Shown here piece after piece: positions 1-64,000 of a stretch of 64,000 bases of DNA. Under the pieces are notes generated by a model that was given only the letters and a program-made list of their open reading frames with translations, ran no database searches and had not been told where the DNA came from. Where the stretch lies: the NCBI GenBank assembly GCA_039619475.1, contig CM077116.1, forward strand, positions 151,979,088-152,043,087, written 5' to 3'. The stretch's first letter is position 1, and each line of letters starts with the position of its first letter. The position numbers and the translations under genes are program-made. Source of the DNA: Icerya purchasi (Eukaryota; Arthropoda; Insecta; Hemiptera; Monophlebidae).

Positions 1-517
1 TTTTGCCTAGATTAGGGAGTATTGCAATAGGCCAATAATTCTCAACTAATTGAGGATCACTAGACTTAAATATAGAGGTGACTCTCGCAGTTTTGAGTAT
101 AAAGTTATTGATTCAATCTAGTTAATATGATTAATAACTTTTTTCTCAAACGGCGGGAAGGGAAGATAAAAAAATCTCATTTTATCCAAAGCCGCCTTCT
201 CAGCGGTGCGGTTTACAAAATCATATGATACAATTCCGGAGTGTTCAAAACTCCAACAAAAGTTGATTTCGCGACATTTATGATTGATTTCATAAACCAA
301 CGCATTACATTTGAAAAACGTCATTAAGGCGCTTTAACTGTTGCTATAAAATATAATCTATCCGTTGACCTCAATAACATTCAAAATAAAATCGCAGGCT
401 TTGTCAGTGAACCCCGCAGTGAACACCGAGATACTTCAGGAGGAAGCATAAATTCCTGAACAATTACATCAGATGTAATAAAAACGTGCGGTTAAAAGTT
501 TTCCGTACCGTGGAAGT

Positions 518-1230
518 ATGATAACCGAATCAGGGCTCTTAGGTATGGAAATTAAGCACAGATGCAGCAACGCTTCTGCAGCGGTGTCTATGCTTGGGAA
601 ACGAGTCTTTAATAATAAGGATTTATCTTTGAGCGCAATACTTACGGTATATCAAGCCATGGCAATCCCTACTTTACTCTATGGATGTGAAACTTGGACC
701 ATATACAGAAGGCATATAAAGATACTTGAGCAATTTCAGCAATGTTTATTTCGACGTATACTGCGTATTCACTGGACGAGTTTTATTTCTAATACAGAAG
801 TGTTGCGGCGTGCAAATTGTGTGCCTATAGAACGAATGATCTACAAGACGCAGCTTCGCTGGATAGGACACATTGTGCGTAATTCAAGGATGCCCAAAAA
901 GATACTCCATATGGAGAACTTGTTATTGGTAAAAGGACGAAATCGTTACAGAATCAATGAAATTTTCCCAGATTGGAAACAATTAGGAAGCCATAGCCGC
1001 AGAAAGAGAGAGATTTATATTCAGATAAACTTGATATAATTTTGGAAAGTAGGAATAATGCGATCAAGTCACGTTTAAGATCGGTACAAACACCAGCAAC
1101 ATGTTCCATTTGCGGACTTATCTGAAGAGCAAGAATACAACTAGTTTCGCACATGAGAACATACTTGTTGTTGTAACGTTTACGAAATGTATAAGACCAA
1201 CTTGGATACGAGTGTCTGTCTAATAATAAT
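518..1230 (+). pseudogene. LINE reverse transcriptase C-terminal remnant with C2H2 tail
   Basis: An open stretch of about 173 codons reads as the region after the RT palm in non-LTR retrotransposons. It has a LLYGCETWT-like block near residue 55, then a basic stretch with RRILRI and LRWIGHIVR, typical of LINE ORF2 C-termini. After a frameshift, around 1069-1160, a C-x2-C...H-x3-(H) finger-like segment follows (TCSICG then VSHMRTY), broken by a TGA. Fingers of this type often end such ORF2 proteins. The catalytic YxDD region is absent, so the copy is 5' truncated and dead. The exact clade cannot be fixed from this fragment. Confidence 0.7.
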
Positions 1231-1239
1231 AATAAAAAC

Positions 1240-2230
1240 GTATAACCCACCAAACCAACTGGTCTTGAAAATTTAGTACTATCAGTGAATGGTGAATATT
1301 TCAATATGTTCGGAACACATATTTCTAACAATGCTGCCAAACTACTTTTTAGTGAAGTGAGGAAAAAAGTGAAAGATATTGAGTCGAGGCCAGTGAAGCA
1401 TCGTTAATTTTGATGAAGTTTATGCCATAGGTTTTGCGAAATAACTAGAAGGAAAGGTAGAAATTAAAGCAGAATAACGTATCTATGATATAGGAGGATA
1501 GCGGCATTTTAGAATGGATGAATTTCTAATTAGAGTTCATTTCATAAAAAAGACTAGGTAGAAACGTAAAATGAAAGTTGAAGTACTTACGTAAAAATTT
1601 ACCGGTCATGATGTTTCTTCTCATAAACAATGGAGAAACTCTTGTTTTGCCTGCAGGCACGTGACTGAAGATGAACTAATACTTCCCGTAATTAATTTAA
1701 TAGCAATATTCTGAATAATGCCCAATTTTTGGAGGCCATTTTTAGAGACAGTAAGGACAACACGGCGTTTAACGTGTCCAATTTCTAAAAGTCATAAATC
1801 GACTGATAAAAACCCAATGTTTGCCAGTCTACAAATAATTTTCCGTCAATACCTAAACCGTATCCATTGTTATACTTACCATTTTTTTTTTTAAATTTAG
1901 ATTACAATTGTTCATTTCCATTTTCTGTATTAACATTTATTATAAACATATAAAAATACGTATAACGAAAAATTAGTTATTTAAAAAATACAATAAATAC
2001 CGACATACATGTTTCGGAGTTACTTATTCCATAATCATGGCAATAATAAAATAAGGTAACAATAAATTAAACGAATACAAATATGTCTCAATGAGCGGTA
2101 TGTGTATATTCTATTAACACAAATAAAAATTTTATATTAACCAAACAACCGTTTACCTATTTCTGCTGGCGAACTTTTGGCCATTTTCTTGTATTTATTT
2201 CTTCTCTGCTTCAACTCTAATTACAGAATT
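1240..2230. other. Unassigned AT-rich stretch
   Basis: Open frames are short and none resembles a known family. A poly(T) run lies near 1880. I see no RNA gene or inverted-repeat element here. Confidence 0.4.
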
Positions 2231-2234
2231 TAAT

Positions 2235-2420
2235 AATCCTTTTTGACACAACTAGAGCGAGACATAACTCAGTAAAATGGGGTTTGACAGAAAACGTTCA
2301 GTGCAATTGTGGCGAACCGCAGGATAATAAGCACATATTTAATTGTAAATTATTTGGAGTTTTTGAAAGAAAAGAGCTAGATCAGAATATTGACGAGGAA
2401 TTTTGGACGGCTGGAGGAAT
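2235..2420 (+). pseudogene. LINE ORF2 C-terminal zinc-knuckle remnant
   Basis: A short frame of about 60 codons contains C-x-CG-x3-QD-x2-HIF-x-C, the cysteine/histidine pattern found at the C-terminus of many Jockey/R1/I-type ORF2 proteins. It ends in TAA at the GGI terminus. Nothing upstream can be joined to it as RT, so it is a 3' fragment of an old insertion. Confidence 0.5.
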
Positions 2421-2634
2421 TTAAACCGACCGGATACACTATAATAATAGTATCTTCACGTAGCTGTAATTCTTGTGAAATACATTTCTTAAATACATTC
2501 TAGTTATTGATGTTAGTAGGCCAATCCTTACAAAATAAATTATTAGTGCTCTTAAAAAATACGGATTCGAACTTTCTCATGTTATTGAACAAAGTTACAT
2601 CGGAGTCACACATTTATGAATGAATATTTGTATG

Positions 2635-2910
2635 GTGCTTGGGTATTTTTTTTTCACTTGTCTTTTCCCTGGGCTTGTCAGCAACGGACGATTACCCATC
2701 AACACGTGTAAATAGTAGAAATTAAGAGTCACAAGGAATGGAATCTGACTAAGAACCCTATACCAAGGATGGAGAGACAATGGCACTCAACGTCGATAAA
2801 TGCAAAACATGTGCATCTTGAAAAGAGAAAGAATGACATTGCCGAAAGTAAGAGCAAAAGGAGTTAGCCGTAAAGAATGTAGCCCATCTCTTTATGCGCA
2901 TTACAATGCA
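2635..2910 (-). repeat. A-tailed retroposon 3' part, copy 1
   Basis: Read on the minus strand, this stretch matches the plus-strand element at 28289-28645. The shared order is a CTTTCGGCAAT-like block, TTTTCA(A/G)GATGCA, a CTCCATCCTT block, CAGATTCCATTCCTTG, ACACGTGTTGATGG and AATCGTCCGTTGCT, then an A-rich tail at about 2640-2660. Similarity fades upstream of about 2900. No protein is recognised in it. It is either a SINE-like family or the 3' end of a LINE. Confidence 0.7.
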
Positions 2911-2959
2911 CATTTCTCGTGAATTTAACATTACCGATTTATGTTCACATACAGACATG

Positions 2960-4230
2960 GGAAATTGCGTAAAAATTGTACAGAAATATTCTGTTCAACG
3001 TACTGCAGCATCAAGGGATAAAATACGTGAAAATGTATCCGCCGAAAACACGATGACTTCATTAGCACAAAGACAATAATGAAGTCCTTTGAAGAACTTA
3101 ATTTTAACCATAACAAGAAAATATTCCAACAAACTATCCAATTGATAAACATACTTTTTCGAACTTCCTTATGTGCTTGGTAATTCTTTAACAGTTCATA
3201 AGACATTCCCGTTACCAAAACTGTAGCTGGCAGATGATAGTAACCTTATTGGAGAATTTATCCACGTGGATATTGTTTTTAATGTATCGCAGCTTTAGAG
3301 AAATATGAGACGAATTTTTAAATCTTCATGAAGAAGCAACGGTCTTATTCGAAGAGAACGGGCGATGCATATTGCAGATGCCGTAGATTGTTAAATCGTT
3401 TTGACGCTCCTGTGCCACATTCTTACACTTACTGCAGAATTCGTTTTTAATCCCATTTCTGCAGGATATAAAAAAATAATTGAACAAAAGGTTTTATTAA
3501 CAATTAGTTATGTCACTATTTAGCTGGTTACTAGAAAATTTTCTTTCAGTTTATTGCTGAGGTAATGTCAAAGTGCCTCGGCATTTAAATTTGGAGCAGT
3601 ATACTGCCCCCAATTCTAGCAAATAAAGCCGGCTCGGAATGTTTAGATTAATGAAATGCGAATAGTATCAAAATATTCACGCATTGCTACAAGTTTTGCC
3701 TCCAACATCTTACCTATTGCTACATTAGAAAAAAAAATGTCTCACTTTAAAGAGACTTAAAAAATACTTATGCAGTACAAGTACGAAAAACAAACAAAAC
3801 GATTTAGTTTCAATGAACATTTGCTGCAGCCTTCATATTGTTCACGAAACAACAGATCGTTTCACAATGAAAAACAAGAGAATAAACATACGATTGTTTT
3901 ATAAAAGCATCTATTTTCTTTCCAAATATATTTAATATTTTTTGTGCACTTGTTTTGTCTCTCGAGAAAAAAGATATTTTTTAATTTTTTTTTTATTTTC
4001 TTTATGGCCCGAATTTTTAAGTTTTTGATAATTTAATAGTTTTTACTCCTTCGAAAAACAAATCCTTGCAACACCATATGCTAGAACGGTTAACAAATTA
4101 ACATGAAATGGTTCACATAAATCATAAATAAAACGCTGTATCAGAAAATGTATAATGTTTAGAAAAACCGTTTACTTTTAAAGCGCCAATAATTTAAAAA
4201 TAAGAAATTGTCAGCAAATGTCTGGCACGC
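2960..4230. other. Unassigned AT-rich stretch
   Basis: No frame with a recognisable domain is seen. The stretch is homopolymer-rich. One short open frame at 2931-3218 overlaps the A-tailed repeat and has no family features. Confidence 0.4.
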
Positions 4231-4234
4231 TTTT

Positions 4235-4964
4235 TTTTGGGGTTTTTTTCTGTGGGCGCGCCAGCAGCATTGACCCAACAACGGGAAAAACTAAGCTAAA
4301 GAACTAAATAGCTAGGCGGTCCGAAATGGACGCAACAAAGGACAGCAGTACAGACACCACAGAAGATGAAGGAAAGGAGAGGATAAAGGAAGAGTTATAG
4401 GGAGTAGGGAGACCCAATGACAAGAGCTGACTGTATAAAAGGGAGCGTTCATTACGAAGAACAGGACACTCGAAGAAAATGTGATCAGCATCACATATAC
4501 GAGGAGGATCACAACCGTGAAGATAACAATAAGGAGATGGCGACAGAGAAAATCGAAAGCGAGAGGAGGGAGGGAGAGAATGATTAATCCGGAGATGAAT
4601 TAGGAAGACAATAGAAGAGCGACGACCGAAAGGAATCGAATGGAACCAAGACAGGGAACGAGGAATCGGCTGAATAAAATGGTAATGCGAATGACGATTA
4701 GAAAATAGGGAGGGATAAATATCCCGCCAAAGTCTGGCGTGATTGGAGGTGGATAAGGAAAGGATATCTGAAGAAGGAAAATGGTTGAGGAATGAATCAA
4801 GGTGACCAGCAGAACGAGCCAAAGAATCGGCTGCGTCATTGCCATCAATTCCGGAATGACTGAGGACCCATAATGGCACGGTTAATACTGACCTCCATAA
4901 ACTTACTTTCATATCAACGGAAATATGGAAATGTGTATAGTGAAGTGTATATCAATTGCGCTTA
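4235..4964 (-). pseudogene. I-like LINE 3' end: partial RNase H and C-terminal domain
   Basis: On the minus strand a ~200-codon frame carries HSGIDGNDAADSLAR, the last catalytic segment of LINE-encoded RNase H. It is followed by the family C-terminal region with a CxxC/H-like CDADHIFFECPVL block, ending at RLAI-stop. Downstream is a short 3' UTR with the GGCGCGCCCA-type end seen in the other copies, then an A-rich tail (4225-4245). The earlier RNase H motifs (TDGS, ESAA, DSxSV) are missing. Instead there is an unrelated ~80-bp head (4880-4964) that is also present, nearly identical, at 42220-42296. Not functional as a retrotransposase. Confidence 0.85.
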
Positions 4965-5099
4965 ACAATAAGATAGTATAATTATTGTTGAATGAAATTT
5001 TATCTATACCTGACGATTTATTCGACTGTAAATGTCAAATTTATAAATGTTCCGGCCATATATTAAGTTTATCATTTTCATTAAACAGATATTTCTCGT

Positions 5100-6330
5100 T
5101 CCTGTCTTTTAGATTATTATTTCACTTTTTTACATCATTAAAATATTTTTCGACGATTCGCTAGGCTTCTTCAAATTGACCAAATTTCAGTTGTTCTCCT
5201 ATTTCTTTGAATCTATTGTTTACCCGTCCTTTTTTTGCTTTCCCTATTTATCTTATTTCTTAGTTTTATACATTCAGTCTGTTCGTTATTGTCTGTTTGA
5301 TTTTTGAATTTTCCCTTTTTTTTTAAACAATTTAATAAATTCTCCCATGGTTTTCTCGCTTGATAACTTTCTTATTTTAGTATTTTATTCGCTGTATTAA
5401 TTATTTTTATTCTGTACCAATGTTCTACAGGTAAAATTCCTTTCTTCGTTTATCTCGTCAGTGTATTCAACTTTTCTTGAAATTTATCCCTAAAAATATT
5501 GTTTTCCAGTGACTACATCAACTTTGGCTTCTTTTGAATCGCCATTTGTTTTTCATCGTTACAAGGTTGTGATCACTGTCAATACCGGCTTCTGGGTAGC
5601 TCAGACTATTTTTTACTGAATTTCAGAACCTTTGTTTCATCCTTCCTTTATCACCAGGTAGTTTATATGTATATCTTCGTCTTGCATGACTAGTGAACAA
5701 AGTGTTTGTTACAACACAGCCATGTTTTTTGCAGAACTCAACTAGTCTTTGACCTCCGTCATTTCTCATGCCTAGTCTATAACTTTCCACTATCGTTCCG
5801 TCTTTGCATTCTCCTACCACTGCATTCCAGCCACCCGTTAAAATCAAATTTCCATCCCCTTTGAACTATTTTAAAGTTTCTTCTATTTCTTCATATGTTT
5901 CTTTTACTATTTAATCGTGATATGTAGATGTTGGCGTGTAAATGTCTTTCGATTTTGTTTGTTCTTTTACCATAATGACTCAGCTGATTATTTGATAACA
6001 GCTTAATATTCTGTAATCTACATCTCTTTTTTAGGATTATTTCAACTTCTGCAATCTTTTCTTTATCTCCAGTAAATCGATATTCTCCGCCCCAGAAGTC
6101 TCCTTTTTTATTCCATTTGACTTCACTTATTACATTTATGCCCATTCTTTCCATTTCCATTTTTCGGTTTAATAATGCTCCCATTTTAAGTGATCTTAAG
6201 TTCCACATTCCATATTTAATCCTTTTACAATCGCTAGGATTTCGTGTGTTGAAGACCTGAAAATCCCTGCATCTTCTCTTGCCGGTTTTGATTCCCTGGA
6301 TAGCCGGGGCTCCGTCGTCGGTACTTATAT
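5100..6330 (-). pseudogene. RTE-like LINE, APE endonuclease region
   Basis: Several minus-strand frames follow one another as pieces of an apurinic-type endonuclease of RTE/BovB-style LINEs. They are an N-terminal WNLRSLKMGALLN segment with SEVKWN (about 6100-6210), a central ILTGGWNAVVGE segment with VTNTLF and RRRYTY (5640-5850), and the closing SDHNLV motif near 5570. Stops and frameshifts separate them. In the central motif the expected GDWN aspartate reads GGWN. Similarity becomes doubtful below about 5330. The RT part is absent, so this is a truncated dead copy. The segment 6480-6700 on the same strand may be its 5' leader. Confidence 0.75.
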
Positions 6331-6934
6331 TTATTTCTTTGTTTCGTTATACTGTTAAAATTCAGGAAATAACTAGGCAGTTATCCTTGTTTCTCACATC
6401 GCAGTGTCATAAATGATTAAACCAATAGGTGATTTTCGCTGTACAACTGTCCTAACTTAAACCTTGTTGACATTATTTGTCTTCAGCTCCAAGAAGATCC
6501 CGGCAACAGTTGCTGCTTTGGAACAGAGAGAGTAGCATTGAAGATCAAGACTCTGGAACGCCGCAGTTGGTTTTTTGAAGGAAAACTTCCATCGCCGTCT
6601 ATAAAAAGGTAGCCTGACCTAGTTGCTACCCAGTCTGAGAAAGCTTTTCTCGATTTGAACTCAATACTAGCCCCTCTTAGACTACCCATACGTCTTTTGG
6701 TTTACATACTTGGTTTCTTTTTGGGATTTTCTCCTCAAACTTTAGTGGAAATGAAGAGGTTGTGAAATTCGCTGGTGAATATTTCCCTTTCGGATCACAC
6801 TTCCTGATATTAATTACAACGTAATTCTTAGGCTACCTCCTATTAGAAAAAATGTCCCAATTTTATGTAACGTTTGTTATATTTTATAGAATTTTTGTAA
6901 TTGTTATTTTACAAATGTCATAAGTTCATGTAAC

Positions 6935-7022
6935 GAAATATGTGACGAAAATGTAATGAAAAATGTAACGAAAATGTAATGAAAAATGTAACGAAAATGT
7001 AATGAAAAATGTAACGAAAAAA
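6935..7022. repeat. 22-bp tandem repeat
   Basis: About three to four copies of a unit containing AAATGTAACGAAAATGTAATG lie head to tail, with almost no divergence between units. It is a simple minisatellite in non-coding DNA. Confidence 0.85.
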
Positions 7023-7825
7023 CGTCTTAATTTTATATAATGAAAGTTAAATGTTGGAATAGGATTTTTGTGATTATGTTATTTTTTTTTTTGTGTTGAT
7101 GTCAGTAAGAATTACGTTGTAAATTTTGATCATTTTATACAAAGTATAGAAGAGAAAGAGACAGAAATGAAAGTAGAGGAGTCAAGGGGCACAGCCCGTT
7201 GCGAGGCCAAAATGGCAGAGTTTTATGTATATATACATATACACAAATAGAGACGAGGAAAGAATAAAATTTTACTGTAGGTTTCATTTGTGGAAATGGT
7301 TCAACTTCTTCATTTCAAGTTATCATAGGTAAAATCATGGCCGAATTTCGAATAAAAACCGTGTAATCAACTTCAATTACACTAATATTTTTAAAACACA
7401 AATTCTGATTTCTCGTTGTTTGTAGCTAATTTTTCTCTACGAAAAAATACTTCAATTAAGGCACATCCGTTTGTGTTGAATCACATTTAGAATATATGCT
7501 AACGTAATTTGCAACTATTTTCGAAGATTTTCATTCTGGTGTAATTGAAAAAATACAGAAATTATAAATTTGGCAATCTGTTTAACTTACAAGAATTAGA
7601 AAAATATCTAATTCGAAAAAAGACGGAGGACATTTCTTTTTTATCTATATCTAATGTAAACATTGAGAAATATGATAGATGGTTACTACTAGAGTAAGTT
7701 TTTAGAATAGGTAAAGGTATCATTCGCTAAAAGACAAATGTGGTATCGAAATAAATAAATGTATTAATTATCATTATTATTATTTCTATTTCTAAGGAGA
7801 CTATTTTTTTTAACGTTATTCGATG

Positions 7826-8575
7826 ATTACTAAAGTCACCAAACTTATTGCAATTTATACTGCGCCACCACTAACAGGTACACTTTTGAATAAGTAAAGA
7901 ATCGTTCGAACTAATTCGCACGGTTAAAAGTTATGCGCAGTAATGTTAAGACGGCATATTTCCGTCAGTGATTAAATGCCGTTAGGGATGTTTCGTGATT
8001 GAATCTACATTTCCATGCTAATTAATGTTGATAATATTTTAGTTATGATAAAGGAGGATGGAAAATATTAAGGGAGGCTTACATGAATATAGTGATGTAA
8101 TACGAGTTACTCGCGTTCATTGCTTTTTTAGTTTCAAAATTTTGGTCCTTTCCTTAAATTTTAAAATTTTGGGCGTTCCTTTTTTCTTGTATTTTAGTGA
8201 TGAAAAAGCGTTGATCACAAAAACAAAACAAATCAACTCATTAGCTATTGCTATAGACTTTTTTTTAAATTTGCTAGTTAATTTTTGTTTGGCTATTTTG
8301 TTTTCTTCACAGTCTATAAAATTTCCACGGTAAATAACAATGATAATATTTCAACTTAATCGCGTTTATTATATTAGTATTAAAATATTCTCTAAAGGGA
8401 ATCTCAATTTATTAACGTATATTTTTAATGGCTACTTAATTGTTATTTATCGATACTCATCCGCAGTTACATGGGGGGCCACCATCATTGGTCGATTTAC
8501 TTTTGCATAAATAAAGAATCATTAAAATCGGTCTGCATAATCAAAAGTTACGGGTGAACAAATTTTTAAAAAAAT
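7826..8575. repeat. Pair of diverged direct repeats about 630 bp apart
   Basis: Two segments, about 7830-7945 and 8465-8570, share the order GCCACCA, ACTTTTG-ATAA, TAAAGAATC, a TCG-rich stretch and CAAAAGTTA-type blocks. They look like two old copies of the same short repeat, or the two ends of one element in direct orientation. The DNA between them has no recognised coding sequence. The 91-codon frame at 8058-8333 has no family features and is probably chance. Confidence 0.45.
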
Positions 8576-8937
8576 ACGCGATTAACATGTGACCTTCGAT
8601 AAAAAAAATTAAAACATATATTCGTATTGTAATAATAAAATGTGTTCTAATCGCTCTTCTCACGCCGTAATGTACACGAAGGTGAGAAACGTTTGAGGTG
8701 ACTGTTCAGTTTATTTTACTGGTAATCTTATTGTTATGATGGGATTTCATGAGGTTATCAATCTGATTTTAAATTCCAAGAGAGATATTTCTAATAATTT
8801 AGCTTTGTTTTATTTTTGCATATAGCGGCGCTTCAATAAGTTATTGCTACATTAGATTTATTTCTTCGAACTTTAGTAGTATTCCATAAAGGTAAATATA
8901 CCTTTAACATTAAGTCTACTTAATTTAATACAAAGTT

Positions 8938-10125
8938 GTTTTTTTTATGGGTACGCCAACGAAGAGCAACAGCCCAATCAGCCAAGGAATCTAAGTAATA
9001 GTTCAAAAGGAGAATAACATATTAGATTTCAATCTGGTGCGAGATTGAATGAATGAAAGAAGCTAGAATAGGAACAACTGACAAGGAAGGAAATAAGAGA
9101 ACATAAGAGTCATTGTATGGAGTAGGAAGACGAAGATCCAAAAGCCGAGAATAAAAGAGAGAACGTTCTGAAGAGAGTGAGGAACATTCGAAGAAGACGC
9201 GATTGATATCACACAGAAAAAAGGAGTCCTCTGGGTGAAGAAGGCACCGCGGAGAAGAGACGAGGGAAAAACGATAAAGTGACGAAGGGAGAAAGGTATG
9301 ACCGAAACGAAGACGACATATAGCGGTGATCAGGGGACGACAAAGGGAAGGAAACATGTCGAACCATCTGGTCAAAGAAGGTAAGGGCTGAACGGAAAGA
9401 TAAAAGGAATTCGGATTTGAGAAAAGAGAAAAATAAATATCCTTCCATAATCTAAGGTGAAACTGTTTGGAAATATGATTAATATTGTGAGCGGAAAATT
9501 TATGAAGAGGATGTCCATTGGATGCTCCCGAGTGAGCCAAGGAATCAGCCACCTCATTACTCTCAATTCCAGCATGGCTAGGAATCCACAATAAATCAAT
9601 TTGGATCGAACGGAACAGGAATAATTCGTGAATTAGATTGCGAATAAGGAGAATGAAAGGATCGAAAGAGGGCAACGGTAAGGGAGAAGAGACCGCGTGC
9701 AAGACACTTTCAGAGTCAGCTATTAAAAGAAATTTATCCGAGAGGATAGAAGAGGAAGAGATAAAAAGAATTGCATGAAGTATGGCAGCAGATTCAGCAG
9801 TAAATATAGAGCAGCAGGAAGGAAGTTTAAAGGATTCGGAGTAGTTGTGAGAAGGAAAAACAAAGGCGGCACCAACCTCATCAGCCCTCTTAGACCCATC
9901 AGTAAAAATAACGGAATGATTGGGATATAAAGAGCTTAAAACCATGTGAAATTCAGATCTAACTATAGATTGAGGAAGGAATTCAGCGGAACTTGACAAA
10001 TGAAATACGTGAGGAGGATGTAAGAGACTAAAATAATTCAGAGAAAAGTACGGAGATTTATCATAGGAGAAAATATAGGGAGAAAAATTGGCAAGACGAA
10101 CAGAAATGAAAGATAAATAGATTTC
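8938..10125 (-). pseudogene. I-like LINE 3' part with complete RNase H domain
   Basis: A long minus-strand frame (about 9022-10125) begins in the RT/RNase H linker (RLANFSPYIF) and contains all RNase H landmarks in order: FTDGSK, FTAESAA, IADSESV, and WIPSHAGIESNEVAD. It then has the family C-terminal region with CDINRVFFECSSL and ends HQIEI-stop. No internal stop interrupts these ~365 codons. The RT and endonuclease are missing, so it is 5' truncated. A short 3' UTR with GGCGTACCCAT leads to a poly(A) tail at 8939-8947. The intact RNase H suggests a fairly young insertion. Confidence 0.88.
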
Positions 10126-10129
10126 CCCG

Positions 10130-10850
10130 ATTTTTTAAAAAATTACGAATTATCAGAGAGGGCCGATTAATGTTATTTTTATAATTAATCATTGTAATTT
10201 GAAAAAAATTAAATATGTCTGATTTTTCAACAGCACTAGCTTCATTCAGATTAACGTTGGCGTAGGATTTTCGATTTAAATTAACATCTGATAGTTTATT
10301 GTTTTAATTTACATTTATAATTGCCGAATTATCTTTAATTTTGGGTTTGCTTATTAATTTGAATTTTTAATAAAAATAGGGCAGTTCTTAGAACTTCCCA
10401 AATGTTTTATAGAACAATTGTTTCATTTTATATTATTAGAGTTCTAACAGTTTTTTTTTTTTTATTATTATTATTTTTTTTTTAAAATAACGATGTCCTA
10501 TATTTAAGACAGCTAAGCGGCAGGCCACGATTTACAGAGAAATACCTATAAGAGATTGACGTTTGAAACATTGAATACGAGGACTGTTAGATTTGCTTTT
10601 CTCCCAATATACGTACACGAATGATATAAGTGTTTAATTTTTTGATATGTTTTAAAATGTCAAAAATTTTCATTTGTAAATGAAACGTAATAAAAGTGCA
10701 AAGGAAACAGGATATTATTTATTTTATGTATTTGTGTAACTGATTCAAAATCAGTTTAATTTTTGAAATATTCCTTTCGGCAAGTTTAAGATCTCCGTCG
10801 TTTCGTGTGATAAAGTCTACTCGTGTTGAGTTCAATCATCCGTTGAAGAA
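10130..10850. other. Unassigned AT-rich stretch
   Basis: It contains poly(T) and TTA-rich runs (10450-10490). I see no coding or structural feature. Confidence 0.4.
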
Positions 10851-10860
10851 ACGTAAATAT

Positions 10861-11796
10861 ATCGATTACCTACTAAAGAAGAAGTTGACGTAATTATTAA
10901 ACAACTTAAAAATAAAGTGTTAGCAGGACTTGATGGAATATCAAATGGATTTATTAAAATATTTCATAATTTGTTGCCAGATGTAATACCGAAAGTTATT
11001 AAACCGTATTGTTTAAATATAGTTATTAACCTCAAGAATGGAAATTACGTAAAACGGTTATAATATCTAAAATGAATAAAAGTTCAAACTTGCTTACCTC
11101 ATACAGAGCTATATCGTTATTATCTAATTTTAGTAAAATATATGAAAAATGTATTCTTCATAAATTAAAAGAATTTGTAGCAAAAACGGAATAGTACATG
11201 ATAACCAATATGGCGCATTACCCTAGGTAGATCATCTGAATTAGCTATACACAATATTTTACAAACAATAAAAATGTACAAAACAAAAAAATTACCGTAC
11301 ATACTTATTTACTCTTGATATAACAAAGGCTTTCGACAGTTTAGATTTACAATAGATTACTTGTATTATTAAAGGAACTAGGATTACATAATGGAACATT
11401 GTAAATTTCGAAAATCGCTTCACTGCATTAAAAATCGGTAATTATTCGAGAAAACAAGAAACCGTTATGGGAGTACCGCAAGGGTCTGTTTTAGAACCGT
11501 ACTTGTGGAACATAGTTTTCTCTCAAATGTGTGATTACCAACTAATGTAAACATTTTCACTTTCGTAGATGATATTGCAATAGTATAACAGCCGATAAGA
11601 ATGAAAATGTATTGGAAAATAAAGTTTACCAGGTTTATACGGAAATCGCGAAAAGGTTAGAACAATTTAATTCTAAATATTAACGAATAATCGAAGTCAA
11701 CTTACATGTTGTTTAACAAAAACTTAAGGGATAAAAAATTAAATTTGCTCCAATACGGATTAAATATTTGTATGGTTAGTCAAAACAAATACTTAG
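10861..11796 (+). pseudogene. Jockey-like reverse transcriptase, 5' portion (interrupted)
   Basis: Reading with several frameshifts, the plus strand shows the RT blocks in order. These are AGLDGIS near 10930, a RKTVIISKMNKSS block near 11050, SYRAISLLSNFSKIYEK near 11110, LDITKAFDSLDL near 11320, GVPQGSVLEP near 11480, and FVDDIAIV near 11565, which holds the catalytic YxDD-equivalent. The last is followed by the KSxLMLFNK-like region. The sequence stops at AAATACTTAG, exactly where the palindromic element begins, and resumes at 27785 with the next residues of the RT thumb. Frameshifts and stops show it was not an active copy, or has decayed since. Confidence 0.85.
11791..11796. repeat. 6-bp target-site duplication, left
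   Basis: ACTTAG lies directly before the first base of the palindromic element and is repeated exactly at 27785-27790. Removing the element plus one copy restores an uninterrupted RT motif (KYLGILID), which confirms it as the insertion site. Confidence 0.93.
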
Positions 11797-11949
11797 AGTA
11801 GATAGAAAACGTTACTTCTAGGAGAAGAGCCAATCAGGAGCGAGTATTTCGTTACGTGACCATGCCCCCTTTTACTCAACTAATCAATAGTCAATACTCA
11901 ATCAAATGACACACCGTTTTTACATCAAACCATCCAGTAAGAGTTCAAC

Positions 11950-14880
11950 GAAAATGCTTCTCTCATAGCGCTACATACAAATGCTAACGCTGTCAATCAG
12001 TTGACCAATGCATGTCTTTACTTGTACGTAAATTATCGTTATTCGGTAGCGACTGGTTTTGGGGGATTACGCACACAATGATGTATATATGGTTACGAGC
12101 GTCCGTATACATATGTAAAATTAGTTATTACCATTATTGATTTTTGTTGTTATCAATGTTATCAGTGGTCAGTCTGCAGGAATCGTGGTAAAATACAGGT
12201 TTTCGCCGCTCCGGTATTTCTAGGAATCGCGAAGATTTTCGTTCGGTCAGTTGGCTAAAACTTTTCTTTGTCCGATACATTATGTAGGGGGGGTAAGTCT
12301 ATCTCACACATCGCAAAAGCGAAAATGCTTCTCTCATAGCGCTATACGTAAATGCTAACGCAACCGTTGAAACCGGATTTTAACGTTCTTATAATTTCTA
12401 TTCCAGTCTATGCCTTATTACGGAACCATACCCTACATGTACACACTAACACAAACATACACTCATACTCAAAGTCCATGACTACTTTATTCAATGCGCA
12501 TATGTAACTAACTATTCCTGACGGAATGACATTTTTCTGATGCAACATTTCCACTGCCACAACCGATTCAAAGGTAGTAAAAGTGCACGCATCGTTCTCG
12601 CACACGTGTCGATCGTTCGCGATATCGTGATTTTTTTAAATTAACCAAAATATAATATTTAAAGCATGAAACTAACCTGAGCTCCCCGTTCACCCACTCT
12701 GTACCATTCAAATGTATTTTTTAATTTTTTTATTTTTTTTCACGCCTAAGCATTATACAAATTAGTCTAAGTATATTTCTCATTTTCTACGGTTCCAAAA
12801 ATTTTTCTTCATTCTCCGATCGTTAGAAAAGCGCACTGACAGATCACACACTTATATCTATCATATATTATTTTTTCTCACTTACGATTATTTTTCCGTC
12901 TGTAAGTATTTATGTATGTTTCCCCCAGTTCTAAAAATAAATCCTTCGATGTCTCGCCCCTCAGCGAATGCACACCGTCCGATCCCGCACACATTCCGCT
13001 GTCAATAGTTTCTCTGTCGTTTATAATATTTTTTTTTCCCGTCCGTAAGTATTATAAAATTAGTCAAAATATATTTTTTCAATTTCTACGGTTCCAAAAA
13101 ATTTTCCTTATTCTCCGATCGTTACAAAAGCGCACTGACTAGTGATGGGCAACTTCGAAATGTTTCATTCGAATTATTCGATTGTTCCACAGTTGATTCG
13201 AAATGTTATTTCATTCGTATAATTCATTCGTATTCACAACAATCATTCGAAATGTTATTTCATTCGTATAATTCATTCGTATTCACAACAATCATTCGAA
13301 ATGTTATTTCATTCGTATAATTCATTCGTATTCACAACAATCATTCGAAATGTTATTTCATTCGTATAATTCATTCGTATTCACAACAATCATTCGAATC
13401 AAACTCATTCGAATCAAAATCATTCGAATCAAAATCATTCGAATCAAACTCATTCGAATTAAAATCATTCGAATCAAAATCATTCGATTGTTTCTTTTTT
13501 GACGATTGTTGATTGTTTCGTTTGTAAAAACATTTCGAAATCGCACATCACTAGCACTGACAGATCACACGCTTATATCTACCATAGCGTTAGCCACCGC
13601 GAAAGCGAATCATTCGATCCCGTGCACACTCTGCTCTCAATAGTTTCCCTATCGTTCATAATAATTTTTCCAAGCCTAAGTATTATAGAATTAGTCTAAG
13701 TATATTTATTATTTTTTCTCACTTACGATTACTTTTCCATCCGTAAGTATTTATGTATGTTTTCCCCGGTTCTAAAAATAAATCTATCGATGTCTCGCCC
13801 CTCAACGAAAGCACACGCATCATTCTCACGCACATGTCATTCGTTCGCGTTACCACTTTTTTTTTCAAAATTAGTTCAAGTATATTTTATTATTTTTCTC
13901 ATTACGATTATTTTCAATCCGTAAGTATTTCTGTATGTTTTCCGAGGTTTTAAAAATTAATCCGAACAAACACCCAAACTGTTGTGAAAGCATACTATCT
14001 ATCCCCCGCACAGATTCTACATTATACGTTACTCTATTACGAGTTCTTCAAAAATTGATTTGAATATGTTTTTCATTTTTTTTTTTTTCAATCCTAAAAA
14101 TTCATTCTTTCTACCCCCGCCCCCCTCACATCTAAAATTACCGATTTTTCGTAATCTTTATTTATTTTATCGATTCTAAAATTTAATCAGTGGTTCACTC
14201 GAAAGCGTACCGTACATTCCCACACACATATCTTCTATCACGAATTTCCCTATTGATCATGAACATTTTTCAACATTAGCCACAATAGCATATCACATTG
14301 GTCTCGCATACGCACCACATGCAGTTCTATATGTTTAATTTTTTATTAACGATCTTTATTTATTTTTTGTACCGGTATTACTTTTTCCTACACAACCATG
14401 TCATCATATACACTTAACATTGTCAAAATAATTTTAACCTTTCGAGAAAGAAAAATCTCCGATCAATAAAAAGTGTTTATCAACATCACAATTATTTCCA
14501 ATATTAATCGTTTCGCTACAAACATAATTTTTTTTATTTAATAAACTCATCCACATCATCAATCGTTTCAAGACATTATTGTTTCAAACATCAATCCCTC
14601 TTTTCCAAGAATTGATAACCTCTGCAGGTATATATCTCGTCGCCGCAACAACATTTACCTGCATGACTTGCATACCTTCAAGACCACTTGTACATTGCTC
14701 GCACGCTATTTACCATTATTCGGTCACAGAATATTTTTCACACTCCCACACATATGCGCATACACTCAAAGTCCTCGATTACTTTGTTCGTATACAAATA
14801 TATCAGCTTTCTCTGACGGAACAACATTTTTCTGATGTAACATTTCCACTACCACAACCGATTCAAAGGTAGCTAATGAG
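11950..14880 (+). repeat. Subterminal degenerate repeat zone, left arm
   Basis: Several families recur as direct repeats. A ~42-bp block with GCTTCTCTCATAGCGCTA and AATGCTAACGC occurs at 11950-11991 and 12321-12361. A ~140-bp block containing TTTTTCTGATG and ACAACCGATTCAAAGGTAG occurs at 12450-12592 and 14745-14872. A third family contains CTACGGTTCCAAAAA, CTCCGATCGTTA, GCGCACTGACAGATCACAC, GTAAGTATTTATGTATG and GATGTCTCGCCCCTCA, and occurs at about 12740-12990, 13037-13139, 13562-13830 and 13900-13960. Short frames in this zone look like chance. The arrangement recalls the repeat-rich ends of linear viral or plasmid genomes, but that is inference. Confidence 0.75.
13140..13553. mobile_element. 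hAT-type MITE A, left arm (414 bp)
   Basis: It begins TAGTGATGGGCAACTTCGAA and ends with TTCGAAATCGCACATCACTA, an imperfect terminal inverted repeat. It is flanked by a perfect 8-bp duplication GCACTGAC (13132-13139 and 13554-13561), the size made by hAT transposases. There is no coding capacity. The interior is a minisatellite of CATTCGTATAATTCATTCGT and CATTCGAATCAAA units, which explains the repetitive IRMILIRM-type translations. Confidence 0.92.
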
Positions 14881-15117
14881 ATAGACTATCGAACGGAATC
14901 ATTCAAGCAGTCAGTATTAGTTTTGTGTTAAACATATGTATTTTCTCGAATCTGTGTTCACGCATTATTAAAAAATTTACGTCAACGTTAAAGAAAATAA
15001 TTTCCTACGTTTTTTTTCTATCATTTTTTTTCTGTCTTTTATCTTTTCTTTTTCTCTTTCTTTTTCTCTGTCTTTTTTTTTTTTGAGTGAAAAATTTGAA
15101 ATACATATTATTCAATC
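14579..15117 (+). other. Pre-gene segment with polypyrimidine tract, left arm
   Basis: A 97-codon frame here starts only at a TTG and overlaps the direct repeat at 14745-14872, so it is unlikely to be a gene. From 15010 to 15085 the plus strand is almost pure T and C, and then an ATG lies at 15118. The tract could influence structure or promoter activity of the following gene. The sequence itself proves nothing more. Confidence 0.35.
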
Positions 15118-16138
15118 ATGAACGCTAATATAGTTAACGTAAGCAGCAACTCAAAAATTAATTAAGGACGCCGAATTTATTCAGGATTTATTTGCAAGTG
15201 ATAGCGACTCGCATACGTCTTCGTCACTTCAATTACTGCAATCAGATGATGGTTATTCTTCAACAGAATCAACATCTTTTGCACATAAAATCGTTGGTCC
15301 AGTATTATTGTCAGATCAGATGGATATAGTGGAATATTTTGTAGATTTCAGCTTCCATAAGGATTCTGATTATGGTTTTCTAGTAACCGAACTAGCGATG
15401 ATTGATATGTCTGACGGGAGGTGTTTACATACGCTATACAAACCAAGCAGAGCATGGTCTGCATCAAAAATGCCTCATTTACAATGCTCTTCCGTGAGTC
15501 ATTACTTGAAAAACCCCTCATTATTTCCCTGTCGGGAAGAAATATTCATGGCACGTGATGTATTCACAATATTGTCTGAAAAACCGAAGGCTCGCGTATA
15601 TATTTTAACCACTTATGCAAAACTTATATTATGGGAACTTAACGAAAAGTCTGAATTGTTGCGTGACTTGGGCTACGAACTCGTTAATATGGAGAAAGTC
15701 TTTCGAGTACCTAGTATTGATGATTTATATCAAGAATACTCTGGTATAAGCAATCTGGTAACTTGTAAGCACCATTATGAGAATGATATTTTTCATTGTG
15801 CGATGAAAAATGTTATGGTGATGAAGACGTGGCACGATCATGTTATCCGTCCGCTGAAGCTTATGAACAATCTCAATATAAATGATTTAAGCCAGTTGTT
15901 CATTACAGCCACCAAAGAAATGACAATTACATTATTTCCAAGTTGCATCGGGGACATTTATATATTTTAACCGGACAGATTAAAACAGGATGATGCGATA
16001 AAATCATTTCTACCATGCTACGATCACGAACATGTTAAAGAATATTATATCGATGGTGATACATTACGCAGGAGTACTCGAAATTATGTCAAAGTAAAAG
16101 ATTGCGACAACTGTCAACACTCAATTCATACGGATTAA
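15118..16138 (+). pseudogene. Nuclease-like protein gene of the palindrome, left arm
   Basis: From the ATG at 15320 the frame runs 216 codons to a TAA at 15968-15970. It then continues in the same frame for 55 more codons to a second stop at 16136. Both parts align with the central paralogue, so the first TAA is a nonsense change or a readthrough site. Early residues VDFSF (Asp9) and VTELAM (Glu24), with a later C-x-HH...HCA segment, resemble the spacing of DEDD exonuclease folds. The second part has FLPC-x2-H and KDC-x2-C-x-H, a possible zinc site. I recall similar uncharacterised proteins in insect genomes but cannot name the family. Upstream, ATG 15118 could join by a 46-nt intron (donor 15139, acceptor 15184) to an open frame with an acidic serine-rich segment. 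Confidence 0.6.
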
Positions 16139-16139
16139 A

Positions 16140-18700
16140 AATACAATAAAAGACTCGGAATTTGAAAGCTGGAGTTGTCTAGATCCTACGAAAGTTGAAT
16201 ATGAACATAACAATTACCTTTCAATGTACCAAAGTCAACTGTCGCGTAGTATGTATAATATGTGAAATAAAACCATATTTTTTTCTTTTACTCGCATTTT
16301 TTATTTTTATTATTTCAAAATCTTTTACAGTGTTTCACATAAATTATAATGTATGTATGTATATATGTATGGAATTTTAATATGTAATAATATACATTTC
16401 ATACATTTTATTTTATTTCATGGTCATATAATTACTTTAAAATTATTTAGATACACCGCAGATATTATAGTACCGAACACATCATTTATTATTTCATTCT
16501 ATTTCAATTAATATGTTGTATGGATGAAATCAAATCAATTTATGTAACTGTTTATTTAAATTTAAATAATCTTTTTCATACAAGTATGAAAAAAATTATT
16601 TTTTTATTTTTTTCCTCGATATGAATGGTAAATCTACGACTTTATTTGAAAAATGGTCAAAACCTGATACACAGATTTCAAACTTTGATGGAAATTTCCG
16701 TAAAACGTTTAGTTTACACTTATTATTTTTAAAAAAAAAATTTTCATTATTATTATTCATATCGTTTAAATAGACTGATACAACAGAGAGAGAAAATTAA
16801 AAGCTAAATTTTTACACGTGAGGGAGGGAGCTGATGAAAACGTACGGGTCTTATTATTTGGAATACAGATTACGAAGGAAATTTTTATTCAATGTTTCAT
16901 TTTAAGATTTTTCATTTTTTACATTTAAAATTTTTCAATACGAAAATATTTCGAAATCTACAGGAACGTCTACGAATAGTCTTCGTCATTATAGAAGCAC
17001 TTGCAGATCATGTATCGACACTGCATGCGCGTAAGGGTGAGTAAATATGTGTGAATATGTGTGAACATGTGTGTGTATGTATGCTTGAAATGTGCGAAAT
17101 GGCTAATAAGAAACAACCGTTGAATCGCAACGACAGGTAGAGATCCGCTTATAGACTAAGAGAGTGAGAGTGAAATAAATTATGTACCTTTATTATTGCA
17201 GAACTGCACTGCAGTGACAGACATGAAATATCCGTTAGCATCCTTTTCGAAGCAGTTTTATAAAAAAGGCCGAAAATTAGCTTTAAAACTGGATGAATGA
17301 GATAGTTGATAATACGCATACCATTAAGACCGGTATACGTGTATGTGGGCATGTGTGTGAGCGCATGGTTAAATGAATGACAAAAGATTATTAACTGCAT
17401 AGGCATTGTTAAATACAACTATACTGATTTATCCGTAAAACTAACAAATTTTACCATTGTTTTCTTTCTTTTTTTTCTTTCGCGTTTTACAAAAAATTCA
17501 TGTTAGTTCTAAAAATATTGCTAAATTCAAATTAAATCGATCATGTTATTTTATTTTTTATTTTTGTTTCTTTAAACAATATGCTGTGGAAAATAAATCG
17601 TATTTATCTTACTCAATCTTTTACCTAATATTCTAACGGTTTTAGACAACAGCAGAAATATGCAAGTTACCATGGATGTATTATATTTTATTCGTGTATA
17701 TGTGTATACACGCTTTCTATACAAGCGCATGCAAATATCGGATACCAGAAATGTATGATAATATAATTTTTAAATCAATGATTAACGTATTATTAATTCT
17801 TTTTTTTTTTCACCCTATAATATACAAAATAACATCATACTTGCTTTTACAACAATATTTAACTTCTACAAAAAATAAATATCCCCAGGGTGGGGAGTAA
17901 AAATATCATGAAGAATCACTGTTTTTTGTTGTTTTTTTTTTTTTCTTCTTTGATTTACAATCTTCTTTTTCTTTACATTATTTTTTATTTCAGAGATTTT
18001 TTAAAATAGTTTTCTTTACACTCCAATATGGAATCTGTTAATTTATTGTACATGTCATATAATATGATAAATGCTAAAATTCGGAAAGTTTTTTTAAAGA
18101 AGTAATTGACAGAAGAGTATACTTTTGAAAACAAGAGAGTGAAGAGGCTATACATAAAAAGCAATATGATGCATTAAACATAACGAAAAAAAAAAAAAAA
18201 CAGAAGAAACGTAAACACAAAGACTATTATGTTTTTTTCATTAATCTATTCAATTACAACTTTTTTTTTTTTCATTCATCTATATTCTAAGTTCCATCAT
18301 TAGTTTTAATTTTTTATATGATGCCTACTAATTTCTATGTTTACTTAATTTATTTACTTTTCCACGAATGTTTTTTAGAATTAAATTTTGAAAAAATTAA
18401 ACATATTTTCGCACCTGTGTCAACTATCACATTAAATACATGTAGAAATTTTCATTTCAAACACCGCCGGAAAATAACGTGGGTTTTTTTTTTTTTGCTA
18501 TTTTTTAAAAATTTATTCAAACTCTCTCTAATTATAGCTATTTTTACACCATTTTTCTTAACTTTTACTCATTTTTATATTCTACATACAATGCTTGAGG
18601 TATTAGATGATGCAAATTCTAAATACACCATATTGCTATCATCTCTGTTTATTTTTTTTTTATTTGTTACTCGTTTTTTTATTATTTTCTTATGTACATG
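16140..18700. other. AT-rich inner part of left arm, no recognised gene
   Basis: It contains several 60-166-codon frames, all very rich in Phe, Ile, Leu and Tyr and without family features. The longest (18318-18818) runs into the MITE at 18710 and so cannot be an ancestral gene. Poly(A/T) runs, TTTATTT stretches and GTGTATATGTGTA-type simple repeats are frequent. Mirrored at 20949-23509. Confidence 0.5.
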
Positions 18701-18709
18701 TATTAGAAC

Positions 18710-19132
18710 TAGTGATGTGCGATTTCGAAATGTTTTTACAATCGAAACAACCGATAATCGTCAAAAAAAACAAAACAATCGAATGATTTTTGTGAATACG
18801 AATGAATTATTCGAATAAAAACCGGAACCATCCGAACACAAACGAATGAAGTATTCGTAAAACATCGCCTAGATTCTTTCGAGGGAAATAACATTTCGAA
18901 TGAATTATTCGAATAAAAACCGAAACTATCCGAACACAAACGAATGAAGTATTCACTAAACATTGACTAGATTCTTCTGAGAGAAATAGCATTTCGAATG
19001 ATTGTTGTCAATACGAATGAATTATTCGAATGAAATAACATTTCGAATGCAACCACGGAACAATCGAATGCATTCAAAGTCATCGAACAATCAAATAATT
19101 CGAATGAATCATTTCGAAGTTGCCCATCACTA
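18710..19132. mobile_element. hAT-type MITE B, left arm (423 bp)
   Basis: It has the same termini as MITE A but lies in the opposite orientation (TAGTGATGTGCGATTTCG first, TTGCCCATCACTA last). It is flanked by a perfect 8-bp duplication ATTAGAAC (18702-18709 and 19133-19140). The interior has diverged CATTCGAA-rich repeats. It is non-coding; translations across it are spurious. Confidence 0.92.
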
Positions 19133-19386
19133 ATTAGAACCCATATGATTTTACAATAAAAAAAGTGTTTATACTCATTATTGAAGCTGAATATAGATAA
19201 TATTTACATTTAAAGGAAAAAGAAAAAGTTATTTTTATTATTCCATTCGCACACGAAAAAAATTATGAAATGTAAAATATATATATAATTCATGTAATAT
19301 ATTTACAAACGATTAACAAGAATAAAAGAATATTAATTTAAAAAATAAATAAATATCACCAAAAATTTAAAGATGGAAAAATTACA

Positions 19387-19998
19387 AGATTATGATTCGT
19401 ACAATGCTAACAAATTGGCTCCTTTAATCGGGTTATGTTGGAATTCGAACAAACTTGCATGGTTGCATTGCAGACAATCTTTGATTAAGGTGGGATGTAC
19501 TGCACTGAGTGGAAAAGAATCTGGAATATCATAGCTATGATGTTTAAAACACGGTAAGAAACGTTTGATACGTCGATCATTCTTCAGTGCTACAGGTAAT
19601 TTATTGTAAAAATCGCAAATTTTTTGAGGGCATACATTAATTAATATCTCTGCAGTAATATTTTGCATCAAGTCGTACGTAGAATATTTTACTAATGATA
19701 ATATAGGTCTAACATTTACATCGTACCATTTCTTCATCACATATACATTCTGCAATGAACACCTATGTATGTTTTTATCCGTGTGTGCATCACATTTTAC
19801 AACTCTTGATATTCCTTTATATATATTATTTAATTTCCTTAAATTGGGTATACCGAATTCTTCTTCTAAATTAATAATCTTGAATCTAGAAAGTGATGTT
19901 TCAAATAGTTTTATCCATATAGTGGTAATTTTTTAATTTCCTTTAACGTAAATATTCAATGGTTCCAAATCTTCCAACACATTTTCTATATCACCGGC
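19387..19998 (-). pseudogene. Nuclease-like paralogue spanning the palindrome centre
   Basis: On the minus strand, from about 19995 down to 19390, a frame aligns with the C-terminal two thirds of the arm gene. Shared features are a VKGN...WIKLF segment, C-D-x-H...HRCSLQNV, VMKKWYD, FLPC-x2-H and KDC-x2-C-x-H. It ends ALYES-stop. One in-frame TAA follows VKGN. The 5' end is missing because the palindrome boundary at 19998/19999 cuts it. Its 5' half lies in the unique centre and its 3' part in the left arm. The paired Cys/His motifs in two diverged copies suggest past selection on a metal-binding C-terminus. Confidence 0.7.
19651..19998. other. Asymmetric centre of the palindrome
   Basis: These 348 bp have no mirror copy. 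The arms meet it at GAGATATTAATTAATG (right, from 19999) and its complement (left, to 19650). It lies wholly inside the paralogue gene. Such a one-sided spacer is what a fold-back or template-switch event leaves when a strand copies itself back from an internal point. Confidence 0.9.
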
Positions 19999-19999
19999 G

Positions 20000-20262
20000 A
20001 GATATTAATTAATGTATGCCCTCAAAAAATTTGCGATTTTTACAATAAATTACCTGTAGCACTGAAGAATGATCGACGTATCAAACGTTTCTTACCGTGT
20101 TTTAAACATCATAGCTATGATATTCCAGATTCTTTTCCACTCAGTGCAGTACATCCCACCTTAATCAAAGATTGTCTGCAATGCAACCATGCAAGTTTGT
20201 TCGAATTCCAACATAACCCGATTAAAGGAGCCAATTTGTTAGCATTGTACGAATCATAATCT
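20000..20262 (+). pseudogene. 3' part of nuclease-like paralogue, right arm
   Basis: Plus-strand copy of the last ~85 codons of the central paralogue, from NVCPQ through FLPC-x2-H and KDC-x2-C-x-H to ALYES-stop. Nothing upstream supplies its 5' part because the palindrome centre begins there in the opposite sense. It is a by-product of the arm duplication. Confidence 0.75.
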
Positions 20263-20516
20263 TGTAATTTTTCCATCTTTAAATTTTTGGTGATATTTAT
20301 TTATTTTTTAAATTAATATTCTTTTATTCTTGTTAATCGTTTGTAAATATATTACATGAATTATATATATATTTTACATTTCATAATTTTTTTCGTGTGC
20401 GAATGGAATAATAAAAATAACTTTTTCTTTTTCCTTTAAATGTAAATATTATCTATATTCAGCTTCAATAATGAGTATAAACACTTTTTTTATTGTAAAA
20501 TCATATGGGTTCTAAT

Positions 20517-20939
20517 TAGTGATGGGCAACTTCGAAATGATTCATTCGAATTATTTGATTGTTCGATGACTTTGAATGCATTCGATTGTTCCGTGGTTGC
20601 ATTCGAAATGTTATTTCATTCGAATAATTCATTCGTATTGACAACAATCATTCGAAATGCTATTTCTCTCAGAAGAATCTAGTCAATGTTTAGTGAATAC
20701 TTCATTCGTTTGTGTTCGGATAGTTTCGGTTTTTATTCGAATAATTCATTCGAAATGTTATTTCCCTCGAAAGAATCTAGGCGATGTTTTACGAATACTT
20801 CATTGGTTTGTGTTCGGATGGTTCCGGTTTTTATTCGAATAATTCATTCGTATTCACAAAAATCATTCGATTGTTTTGTTTTTTTTGACGATTATCGGTT
20901 GTTTCGATTGTAAAAACATTTCGAAATCGCACATCACTA
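20517..20939. mobile_element. hAT-type MITE B, right arm
   Basis: Mirror image of 18710-19132, with the same 8-bp duplication in complement (GTTCTAAT at 20509-20516 and 20940-20947). One base difference from the left copy is visible (a Ser/Trp change near 20805 in the chance frame). Confidence 0.9.
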
Positions 20940-20948
20940 GTTCTAATA

Positions 20949-23509
20949 CATGTACATAAGAAAATAATAAAAAAACGAGTAACAAATAAAAAAAAAATAA
21001 ACAGAGATGATAGCAATATGGTGTATTTAGAATTTGCATCATCTAATACCTCAAGCATTGTATGTAGAATATAAAAATGAGTAAAAGTTAAGAAAAATGG
21101 TGTAAAAATAGCTATAATTAGAGAGAGTTTGAATAAATTTTTAAAAAATAGCAAAAAAAAAAAAACCCACGTTATTTTCCGGCGGTGTTTGAAATGAAAA
21201 TTTCTACATGTATTTAATGTGATAGTTGACACAGGTGCGAAAATATGTTTAATTTTTTCAAAATTTAATTCTAAAAAACATTCGTGGAAAAGTAAATAAA
21301 TTAAGTAAACATAGAAATTAGTAGGCATCATATAAAAAATTAAAACTAATGATGGAACTTAGAATATAGATGAATGAAAAAAAAAAAAGTTGTAATTGAA
21401 TAGATTAATGAAAAAAACATAATAGTCTTTGTGTTTACGTTTCTTCTGTTTTTTTTTTTTTTTCGTTATGTTTAATGCATCATATTGCTTTTTATGTATA
21501 GCCTCTTCACTCTCTTGTTTTCAAAAGTATACTCTTCTGTCAATTACTTCTTTAAAAAAACTTTCCGAATTTTAGCATTTATCATATTATATGACATGTA
21601 CAATAAATTAACAGATTCCATATTGGAGTGTAAAGAAAACTATTTTAAAAAATCTCTGAAATAAAAAATAATGTAAAGAAAAAGAAGATTGTAAATCAAA
21701 GAAGAAAAAAAAAAAAACAACAAAAAACAGTGATTCTTCATGATATTTTTACTCCCCACCCTGGGGATATTTATTTTTTGTAGAAGTTAAATATTGTTGT
21801 AAAAGCAAGTATGATGTTATTTTGTATATTATAGGGTGAAAAAAAAAAAGAATTAATAATACGTTAATCATTGATTTAAAAATTATATTATCATACATTT
21901 CTGGTATCCGATATTTGCATGCGCTTGTATAGAAAGCGTGTATACACATATACACGAATAAAATATAATACATCCATGGTAACTTGCATATTTCTGCTGT
22001 TGTCTAAAACCGTTAGAATATTAGGTAAAAGATTGAGTAAGATAAATACGATTTATTTTCCACAGCATATTGTTTAAAGAAACAAAAATAAAAAATAAAA
22101 TAACATGATCGATTTAATTTGAATTTAGCAATATTTTTAGAACTAACATGAATTTTTTGTAAAACGCGAAAGAAAAAAAAGAAAGAAAACAATGGTAAAA
22201 TTTGTTAGTTTTACGGATAAATCAGTATAGTTGTATTTAACAATGCCTATGCAGTTAATAATCTTTTGTCATTCATTTAACCATGCGCTCACACACATGC
22301 CCACATACACGTATACCGGTCTTAATGGTATGCGTATTATCAACTATCTCATTCATCCAGTTTTAAAGCTAATTTTCGGCCTTTTTTATAAAACTGCTTC
22401 GAAAAGGATGCTAACGGATATTTCATGTCTGTCACTGCAGTGCAGTTCTGCAATAATAAAGGTACATAATTTATTTCACTCTCACTCTCTTAGTCTATAA
22501 GCGGATCTCTACCTGTCGTTGCGATTCAACGGTTGTTTCTTATTAGCCATTTCGCACATTTCAAGCATACATACACACACATGTTCACACATATTCACAC
22601 ATATTTACTCACCCTTACGCGCATGCAGTGTCGATACATGATCTGCAAGTGCTTCTATAATGACGAAGACTATTCGTAGACGTTCCTGTAGATTTCGAAA
22701 TATTTTCGTATTGAAAAATTTTAAATGTAAAAAATGAAAAATCTTAAAATGAAACATTGAATAAAAATTTCCTTCGTAATCTGTATTCCAAATAATAAGA
22801 CCCGTACGTTTTCATCAGCTCCCTCCCTCACGTGTAAAAATTTAGCTTTTAATTTTCTCTCTCTGTTGTATCAGTCTATTTAAACGATATGAATAATAAT
22901 AATGAAAATTTTTTTTTTAAAAATAATAAGTGTAAACTAAACGTTTTACGGAAATTTCCATCAAAGTTTGAAATCTGTGTATCAGGTTTTGACCATTTTT
23001 CAAATAAAGTCGTAGATTTACCATTCATATCGAGGAAAAAAATAAAAAAATAATTTTTTTCATACTTGTATGAAAAAGATTATTTAAATTTAAATAAACA
23101 GTTACATAAATTGATTTGATTTCATCCATACAACATATTAATTGAAATAGAATGAAATAATAAATGATGTGTTCGGTACTATAATATCTGCGGTGTATCT
23201 AAATAATTTTAAAGTAATTATATGACCATGAAATAAAATAAAATGTATGAAATGTATATTATTACATATTAAAATTCCATACATATATACATACATACAT
23301 TATAATTTATGTGAAACACTGTAAAAGATTTTGAAATAATAAAAATAAAAAATGCGAGTAAAAGAAAAAAATATGGTTTTATTTCACATATTATACATAC
23401 TACGCGACAGTTGACTTTGGTACATTGAAAGGTAATTGTTATGTTCATATTCAACTTTCGTAGGATCTAGACAACTCCAGCTTTCAAATTCCGAGTCTTT
23501 TATTGTATT
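20949..23509. other. AT-rich inner part of right arm, no recognised gene
   Basis: Mirror of 16140-18700, with the same low-complexity frames on the opposite strand. No domain is recognised. Confidence 0.5.
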
Positions 23510-23510
23510 T

Positions 23511-24531
23511 TTAATCCGTATGAATTGAGTGTTGACAGTTGTCGCAATCTTTTACTTTGACATAATTTCGAGTACTCCTGCGTAATGTATCACCATCGAT
23601 ATAATATTCTTTAACATGTTCGTGATCGTAGCATGGTAGAAATGATTTTATCGCATCATCCTGTTTTAATCTGTCCGGTTAAAATATATAAATGTCCCCG
23701 ATGCAACTTGGAAATAATGTAATTGTCATTTCTTTGGTGGCTGTAATGAACAACTGGCTTAAATCATTTATATTGAGATTGTTCATAAGCTTCAGCGGAC
23801 GGATAACATGATCGTGCCACGTCTTCATCACCATAACATTTTTCATCGCACAATGAAAAATATCATTCTCATAATGGTGCTTACAAGTTACCAGATTGCT
23901 TATACCAGAGTATTCTTGATATAAATCATCAATACTAGGTACTCGAAAGACTTTCTCCATATTAACGAGTTCGTAGCCCAAGTCACGCAACAATTCAGAC
24001 TTTTCGTTAAGTTCCCATAATATAAGTTTTGCATAAGTGGTTAAAATATATACGCGAGCCTTCGGTTTTTCAGACAATATTGTGAATACATCACGTGCCA
24101 TGAATATTTCTTCCCGACAGGGAAATAATGAGGGGTTTTTCAAGTAATGACTCACGGAAGAGCATTGTAAATGAGGCATTTTTGATGCAGACCATGCTCT
24201 GCTTGGTTTGTATAGCGTATGTAAACACCTCCCGCCAGACATATCAATCATCGCTAGTTCGGTTACTAGAAAACCATAATCAGAATCCTTATGGAAGCTG
24301 AAATCTACAAAATATTCCACTATATCCATCTGATCTGACAATAATACTGGACCAACGATTTTATGTGCAAAAGATGTTGATTCTGTTGAAGAATAACCAT
24401 CATCTGATTGCAGTAATTGAAGTGACGAAGACGTATGCGAGTCGCTATCACTTGCAAATAAATCCTGAATAAATTCGGCGTCCTTAATTAATTTTTGAGT
24501 TGCTGCTTACGTTAACTATATTAGCGTTCAT
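23511..24531 (-). pseudogene. Nuclease-like protein gene of the palindrome, right arm
   Basis: Mirror copy of the gene at 15118-16138. It has the same in-frame TAA after DIYIF (23679-23681 on the plus strand) and the same possible 46-nt intron near the start. It differs by one visible amino acid (Asp to Gly in the IDMSxGRC segment). That both copies share the nonsense codon means it predates the duplication or was spread by gene conversion. The ATG used for the main frame is at 24327-24329. Confidence 0.6.
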
Positions 24532-26095
24532 GATTGAATAATATGTATTTCAAATTTTTCACTCAAAAAAAAAAAAGACAGAGAAAAAGAAAGAGAAAAA
24601 GAAAAGATAAAAGACAGAAAAAAAATGATAGAAAAAAAACGTAGGAAATTATTTTCTTTAACGTTGACGTAAATTTTTTAATAATGCGTGAACACAGATT
24701 CGAGAAAATACATATGTTTAACACAAAACTAATACTGACTGCTTGAATGATTCCGTTCGATAGTCTATCTCATTAGCTACCTTTGAATCGGTTGTGGTAG
24801 TGGAAATGTTACATCAGAAAAATGTTGTTCCGTCAGAGAAAGCTGATATATTTGTATACGAACAAAGTAATCGAGGACTTTGAGTGTATGCGCATATGTG
24901 TGGGAGTGTGAAAAATATTCTGTGACCGAATAATGGTAAATAGCGTGCGAGCAATGTACAAGTGGTCTTGAAGGTATGCAAGTCATGCAGGTAAATGTTG
25001 TTGCGGCGACGAGATATATACCTGCAGAGGTTATCAATTCTTGGAAAAGAGGGATTGATGTTTGAAACAATAATGTCTTGAAACGATTGATGATGTGGAT
25101 GAGTTTATTAAATAAAAAAAATTATGTTTGTAGCGAAACGATTAATATTGGAAATAATTGTGATGTTGATAAACACTTTTTATTGATCGGAGATTTTTCT
25201 TTCTCGAAAGGTTAAAATTATTTTGACAATGTTAAGTGTATATGATGACATGGTTGTGTAGGAAAAAGTAATACCGGTACAAAAAATAAATAAAGATCGT
25301 TAATAAAAAATTAAACATATAGAACTGCATGTGGTGCGTATGCGAGACCAATGTGATATGCTATTGTGGCTAATGTTGAAAAATGTTCATGATCAATAGG
25401 GAAATTCGTGATAGAAGATATGTGTGTGGGAATGTACGGTACGCTTTCGAGTGAACCACTGATTAAATTTTAGAATCGATAAAATAAATAAAGATTACGA
25501 AAAATCGGTAATTTTAGATGTGAGGGGGGCGGGGGTAGAAAGAATGAATTTTTAGGATTGAAAAAAAAAAAAATGAAAAACATATTCAAATCAATTTTTG
25601 AAGAACTCGTAATAGAGTAACGTATAATGTAGAATCTGTGCGGGGGATAGATAGTATGCTTTCACAACAGTTTGGGTGTTTGTTCGGATTAATTTTTAAA
25701 ACCTCGGAAAACATACAGAAATACTTACGGATTGAAAATAATCGTAATGAGAAAAATAATAAAATATACTTGAACTAATTTTGAAAAAAAAAGTGGTAAC
25801 GCGAACGAATGACATGTGCGTGAGAATGATGCGTGTGCTTTCGTTGAGGGGCGAGACATCGATAGATTTATTTTTAGAACCGGGGAAAACATACATAAAT
25901 ACTTACGGATGGAAAAGTAATCGTAAGTGAGAAAAAATAATAAATATACTTAGACTAATTCTATAATACTTAGGCTTGGAAAAATTATTATGAACGATAG
26001 GGAAACTATTGAGAGCAGAGTGTGCACGGGATCGAATGATTCGCTTTCGCGGTGGCTAACGCTATGGTAGATATAAGCGTGTGATCTGTCAGTGC

Positions 26096-26441
26096 TAGTG
26101 ATGTGCGATTTCGAAATGTTTTTACAAACGAAACAATCAACAATCGTCAAAAAAGAAACAATCGAATGATTTTGATTCGAATGATTTTAATTCGAATGAT
26201 TTTGATTCGAATGATTTTAATTCGAATGAGTTTGATTCGAATGATTTTGATTCGAATGATTTTGATTCGAATGAGTTTGATTCGAATGATTGTTGTGAAT
26301 ACGAATGAATTATACGAATGAAATAACATTTCGAATGATTGTTGTGAATACGAATGAATTATACGAATGAAATAACATTTCGAATGCAACTGTGAACAAT
26401 CGAATAATTCGAATGAAACATTTCGAAGTTGCCCATCACTA
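26096..26441. mobile_element. hAT-type MITE A, right arm (346 bp)
   Basis: Mirror of 13140-13553, with the same 8-bp duplication in complement (GTCAGTGC at 26088-26095 and 26442-26449). It is 68 bp shorter because the internal minisatellite has a different number and mix of units: more GATTCGAATGATTTT-type units, fewer of the CATTCGTATAATTCATTCGT type. Confidence 0.92.
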
Positions 26442-27784
26442 GTCAGTGCGCTTTTGTAACGATCGGAGAATAAGGAAAATTTTTTGGAACCGTAGAAATT
26501 GAAAAAATATATTTTGACTAATTTTATAATACTTACGGACGGGAAAAAAAAATATTATAAACGACAGAGAAACTATTGACAGCGGAATGTGTGCGGGATC
26601 GGACGGTGTGCATTCGCTGAGGGGCGAGACATCGAAGGATTTATTTTTAGAACTGGGGGAAACATACATAAATACTTACAGACGGAAAAATAATCGTAAG
26701 TGAGAAAAAATAATATATGATAGATATAAGTGTGTGATCTGTCAGTGCGCTTTTCTAACGATCGGAGAATGAAGAAAAATTTTTGGAACCGTAGAAAATG
26801 AGAAATATACTTAGACTAATTTGTATAATGCTTAGGCGTGAAAAAAAATAAAAAAATTAAAAAATACATTTGAATGGTACAAAGTGGGTGAACGGAGAGC
26901 TCAGGTTAGTTTCATGCTTTAAATATTATACTTTGGTTAATTTAAAAAAATCACGATATCGCGAACGATCGACACGTGTGCGAGAACGATGCGTGCGCTT
27001 TTACTACCTTTGAATCGGTTGTGGCAGTGGAAATGTTGCATCAGAAAAATGTCATTCCGTCAGGAATAGTTAGTTACATATGCGCATTGAATAAAGTAGT
27101 CATGGACTTTGAGTATGAGTGTATGTTTGTGTTAGTGTGTACATGTAGGGTATGGTTCCGTAATAAGGCATAGACTGGAATAGAAATTATAAGAACGTTA
27201 AAATCCGGTTTCAACGGTTGCGTTAGCATTTACGTATAGCGCTATGAGAGAAGCATTTTCGCTTTTGCGATGTGTGAGATAGACTTACCCCCCCTACATA
27301 ATGTATCGGACAAAGAAAAGTTTTAGCCAACTGACCGAACGAAAATCTTCGCGATTCCTAGAAATACCGGAGCGGCGAAAACCTGTATTTTACCACGATT
27401 CCTGCAGACTGACCACTGATAACATTGATAACAACAAAAATCAATAATGGTAATAACTAATTTTACATATGTATACGGACGCTCGTAACCATATATACAT
27501 CATTGTGTGCGTAATCCTCCAAAACCAGTCGCTACCGAATAACGATAATTTACGTACAAGTAAAGACATGCATTGGTCAACTGATTGACAGCGTTAGCAT
27601 TTGTATGTAGCGCTATGAGAGAAGCATTTTCGTTGAACTCTTACTGGATGGTTTGATGTAAAAACGGTGTGTCATTTGATTGAGTATTGACTATTGATTA
27701 GTTGAGTAAAAGGGGGCATGGTCACGTAACAAAATACTCGCTCCTGATTGGCTCTTCTCCTAGAAGTAACGTTTTCTATCTACT

Positions 27785-27790
27785 ACTTAG
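27785..27790. repeat. 6-bp target-site duplication, right
   Basis: Second copy of ACTTAG, directly after the last base of the palindromic element. It continues as GTATATTAATAGAC, which restores the RT reading frame of the interrupted LINE. Confidence 0.93.
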
Positions 27791-27965
27791 GTATATTAAT
27801 AGACAATAACTTAAAATTTTATAATCATTTTCATCATATCACTAAAAAAATAAATACATTTTTAATTGTATTTAACAAATTATATGATAATAATAACCGA
27901 TTAAATTACAAGAAGGGAATAATAACATTATATAAAATCGTAATATTGCCGAACATACTTTATGG

Positions 27966-27971
27966 TAGTGT

Positions 27972-28027
<56 letters not shown>
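27966..28027. repeat. (TA)n microsatellite
   Basis: About 60 bp of alternating T and A with one C, expanded inside the RT pseudogene between GSVIY and the following KVKRFQ segment. Confidence 0.9.
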
Positions 28028-28028
<1 letters not shown>

Positions 28029-28288
28029 ACATTTTAAAAGTTAAAAGATTTCAAAATATATTAAAACGTTTTCAGAGAACTATTGTAATAAAAATGATTA
28101 AAGCTTGTAGAACTACCAGCTACATGGCACAAGCACTGTCATTGCAGGTATTAATCCATTAACTTACGTAATACAGAAACATATTAACATATTTTTAATA
28201 AAAAATAATATTAAAAATCATGAATTCCATAACGTACAGTATCATCGACCCTACTTCATACACGAACAAACCTCGTTAACGCTTAAAC

Positions 28289-28645
28289 GGCTCTAACTGC
28301 TTTTTAAACATCCTGTGTTTCTTCTTCCTTAATTATTTGTAGGCTGATTCCTTTGTCCGTTGTTACTGTGGGCTCTGTAATTGCAGATGTGGCCATGGTA
28401 TGGGGCAGCTAACTTCTTTTGCACTTACCTTCGGCAATATCATTCCTTTTCTTTTCAGGATGCATATGTGTGGCATTTTTCGACATTGATTGTCATTATT
28501 TCTCCATCCTTAGTATAGCGTTCTTTGTCAGATTCCATTCCTTGTTACTCCTAATTGCTGCTATGTACACGTGTTGATGGATAATCGTCCGTTGCTCACA
28601 AGCCCAGGGAAAGACCCAAACAAAAAAAAAACACCAAAAAAAAAA
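28289..28645 (+). mobile_element. A-tailed retroposon, copy 2, with target duplication
   Basis: The segment ends in an A-rich tail (28621-28645). It is flanked by AACGCTTAAAC at 28278-28288 and again at 28646-28656. Removing it restores the surrounding RT tail. It is the same family as 2635-2910. Neither a recognised protein nor a clear Pol III promoter is seen, so SINE versus truncated LINE 3' end cannot be decided. Confidence 0.8.
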
Positions 28646-29010
28646 AACGCTTAAACAGTTTAAACTTATATTAGCTCAAATAACTGTGTAACGTGTAACT
28701 TTCCTGATAATATTAAGCATATCCTTTCCGGCTGTTAGTAATACAGATTTTACCAATATTAGCCCTGATCAATTAGTACCTAAGCTATTTACAGTATTCG
28801 ATAGTTTTATGATAGCCGAAATAAATCAAATCACCGTAAAATACATGAACACCTGTATTAATATTAAATTTATGAATACTAATTATTATTAACATTGTAA
28901 AACAGTCGGTCAGGGTTCCATAAACTTAAATGGACGGGCTCATGACAGACCTGTTATTTATATAAATTTTCTAAATATATTCTTACCCCATCGTATTACG
29001 AATTGGAAAC

Positions 29011-29045
<35 letters not shown>

Positions 29046-29049
29046 AAAA

Positions 29050-29780
29050 ATCATCCGTTGAAGAGATCGGCGAAATCATTTAATTTATTTATCTCTATTG
29101 TCTTCTTTTATTTTTATTTTCATTTTTTACTTTATTTCGTTCGTTTCGTTCTTGTTCTCGCTTCGTCGTTAAATAGTTTCTGAATCTATCGCTAGATTAA
29201 ATTAATGCCAGATTCGTCTGACGACGAGAAATAAACCTCCCCCCTATTCTTCCCGTGATCTTATTTAAAGCGTCGCTAATTTTGCAGCACAGATTAAAAC
29301 CACTAACAAAATAAATCAAAATATTCAACAATCTTCGCCTTCACCCAATTCATCTACTTCGAACGGTAATAATGTTTCGGTATATTTATAAGCTCGTCGA
29401 CACGGCAATTTCTATCATCTTCGATACTTATCCTGCTACTAAAATTCTCTTCAGAATATCTAATAAACCTAGAGCCTTACTATCGCTAATTTTCTCGAGC
29501 GCGATATATTGGACTACTATCGATTTAGTCGAAAGTTTGACGGAAAAAAAGTTTTGCCTATCTTTATCCTATGACAATATAGCTAGAAAGTTTCATCATA
29601 AAATCGGCAATAACTTTGTTATCTCTTACTCCGGTAAAAACTTAAATTCTACATCAACTAATAAATATTTCCTCTCCGATTGCGAACTTTATAGTAGCTG
29701 TTCATCGGTATTCTGATCTCTAATATTTGCCGACTGCACAAGGGTACACAACTGATAATTCTTATATTCTTCTATTCCGT
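29050..29780 (+). other. Unassigned, with one 114-codon frame
   Basis: A frame at 29372-29716 lacks any motif I recognise, and frames before it (from an ATG near 29203, Pro-Asp-Ser-Ser-Asp-Asp) are broken. It may be the remains of an ORF1/gag-like gene, but the sequence does not prove that. Confidence 0.25.
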
Positions 29781-29784
29781 TGTT

Positions 29785-30778
29785 GAGACACAGGCGCGCG
29801 GATCTAGATTTAAAGTTTGGTGGAGGTCAGAGACTGAAGTTAGGATCTGCCCTGAACATGTAAATAATAAAAAGAGAAATATATTTTCTTACGATAATTG
29901 AAAAGTAGTGATAGAAAAAAATAAATTGAAAGACAACTATATAGCTTAGAAAAAAAAAATGTATATATATTAAAAACTTTATATAATGTTAAATGATAAA
30001 TTCTAATCTATTATTTGTTTTTGCGAATGACAAAAATTTTTTAACTTTCCTAAATTAGTAAAAAATTCTATTTTCTTAAAATTTTTAATAAATTATGAAT
30101 GAAAAATACATATTTCTGGTTATGAAATTCGTATTATTTCAATTAGGTAATTATAAAAAAGTTTAAAGAAACAAAATTATAATTACTCTTAAAAAACTTT
30201 CAAATTAAGAATTTGGATGAAGATAATCAGATTTTATAATTAACTAAATATTACGAATAATTAATTTTTACAACTGGAAACGAAATATTATTTGCGCTTA
30301 AAAAATAAATAAATGTAATGAAAACAAAAGTTAATAAAGAATTTAAAGAGAAATCAATTGTTAATTATTTTTGAATAAGTGCTAAACATAATTTTATTCA
30401 GTTGATAATTGAATTAATTTTCTTCAAATAGTTATTTTTATTCTTAATCAAAAAATAATATCATTCAAAATTACGTTGAATAATCGATTGGACTCACATT
30501 AAATACACCATGATTATCAATAACCAATTGAAGAATATTTGCATTACTTATTAACAGATAAAGATTAATTAAACAATAATACTTATTTCAGAAGTAACAA
30601 ATTACATAAAACTCTGGTCTTCATTCACACCATTCTTTCATCTCGGTATAAGATTTGAGGTAAGAAGCAACGTTTTAATTTTTAAAAAAGTTACAATCTT
30701 TTTTTTTTTTTTTTTTTTTGTGGGGGGGTAATACCTTCATGACCTCCCCGCTAGATCCGCGTTTGTGTTGAGATCAAA
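29785..30778. mobile_element. Possible element with imperfect inverted ends
   Basis: The left end reads GAGACACAGGCGCGCGGATCT, the right end AGATCCGCGTTTGTGTTGAG in opposite sense. A GGAGGTCA block lies just inside each end. The poly(T) plus G run at 30700-30728 lies inside the right end. The interior is AT-rich and non-coding. The inverted-end similarity is about 20 bp and imperfect, and I could not find a convincing target duplication. Confidence 0.35.
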
Positions 30779-30779
30779 C

Positions 30780-33290
30780 GTGTGAAAGGATCCATGCTAG
30801 TACAATCTGTATATTTAACGTATTAATCGGGCGATTTCTTTTGTAATAGAGAGTGCTAAGCAATATTTTGAAAATTGATCAAGCACGATAGTGAGTGTTC
30901 AAGAAGTCGGTGGGGAGAAGATAATAGTTAGAATTGTTTGAATAAATTAGACTTTTAATAACGTGTTTAACTGCGCGGAGTTCAGCGGATAGTACAGTGA
31001 ATTAAGTTGTTAGAGGAAACTGGAAAAAATTTCAGCGGTGTATCTTACACCGCTGCACAATTTGAAACGGTCTGTGAAAATTATTTTCCGATTAGGATAA
31101 CGGAAAAACCTTCCGACACTTGATAACGGTAAGTTGCTTGACAGAGTGGATCGTATTTAGCAGAAGGGTAAGGATGAGAAGGTAGAGGAGACCAAGGAAG
31201 CTCGACTGCGAAAACAAAACGGTGAGATAAAGAGGTGAGTTTGTTCCGACTGTGGACTTGAATTAAATGAAATGTGAAAATGAAGTTTTCGGGATTTGAT
31301 AGGGTGCACAGGTAGAAATTTGGCGTAAACCGATTTCTATAGAATTAAAAATGAAATTCGAAAGGATACTAGAAATGGGACAACAAGTTCGAAAAGCGTC
31401 AGCAGAACAAGTTGAATTGCTGAATGATGAGCTGCGTCCAGAGCTGAGAAGAGTTTTTTATTGACCGCGCTAAGCTTTTGGTGTCAAGATAAATACCTCG
31501 TGCATTTCATTGCGTTGACCGTATTGATGTTTTTTATTAAGCGAGTAGTATCGAAGTGCACAACTGTTATCCTTGTTAAAAGCCATTACTGAATGTCCGT
31601 AACAGTAGGATTTATTGTATTTTAGATCAATGTTTGATTAAGATCATCTTCCAGTTGGTGGCTTAATTCGAGTTGCAATATTATTCATAGTAATGTTAAA
31701 TTAGGATCAGGCTGATCACCGAGTTTTGCTTGCAATGCAAGAGTAATCAATGTTTCACTGATAAGTACGAAGAATTTTTCAGAAGATAAGAAGTCGCGAA
31801 TTTTAAGTTCATATAAGCGTTCTTCAAGATGGTGCGATATCGAAGACATTTTTCAACGTACGATAAAAAAAAAAAAAAAAGAATAAAAGTGAAGTGTCTA
31901 ACGACTAATTCTAGAATTTCATTTTGTATGAACAAAAGTTGGTCTGCAATAATCTATCTTCCTGGCAACTACATTATTGGTCCGGCTTAATGAATTAAAC
32001 TAAACAGACGTTAACGGGTTCTTCCAGTATTTGAAAAAGAACGGATGTTAAAAAAATTCAACGTTAATTGCGAATGGGTACCCGAGTGTACCTCGGATAT
32101 TCAACAATACAAAGGGCAGGTGCGAATTGTCCAGGTAGTGCTGTAAATGGAAAATAATTTTTGAAGGTATAAGGTGGAGCGTCTTGAAGTATGGAAACCA
32201 CCAGCACCTGCTGAAGAAAATTTAATTTCTTTTACCGCGAGTTCTAGATTGTTTCTTGTAATGATGCTGTTACGCGGGGCCGAGTCAAGGTCAGTATATA
32301 CGCAACGCGAAAAAATCGTAATACAAAAAACCTTTTACGGAACAAACAGACTGTACATTTATAAAGTCAACGTTGACATCGTACAATACCATATACTGGC
32401 ACTACATACCACGTGTGAGTAGGTTCAATTGTCACTGCGTGATTACGTGCGAAGTTTTAGCGGTTTACTTTCTCGTTCAGTTTAAACATCGTCTCGCTAC
32501 TCCGTAATATCGTTTTACAAAATTAGAGTCGCCTGCGACTTATTGCGTGTACCGCTCTGCGAATTCTAATCTCCTATCGAATTCGCTTAACGCTTGCGGT
32601 AACCGCGCGGCCAATAAATACGGAAACCAAATTCTTTCTTCATTCTGAGCAACGAATGATAATTTAATTAAACGTCACAACCTGCGCAGAAAGTGTACAG
32701 TTTTCGGTAGGCGTGTGTGCAATTCGTAGTTTTCTGCAAACCGCATTGTCAGCAGTCGATCTCCGAACTTTAGTGCAATCGGCTTCTTGTTTATAATGCT
32801 GCCTAATTAACCAGATACGTTTCTCAAACGTGCATTTTTTCCGATATTTAATAACACCAGAATCATTCTTTAATTACGCTGTATCACTTGGCAACTAACA
32901 TAACAGTACTAGTTCCCCACAAAGGAACGAACGGACAAAACGGGAATTGAACACTTCTCAAGCGATTAAATGTTGCGCAATGTGAAGGAAAGATAATGAG
33001 GGTCGTTAATAGCTGTGCCGTACACATATTCCGACAGCGGTCAATGTTGTTGGACTGGGCGAAATGGGAAGATGTCTTTGGCGACAGAAAAGGAACGGAT
33101 AGTTGGGCTCTTATGTGAAAATTTGAACTAAAGAAGTATCCCCCCCCTGCAAGAAAAAAAAACAGGAATTTGTAGCACAAAAATGCAGAAAGGTTGCTTT
33201 ATAATTTATCTAACATAACTACACATAACCTGTCAATTTCTTTTGCAATCATGTTGTACAGTTGCTGTTTGTATATGCAAACACTAAGTC
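30780..33290. other. Unassigned stretch
   Basis: No recognised coding sequence. A short frame near 31350-31464 (about 38 codons, charged, MGQQVRKAS) could be an exon or gag scrap. A perfect 10-bp stem with a 3-nt loop lies at 31033-31055 (CAGCGGTGTA / TACACCGCTG). The frames at 32174-32422 and 32884-33180 show no family features. Confidence 0.3.
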
Positions 33291-33296
33291 ATATTA

Positions 33297-33665
33297 AATA
33301 ACTCTTCTAAGGTTCCCTCTCTTCCTCGTCCAAAATCTCCAACATTCCATAAATTGCAGAAGTCTAAACCGCATCATAAACCGCTCCCTCAATTTCCTTC
33401 TATCCCTTCTTATCACCCTCCTTCACCCTCAGTTGGATGGGCTCTAAATAAAGTGTCTTCCCCCTCTTTTAATCCACTTTTGCCTGCTTGTCCCTCATCT
33501 GTTCCTCTTTCCAATACTTCGCCTTCTCCCACAGAGTTCACTTTAACCATCTCCAGTCTCTTTGCTGCTATTATGGAGCTTCTTGCATCTTACAATATAC
33601 CTTCGTCCTCTTCTTTCATCGACAGTCTTTCATCCTTGTTGTCTAACAGCGTTAACCTCAAATAA
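33297..33665 (+). pseudogene. LINE ORF1 (gag-like) C-terminal part
   Basis: A frame rich in Pro and Ser (KPLPQFPSIPSY, SVGWALNKV) ends at SNSVNLK-stop, about 440 bp before ORF2. In I- and R1-type LINEs ORF1 encodes a nucleic-acid-binding gag-like protein. Only the C-terminal ~120 codons are open here. Zinc knuckles are not visible, so the 5' end is truncated or decayed. It is assigned from its position before ORF2. Confidence 0.55.
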
Positions 33666-34106
33666 TTCAACCTATTTCGTTTCTCTTGTTTTCGACTTCC
33701 TTTATTTTTTATTTTCTTTTTTTTTCTTTTTCTTCTTTTTCTCCTTCTACCCTTCAATACCCTTCTTCTTCTTTCTGTATTTCTTACAGTTCAGTACAAT
33801 TGCTTACTTGCACGCTTTACATATGGAATTTTCCACGCTACGGTGCGTTAAGCAGAAGGAGGCCTACAAACTGGTCCTACACCAGTTCGTGCAGGTTATT
33901 CTATTCTTGCTTTCGCTCACTCTGTTCCGAATTTGGCCGCAGTTAAACTTGAAGGTTGCTAAACTGGCACATAACCAAGATTCCGCGAGCCCATTTTTTT
34001 TTCCCTTTCATCACCTTAAATTATTTTTATTGTTATGATTCCATTCCTCCTTGCATTCCTTTTCCTATAACACTCATTCCTTACCTTTCTTCAACTCCTA
34101 AACCAC

Positions 34107-36949
34107 ATGTCTCAGAATAATTCTTTAAATATTCTTCAGTGGAACTGTCGTAGCATACATGCAAATAAACAAGCGTTAGAGGGGCTATTAGACCTCTACA
34201 ACATTCAAGTAGCATTGTTATCTGAAACTTGGTTAAAATCCACTTCAAAGACTTCTCCATAGTACGTTCTGATCGTGTAGACGGGTATGGTGGAGTGGCT
34301 ATTCTTGTTAGAAACGACTTACCATACCAGTCACACAGTATTTCCTTCCTTCCTCCTCCTCATCCTAATCTCCCTAATATGGCACATATTTCTCTATCAA
34401 ATCTCCTTCCTACCCCTATTCACATCGCTTGTGTGTACAATCCACCAAATTCTAGTCTTGCTCAGCTTCCCCTTCACCCATTCCTTTCGACTCTTTCAAA
34501 TCCATTCATCATTGGGGGTGATTGGAATGCCCATTCTCCACTCTGGGGCTGCTCTGGTCACGACAGCAATGGCTCTATCCTTGAAAACTTCATCCTAAAT
34601 CATAACCTCTTCCTCCTTATTGATTCTTCTCCTACCTGCTTCAAAAACGCTTCATCTCCTAGTGCAGTCGATCTTTCTTTCTCTTCTCCAAATTTTGGTC
34701 TAAACTGCTCTTGGAGAACTCTTGATGGTACTTTTGGCAGTGATCACTCTCCTATTGTTCTAACTCTTAATGACGTCCTACCTCCTTTATGCTTCAAACC
34801 TCTTCATTCTCCTCATTGGCTTCTCTCCAAAACTGATTGGGGCAAATTTCGTTCTTTAGTCGATTCCTCTCTCTCTCCTATTCAGGCTGATTCTGATCCT
34901 CTATCTCAATACAACCATTTCACCCAGTCTCTCTATTCTGCTCTTTCCCTCTCATCCCCTCCCTTCCCTTCTAATAACTGTTGTAAAACTTCTGCTGCCT
35001 CCTCACTCTGGTGGAATGACGAGTGTAAAGCAGCCTTCAGGAAGAGTACCGACACTTTTAGAACCTTTCGCTCCTGCTCTTCTATGTCTAACTTCCTAGC
35101 TCACAAAGAAGCTAATGCTAGAGCCCGTAGCATCCTAAAGGCTGCCAAGAGGAATTCTTGGAGAACTTTCTGTTCCTCATTTTCTAGAGATACGCCCTTC
35201 TCTCAGATTTGGAAGTTAGCTAGGGCCTTTAGATTTCCTTCCTCCGAGCGCCCCCTTCATTCTACTCCTGCGTTGCCACATCTTCATTCCTTTTTGGACT
35301 CTATCTCGCCCGCTTATGTTCCTTCTCTTGAAGAAATTAGTTCCCCCTCTTACTACTCTACCTCTGAAGACCATTTTCTTTCCTCTCCTTTTCGTTACGA
35401 TGAGCTCCTATCCGTTCTTAACAAATCCACTAATTCCACCCCCGGACTAGATGGCCTCTCATATCCAATCCTTAAAAATCTCTCCTCTTCCTCGTTGCAT
35501 TCTCTCTTAGCCATCCATAACACCTTTCTAATCTCTGGTCACACTCCTAAATCCTGGAATGATTTTATAATCATTCCTATTCCTAAAAGAAACCAGTCTT
35601 CTTTCCGACCTATCTCCCTCGCCTCTTGTCTTCGAAAACTTTTCGAAGGCTTAATCAACAATCGTTTAGTCTGGTGGCTGGAGCATAACAATCTCTTCCC
35701 TCCCAATATGTTTGGCTTTCGCCCTGGTCTTGGTCCAATCGACTGCATTAGTACCTTTCTATCGGGCATCTACAAATCATTCCTAGATAGATAGTTTACT
35801 ATTGCCACATTCGTCGACGTCGCATCTGCGTTTGATAATGTTCATCTTCCTTCACTGGCTTCTAAGCTCATTTCCCTCAATATTCCTCCTATTCTCGTTA
35901 CCATTATTCTTAATCTGTTCCAAAATAGATCTCTTTTTCTTTCTGTTCCCTCCTTTTCAACAATCAGACGTTGTTACCGCGGCTTGCCTCAGGGTTCCTG
36001 TCTTAGTCCTACTCTTTTTAATATTTATCTCCTTGATATCGCTACTCTTCGCATTCCTTCTTCTTCTCTCCTTTTTGCGGATGATATCCTTATCTACTCC
36101 ACTTCAGACATGCTAGCTACAGCTAACGAGGAGATTAATTGTTCTCTATCAGTCCTCAGTAGTTCCCTCTCCAGTGCTTTTCTTTCTCTTTCTCCTTCCA
36201 AGTCTTCTTCTATTATTTTTTCTTCAAGAGGTATCTGTAAGTTTCTCATTATTACTGATTCCAAATCCGTGCTGCAAGCTATCTCTTCTCCTCCTTCCCA
36301 CTCGATTAATGACATCATTCTTTCTGTTCGTGCCTCTATCTCCAACTTGCGCTTAGCACGTTCTATCCTTGTTGACTTTTTATGGGTTCCTGGCCACTCT
36401 GGCATTGAGGGCAACGAAGCAGCTGACTTCCTAGCTCGCTCAGCGTCTCTCAATGGTCCATTCCTTCCGCATTTTCCTGCCTCAGATATCCTTTTCCTCT
36501 CCGCAAGTCTCCATACCAGACTGTGGGTTGACATCTACCCTTCCTTTTTTGCCAATCGCTCCTCCTTCTACCTCCTCCTACAGCCTACTCCCAATTCACA
36601 GCCTTGGTATCAATTTCTTCCTTTTTCTCGGCGCTCGGCTACTGTTTCTTTAATCAGACTGAGACTTGGCCATTCCCTCCTTCCCTTTTCTAGCTTTTCT
36701 CTTTCTCTTTCACCTTCTCCCTTTTGCCCTCTCCACTCAACTGATCCTCCCTTTATATGTGACCCCAACCATATCCTTTTCGAATGCTCTGCTCTTTTTC
36801 CTCAGTGCTCTCATCTATACGCCGAACTTTTGGCGTTAGATCTTCCTACCCCTTTCAATGCTTCCTTTATCCTTTCCTTCCCATCTCCAACCGTTATTCC
36901 CCTCCTTCTTTCCTTTATACTTTCTATCTCCGATCGCCTCAGAATCTGA
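34107..36949 (+). pseudogene. I-like LINE ORF2: endonuclease, RT, RNase H
   Basis: This is the best-preserved LINE in the window. Starting at ATG 34107, the APE endonuclease shows ILQWNCRSI, SETWL, a frameshift near 34230, then GGDWNAHSPLWG and GSDHSPIV. RT follows: NSTPGLDGLSYPILK, IIIPIPKRN, SFRPISLASC, FVDVASAFDNV, GLPQGSCLSP and the catalytic FADDILIYS (about 36080). A TAG at 35792-35794 splits the frame just before the VDVASAF block. Near 36235 an in-frame deletion joins the RT palm to the middle of RNase H (TDSKSVL), losing the RT thumb and the first RNase H motifs. HSGIEGNEAAD and the C-terminal CDPNHILFECSAL region remain. It is dead as an autonomous element. Confidence 0.9.
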
Positions 36950-37026
36950 GTAGGTGATCTAGGTCCATGTAGTTGGGTCAGTGTTAACACCGAGCCCATT
37001 TAAAAAAAAAAAAAAAAAAAAAAAAT
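36950..37026 (+). other. LINE 3' UTR and poly(A) tail
   Basis: A short UTR reading GTTGGGTCAGTGTTAACACC then GAGCCCATTT runs into about 23 A residues. This GGGT...GCCCA end recurs at the 3' ends of the other I-like copies. Confidence 0.85.
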
Positions 37027-37377
37027 ATTTGATTGTCCTATTTTTTTCTTATACCGTATATCTACATAGTTGAGTAATTAGGTAGGCCCCAAAGTAGCAC
37101 TAGCCCAGGACCCCATAAATTCACGGTCCACCCCTGCGTGCAACTGTTATGGTATTCTACTCATTTGCATTTTGGTACAGCAAAACTGAATCTGGCTTAT
37201 TAACGTTTGTGAATTTACTATATTTACTGACCGCGCCGTTTTTTTAGAATTACTACACTTTTTATTTATTTTAATCTCATTTAAACGTTATTTTAAAATT
37301 TTCATTTTACGTTAATTATTTTTTCTCGCCAATTTCAGTATGCTATTTTTTAATGTTCGCTTATTTTACCTGGCAGT

Positions 37378-37512
37378 TTCATTTTTGGCCGAAATTTTAG
37401 TTCGTTCATTTTTGCTCCTATTAGTAGTTTGTGTCAATTTACACAGTGTGAACTAATACAAACTACTAATAAGAGCAAAAATGAACGAACTGAAATTTTG
37501 GCCAAAAATGAA
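37378..37512. repeat. 55-bp-arm hairpin
   Basis: The left arm 37378-37432 and right arm 37458-37512 are inverted copies with about three mismatches, around a 25-nt loop. The arms contain GTTCGTTCATTTTTGCTC and its complement. It is either a tiny foldback/MITE or a structured RNA precursor. No target duplication is evident. Confidence 0.85.
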
Positions 37513-37519
37513 CTATTTC

Positions 37520-39570
37520 GCCATGACGAGACATTTAATAATGGAATTCGTTGTATGACCGGTAAATTTTACATTCCGAGCAATTATGTTATCTTTATTA
37601 GTTTCTATAGGTGTCCCGTAATGTTTTTAAAACATAATCTAACGGGAAATCTCAATTAAACGATTTCCTTTTTTGCTTTGATGTGTTCTCTATCAAACAT
37701 CGAGGGAACAATATATCGTATATCGCGCTGATCGTTAATGGTTACTTCCTTTCTCATACTGCGGCTTTATTAGCACATCGGCGTATATTAACCGCCGAAA
37801 GATTAAATTAACAAAGTTAATATACGAAAGAATAAATCGCATCACGTTAAACGATGTTGACTCTTCATGTGGGTGTTGGGTGTGCTAGTTTGGTTGACCG
37901 TTTAAATTAATGTATGCGTATATCATGATAAATTGCTTGTATAATAGAGACATAAAAAAAATTTTGAAGATGATCCATAGAAATAAAAATTAAAAACTAA
38001 CAATATCACACCTTTCTAGTGTGCGTGTCTACGTGTGCGTGTGTATGTATGTGTGTGTGTGTGTGTGCGAATGAGAAAAAGAAATGTAACTTCCGGCACA
38101 GCATCTGCAAAGAAAGTATACAAAAGATCTGAACAATTACCTGAAAATAAACTATCATACTTGCCCGTACACGAATGAGGTTTTTTCTTATTATGTGATA
38201 AATTTCTATTAATTTTTGCATCTAAAACTAACAAGTTTTTCATTTTTAAAATATTTACATTAATTTTCACGTTAATAATAATTTTTTCATCCAAATATAT
38301 ATTATTTAATTGATAATTAATTGTTTTTTCTTAAAAATTCTATTAAACAAAAATAAGAAAAATTATTTATTTCATTTTTATTTATTTATTTTTTTTTTGA
38401 ATACCGATTTCAAGATTTATTTTAACAATTTTAAAAAAATGCACTAAGAAATTAAAAATAATTACTAATCGTACGAGCCAAAAGCCAGTTCAATTTATTA
38501 ACGCTGAGGAGTCATGCGAAACTTTTGAAAACGTAAAATTACATACTAAATTTCAATTACAATACAGACTTTTATTAGCCATTACAGATATACAATTCTA
38601 ATCTGTTTCTACCGAATAATTAAATAGTTTTTATTTTTTTATTTTATTTATTATATTTACAAGTCGCTTTTGGACTACAAGGTCATTAGCGACTACGGTT
38701 TTACAATAGTTTTATAAAATCTCCATCGGTAATCATAGATCGGATTTCAAAAAAATAGCAGGTTTATCAAGAAATTATTTACCTATTCGTGATTTTGTCG
38801 ATATTTCGAATGTTTTTTTGGTAAAAAGTATATCCTTGATATTTTAGATAAATAAAAATTTGAACGAAGGTATAAATTTGAGCAAAAGCGAACTAGCAAA
38901 AGTCACTCTTTGAACTTGCGGAAAATACTTTCTATTGATTTTCTTTCGAAACAAATTTTCAACGAATACTATATTACAAATAATTTTCATTTAAATATTT
39001 TTTTGTTTTCATAAATCTTTGCCTCAGTTTTTGAAACTTCGCTAAATGATCTTTCATAGAGTACTTACAAGAAATAAAAATGCGTCATTAATAGTATTAA
39101 AACTTATCAAATACGGTAGAGAGTGTTTTTTCCTTTTTAATTCATTTTTTTTCAACTAATTCGAGGTGTCTGCTTAATTCACCATAAATCACAATTTATT
39201 TCGGCGGCTCAAAGAAATCCAATTCGTTTACTCTGAGCGTTTTTTTTTCCTCTTAGTCGACATGTTCTGCTAACATCATCAAAGTTTAACATTATCGTAC
39301 GCTCTATAACTTAAACGGGAAATTGAAAAAAAACTGCCACTGAATTAAAGGGATAGTTCTGGTACTTAAACGAATATGAATAAGTAACTTTTACATCATA
39401 TGCGCGCTAGGTCAGTACACAGCAGACGCACACGGGACTGCATTTGTATATCGATAAGTCAAACGATTACTATCAGTTGCGAATGTAGTCTTGCTTGCGC
39501 ACACCTGCGTTGCATATAATAATTGCCTGGTACACAACCTATATCGGTACTAAAAACGTACGAATAGGTT
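37520..39570. other. Unassigned AT-rich stretch with a GT microsatellite
   Basis: A (GT)n-rich tract lies at about 38023-38068. Otherwise only AT-rich DNA with short frames. No element ends or RNA genes are recognised. Confidence 0.4.
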
Positions 39571-39589
39571 GCGCCAACGCGCTATGTAG

Positions 39590-39860
39590 GCAGCGTGGTA
39601 GCCTAGTGGTTAAGGTACTTGGCTACCAAGTCGGAGGTCACGGGTTCGAGACTTGTCTCGTCCCGGGATCCAAGTCGCTCCCAAGCTTACCCAGCCTGAA
39701 ATAATTGGGTATCAGAGAAATCTGGGAAAGTAAAGGCGGCCGAGAGAAAGGAACTGGCCCCCCTACTCTCATTAGTGCCGTTGGGCTTAGTACATTGTGA
39801 ACCTTAACTTCACAATCCCGACGCCCTGTCAAGAGTATGGAACTCACTTTACTTTACTTT
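39590..39860 (+). mobile_element. tRNA-derived SINE, full length
   Basis: A 271-bp SINE. Its head is tRNA-like, with an A box at TGGTAGCCTAGTGG (from about 39596), an anticodon-like stem CTTGG/CCAAG and a B box GGGTTCGAGAC (about 39643). A unique body follows and then a tail of ACTTT repeats. It is flanked by a perfect 14-bp target duplication AACGCGCTATGTAG (39576-39589 and 39861-39874). The long A-independent duplication indicates LINE-type target-primed reverse transcription. A degraded second copy is at 41637-41755. Confidence 0.95.
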
Positions 39861-39894
39861 AACGCGCTATGTAGCGTACGGCACCTAAAGAAGA

Positions 39895-40455
39895 AGAAGA
39901 AGAACTTTTGAGTTGAGGGACCAAATGAAAGTCGCACAGAGTCAGGTTCGGGCTTGAAAGCGTGGGGATGCTGTGGAGCGTCAAAAACTGGTGTACTGCG
40001 AAGGATGAGTGTGCTGGAGCGTTGTCCTGATGCATCATTCAGCCCTTCTCGGTCAATTCGGGTCGTGCGAGGTACACGCGGGCTCGTAACCGTTTCAAAA
40101 CTTCGATGTAGAATGCTGTATTGCCTGCTTGCGGAAACACGTATTCGTGATGAACAACGCCGTTGTTGTCGAAGAAAGCAAACAGTAGAGACTTGACTCT
40201 TGGTTTGGGCATGTGATCTTTTTTCGGACGCTCCCCGACCTTCTTCACCCACTGCATGCTCTGTCTCTTGGTCTTAGGGACATATTCGAACACCCAAGGC
40301 TCGTTCCCCCCGAGATAATGGACGACATCCACTGGTTTTCGTCAATTCGGATCAATCATGTCCTGACAGATGAATCTCCGGAACTCTTTTTGCTCAGCTG
40401 TGAGCAGTTTTAAAACCATCTTGGCGCACAGTTTGCGCATCCCTAGATCGTTATT
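39895..40455 (-). pseudogene. Mariner transposase fragment
   Basis: On the minus strand the catalytic region of a mariner (D,D34D) transposase is readable with one frameshift near 40040. It contains GGNEPWVFEYVPKTKRQSMQW, then VKSLLFAFFDNNGVVHHEYV, VLKRLRARV, HQDNAPAHSS and NLTLCDFHLVPQLK. The usual first catalytic residue in TGDETW is changed (GNEPW), while the second (DNAPAH) and third (CDFH) aspartates are present. The N-terminal DNA-binding domain and both terminal repeats are not seen. Inactive. Confidence 0.9.
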
Positions 40456-40559
40456 TAAAGTCTAATTCTACGAATACAATTGTCGCACCTCGTATATATT
40501 TACTAAATCATTTACAAGATTCAAAACTGCGTAAAGGTCGTCTCTAGTTTAGTGGTTTT

Positions 40560-40880
40560 GTACACAATTAAAAGCAATTCCTTGCTCGGTTTATATATAT
40601 ATATATACGCGATTTTGGTCAGCGATAAAATTATTGGAATAATAGAACGTAAAATTTTAAGGAAGATTTTGAGAATAAAACGGAACGATGTACACCAAAC
40701 GATAAATTATACAGCAATACAGAACCATAGTCTATATCAATAAGGAAAAGAAGATTATTATTTTACGACCGTATTACCAGAATGCAGGATGACAAGTTAA
40801 CCAAAGAAATTTATGAATTTATGAAAACAAAGAAAGTGACCAAAATGCCTCAATGAACGCGAAAAGTATACGAAAATATT
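40560..40880 (+). pseudogene. LINE ORF2 C-terminal fragment
   Basis: Broken frames read IERKILRKILRIKRND, then RRLLFYDRITRMQDDKLTKEI and a KTKKVTK segment, matching the region after the RT of RTE- or Jockey-type LINEs. Frameshifts occur near 40745. It has no catalytic motifs. Confidence 0.6.
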
Positions 40881-41133
40881 ACTGAAATGTGAATGTTTAA
40901 CAAAAACTGGTCCGTAAATAATTCAAAATAAACCGAGAAAGTAAAAAAAAGGTCGCTTTAACGAAAGCCATAAAAATGTATTAATGGAAGGACTCAAGAA
41001 ATATTGGAAAGATGTTAAGGAAGGAAAAAGGACAAGGCGTAAAATGAAGACTTATTTGTTTTTAGCGTAGTCTATAGAGGCTAAAATCAAAAAAAAAAAG
41101 ATATACATAATTAACCTTATTAATCAGTATCAC

Positions 41134-41400
41134 GAAGCTGTCTGTGATCCTAACCATATCTGCTTCGAATGTCCTACCCTCTCGTCTGAATATGCTATTC
41201 TTTATTACAATTTGCTATCCCTTGGGTCTCCTAGTTCTTATTGCGCCCCTTACATCCTATCTTTTCCCTTCCAGTCCGTTATCCCAGTGCTCAGTTCCTT
41301 CATTTTAACTATTTTTCGTCGAATTAGTATTTAACTGATCCTCTCCTTTCTTCTTGCTGCAGGATGCAGATCTTTGCTAACGTGCCCAAAATGAAAAAGA
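41134..41400 (+). pseudogene. I-like LINE 3' end fragment
   Basis: It contains CDPNHICFECPTLSSE, then LLSLGSPSSYCAPYILSFP and RRISI-stop, the C-terminal signature of the same family as 34107-36949. A short UTR ends AACGTGCCCAAAATGA. It is a 5'-truncated insertion. Confidence 0.8.
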
Positions 41401-41636
41401 ATATGAATGTGCCTCGGGGCACAGGGCAGAAGTGAAACTTCAAAAAGCATTTTCCCCAACTTTAATTTAAACTTATAGTATTACTACAAAATTTACCAAG
41501 AGTAAGAACCAAATGGGCAGATCTGTGGTTCTCATAAACACATATCTATAAAGTTAAAAACAAAAACAAATAAAAAATTAATGCATTTGTTTTATTAATG
41601 TTTTTTATTGAGTGCTGGATTCTACAAAAGATACAG

Positions 41637-41755
41637 TCTTTCTCTCGGCCGCCTTTACTTTCCCCGATTTTTCTGGTACCCAATTATTTCAGACTGGGTA
41701 AACCTGAGAGCTATTCGGATCTGGAAAGAGACAAGTCTCGAACTCGCGTCCTCCG
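41637..41755 (-). repeat. SINE copy 2, truncated
   Basis: On the minus strand it matches the SINE at 39590-39860 from the B box (GAGTTCGAGACTTGTCTC) through CCCAGTCTGAAATAATTGGG to GGCGGCCGAGAGAAAG. The A-box half and the ACTTT tail are missing. Confidence 0.85.
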
Positions 41756-41759
41756 GTTT

Positions 41760-42296
41760 AGTAGGAAGACCTAATGACAAGAGCCGGAGCAGGACACTTG
41801 AAGAAAACGTGATCAGCATCACATATATTCAAAGAGGATCGCAATCGCGAAGAAAACAATGGGGAGAAGGCGACAAAGCAAATCGAAAGCGAGAGGAGGG
41901 AGGGAGAGAATGATTAATCCGGAGATGAATTAGGGAGACAATAGAAGAGCGATGACCGAAAGGAATCGAATGGAACCAAGACAGGGAACTAGGAATTGGC
42001 TGAATAAAACGGTAATACGAATTACGATTAGAAAATAGGGAGGGATAAATATCCCGCCAAAGTCTGGCGTGATTGGAAGTGGATAAGGAAAGGATATCTG
42101 AAGAAGGGAAATGGTTGAGGAATGAATCAAGGTGACCAGTAGAACGAGCCAAAGAATCGGCTGCGTCATTGCCATCAATTCCGGAATGACTGAGGACCCA
42201 TAATGGCACGATTAATACTGACCTCCATAAACTTACTTTCATATCAACGGGAATATGGAAATGTCTATAATGAAGTGTATATCAATTGCGCTTAAC
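41760..42296 (-). pseudogene. I-like LINE RNase H fragment, sister of 4235-4964
   Basis: Minus-strand frame with HSGIDGNDAADSLARSTGHLDS and the following family C-terminal region up to RDCDPL, where it becomes rearranged (bases equivalent to part of the 3' end are deleted near 41790). It is about 95% like the copy at 4.2-4.96 kb by eye, including the non-RNase-H head up to 42296. Both therefore descend from one already chimeric source. Confidence 0.85.
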
Positions 42297-42790
42297 GTCT
42301 GGCGTGATTGGAGGTGGATAAGGAAAGGATATCTGAAGAAGGAAAATAGTTGAGGAATGAATCAAAGTGACCAGCAGGACAAGCCAAAGAATCAGCATTC
42401 CGGAATGACTGGGGACATATAAAAAATCAATAAGAATAAAGCGGGATGACTGCCGAGTGGAGGTAAGAGGAGAGGATAGGGCTTGAAGGACGTCTTTAGA
42501 GTCCGAAATTATGAGGAATTTGGAAAAATCGCTTAAAGAGTAAATAAAAAAATAGTGCAGAAGGAAGGAAGCTGGAAGGACTCAGAATGCCGAAGCGACG
42601 GGGCAGTAAACGCATCACCTACGGCGTTCTCGCTCCTGAAACCATCGGTAAAGATCAATACATGAGCGGGAAAAGAGGAATTCAATAAATGAAGAAATTC
42701 ACATTGTTGACTGCACCGTGAGAGAAAGAATTGGTCAAAGTGGGAGACAGGGAAAATTTGATAGGCTGCCATAGGCTATTGAAGTCATGA
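42297..42790 (-). pseudogene. I-like LINE RNase H N-terminal fragment
   Basis: Reading down the minus strand it shows HVLIFTDGFRSENAVGDAF, a SESFQLPSFCTIF block, a truncated middle, then a short repeat of the AADSLAR-adjacent region. FTDG is the first RNase H catalytic block. Stops and a deletion after TIF break it. It abuts the sister fragment at 41760-42296. Confidence 0.7.
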
Positions 42791-42819
42791 GAGAAGTAAG
42801 AGAAATTGTTGTAGGAACT

Positions 42820-43261
42820 TGCTATACAACCCTCTCCACCTACTTCTTCCTGGTTTAATAATTTTCCCTGCATCAGCCGTTCTGTTATTTCTTCCATAAT
42901 TCGCCCCCGCTTTAATCACAGTCTGCTTCCTGCTCCCCTCTTTCGTTTTAATATTGTTCAGTCTCCCTTGTGTCCCTTCCATCCTATCTTAAATTGGACC
43001 TGTGATGTAAATCACTTCCTATTCGAATGCTCATCTATCTCCTCAGAACGCTCAGTCCTTTATTCTAATTTGCTTGGCCTTGGCCTCCCGATCCCTTACT
43101 GTACCCACTACATTCTTGCTCTCCATTTTCTTTCTGTTGTTCCTATATTGGCTATCTTTATTTCTTCTGTTTCTAATCGCTTCCTGATTTAACTTTCAAG
43201 TCCCTACGTTTCATTATTTGTTAGTCCTTTGTGCTGGGTAAATGTCCTGAGTTGACGTGCC

Positions 43262-43295
<34 letters not shown>
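42820..43295 (+). pseudogene. I-like LINE 3' end with poly(A)
   Basis: The plus strand carries the end of ORF2 (CDVNHFLFECSSISSERSVLY ... SNRFLI-stop at 43190), a UTR with GCTGGGTAAATGTCCTGAG and GACGTGCCCA, then about 34 A residues (43262-43295). It lies head to head with the minus-strand fragments on its left. Confidence 0.85.
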
Positions 43296-43297
<2 letters not shown>

Positions 43298-43299
43298 AA

Positions 43300-43855
43300 C
43301 GGACAACAGGAGAAAAATTAGAAGACGGGCAGTAATGAGCGACAGGATTGGGATTTTTTGAGGAGAAAAACGGCAGCGGTTTTTGTTGTACAGATAAGAA
43401 GAAATAAATTTAGACAAGGAGATGAGAAGCCGTTTAATTAGGAAGCGATACCGAAGCTAAGAACGGCGAATAAACAGTGGTTGGATAACCGATCTTGATA
43501 GAACTTCAGGAATGGGGGAGTTTTTCAAGGCTCCAATGCACAAACGGAGCTGGATCGCGTCAAGTTTAGAGAGGAGAGACTTAAAGGAATTACCGTAGAT
43601 AAAGGAACAATAGTCGAGCTTGGACCTAATAATGGCTTTAAAAAAAATTAGAAGAATAAACGGATCGCCTCCCCACCTGAAGGGAGGGAGAGATTTAAGG
43701 AGATTAAGTCTTTTAAGACAGAATTTATAGAGAAAGTTAATGTGCTCATGGAAATGTAGGCGGCTATTCAAAAAAAGGCCAAGATAGCATATGGAATTGA
43801 CAATGGGAATAGGAATATCATATACAATGATGCGAGTTGCGAAGAGAAAAAATGA
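43300..43855 (-). pseudogene. LINE RT thumb fragment
   Basis: Minus-strand frame with NSRLHFHEHINFLYKFCLKRLNLL, FKAIIRSKLDYCSFIYGN and KLDAIQLRLCIGALKNSP, the post-YxDD region of I-type RT. Broken frames continue to the poly(T) boundary at 43295. This segment is exactly what the copy at 36.2 kb has lost. Confidence 0.8.
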
Positions 43856-43861
43856 TACAAT

Positions 43862-43954
43862 ACTGACGTTGAAGTCTCCAGCTAATATTATTACTGACGC
43901 TGAAGTCTCCAGCTAATATTATTACTGACGTTGAAGTCTCCAGCTAATATTATT
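43862..43954. repeat. 31-bp tandem repeat, three copies
   Basis: Three units containing TGAAGTCTCCAGCTAATATT lie head to tail, differing by one base. The unit overlaps the region encoding the ILAGDFNV motif of the neighbouring endonuclease fragment, so it arose by local duplication of coding DNA. Confidence 0.9.
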
Positions 43955-44165
43955 GGAAGTATATGTAAATTTTTTTCTAATAATCGTGAACCATCGGGAG
44001 TAAAAGGAAGTAATCTTCTACGTATAAATTTAATTACATCATAGACCCGTTGATTTGGAGAAGCATAGATAACGATAATAATTGTTTCTTTTCCATCTTC
44101 CATCTTACATTGAACAATATCCTACTCATATATCCCCAACTGTTTAGAAGAACTAGCCGTTTATT
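43885..44165 (-). pseudogene. Helentron/Helitron-type endonuclease fragment
   Basis: A minus-strand frame reads CKMEDGKETIIIVIYASPNQ, then VIKFIRRRLLPFTPDGSRLL and LPIILAGDFNVS. The combination of SPNQ...I-x-FI...GSRLL...IILAGDFNV resembles the APE-like endonuclease I associate with Helentron-type Helitrons and PIF1-like helicase genes in insects, rather than the LINE endonucleases nearby. The GDFN motif is where the tandem duplication begins. No helicase or Rep motif is nearby. A LINE origin remains possible. Confidence 0.55.
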
Positions 44166-44169
44166 GGGT

Positions 44170-44711
44170 CCTTATCTGGAATGAATTTTTATTTTCCGTG
44201 GAAACTCATCATTGATATGTTTTCATCACTCGATGACATTTTTAAAATGTAATGAAAGGTACTGTATAAAAGCGTGGACATTTACGATTTCGTATAACTA
44301 TTACGTAGAAAAGGAGCGAACTGTCCGTTATTTTTGTTAACACTTGATCTGCCGTCTGTGACGTGTGAAAAAGAGAGCACGCAACTCCTGTACGCGCAAC
44401 GGAGAGAGCCGAGCGCGTAAATTTGAATTCAGTACATTACTGGTTACGTGTGTCTATTACGAATTTTGAGACGTGTTGAATTATTAGTTGTCTATAACAA
44501 CGTACGCTCGCTCGCTCGTTTTTCCTGTTAACTCCTCACGCATTTCTAGAAGTTTCACTTCAAAAAAAAAAATTCTTTATAATAATAACGATCACCGACT
44601 ACTCTTCACATGTTAATATGAAAACATCAACCGAATAGAAATGAAAAGTACTACACCAGAATTTATATAATTTCTCCAATGACCATATCGCGCATCTGGA
44701 AAATCATTACA

Positions 44712-44755
<44 letters not shown>

Positions 44756-45550
44756 TTGTGTGGGTGGCAGCGGTATTGCGTGCATGGGTGGGTTTGGGCG
44801 TATGCGATATATTAAAAAAACTTGAAACTGATACGAAGAAAATAAAAAAAATTAAATGCAGAGAAGAAATTAACGGTTAATAAAGAAATTTCTAGAACTG
44901 TTCGAAAAATTGAAAGAAGAAATTTCATTGAACCAAACTTAGAATTTTCTTCGAAGACCGTTGAAGAAAAAAAATCTCACAACGTGTTCCTAGTGTTGTT
45001 TTGTATGTTTTTGTTTTCGCATTTGTCATTATCGAACCACACGCGTGTTGCGATAAGAAAGTGACGTCCTTAAACGCGATTATCACTGATTGATAAGAAC
45101 AATTAATAATCATAGTCTGAATAATAATATAATAACAACAAAGCAGCGGTAAAAAAAAAAAAATGTTGATAACCTAAATTTAACTAAAATTCGAGAAACC
45201 GTTATGACATGCTAAGAGAATATGTGTCGATTGAAAGCGAAAGATGACCTATTTTTATAATAATCGTTTTATTTCTAGTTAATTCTTTTTTCTTTTTTTT
45301 TTTACACGTATATTTTAGTACAATCTTATTACAGTAAATAAATTAGCACTACTTTTGAAACAGTGTTACAACTTAATCTAACTAATTTGTAACATGAACA
45401 GAGTAGAAACTATGTACAATTACATAACTCCTAATATTATATAGGTATATAAATAATCATACGAGCGTACAAGTATTCACACGCACGCACATCAAGTATA
45501 TCCACATACCAATGAGCTACATACATATATACGAGTGTATATTATAGAAT
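44170..45550. other. Unassigned, with TA/GA microsatellite
   Basis: It holds (TA)n followed by (GA)n at 44716-44756. A TATAAAAG sequence at about 44265 looks promoter-like but no gene is seen downstream. Short frames only. Confidence 0.35.
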
Positions 45551-45554
45551 AAAT

Positions 45555-46312
45555 TAGATGCCTAGCAGTTCATAAGGCTTTGTACGCTTAAGGCGCCTTA
45601 AGTCATCACCAGGAAGTAGCAGTTCTAAGGTTTCTAGATTTAAGTGACTGTGAAGTATTCGTGCCCTTCTGTAATATTATGACTTCATCGATCCATGGAA
45701 TGTTTAGATCTGAATGTATTTATCTTCGTTGCGTTAGTACCAGAAAGCTCACGCTTCGGAGACACTTGTTTTGAGCGCGCTGAGTGATTAACCGATCGGC
45801 TGTCTTTGCACAGTCCCAGATTTCATTACCATACATCTATATCGGTCCGATGATTTGACAATAAATCAGGGGTGGCCAACCCAAATGACCTTGCGGGCTA
45901 TTTTGGAAATGCATCATAACTCCGCGGGCCGCATATAAAATCATACGTCCCCATGTCAGATTTAGACCCACTATAGACATTTTTTTATAGTGAAAAATTG
46001 AAACGTAATAAGTTATTATTATTGTGTTTACTATTATTCTTACATGTAAACATGGATAATATAATAATAATGATACTAAAATCGCAAAGAAATATTTAAC
46101 ACTAAAAATGATGAAATATAATAAATATATATAAATATAAATGAAATAATAAAAAATGAAATCATTAAAAAAGTATTTATTTTACTAGTTCTACTTTGGC
46201 CACCCCTGTAATAAATCATACGTTTATTAGACAGATTGAGCTTAGAGTAACGCCTAATCAACCGATAAATCTGTCTTAATTTATGTATAGTTTGTTCTTT
46301 TTTCATCTTGAC
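45555..46312 (-). pseudogene. Jockey-like RT C-terminal region, split by a MITE
   Basis: Minus strand: KLRQIYRLIRRYSKLNLSNKRMIY (46312-46215), interrupted by the MITE, then continuing QIIGPI, MYGNEIWDCAKTADRLI, FLVLTQRR and IHSDLNIPWIDEVI down to about 45560. These are the standard blocks after the Jockey RT domain (K-R-x-IY-x-QII-P-x-x-YG, then DLNIP). Stops are frequent. Confidence 0.8.
45867..46208. mobile_element. hAT-like MITE (342 bp)
   Basis: Terminal inverted repeats CAGGGGTGGCCAA and TTGGCCACCCCTG. Flanking 8-mers CAATAAAT (45859-45866) and TAATAAAT (46209-46216) differ by one base. The inner GCGGGCCGC stretch is typical of hAT ends. It is non-coding and sits inside a Jockey-like RT tail. 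Confidence 0.9.
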
Positions 46313-46422
46313 TCGTCATTTTAGCCAGTGACCGTGGCGTAGTTGATTAGGTAATTGTGTTTCGTTCAGGTAAAATATCTCGCTGCGGCACATTGAAAAC
46401 TTTTAACAAAAATTTCACTCGC

Positions 46423-46472
46423 GTTGGGTTAATGTTCTTGGTTGACGTGCCTGAAAAACTTGAAAAAAAGAA
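46423..46472 (+). repeat. I-like LINE 3' terminus scrap
   Basis: GTTGGGTTAATGTTCTTGG followed by TTGACGTGCCTGAAAAA matches the 3' UTR ends of the other copies. No coding sequence precedes it. Confidence 0.65.
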
Positions 46473-46479
46473 CAACAAA

Positions 46480-47070
46480 CAACATTCGTTATTTTCTCTA
46501 GCGCACCAGTCATTTCGTAAATAGGCGTGCAGTTTTCGCACTTCCGTTATACCACCACTAAAAACGCATTGCGTCAGTACACGCGGCTGAAAGGGTATTC
46601 ATATATATATATCTTAATTGGTGTGTGATATCCGTGTATCTGTGAATGCGAATTCTGTTAAATCTCATTTTTCTCGTTCTTTAATCAATCGCAGGGGATC
46701 AACACCAGAATGCGAATGTAACACTGAACCGGAAAATCACTAGAAGAAACGAATAATTGAAATTTACTCGAAAATACGGTCAACTTTGTTCCGTTTTATT
46801 CGAAAGGAGATAAAAATTAATTTCATTGGCTTTTCAGAGGAAAACCTGAGAAAGGAGTAAACGAAACACGGGAGAATCGAAACATTATTATCTAGAACGG
46901 AGGGACCCCCGGCGTGGATTTACTCGCCAGAGAAGAAACTAATAATCCCGGAATATGAAAGGTATATTTTATTGTATTCATTATCGTGACCGTGTATATT
47001 CACTTATTCGTCGTTATCATTATTTTGCGGCGTCGTCATCTCGTCATCTAGACTAGTAAATTCGACTAAG
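46480..47070. other. Unassigned stretch
   Basis: No recognisable element. Base composition is less AT-rich between 46650 and 46960. No convincing frame. Confidence 0.3.
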
Positions 47071-47250
47071 TAGATTATTTAATTAAAGAAGAACAGATAA
47101 AGACGATCCGACGCTGGATTAACGAGACCAATGACCCCACCCGTCACTGTCTCATGCGGAGAAGTTTCGGGAATCCAAGTCCGTCTCACCCGTTCTGGGA
47201 CATGCGATTTCAATCGCAGAGAATGATGGAAACTGTCACGAATAAAATAG
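47071..47250 (+). CDS. Candidate exon of an unknown gene
   Basis: An open frame of about 60 codons (RRWINETNDPTRHCLMRR, then HPFWDMRFQSQRMMETV) has codon choice richer in C and G than the surroundings. It ends at AAAATAG|GTAACG, a plausible splice donor at 47251. A possible acceptor AAG precedes 47071. I do not recognise the family. It could be chance, because it has no start or stop of its own and no proven partner exon. Confidence 0.25.
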
Positions 47251-47561
47251 GTAACGAAATAACTAGAAACCGCGCAAATTTAAATAACTAATTAGATAAT
47301 AGCGCTGTCTCCAAAATGTATACTTTTTTGTAAAATACCACGATATGCTCCTGAAACACGTCGGTTATTTTTAGTTTTAAATTTATAAATTTTCCGAATA
47401 AAAAAAGTTATTTTTTACAAGTTCCGTTAATATTGAATTTTTCGGAAAAAGAAAGAAAAGTGTTTGATATAGAATCTTATAACAATAGACAATGAATATT
47501 TCGAAAGAGCTTCGTTGTGACGTAATATTGTTAAAATGGAAAAATACCATATAAAATTTAG

Positions 47562-47824
47562 TTGCTGGACGGCAGCAAGACGGGAAAGTAAAATTTCCGA
47601 GTAAGCGGGAATATTCTGATCAGGTAGAATTTTTCGACGTTGAAAATGCCGTCAAAGAAAAAGATTTGGCTGATCCACCGCCGTTATTTATAAACCTGAA
47701 ATTTACTCGCTTCTATCTATGTCGTATGCTTTACGTCTTCTATGATATGCCAGAACAACCTGGCGGTAAATTGTGTGCACATGATTCGTTTGTGTCCATT
47801 TGTTTTATGCGATTTATCCGCTAA
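47562..47824 (+). CDS. Candidate terminal exon of an unknown gene
   Basis: After a possible acceptor (ATTTAG, ending 47561) a frame of 87 codons stays open to TAA at 47822-47824. Its first half is charged (KFPSKREYSDQVEFFDVENAV, KEKDLADPPP) and its second half has aromatic and Cys residues. It lies 310 bp after the candidate donor at 47251, a reasonable insect intron length. No domain is recognised, and joining the two is speculative. Confidence 0.22.
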
Positions 47825-47829
47825 AAAAG

Positions 47830-49690
47830 TTCACAAATGTTATTAATTATAATTATGAATTAATATATTCAATCAGTCAGCTTCGTACCGTTTGTTGTTA
47901 CGCGAAACGTAACAGAATCCGTGGCGCCCGTATAATCGTAAGGTCGGGGTTTATATTTAATTCTTTATTGACCAATTTTATCTGTTTATTTATTTATCTG
48001 GTAACGTGTCGTTCAGAATTGTTTATATTAGTTTGTCGATCGTATATGTAAATATATATATATATAGGTGACTACGTACTTTTTCCGATTATATATATAA
48101 TAGAAGTATTAACAGGGAAAACGGTATGGTCTGTTCGGGAAAGAACTTCACTTTCCTGCAGTGAAAAATATTAGTCATAAAGTTATCATTGAAGAATTCG
48201 TAAAAAAGGCTAGAGGAAATGACTAAATGAATAACAGCGAAAACTGGAGGAAAAAAACTGACAGAGTTTAAAGTTGCAAAATTAGGTTTTCATAAGTTGA
48301 CTTTCTAACGGAAAGCAACAAACGGAACTCGAGTTTGTGTGAAAGGGGATCCCCCCGTATGTTATAATCAAGGTTGGCAATGCGTATGAATTATGCGATG
48401 TCGGCGATGATAACAGAAGTCATCGACGACGCTATTAGCTTAAGAAAAGAACAAAATTTTATTTAAGGTTAGCGTATAGTTGTGTAAACGAATTAAGGTA
48501 AAAGCGTATTTAATTTGGTAGCCATAGCTAATTTGTAATGAATTACTAAGAGAGAAATCAATACATGCAGAATGCTTGCAGATAGATTTAGATTTTTTTG
48601 TTTTACGTACTTACGAGCTAAGCGTTTGGAAGAAGCGGATATAATTAAGTAGGGTTGGTTACAATTTTATTAATCATTATTAGTGTTATAATCTTGTAAC
48701 TCGGAATTGTTAAGATATTAGTGGAAGAGAACTAAAGAAAAAACAAAAAAAAAAAAAAAAAAAAAACGTTACAGATCACCGTTTACCGTAACATTGACAT
48801 TGGAGTGGATTATTTAATTCTGGATCTTTAGCAACGATAAATGGAAACTGGATGCCATTTGATGTCGTCTCTTGTCGGTCGCGTCATCGTCATCATTACT
48901 GATTCCCCAGTGACCAGGCATTTACGAGTTATTTTTTGTTCATTCACGTAGATATTTTTCTTAAATTTCGTATATATTAACAGATGTAATAGATCAAACG
49001 AACTATGTTGCAATACAGACAACACGCCTAGACTGTTATCACATATTAAGAATCACCCGTTTTTTATCCAAAAAACGTTCGGTACATATTCGCATGCCTT
49101 TTTTATGTACATTTAACGTTCTAATACATTATGGGAAGCAGCTTCGACTAATTTTTTCGCTTCTATCTAGTGTAAATAATTACGCAGTTTTTATAACCAG
49201 CATCAGTTAGATCTCTAAAATAATTATTAATAATCTGCGGATTATTCTAATATCAAGCAGCATTTGGTTGATTATATGTGACCGAATAATACATACATCG
49301 ATTGTTTCATGGAAGAAGAGCGGGGGATTAATACCGATAGTAATTTTTTTGACATCTTTTAACCACCAGTAGTGGCATGCTATTTACGGATAAATCTCCA
49401 AGTGCGGGAAATAGTTAGAGCCCTCCACAATAATTTTCGAAACTGACAATTTACTTTTAATATAGTAAATTTGTCAATCAGGAGATTTCATCGCAGAAAT
49501 AATGCAATTTGTTTCGGATTGCATATGATGGGAGCGGATTGAGCTTTTTCAGTCAATAATTCCTCTATTCTGCAGTGTCTCGAGATTTTTAACATTGATA
49601 ATAGAGGCTGCTACTAAAATATTGAATCATAGTCAAAACAGCACCAGCGATTTCCGTGAAAATTGTTAAAATTACTGGATGCCTCGACCC
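47830..49690. other. Unassigned AT-rich stretch
   Basis: A TA microsatellite lies near 48052-48066 and a poly(A) run at 48744-48767. The poly(A) could mark a retroposon tail, but nothing upstream is recognised. No gene seen. Confidence 0.35.
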
Positions 49691-49699
49691 CACGAACTG

Positions 49700-49865
49700 G
49701 ATTCACAGTTACTTAAAAGCTTTAAAAATTCTGGAAATACCGGTGTAAAAAAATTGAATATGAACAGCACAGGTAAGCCTGTGATCAAGATACATACCCA
49801 ATCTATTAATATTCTGCTCATTAATCTGTATAGGAGGTTCTGCATCACATGGACTAGTAGTGAAC
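49700..49865 (-). pseudogene. LINE RT thumb scrap
   Basis: Minus-strand INEQNINRLGMYLDHRLTC resembles the segment after YxDD in Jockey-type RT (VKYLGxYLDxRLTW). The rest is frameshifted. It is in the wrong order relative to the fragment at 50040-50360, so they are separate insertions or a rearranged one. Confidence 0.5.
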
Positions 49866-50034
49866 ATGATGTAAGAAAATTTAGCTACAGAAACTGCAAG
49901 TATAGCTCCATTATTTTTTTTTCTTTTATTATTTTTATATTTTTTTACATATAAAAATTTAACGTGGTCAGCGGTGGAAACCATTCAATTCCACATTGTA
50001 CAATCATTAATCTTTAACTTAGAATACTGTAATA

Positions 50035-50365
50035 TTAATATGAATTAATATTGGACTTCCCATTGGCCAATTCATTAAAAATTTTCATTTTTTCCTGTAC
50101 CAATTCTCCATAGTCTTCCGCTATTTCTCTATTTAAAATTTTACATCCATTCAGGGTATGCTGTACACTGTCCTGCTCATTGCATCTAGTGCAATTATCC
50201 GTTTCCGCTATATTAAATCTTTTAAAATAGATTTTGAAATTTCCATGTCGTGATATAAATTGTACGTTGTAAAAGTTTGAAGTATAGTACGTGTTATTTA
50301 GGCTCTCCTTAATGGGTGGAAAAAAACTGTTCGTTATTCTGTCATGACTTATTCACACCGTTTCA
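50035..50365 (-). pseudogene. R1/Jockey-like ORF2 C-terminal zinc knuckle
   Basis: The minus strand reads SLNNTYYTSNFYNVQFISRHGNF with slips, then YFKRFNIAETDNCTRCNEQD and SVQHTLNGCKILNREIAEDYG. The C-x2-C...H-x4-C motif and the following helix are standard for R1/Jockey ORF2 tails, where the motif probably binds nucleic acid. Confidence 0.75.
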
Positions 50366-50444
50366 AACATTTCCGTATATATTGTTCGCTGATATATTTT
50401 TTTTTGAATTTTCTAGCTGTTAAAATTTTATTTTCCTGATCTTT

Positions 50445-50960
50445 GTCATCCTCCTAAGGTATTTATTCTTCTCTCATTTTCTAAAAACCTTCCCCAAGTC
50501 GTAATTAAACAGGTATTCTACAGCACTATCAATTCCCTATTTCCCTCTCATGTTACCATTTTCATGGATGGTTCGAGGGGGTCTGGTGATGTTGATATTT
50601 CCTTCATCCTCCCTGATTTTGGTCTATCAGAATCTTTTCGTCTTCCCCATATTCATAGCCGAGTTCTATCCTTCGCTTTGCTATTTTCATTTCCTTGAAT
50701 CACCTTTCTTCCAATTTTTTAATTATCTCAGATTTTTTGAGTGGCCCTCAGGCCATTTCCTCTCCTTTTCCTGATCATTCGTGTGACTTTGTTATCCTCC
50801 GTATCCGTTCACTCATTCATAATCTTTCCTTTTTCCATTCACTACATTATTCGATTCATTTCTCGAGTTTGTTTAATTTTTTTCCCCTTATTTTATTTTT
50901 GTTCTGCAGATTCTTACCTATCTCCTGGCTTACATTCATCAGAGTGATTTAGCCCCTTTT
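50445..50960 (+). pseudogene. I-like LINE RNase H N-terminal fragment
   Basis: Plus-strand frames include VIKQVFYSTINSLFPSHVTI, then FMDGSRGSGDVDISFILPDF and SESFRLPHIHS, the start of RNase H (first catalytic Asp in MDGSR). Stops and slips follow, with pieces of the ESxxx and IRSLIHNL region up to about 50950. Confidence 0.7.
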
Positions 50961-50969
50961 TTTTTATTA

Positions 50970-51640
50970 TTTTGCTTTGCGTCAACAAAAAAAAACAAAT
51001 ACAATAACAAATGATGAAGAACAAAGAGAAGAGAAATGATGACTGAAGAGTACAAACAATTACGTAAAAGATCTTGCCCAACAACATCTGAAGGTACTCG
51101 AATAGTTTGGACGATTGTAATAGAAGCGAAATTAACAACCTATATGCAGTATCAAGTTTGGAAAGTTTGGATGACGATGAAAAGAGATTAATAGAAAAAA
51201 GTGAAACAAATAAGGATATGACAAAGCAAACAGAAAGAGTAGCTACCGAAACACAAATGGAGTGTAATAAGTATAGCTCTATTGGAATATTATTATCGTT
51301 TCTTGAACACGTTTGATGTTCAAAACATTACTATCTTAAAAGAAAAAAAGATAACAGTCGGGAAAGGAGAAGGAGACTATCGTGAAAATGCGGTTACAAG
51401 TCAGCACTGTTGTCGGTGGTGAACTTAATTTGATCTAGAAAAACATTGGAGGATATTTGTCCAGTTTATATGGTTATTTAAAAAGAAATATTGTAGAGTT
51501 GACAACGTTTTTTAGTATAGAGGAAGATACGGTTGTATATGGGCTGGAATGTCGAACCGATTGTTGCCAACCAATGTAGTTGAAAGTTAGGAAGAATAAC
51601 GCGCGACATATAGTTGCAAAAAGTCGATGTATGCGGTGAT
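50970..51640 (+). other. Unassigned, two short charged frames
   Basis: Overlapping frames at 51037-51180 and 51107-51316 are rich in Glu and Lys (LESLDDDEKRLIEKSE) and match nothing I know. They could be the remains of a gene, but neither has convincing boundaries. Confidence 0.2.
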
Positions 51641-51652
51641 GTATTATATTAT

Positions 51653-51879
51653 CAGTGGCGAATTCACAGGGGAGGGGGTCACCTAAAAATAAAATAAAAT
51701 TTAAATTAAATTGTAATAATTATGTATTTTCAAAATATTTTTAAATTTCTATAAAGGTCGCTGCTATTTGATTTTCTTTATGAAACAAGGGTTATTTCTC
51801 AAATCTACTGCCTACCGTAGAAGATTTTACGTGATTATATAATCCCCCCCCCCTCAATGTCCTTCTAAATCCGCCCCTG
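51653..51879. mobile_element. Small hAT-like MITE (227 bp)
   Basis: The left end is CAGTGGCGAATTCAC, the right end GTGGG-less complement CTAAATCCGCCCCTG, giving inverted CAG(T/G)GGCG(A/G)(A/T)TT ends. It is flanked by a perfect 7-bp ATATTAT (51646-51652 and 51880-51886). Runs of G and C sit just inside the ends. Non-coding. Confidence 0.8.
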
Positions 51880-52666
51880 ATATTATTAATGGTTGCGGCT
51901 CGTTAAAGTCGGATGAGATAATGTCCGAAACTCGTATTTTTCTATAATTCCAATTTATTTATTTATTTTTTATTTTTTTATTTTGCCAAACCAGTCGAAG
52001 ATGACTACTATTGGCACTGCTGACACTATACTAAAAAGAAAACAGAAATTTAAGAATATTATCTCTTCTCGCAGCGGATCAGAGACAACAGCGGAACATG
52101 CAATAACTACAGCGAGACTTGCAATAACTATTAACCAATGCTGTCTTATATATATATATATAAATAAACGCGTAAGGGAAATTTATAAAGAACGACAGAG
52201 TACAGAAATCAGAAACAAATGAGAACAGGTTAATATACAGACTTCCCCTTCTGATACACAAAAGCAGACTTAAACAAGAACTATTAATAAATGATATCTT
52301 ACACGGAGAGGTCACGATCTGCGGGTCACCGATTTTGATGAAACTTTGCACATCGATAGAAGACCATGAGTATATAAACTGTGTAAAATACTATTAGAAT
52401 GCAACTTTTTGATTTACGCGAGAAATTAACATTTTTAAAAACCGAATTTAACGGATGATATACATAGCCGTTTAGACAAAAATATACAATAAATTCCAGG
52501 TCGTGTTTATATTTATTTTATGTAATTGATTCGGAAGACTGATTATTCCGAAATGAAATATATTAAACAAAAAAATCATTAAAAAACAATAAAATAATTT
52601 TAAAAATTCGATTTTTAATTTAATAAAAATTTAAACATGTCATTTAATACATTTATATACTATATA

Positions 52667-52752
52667 TATTTTGTGGTGTAGCGGTAAAAGTGACGTCTAT
52701 TCGTACATACTTGGAAGTAGGTATCCGCGTTCGAATCCCCCCGGCGGTGTCC
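52667..52752 (+). other. tRNA-like segment with Pol III boxes, left arm
   Basis: An A-box-like TGGTGTAGCGG (52674-52684) and a B-box-like GTTCGAATCCC (52729-52739) stand 55 bases apart, as in tRNA genes or tRNA-derived SINEs. The acceptor and T stems do not pair well, so it is not a working tRNA. Confidence 0.6.
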
Positions 52753-53309
52753 CGTAAAATTTTTGATTCTTCTATTTTAAATTATTAATTGTTATTATCT
52801 AATTATTTAAATTCTTTATGCATAACTATATAAATATAATAACAATTTTTAAACATTTGAATTATTTAACAACTGTTTTTGTGCATGGCTTCCCTCTAAA
52901 CATTTAGATAAACGTGAAATATTTCTAAATGTAAATAAAATTTATTTTTCAAATGAAAAATTAAAAGAACTTTGCACTTGTGCTAATAATTCATTTATAT
53001 GTTGCAGTAAATGTCGCAGGAATTGCTGTTTTTATTTGTTTTTATGATCTATGTCACCCCAAATTATGTAAATAAAAATTAAGTTTGTAGCATTTTAATT
53101 ATAACTGATATTCATCAACTCTCTTATTTTATATGTAGATAAGTATATTTTTTTATTTATATTTATATACGTATGTATATAATGAATTCGTTGTGTATAA
53201 AACATATTTATCTTACGCTTTATTATATTTATGTAGTTATGCATAAAGAATTTAAATAATTAGATAATAACAATTAATAATTTAAAATAGAAGAATCAAA
53301 AATTTTACG

Positions 53310-53395
53310 GGACACCGCCGGGGGGATTCGAACGCGGATACCTACTTCCAAGTATGTACGAATAGACGTCACTTTTACCGCTACACCACAAAATA
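53310..53395 (-). other. tRNA-like segment with Pol III boxes, right arm
   Basis: Mirror copy of 52667-52752 on the minus strand, with the B box at 53323-53333 and the A box at 53378-53388. Box sequences are identical to those in the left arm. Confidence 0.6.
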
Positions 53396-53759
53396 TATAT
53401 AGTATATAAATGTATTAAATGACATGTTTAAATTTTTATTAAATTAAAAATCGAATTTTTAAAATTATTTTATTGTTTTTTAATGATTTTTTTGTTTAAT
53501 ATATTTCATTTCGGAATAATCAGTCTTCCGAATCAATTACATAAAATAAATATAAACACGACCTGGAATTTATTGTATATTTTTGTCTAAACGGCTATGT
53601 ATATCATCCGTTAAATTCGGTTTTTAAAAATGTTAATTTCTCGCGTAAATCAAAAAGTTGCATTCTAATAGTATTTTACACAGTTTATATAATAATGGTC
53701 TTCTATCGATCTGCAAAGTTTCATCAAAATCGGTGACCCGCAGATCGTGACCTCTCCTT

Positions 53760-56020
53760 GTTAGATTAATAACGTAACGTTAAACGATATGAAAAGTTTG
53801 TTTACTATTTTTTTTTTTTAAATATCAATCATATGCTTATTTATTTAGCTCTTTTCGTTTTTTCGATGATAAAGGTTGCCTTTTTCACGATTTCGTTTCT
53901 TTTTAATTATAATTTTATTCTGCTTTTAGATAAACAGCTTTTTTGTACCTTTCCTTTCAACCAAACTCTTTCCAGCAAAACGTATTATTCGCGGTTCGGA
54001 GGTAATTTTATTTCAGTTACGAAAATTACTTTCTTCTTGCATACACCGATTATTAGGCTCAAATTATTTTTTACAGGGTTTCCCAAAAGGCTGGCTGAGA
54101 TGTTGACGATTTTTTTTAGTCTCAAATGTTGCGCCGTCTTGTAGATTTATGTTTAGGCAACGCATATTTGAAGATACAATATTGTTAGCTAACTAAATCA
54201 TTAACTAGAAATGAACTTAAGGACTCTGTATCGTGAAAAGTTTCATCACCGTGACTTAGACTGACGCTGTGGAACAGCGCGAAGTCGTCAAAAACAAGTG
54301 GCCTGGATGAAACATAGATCAAACAATAGTCGAGACGTTTTGCGGTTTTATGCGAATCGAGTAATAGGCAGAGCGAATTCTGTGTGCGGTGACCGAACAT
54401 GCTCAGTTCCTGCAGATAAATGGAAATCCCACTTGTGTGGTTTCCGAACGATCGTTGAACGGATAAAAGAATCGCGGTGACACTTGGAAAGAACAACAGC
54501 TGATGACTGCATACGAGTTTTGCATCTAAAAGAATGATTATGCCTGCCTTTCGACTGCAACACGAACAGATTTTGTTTTTCTTTTCGAATTCCTATCTTC
54601 ATATTCAGATTTATCATTTTCCTTCCTCGTTGAAGAATTATTCATCCGTGCGTTTTGTTCTTTTCTTTATTCTTCTAAAAGTTTCCCTAAATCATTCTTA
54701 ATTGCTCTCGACATTGCAATTTTTTCGTTCTTTCTATTTCTTTTTTCATGTTTATTTTCCCGCTGAAATATTTGTAAACTACTGTCCGCTCTTATTTTAT
54801 GCATAAAAAATTTCATTCTTTTCTGTTTCCTTATTGCACGTAATTGAATATATCTTTTGGCTTTCTTTTTATCTCCGTATAAAGAGATTCGCGAATATTT
54901 CGAAAACTTCAGTTTTGACCTCAACATTTTGCTCATAACTTTCCTTTTCTTCTTCCTGATTTCGTTCATACTGGTTTTGGCTTTATCAAAAATAAACACC
55001 TAAAGCGTGGACGCTCTCGTGATTTTCCCTGAAGAGGGCGCAAACTGTAAAGAATATTTTCAGACTATAGAAAACAATTCACTATTAAAACGGGGAAATC
55101 AGTTTTGACATAGATACGTCTTACGGCCGCGGGGCCAATCGAAAATATATAACACATTCGAAATAGTGCAATGTTATGTGGTTACGTAAAGTTTTCATAA
55201 TGGACAACGTGCATGGAAATTCATTTGGTTAGTATTTTCTAACCGAAAACATCAGTGAAAGATACATATGTATTTATCGTATTAAAATAGCAATATTCAT
55301 TTAAATTTTATAATTAATTTAAATATGCGACAATACATGTGAACATGGTGCGCGCTCGCTTCTGGAATTTAATTTTGCGGACGACTATGCTGCGACAATA
55401 AACATGGATTTCTCGTGATTGATTAAGAAGGGTGACATGTACGTTTCGTCAAGATTTTGATGAGTTTATAATTATTCAGAGCCGGTGAATTTTTGCCGAA
55501 GAAACACGTTTTAAAGAGTAACTGGAAATATTAAGTTAAGATATCGCAGATAAATATATCGGATGTTTGAGAGATTTTACAAAAACCGCCAAGTGTGAAA
55601 GAAAATAAAGCTGCTTCCGCACTGAAACAACATAATGTAAAGTGTGTCCAGTACAGGTAAAAGAGTAATAACTAGAACGGAGTTCAAAGAAGAGTAAATT
55701 GACAGTGAAGTCGGATGATCCAGCTCATTCAGCATGAGAGTGGAAGAGGCCCATTTCGCCTAGACGGAGGTTGTCCCGTACTAAAGAATCAGATCTATAT
55801 GGAATAATGCGGTTTAAACCCATCGCGCATGATTATATACGATGAAGGCAGCACCAATTTCAGATTGTGTAGAAATAGATTTACGAGAAGGAAGTGATCG
55901 TGTAAAATACCCGTACATCTTGGATTTGATGCGTTGACAGTTACCTTAACATTACGTAAACAAATATTCGAATTTACGGCAGGAGCTCATTTGCGAGTTA
56001 ATATATACATATATGTATAT
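53760..56020. other. Unassigned stretch with one lysine-rich frame
   Basis: The minus-strand frame 54667-54999 (110 codons, about a third Lys or Arg) resembles nothing specific. Its AT-rich composition can produce such lysine runs by chance. A less AT-rich segment lies at 54230-54500. No element ends or RNA genes are recognised. Confidence 0.25.
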
Positions 56021-56027
56021 ATACATA

Positions 56028-56939
56028 GGTTATCCAAAAAATTTCGAGACTGAGCCGATATTTCCGAAACCACGCACGCTAGCGACAAGCGGAAAAATAG
56101 GCCGAGTCGCCAAACATGACTGTGACAGCATATTCAAAAATCAAACCTCTAGGTGCAACAGAACGCGTACGAGAACGAAACGCGTAACGTATGTACAAGG
56201 TCACCTTACCAAAATGTTTGGTTGGAATTCTGGAACAACCGCGTATTCTGACGGCAGATGAAAAAAAAACCTCGTGTAGTTCCACTCCAAAAATCACCGC
56301 TGTAGATGCAATAGAACGATCGATATTTCTGTGCGACGTCGTAAACAGCGAGCAGTGGTACATTTTTGTCATTTATTGGAATATACGCCTACGAGTACTC
56401 TTCAATTAATGAGACAAGCCTATGGTGAACACACACTTTCTCGGACAGTAATTCCTGCCCCATCTGCCATATAGTCCAGATCTTGCTTCATGCGATTTCT
56501 GGCTGTTTCCCCTCTTGAAAAGCCGCCTACGGGGACGCAAGTTCAAGAGCAATGAAGATGTGACCACTACTTGTCAAACCGTCTTCAAGGCGATCCCTCC
56601 TGCCGAATTTGCCAAAACTATTTCTGAAAAATTGTGCGAAGATGTCTCGAAAACGAGGGACGTTATTTCCAAAAAAAAAAAAAAAAATTGTTTTATACCG
56701 AATGTAAATAGATTTTTTTCGTTTTTGTTGTGTCTTGTTTTCTCTGGAAAAATTGGTAGGGTAACTTGTTACTCAGTGTGCGCGTTTTGCTCTCGTACAC
56801 GGTCTACTGTACCTAGAGGTTTCATTTTTGAATATGTTGTCGTACATATATGTGTGTCTACTCGACGTATTTTACCGCTTGTCGCTAGCTTGCGTGGTTC
56901 CAGAAATATCGGCTCAGTCTCGAAATTTTTTGGACAACC
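56028..56939 (+). mobile_element. Internally deleted mariner with long inverted ends (912 bp)
   Basis: The ends start GGTTATCCAAAAAATTTCGA and GGTTGTCCAAAAAATTTCGA and remain similar for about 170-185 bp, unusually long for mariner. TA flanks both sides (56026-56027 and 56940-56941), the standard target duplication. Inside, the plus strand keeps the start of a transposase (an EQW...F block and STLQLMRQAYGEHTLSRT, about 56350-56450). This is joined by a deletion to the C-terminus (SPDLASCDFWLFPLLKSRL, then KAIPPAEFAK). Only the third catalytic Asp survives, so it can move only if supplied with transposase in trans. It sits in a TATA-rich microsatellite. Confidence 0.92.
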
Positions 56940-56944
56940 TATGT

Positions 56945-59760
56945 ATATATATATATATATGTATATATGTATATATGTATATATATGTATATACATATAT
57001 AGTACGTCTGGAGTTTCAAACTGACATGCAAGGTATCGCGGTTATTACAAAAAATCTCTTTTGCCCGCGTTGTTTGAATAAATCTTAAGAGACACCTCAA
57101 ATTACGTATTGGAATGATCCAAAGTAATTGGTTATTGAAATTTCCATATGCGTCTGAACTGGTGTAGATAACGAAATTCAATAAGGGAAAAGTTGGCTGA
57201 AGAAGGTTATGGTCAATTCTATCTTATTAGTTGTTATTTGAACTTATTTGGGATTCATTTTTAAAGAATGTTTAGCGTAAAATTGATTAAAAAATATATT
57301 AAAAATTGCAATTATAATGTTATAATTGACGTGCGAAATTAATCGCGAATATTTAATTTCCGCTGAAAATTACCGCTTCCGTTTTATTTGTTTTATAAGG
57401 AAACCGGGAGTTTTTCCATTGGAATTCTCGCTTTCAGAATTCCAACCTCGACATGTCATCACGAGGGGAAGTTAAATTTCCATAGTTAAAAATTCAAAAT
57501 CTAATTATTCTGCGAAGAATTTTATCTGTTGTTTTTGTTTTTAATTAATAAACAAAATTTTAATTTCACCGCTTTTAAGTCGGTAACGATATTCTTTTTT
57601 TTACACTTTATGCAACGCGATAAAGCGACATTTAATTCCGCTTTTGTAAAAATAACATTTTCGTCTCCTTCATAATTAAGCCGATTTCCCTGGTAAATTT
57701 TAACCTCTAGATTTATTGATCGTCATTGCGAACCCTAATCGCACGCTGAACTGTAATCTTTTTAATAGGAAAAACATATTTCACAACCTAATAGATCTAG
57801 AAATTTTTGTAGACCTCTAATCGCGAGAAAATTTAAAAACACATCCTCAATAAGCAAGTTCTGTAATAACATAATACGACTGATTTTAAGTTTTAAAATT
57901 CTACTAGTGGGAATCCGGAAGGGGTTATAAATTTCTCCTACAAAAAAAAAATATTGAATCTATCGAAAATACGCAACGCCCAGCAATTCGTTCGCCATTT
58001 TTCAATTGCTAACACGTACTACGTTATTAAAATCGCTCTATTGCTAAACGTACAACTTGCTAATTTTCCAAATGAATAGGCAACGATTCGATTTTATGAT
58101 TACGATCATAAATCGGGGTAATTCTGTGAGATATCTGTAATCTGCATAATGTCGATTTCGTCAATTGATTTAAAATTGGTAATTTCATAGCATTGAATAT
58201 CGGGAAAAAATAATAAATACTAAAATCGATGATTATTTTTGGCTTGCCGATTTTCTATTTATCACTTCGCACCTTTTCTTCATTTCTCACTGTTCAAAAA
58301 CATTTATTCGTTTTTGTCTCAATCACACGAGATTTTTTTTCAATAAAAAGATAAATTATATAAGAACAATTGCAAAATTTCGGATACAGATTAAACGGAA
58401 GCAATCTTTTTCCGCTATGATCTGTTTTTTTTTTTTTTAATTCTCAGGGGCAGAGCAGGTCTTTGTATGCCGCAATTGGTATCCGGCTCTCGCTTCAAGC
58501 AAGTTTTCCCTATCTGTTACTATCACTCGTAAAAGTGTAATTTATCCGCTGACTCTTTATTATTTTGAGACCGGGGATTCTTTGGCATATCCTTGATGTT
58601 TCCGTTAAACGTTGCGTCTTACTAAAGGGAAGGTGGGCTTGAAGGCCAACTTTCTTTCAACCGCTATTTTTGACGAAGGGAAATTTCCAGCCTTTTGCAT
58701 TCTCATAACGGGAAGGGGGAATAAACTAAGACAATTATAAAAACTATCCGATTTGTAATTTTAGAAAGAAACAGAAAAATGTTTTACCGAATAAAAACGG
58801 GTACAAAAATAATTAATATTTAACAACAGATAATTTTTACAATTATTCATCACATTATACTTACCGATAATAAATATTAATGAAAAATTACGAAATTTAA
58901 AATAAAAGTACGAATTAGAAACATAATTATGAAAATTTTATTACTGCAAAAAAGTTATTAACGAAAACAATATTTCAATAAAATGTAAAAACAGTTAATA
59001 AATATTATTAACAAGCGGTTCTTTACATTTATTCACACCTACTGGTAAAGAGTATAAATCAAAAAAATTGTTCGGGAAAACTAAGAAAGAATGAAACAAA
59101 GTAAAAGTGTGAATATAAAACGTACTTAATAATTTCCACGAAATCGCAGATCAAAACAGATATATAGGAATGATGCACAGAACATGTGTTGTGATTAGCG
59201 TTGCTCAGAACTAGGCGAGGCATTGGGTATCTCCATAAAAGCGAGTCCGATTTATTCCTCGTATCTTTTTCTCGCAGTCTGCGACCTCTTGATGAGAACA
59301 TATTTTTTATGTATGTAGTATCGGTTACATTGTCGAATTCTTTAAAAATTTCTTTCATTAAGTTCCCTTTGAGTTCATTTTATCAGCGTATTTGGTGTTT
59401 TCATCTGTGTGATTCAACCGCGATTGTACCTAAAACAGCTGATTCATAAAATCTCTTGTGTCGTTTTATTTGTACGCAATACGATTTCTGCAACGAAAAA
59501 GATTCGACAAAAATTGCCGCTATTAGACGAAATATTTTTTTCCTATGTGCTCTACATTACAATTAGTACGTATCAGGTATATGTATGTTAAAAAAGGAAA
59601 TTTGTTTTTCGCGATGATTGTAAAAATTCATTCGCCGTTCGAAAGCTACTCTACTGCAGAAGTTATAAGCTGATTTTGAAAATAATTTAGGTTTCTGTAA
59701 GAAAATTTGACATCTTATAAAAAAATATATATACCCGCATCTAACTACAGTGACTACGTG
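56945..59760. other. Unassigned AT-rich stretch
   Basis: It starts with a TATATG microsatellite (56940-57000). No coding or structural feature could be recognised in the rest. Short frames near 59060-59600 overlap on both strands without family features. Confidence 0.4.
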
Positions 59761-59769
59761 ATTTTTAGA

Positions 59770-60625
59770 CAAAATTCAACCATACAGGTTGGTTTAGTAG
59801 AAACAAAAATTAACCTATACAGGAGCATTAGACAAGGAGACTCGATGTCACCAAAACTATTCATTATTGCAATCGGTATTTGAGAAATTAAATTGGAACA
59901 GCAAGGGGTAAAAAATTGGACAAATATAACTCAGTCACCTCAGATATGCGGATGATATAGTACTTCTTAGCGAAGATATAGATAAACTAAAAGAAATGTG
60001 GTACAAGAACTTAATATAAGAAGCAAGGAAATAGGTCTAAAAATCAACATATCGACAACTGTCTTACTACGGAATGAGTTCTCGCAAAATAGTAATATTA
60101 CGATAGACTAGATGACAGTGCAGGAAGTGTGCCATCATTTAATTATTCAAGACCGATTATAAAACGTGACAACAGATTACATGAGGAAATAACAAGAAGA
60201 ACACAAATGGCTGCCCTAGTATGTGGTAAATTAAAGAACATCTTACAAAATAAAAAGATTTCTATAAGTCTTAAAAGGAAAACATTTAATCAATGTGTAC
60301 TGCCAGTGATGACTTACGGATGCAAAACATGGAACATCATAGCAGCAATGAAAGAAAGACTAAGAGTGGTACAGAGGAGGATTGAAAGAAGAATGATTGG
60401 CATAAATCTAAAGGATAAAAAAGAAAATAAATGGATCAGGGAAATTTCCGGAATAAAAGATGTAGTAGAAACGATAAAAGAATCAAGATGGAAATGGTCA
60501 TCTCGCAAGACATCCAGAACTCCTTACAAATACGGTGACAATAAAAAAGTGGAAAGAACTACGAGGGAGCTACATCCAGCAGTGGATTGAAAATAGCTGT
60601 AGATGATGATGATGATTTTATTTTT
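59770..60625 (+). pseudogene. RTE-like LINE RT and C-terminal region
   Basis: Broken frames show RSIRQGDSMSPKLFIIAI (palm), a RYADDIVLLSEDI catalytic block near 59945, LKINIST, then an open frame from 60129. That frame contains MTYGCKTWNI, MKERLRVVQRRIERRMIGI, NKWIREISGIKDV and RWKWSSRKTSRTP. This is the hallmark order of RTE-type ORF2 (R-x-RQGD; ERxMxGI; GxxDV). It ends near 60589, followed by a GATGATGATGAT simple repeat at 60602-60616, as is common at RTE/CR1-type 3' ends. Confidence 0.85.
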
Positions 60626-60629
60626 TAAA

Positions 60630-61345
60630 TTTCTTCAATTAATGAAATAATGACTATTAATTATTTTTCAGTTTATTGTTTGTTACATGTAGTTTTTAAA
60701 TATTTATGGTCGGGCAGAGCCGACTGTTTCGGCTAGTATTTCGAATCAAACAATCTGAAAAAAATCTAAAGCCCATTCTGGGAGCTAGAAAATATCTGAA
60801 ATATTATTTGCGTCCACACGTACGATTCAATTTCTAGCAAGCAAATACGGATTTTTTTAGTTATGGGTTGGTTCGAATTTCACCAGAAGTGAATTTTTTG
60901 ATTTTCAAAAGTTTAATTGAATTTAAAGTAATTTAATATATTACAAGTTGTAAGAAAATGGTATTTTCTAACGTCACAATAAGTTTTATGTACAATATGA
61001 AGAATTTTTTTTTCCATCGAATTTCATGTTTTTTTTAATATAAGTAACAGAAATTAATTAAATTTTAACTTTGAAGCTAAAAAAGATAGATACATTCAAC
61101 AAATACTAATCTGCATAAGTCATAATAGTCAAAAGAACTAATTGCAGACTTCACATGACAGCGAAAAAGGAAACAAAAAGAAGTGTTGCGATCGAGTACC
61201 ATCGTAAATAGATGTGCATAGTATACCGTATGTGTTTTCTAACGTTCTGTAGTAACCAGAGAGTTAAACATTTTCTTTTTCTATTTTTTTTTTGTTATAC
61301 ACTGTACCGGGATACCATACCATAACCAGCGATGAGGGTATACAA
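60630..61345. other. Unassigned AT-rich stretch
   Basis: No recognised coding or structural feature. Short AT-rich frames only. Confidence 0.4.
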
Positions 61346-61347
61346 AA

Positions 61348-62085
61348 TATAACTTTTTTTTTTTTTTTTTTTTTATATTTAAATGGGCACGCCAGCACAG
61401 GACATTTACCTAGCACAAAAGATTAAAAGAATAGAAGGACATATGGAGCGACAAGTTATATCAAGAAACGATTAGAGACAGAGGAAATGAAGGCGGATAA
61501 CAAGGGAACAACAGAAGGAGATGGAAAAGTGAGAATATAGAGGACACTGTAAGGTGTAGGGAGGCCAAGGCTAAGCAAATTGGAATAAAGGATCGCGCGT
61601 TCAGTAGAAATAAAGGAACATTCAAATAGTACGTGATTTGCATCACACGTGCCATTGAAGGTTGGAGGATGAAAGGGACACAAAGGAGATTGAACCAGAG
61701 CAAAGCGGAAACGAGAAGCCGGGAGCAGACTGTGATTAAAACGAAGGCGAACTATGGAAGAAATGACAGAACGGCTGATACTGGGAAAATTATTAAACCA
61801 TGGAGAAACGGATGGAGAAGGCTGTAAAGCAAGGTAAAAGGAGTCAGGGTTGGAGAAACAGGACGGATAGAGATCAGTCCAAAAGTCACGGTGAGAACGA
61901 AAAGAGAGAGAGTAAAGACTTTGGGAAGGAAATCTGCCTATGAAACGACCAGCAAGATCGTTACCAGCTATACCACAATGGCCAGGAATCCAAAGCAGGT
62001 CAATATGGATAGAACGGGAGGCTAATAAATTGAAAATCAAGGAGCGTATATAAAGAATAATAGGACAGGAAGAGGGTTATAACTT
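61348..62085 (-). pseudogene. I-like LINE, 5'-truncated, with target duplication
   Basis: On the minus strand a 194-codon frame begins inside RNase H (LLWIPGHCGIAGNDLAG) and runs through the family C-terminus (CDANHVLFECSFISTER) to SNRFLI-stop. The UTR contains TAGGTAAATGTCCTG and GGCGTGCCCA, then a poly(A) tail (poly(T) from 61354 to 61374 on the plus strand). TATAACTT at 61348-61355 and 62078-62085 is a likely target duplication bounding an insertion of about 720 bp. There are no stops in the remaining frame, which suggests a young copy. The catalytic Asp pattern in AGNDLAG differs from the usual NEAAD. Confidence 0.87.
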
Positions 62086-62089
62086 GTTG

Positions 62090-62570
62090 TTCGCCCCTTC
62101 TCCCCATTGGGAGTAATGGGGCTTTTATTACTTAAACCGTTACTTTAGTTCGGACATAAAAAGGTTTAAACTAGTTGTATAATATTAATATTAAAACGAT
62201 ACTTCCGTCTGCGTTCGTAGGACACCTTGATACCATCTTCTTTTTAATCGTCTCGCAGGGTTTCCGGGTAGAGTCCGAGTGTACATTTTCCTTATGTTGG
62301 CGTTACCATGGGATTGTAGTTGATTAAAAAATTTCTGGTATTGTGCCATATAAAATTTATCGATAAATGGAATGCAGAGATCGTGATGTAACGTCTCATT
62401 GGATACATATTTTGGTGCCGATGTTATCATGCGTAATATCTTAGACTGTTAGCGCTGGATTATCCGAGTATTTGATCTGCTGGCGCTACCGTATATTTCG
62501 ATTCCGTATTTCCTGATTGGGGCGATGACCGTCAAATAAACATTTTCTCAAACGGCGTATTTGCTCCTCA
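62090..62570 (-). pseudogene. Jockey-like ORF2 C-terminal region
   Basis: The minus strand shows VIAPIRKYGIEIYGSAS, then (after a stop) KILRMITSAPKYVSNETLHHDL, CIPFIDKFYMAQYQKFFNQL and LYTRTLPGN-like YTRTLPGNPARRLKRRW. These are the standard closing blocks of Jockey/CR1-type ORF2. The I-like LINE at 61348-62085 was inserted just downstream in its 3' UTR. Confidence 0.8.
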
Positions 62571-62574
62571 GTAG

Positions 62575-64000
62575 AATACGGGCAATCTACGAAAATCGAA
62601 ATAACTAAAAAATTTAAAGGTCCAAATTTAAATATTAAACGTAAATTATTATCCCATTGAAAAGAAGGCTATAAATAATATTTCTCTCGCTTGCATTTTA
62701 GTTTTTGAAATATTCTAATACAAACTTCATTTTTTAGCCAACATATTCGGATCGTCTGGTTAAAAAATAAACACCACGCGGACATTGCAATCCTTTCATG
62801 TTAAAGAGTTAAAAAATAAAACAATTCAAAATTCAAAACAAGTTCAGTCAAGCATGAGGTTTCATGCAGGATTCCGTATGAAAGTTAACAATAACTATAA
62901 TTATTTAGTATGTAAGAAAATTTGTTTGAATATACTTCTATTTTTATTTTACTATTTTAATTTAATATCTTAATAAATTTCAGAGATCTTTTCTAATAAT
63001 AATTTAAAACAGTAAAGCAAAATACTAATTTGAATCGAAGACTTAGACTAATTTGAAGTGCAATGTAATGGTTATGAAGAAAAATCAATTAAATCCTTTT
63101 TTTGTTTATTTAATTTTTATTTATTTTTTTAAATTATTGGTTTAGATTTAATAATACTAATATTAAGGTTTTATGATTTTTTAAAATGTGTAATTTTGTT
63201 AATCCCTACACCTATCTTTCTTGGATAGCCGATCGTTAAAGACATTTAATAAATATATAAACGAAAACACACAAAAAATATTAATTAGAAATAATATTAA
63301 TGCTACGTATCACTCTGCTGCGGCTGCTAGAATGCTGGTGCTCCCTGCTGACAGTTTGGTGTACGTTGCTGATTGCGTCCTGGATTCTCGGCGAATGGGA
63401 GGGAGAGACACGGTAATCGAAATTATAGTTTACGAATTTTGTAAATGTCACTAATTTGAAAACCGAATTTCGAGGCGATTTGGTTACTTTGTTATCAAAC
63501 TTCTTTCGGTTGCAAGACGAACTGGTTACTTTACTAAAAAAGGTCGATATAGTTCCGCGATGTGACAAAGACTGTCGTTCTACTGAGATGATTTTTTAAC
63601 AATTCGGTTTTTTCTTTCGACTCTCTCAATACGTTAGACCATTATTAAATTTTTTTTTTTTATTTATTTACTAGAATAGTGCGTTAAATTGTTTAACAAA
63701 TTGAAATACTATTCGCATCTGTTTTTCATCAGGCGGACGTACCACCTAAACAATGATGCGATGAGTCCGTTCCTTTCATTACAGTTCATAACAACACTAA
63801 CACAAGCTGTAATGAAAATAACCAAACCGAAACCTGCGATCCCGTTCCGTTTCTTAGACCTCGTACTAACACTACTAATGCAAATTATAACAGTCCGAAC
63901 CAAATTCTAAAAACCGCTGCAATCTCGTATTCCGATAAAGCCAAAAGAAAAATAACACCGATTAACAAACCCGTTTGTTCCATGCATTCAAGAAACCCAC
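62575..64000. other. Unassigned stretch to window end
   Basis: AT-rich with overlapping short frames at 63221-63568 and 63689-63910 on both strands. Base composition is more balanced at 63310-63430, but no domain or splice pattern is convincing. Confidence 0.3.

What the first reader, a model, noticed from the sequence alone, without database searches (positions are those of the whole stretch)
11791..27790. A 16-kb near-perfect palindrome that moved as one unit
Seen directly: two ~7.8-kb inverted arms, AGTAGATAG...CTATCTACT ends and ACTTAG on both sides. A Jockey-like RT pseudogene is interrupted at 11796 and resumed at 27785 without loss of a base. The duplication shows that the whole palindrome, not just one arm, was integrated by a 6-bp-staggered integrase. 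Known families with 6-bp duplications (Maverick/Polinton, some retrovirus-type integrases) do not normally consist of two whole arms, and no integrase, polymerase or capsid gene is visible. The element may be a new class of giant foldback transposon, or a defective form of a linear virus-like element.
Basis: partly seen in the sequence, partly recalled or inferred. Interest (0 to 1): 0.92.

Follow-up and report, generated by a model that had tools for sequence, protein, structure and literature searches.

The report
Palindromic snapback relatives of Polinton viruses
A 16-kb near-perfect DNA palindrome in what is very likely the cottony cushion scale insect is one of sixteen checked palindromic mobile copies with related ends, some carrying a Maverick/Polinton virus-like DNA polymerase gene in each mirror half, and the mirror shape likely arises when replicating viral DNA folds back and copies itself.

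Summary
Confirmed: 11797-27784 is a 15,988-bp palindrome (arms 7,865 and 7,797 bp, spacer 326) flanked by ACTTAG; one reading frame continues across the joined flanks. It is not unique in the genome (very likely Icerya purchasi). All 16 elements checked with its terminal 14 bases are palindromes (four of them tested in mirrored windows only), and all 14 with both flanks read have 6-bp target duplications. Eleven belong to the window's sequence group, without recognised PolB; five, sharing only the outer 131-156 bp (86-92%), carry Polinton-type PolB frames. The window copy keeps part of a gene 61% identical to one beside the capsid gene of an ordinary Polinton here. A second Polinton family shows a likely origin: PolB-plus-capsid elements coexist with a PolB-half palindrome and an apparent capsid-half palindrome, both turning round near the middle at 5-8 bp microhomologies. 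Differences between copies are mostly present in both arms, so arms are made alike between moves. Best reading: fold-back (snapback) genomes of Polinton-type elements that became a propagating germline family and likely depend on other elements for integrase and capsid. Main rival: chromosomal gene conversion as homogeniser. No integrase was seen in the parts read; no reads were examined.

The parts
11791..11796 (.). left target-site duplication ACTTAG
   Evidence: read directly
11797..19661 (+). left arm, 7,865 bp, beginning AGTAGATAGAAAACGTTACT; its outer 131-156 bp are 86-92% identical to the ends of PolB-bearing palindromes
19662..19987 (.). 326-nt single-copy central spacer; it is the continuation of the arm in longer relatives (window 19600-19997 aligns contiguously inside both arms of L019/L020 and L021/L022), so the centre looks like an asymmetric deletion of a longer palindrome
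19988..27784 (-). right arm, 7,797 bp, ending CTATCTACT
27785..27790 (.). right target-site duplication ACTTAG
   Evidence: read directly
15143..15970 (+). ORF-A, left copy (275 aa; 331 aa in L019, L021, L027), diverged paralogue of ORF-B; no Pfam match
23679..24506 (-). ORF-A, right copy
19390..19932 (-). ORF-B, 180 codons of its 3' part, spanning arm and spacer; 61% identical over 164 aa to the ORF next to the capsid gene of a single-copy Polinton (L051:1-969)
13147..13487 (+). 49-bp and 15-bp tandem repeats in the left arm; site of the arm-to-arm length differences listed
26162..26427 (-). the matching tandem repeats in the right arm, with a different copy number
27791..28090 (+). right flank: the same frame resumes (interval marks a stretch read)

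Best explanation
The palindrome is a gene-poor member of a set of palindromic elements with related ends, some of which carry a Maverick/Polinton-type DNA polymerase gene in each arm, and it likely arose by fold-back (snapback) copying of part of such an element during protein-primed replication and was likely inserted by an integrase supplied by another element. Shown: the anatomy, the 6-bp duplications, palindromy in every element checked, PolB in relatives, and, in a second Polinton family of the same genome, a PolB-half palindrome and an apparent capsid-half palindrome. Proposed mechanism (inferred): PolB starts at a protein-capped end; where forks from the two ends meet near the middle, the growing strand jumps at a few matching bases onto its own displaced partner and copies back to the same end. 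The product has two identical replication ends and about the normal genome length, so it could replicate, be packaged and be integrated with proteins from ordinary elements. In later rounds each displaced strand could fold into one long hairpin, where mismatches between arms would be repaired or one arm copied; this would make the two arms alike before each new insertion. The window copy then likely lost about 3 kb at its centre unevenly, leaving the spacer.
For: Palindromy: all 10 further pairs fetched have mirrored arms (eight as one long match of 8.2-9.8 kb at 99.0-99.98%, two split by indels), 316.22 Mb was read in full, four others agree in mirrored windows; with the window 16 of 16. Six-bp duplications in 14 of 14 with both flanks read, plus both second-family palindromes. 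PolB in palindromes sharing the first 14 bases and, where compared, the outer 131-156 bp at 86-92%: L033 pieces, DNA_pol_B_2 2.3e-10, 44% identical over 496 columns to an open 1,248-aa PolB; 34 of the 40 scored copies of a PolB segment (of 711 candidates) form 17 inverted pairs, and five of the six such pairs in the listed part of C1 lie inside AGTAGATAG end pairs. Origin: among 16 end-paired AGTAGTGTCG elements five have one PolB hit converging on one capsid hit, one has two PolBs and no capsid hit (475.54 Mb), one has two capsid hits and no PolB hit (167.08 Mb) (both lists capped). Their turn-round points map to a 1.3-kb stretch where the modules converge, with about 5-bp (GATTT) and 8-bp (TTATTTGT) microhomology read by eye. 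Homogenised arms: over 25 element pairs, 1,236 differences in both arms, 195 in one arm of one element, 1 arm-specific state shared by two elements (pairs not independent). Length: 17 of 25 facing-in pairs are 17.4-20.1 kb; the five ordinary elements are 18.8-24.9 kb.
Against: No single-copy (non-palindromic) parent of the AGTAGATAG elements was found, so their own origin is argued from the second family. The window's group and the PolB-bearing group share only the outer 131-156 bp; the rest of the arms is unrelated by blastn, so helper and satellite is an inference. One of six PolB inverted pairs in the listed part of C1 (373.11 Mb) and five unpaired PolB copies do not fit neatly. 50 of the 100 listed AGTAGATAG places have no facing partner within 45 kb. 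No rve-type integrase was seen in the parts read of any element; the 150 rve matches scored of 1,249 candidates showed no evident link to PolB or capsid loci by eye. In one search the right arms of the 201 and 294 Mb elements are closer to each other (0 differences) than to their own partners (1 each), and their left arms tie. 575 Mb has about 3.6 kb inserted in one arm only. Chromosomal gene conversion could also make arms alike. The homogenisation test covers the window's group, not the PolB group. Only ends and centre of 167.08 Mb were read. Fork meeting, packaging and trans-integration are inference; no reads, expression or extrachromosomal DNA were examined.
Confidence: 0.7

Rival explanations
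1. Polinton-derived palindromes that formed once and then spread as ordinary two-armed DNA, with the arms kept alike afterwards by gene conversion on the chromosome, as in Y-chromosome palindromes.
For: Both-arm differences dominate, which conversion also predicts; some one-arm differences remain, as expected between conversion events.
Against: Arm-specific states are almost never shared between close siblings (0 in all 10 pairs of the 294/201/586/561/513 group); the 294/201 siblings show 7 one-arm and 0 both-arm differences, so conversion since insertion looks slow. A 3.6-kb one-arm insertion persists at 575 Mb. None of this excludes conversion.
Confidence: 0.18
2. An independent class of giant foldback DNA transposon with its own transposase, which merely picked up Polinton genes.
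For: The window copy alone shows no polymerase, capsid or integrase; ORF-A and ORF-B have no Pfam match above cut-off; its group shares only the outer 131-156 bp with the PolB-bearing palindromes.
Against: Palindromes with related ends carry PolB; ends beginning AGTAG and the 6-bp duplication are like Maverick ends; ORF-B is 61% identical to an ORF of a capsid-bearing Polinton; the same palindrome form occurs in a clear Polinton family.
Confidence: 0.07
3. Assembly artefact: fold-back (hairpin) reads joined so that one arm appears twice.
For: PacBio HiFi libraries can give fold-back reads (recalled), and 16-20 kb palindromes are about as long as HiFi reads (recalled).
Against: Two different flanks with a matching 6-bp duplication at all 14 fully read loci; arms carry private differences and unequal tandem repeats; different centres in different copies. 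The likely source assembly used HiFi at an average depth of 31 plus Hi-C.
Confidence: 0.03

Closest known systems
Maverick/Polinton elements (polintoviruses, adintoviruses)
   Same: 6-bp duplications; AGT-type ends; PolB in relatives with related ends; overall length near 17-20 kb; ORF-B shared with a DJR-capsid-bearing element of the same genome.
   Different: Vertebrate Mavericks have TIRs of 46-1,447 bp; here the inverted arms are about 7.8-10 kb and make up the whole element. No PolB, capsid, ATPase or integrase was recognised in the window copy.
AAV snapback subgenomes (5'-SBG with partial rep, 3'-SBG with cap region; PMC8235507, abstract and outline seen)
   Same: Reciprocal fold-back genomes of the replication half and the capsid half, described as a major category of defective interfering particles.
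   Different: Single-stranded virus with a genome of about 4.7 kb (listing); snapback genomes in particles. Here about 20-kb double-stranded elements fixed in a chromosome and present in many copies.
Adenovirus variants with inverted duplication of one genome end (recalled; no paper read; the listing showed none that I recognised)
   Same: Protein-primed linear genome with one end duplicated as a palindrome.
   Different: Seen in culture (recalled), not as an inherited mobile family.
Foldback (FB) transposons of Drosophila (features recalled)
   Same: Long inverted repeats with internal tandem repeats.
   Different: Target duplication length (9 bp, recalled) and no PolB/Polinton genes (recalled).

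Membership tests
Maverick/Polinton | 6-bp target-site duplication | tested here: met
   ACTTAG in the window; 14 of 14 elements with both flanks read, window included
Maverick/Polinton | (AGT)2 or (AG)3 end motif | tested here: inconclusive
   window group AGTAGA, one base from (AGT)2; second family AGTAGT (motif from PMC8097293 section 7)
Maverick/Polinton | TIRs of tens to about 1,450 bp around a unique interior | tested here: not met
   arms of 7.8 kb fill the element; range
Maverick/Polinton | protein-primed family B polymerase | tested here: not met
   not recognised in the window copy; present in five palindromes with related ends
Maverick/Polinton | double jelly-roll capsid, protease, ATPase | tested here: not met
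   none recognised in the window ORFs scanned; 0 of 65 chromosome-1 capsid hits lie in the 25 listed AGTAGATAG pairs (capped lists). Met in the second family (L051, L052)
Maverick/Polinton | retroviral-type integrase | tested here: inconclusive
   none found in the window ORFs scanned, in the right half of the 474.73-Mb element or in the PolB-half arm; the left half of a single-copy element was not fetched, and one search scored 150 of 1,249 candidates
Non-autonomous derivative of Polinton | shares ends with a PolB-bearing element and a gene with an ordinary Polinton | tested here: met
   outer 131-156 bp 86-92% identical to ends of three PolB-bearing palindromes compared by blastn (L033, L035, L047); ORF-B 61% identical, 2e-74
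Foldback (FB) transposon | long internally repetitive inverted repeats with 9-bp duplication (recalled) | tested here: not met
   6-bp duplications
Snapback/defective interfering genome | turn-round junction made by template switch in a parental genome | tested here: inconclusive
   two second-family palindromes mapped to the single-copy genome with 5-8 bp microhomology; not testable for the window group, whose parent was not found
Snapback/defective interfering genome | replicates or is packaged with a helper | not testable with these tools
   needs extrachromosomal or particle DNA

The most novel reading that the evidence does not exclude
A self-propagating germline lineage of snapback Polintons: palindromic half-genomes of virus-like elements, with two identical replication ends and arms regenerated at each cycle, that live as satellites of ordinary capsid-bearing Polintons in the same insect and keep near-normal genome length because they are packaged.
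Probability: 0.5. Interest if true: 0.88.

Novelty: new variant of a known kind. Interest (0 to 1): 0.82.

Why it matters
Mavericks encode capsid homologues but their particles have not been observed (PMC8097293, start of abstract in a listing), so whether Polintons replicate as extrachromosomal protein-primed genomes and make particles is open. Palindromic half-genomes with microhomology turn-rounds are the mark such replication would be expected to leave, and they make it testable: look for snapback DNA and capsids in this insect. It would also be a case of defective-interfering-type viral genomes becoming an abundant inherited mobile family, and a way to build very large near-perfect palindromes in chromosomes. 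In the held library I noticed no report: polinton+palindrom 44 papers, 30 listings seen; polinton+defective interfering 1; a five-term search 197, 15 seen; polinton+head-to-head 4. Only listings were looked at for this and subscription papers are mostly missing, so it is not proof of absence.

Tried and rejected
Protein searches with ORF-A and ORF-B found nothing at E<=0.001; IMG/VR scans with ORF-B and ORF-C found no relative; a PDB profile search of ORF-A/B gave only chance-level matches (E 0.93 and above), and the capsid ORF gave none at E<=1. AlphaFold on ORF-A (three window rows) gave mean pLDDT 32, not used. My by-eye idea that ORF-A/B are exonuclease-like and that ORF-C is a conserved Polinton protein rests on no call and is not claimed. 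A cut-and-paste foldback transposon was set aside on the PolB and ORF-B evidence.
Full report
Where it is. The window is G000:C2:151979088-152043087. G000 has 1,103,370,081 bases, with C1 of 601,656,059 and C2 of 497,304,701 bases. The published Icerya purchasi assembly has 1,103.38 Mb, scaffold N50 601.66 Mb and two chromosomes (PMC11183206, passages; lineage). I take the host to be this cottony cushion scale insect by that match. The word Maverick does not occur in that paper's main text.

The observation. Arms 11797-19661 and 19988-27784, spacer 19662-19987, duplication ACTTAG. Of 7,797 aligned sites 23 differ, 11 inside tandem repeats and four at the inner edge. Joined flanks leave one frame open across the junction.

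Other copies. The 404-bp end gave 40 full-length matches, the 40 scored of 1,067 candidates: 17 facing-in pairs 5.7-26.2 kb apart and six lone ends. The 14-mer AGTAGATAGAAAAC occurs 258 times against 23 for the reversed control; 100 places are listed, and these form 25 facing-in pairs and three other neighbours within 45 kb. I fetched ten of the pairs in separate halves. All ten are palindromes: eight match arm to arm in one block of 8.2-9.8 kb at 99.0-99.98%; the 575 and 222 Mb elements match in several blocks because of indels. At 561 Mb the centre itself is self-complementary (97% over 557 bases). 316.22 Mb was fetched in full and mirrors itself (8,730 bp at 98.9%); 245.95, 29.9, 444.4 and 450.4 Mb mirror at the ends and 5 kb in. 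With the window this is 16 of 16. Each of the 14 with both flanks read has a 6-bp duplication, all different in sequence. The right flanks of 586 and 561 Mb were not read.

Two groups share the ends. The window and the ten pairs form one group in two subfamilies about 10% apart; I recognised no PolB in the ORFs of this group that I scanned. The other five form a second group: their outer ends match the window's over 131-156 bp at 86-92% in the three compared by blastn, and the rest of the arm is unrelated. In 316.22 Mb the left arm has a PolB gene in four frame pieces and the right arm mirrors it; the 222-aa piece matches DNA_pol_B_2 at 2.3e-10 and the 487-aa piece is 44% identical over 496 columns to an open 1,248-aa PolB of another element. 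The mirrored windows of the four others hold frames matching the N-terminal part of that gene. Searching the genome with an 801-bp PolB piece, 40 of 711 candidates were scored: 34 form 17 inverted pairs, one more lies beside a pair, five have no partner among the 40. Of the six such pairs in the listed part of C1, five lie inside AGTAGATAG end pairs, one (373.11 Mb) does not. No capsid hit lies inside the 25 listed AGTAGATAG pairs (0 of 65 chromosome-1 hits; capped lists).

The link to Polintons. The window's ORF-B is 61% identical over 164 aa (2e-74) to an ORF of the 474.73-Mb element; ORF-A is a distant paralogue (21%, 6e-15). That element, 474726589-474745432, looks like an ordinary Polinton: ends AGTAGTGTCG; its right end matches the 475.54-Mb element's end in inverted orientation over only 431 bp at 98.6%; next to ORF-B are a double jelly-roll capsid gene (7e-77), an adenovirus-type protease (5.6e-4, just under the curated cut-off), a phospholipase A2-like gene (7.6e-13) and an A32-type ATPase (6.7e-9). 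I saw no rve integrase there or in the PolB arm of 475.54 Mb, but its own left half was not fetched.

The origin, seen in the second family. AGTAGTGTCGTTTTGCC occurs 35 times (control 1): 16 facing-in pairs and three lone ends. Combining with PolB hits (133 listed; 91 of 638 candidates scored) and capsid hits (126 scored of 560), five pairs (474.73, 31.13, 121.15, 271.34, 322.28 Mb) hold one PolB hit and one capsid hit, converging. One (475.54 Mb) holds two PolBs and no capsid hit: it is a palindrome, 8,601 bp of its arms matching at 99.7%, with duplication GGCGAG. One (167.08 Mb) holds two capsid hits placed symmetrically about its exact middle, no PolB hit, and duplication TATTAT; only its ends and centre were read, so it is an apparent palindrome. 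Nine pairs have neither hit and were not read. A segment of the F-box region found only the 475.54-Mb copy as an inverted pair among all 33 candidates, so the palindrome is the exception in that family. Against the single-copy element, the 475.54-Mb palindrome turns round at about 474736731-474736782; the 167.08-Mb one switches between 474736515-474736522 and 474737775-474737782, sharing TTATTTGT, and keeps ORF-B once in its loop; the first shares about GATTT (junctions read by eye). Both lie where the two gene modules converge. In vertebrate Mavericks the modules also point to the centre (PMC8097293 section 7).

Arms are made alike between moves. For 11 elements of the window's group I compared both arms in pieces (pieces covering under 90% were dropped, so sites per pair range from 3,163 to 9,055). 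Summed over 25 within-subfamily pairs: 1,236 differences carried by both arms, 195 by one arm of one element, 1 arm-specific state shared by two elements, 4 other. Pairs are not independent. If two-armed DNA were simply carried along, arm-specific states should be shared by siblings. In one 1.5-kb piece (six matches under 1,300 bp from both arms of 461 and one arm of 222 left out) 14 of 18 arms with a partner have it as nearest, two tie, and two (right arms of 201 and 294 Mb) are nearer to each other.

Length. 17 of 25 facing-in pairs are 17.4-20.1 kb, close to the ordinary elements (18.8-24.9 kb) although the content differs. This suggests, but does not show, a packaging limit.

Mechanism. 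Shown: palindromy, duplications, PolB in relatives, PolB-half and apparent capsid-half palindromes, junction microhomology, homogenised arms. Inferred: protein-primed replication, template switch where forks meet, hairpin stage, integrase and capsid in trans. The closest working analogue is AAV, where snapback genomes with rep sequences and with the capsid region are a major category of defective particles (PMC8235507, abstract and outline). That is a likeness of working, not membership.

Verdict. I file it as a new variant: a non-autonomous palindromic derivative of Polinton-type elements, not a Polinton proper, since the window copy fails the TIR, polymerase and capsid tests.

Noticed in passing
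G000:C1:427202338-427223292: Four PolB loci in the order + - + - with about 12.7-kb spacing, as if two PolB palindromes lay in tandem.
   Followed up: no
G000:C1:284.14, C1:540.61, C2:168.00 (PolB); C1:471.58, C2:115.86 (capsid): Further inverted pairs of PolB or capsid hits; possible independent palindromes.
   Followed up: partly
L029:7009-8417: Two small F-box proteins encoded beside PolB in the second family (F-box 1.8e-4 and 6.4e-6).
   Followed up: no
L051, L052, L029: No retroviral-type integrase found in the parts read of a capsid-bearing Polinton family whose palindromic copies have 6-bp duplications; the integrating enzyme is unknown.
   Followed up: partly
L025:2863-6484: About 3.6 kb inserted in one arm only of the 575.76-Mb palindrome, with ORFs of 241 and 161 aa without clear Pfam match.
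   Followed up: partly
window 52296-53766: Another inverted repeat: 547-bp arms, 98.9% identical, 377 bases apart.
   Followed up: no
G000:C2:151942227-151951851: Another pair of the same ends (9.6 kb apart), about 39 kb upstream of the window's element; interior not read.
   Followed up: no
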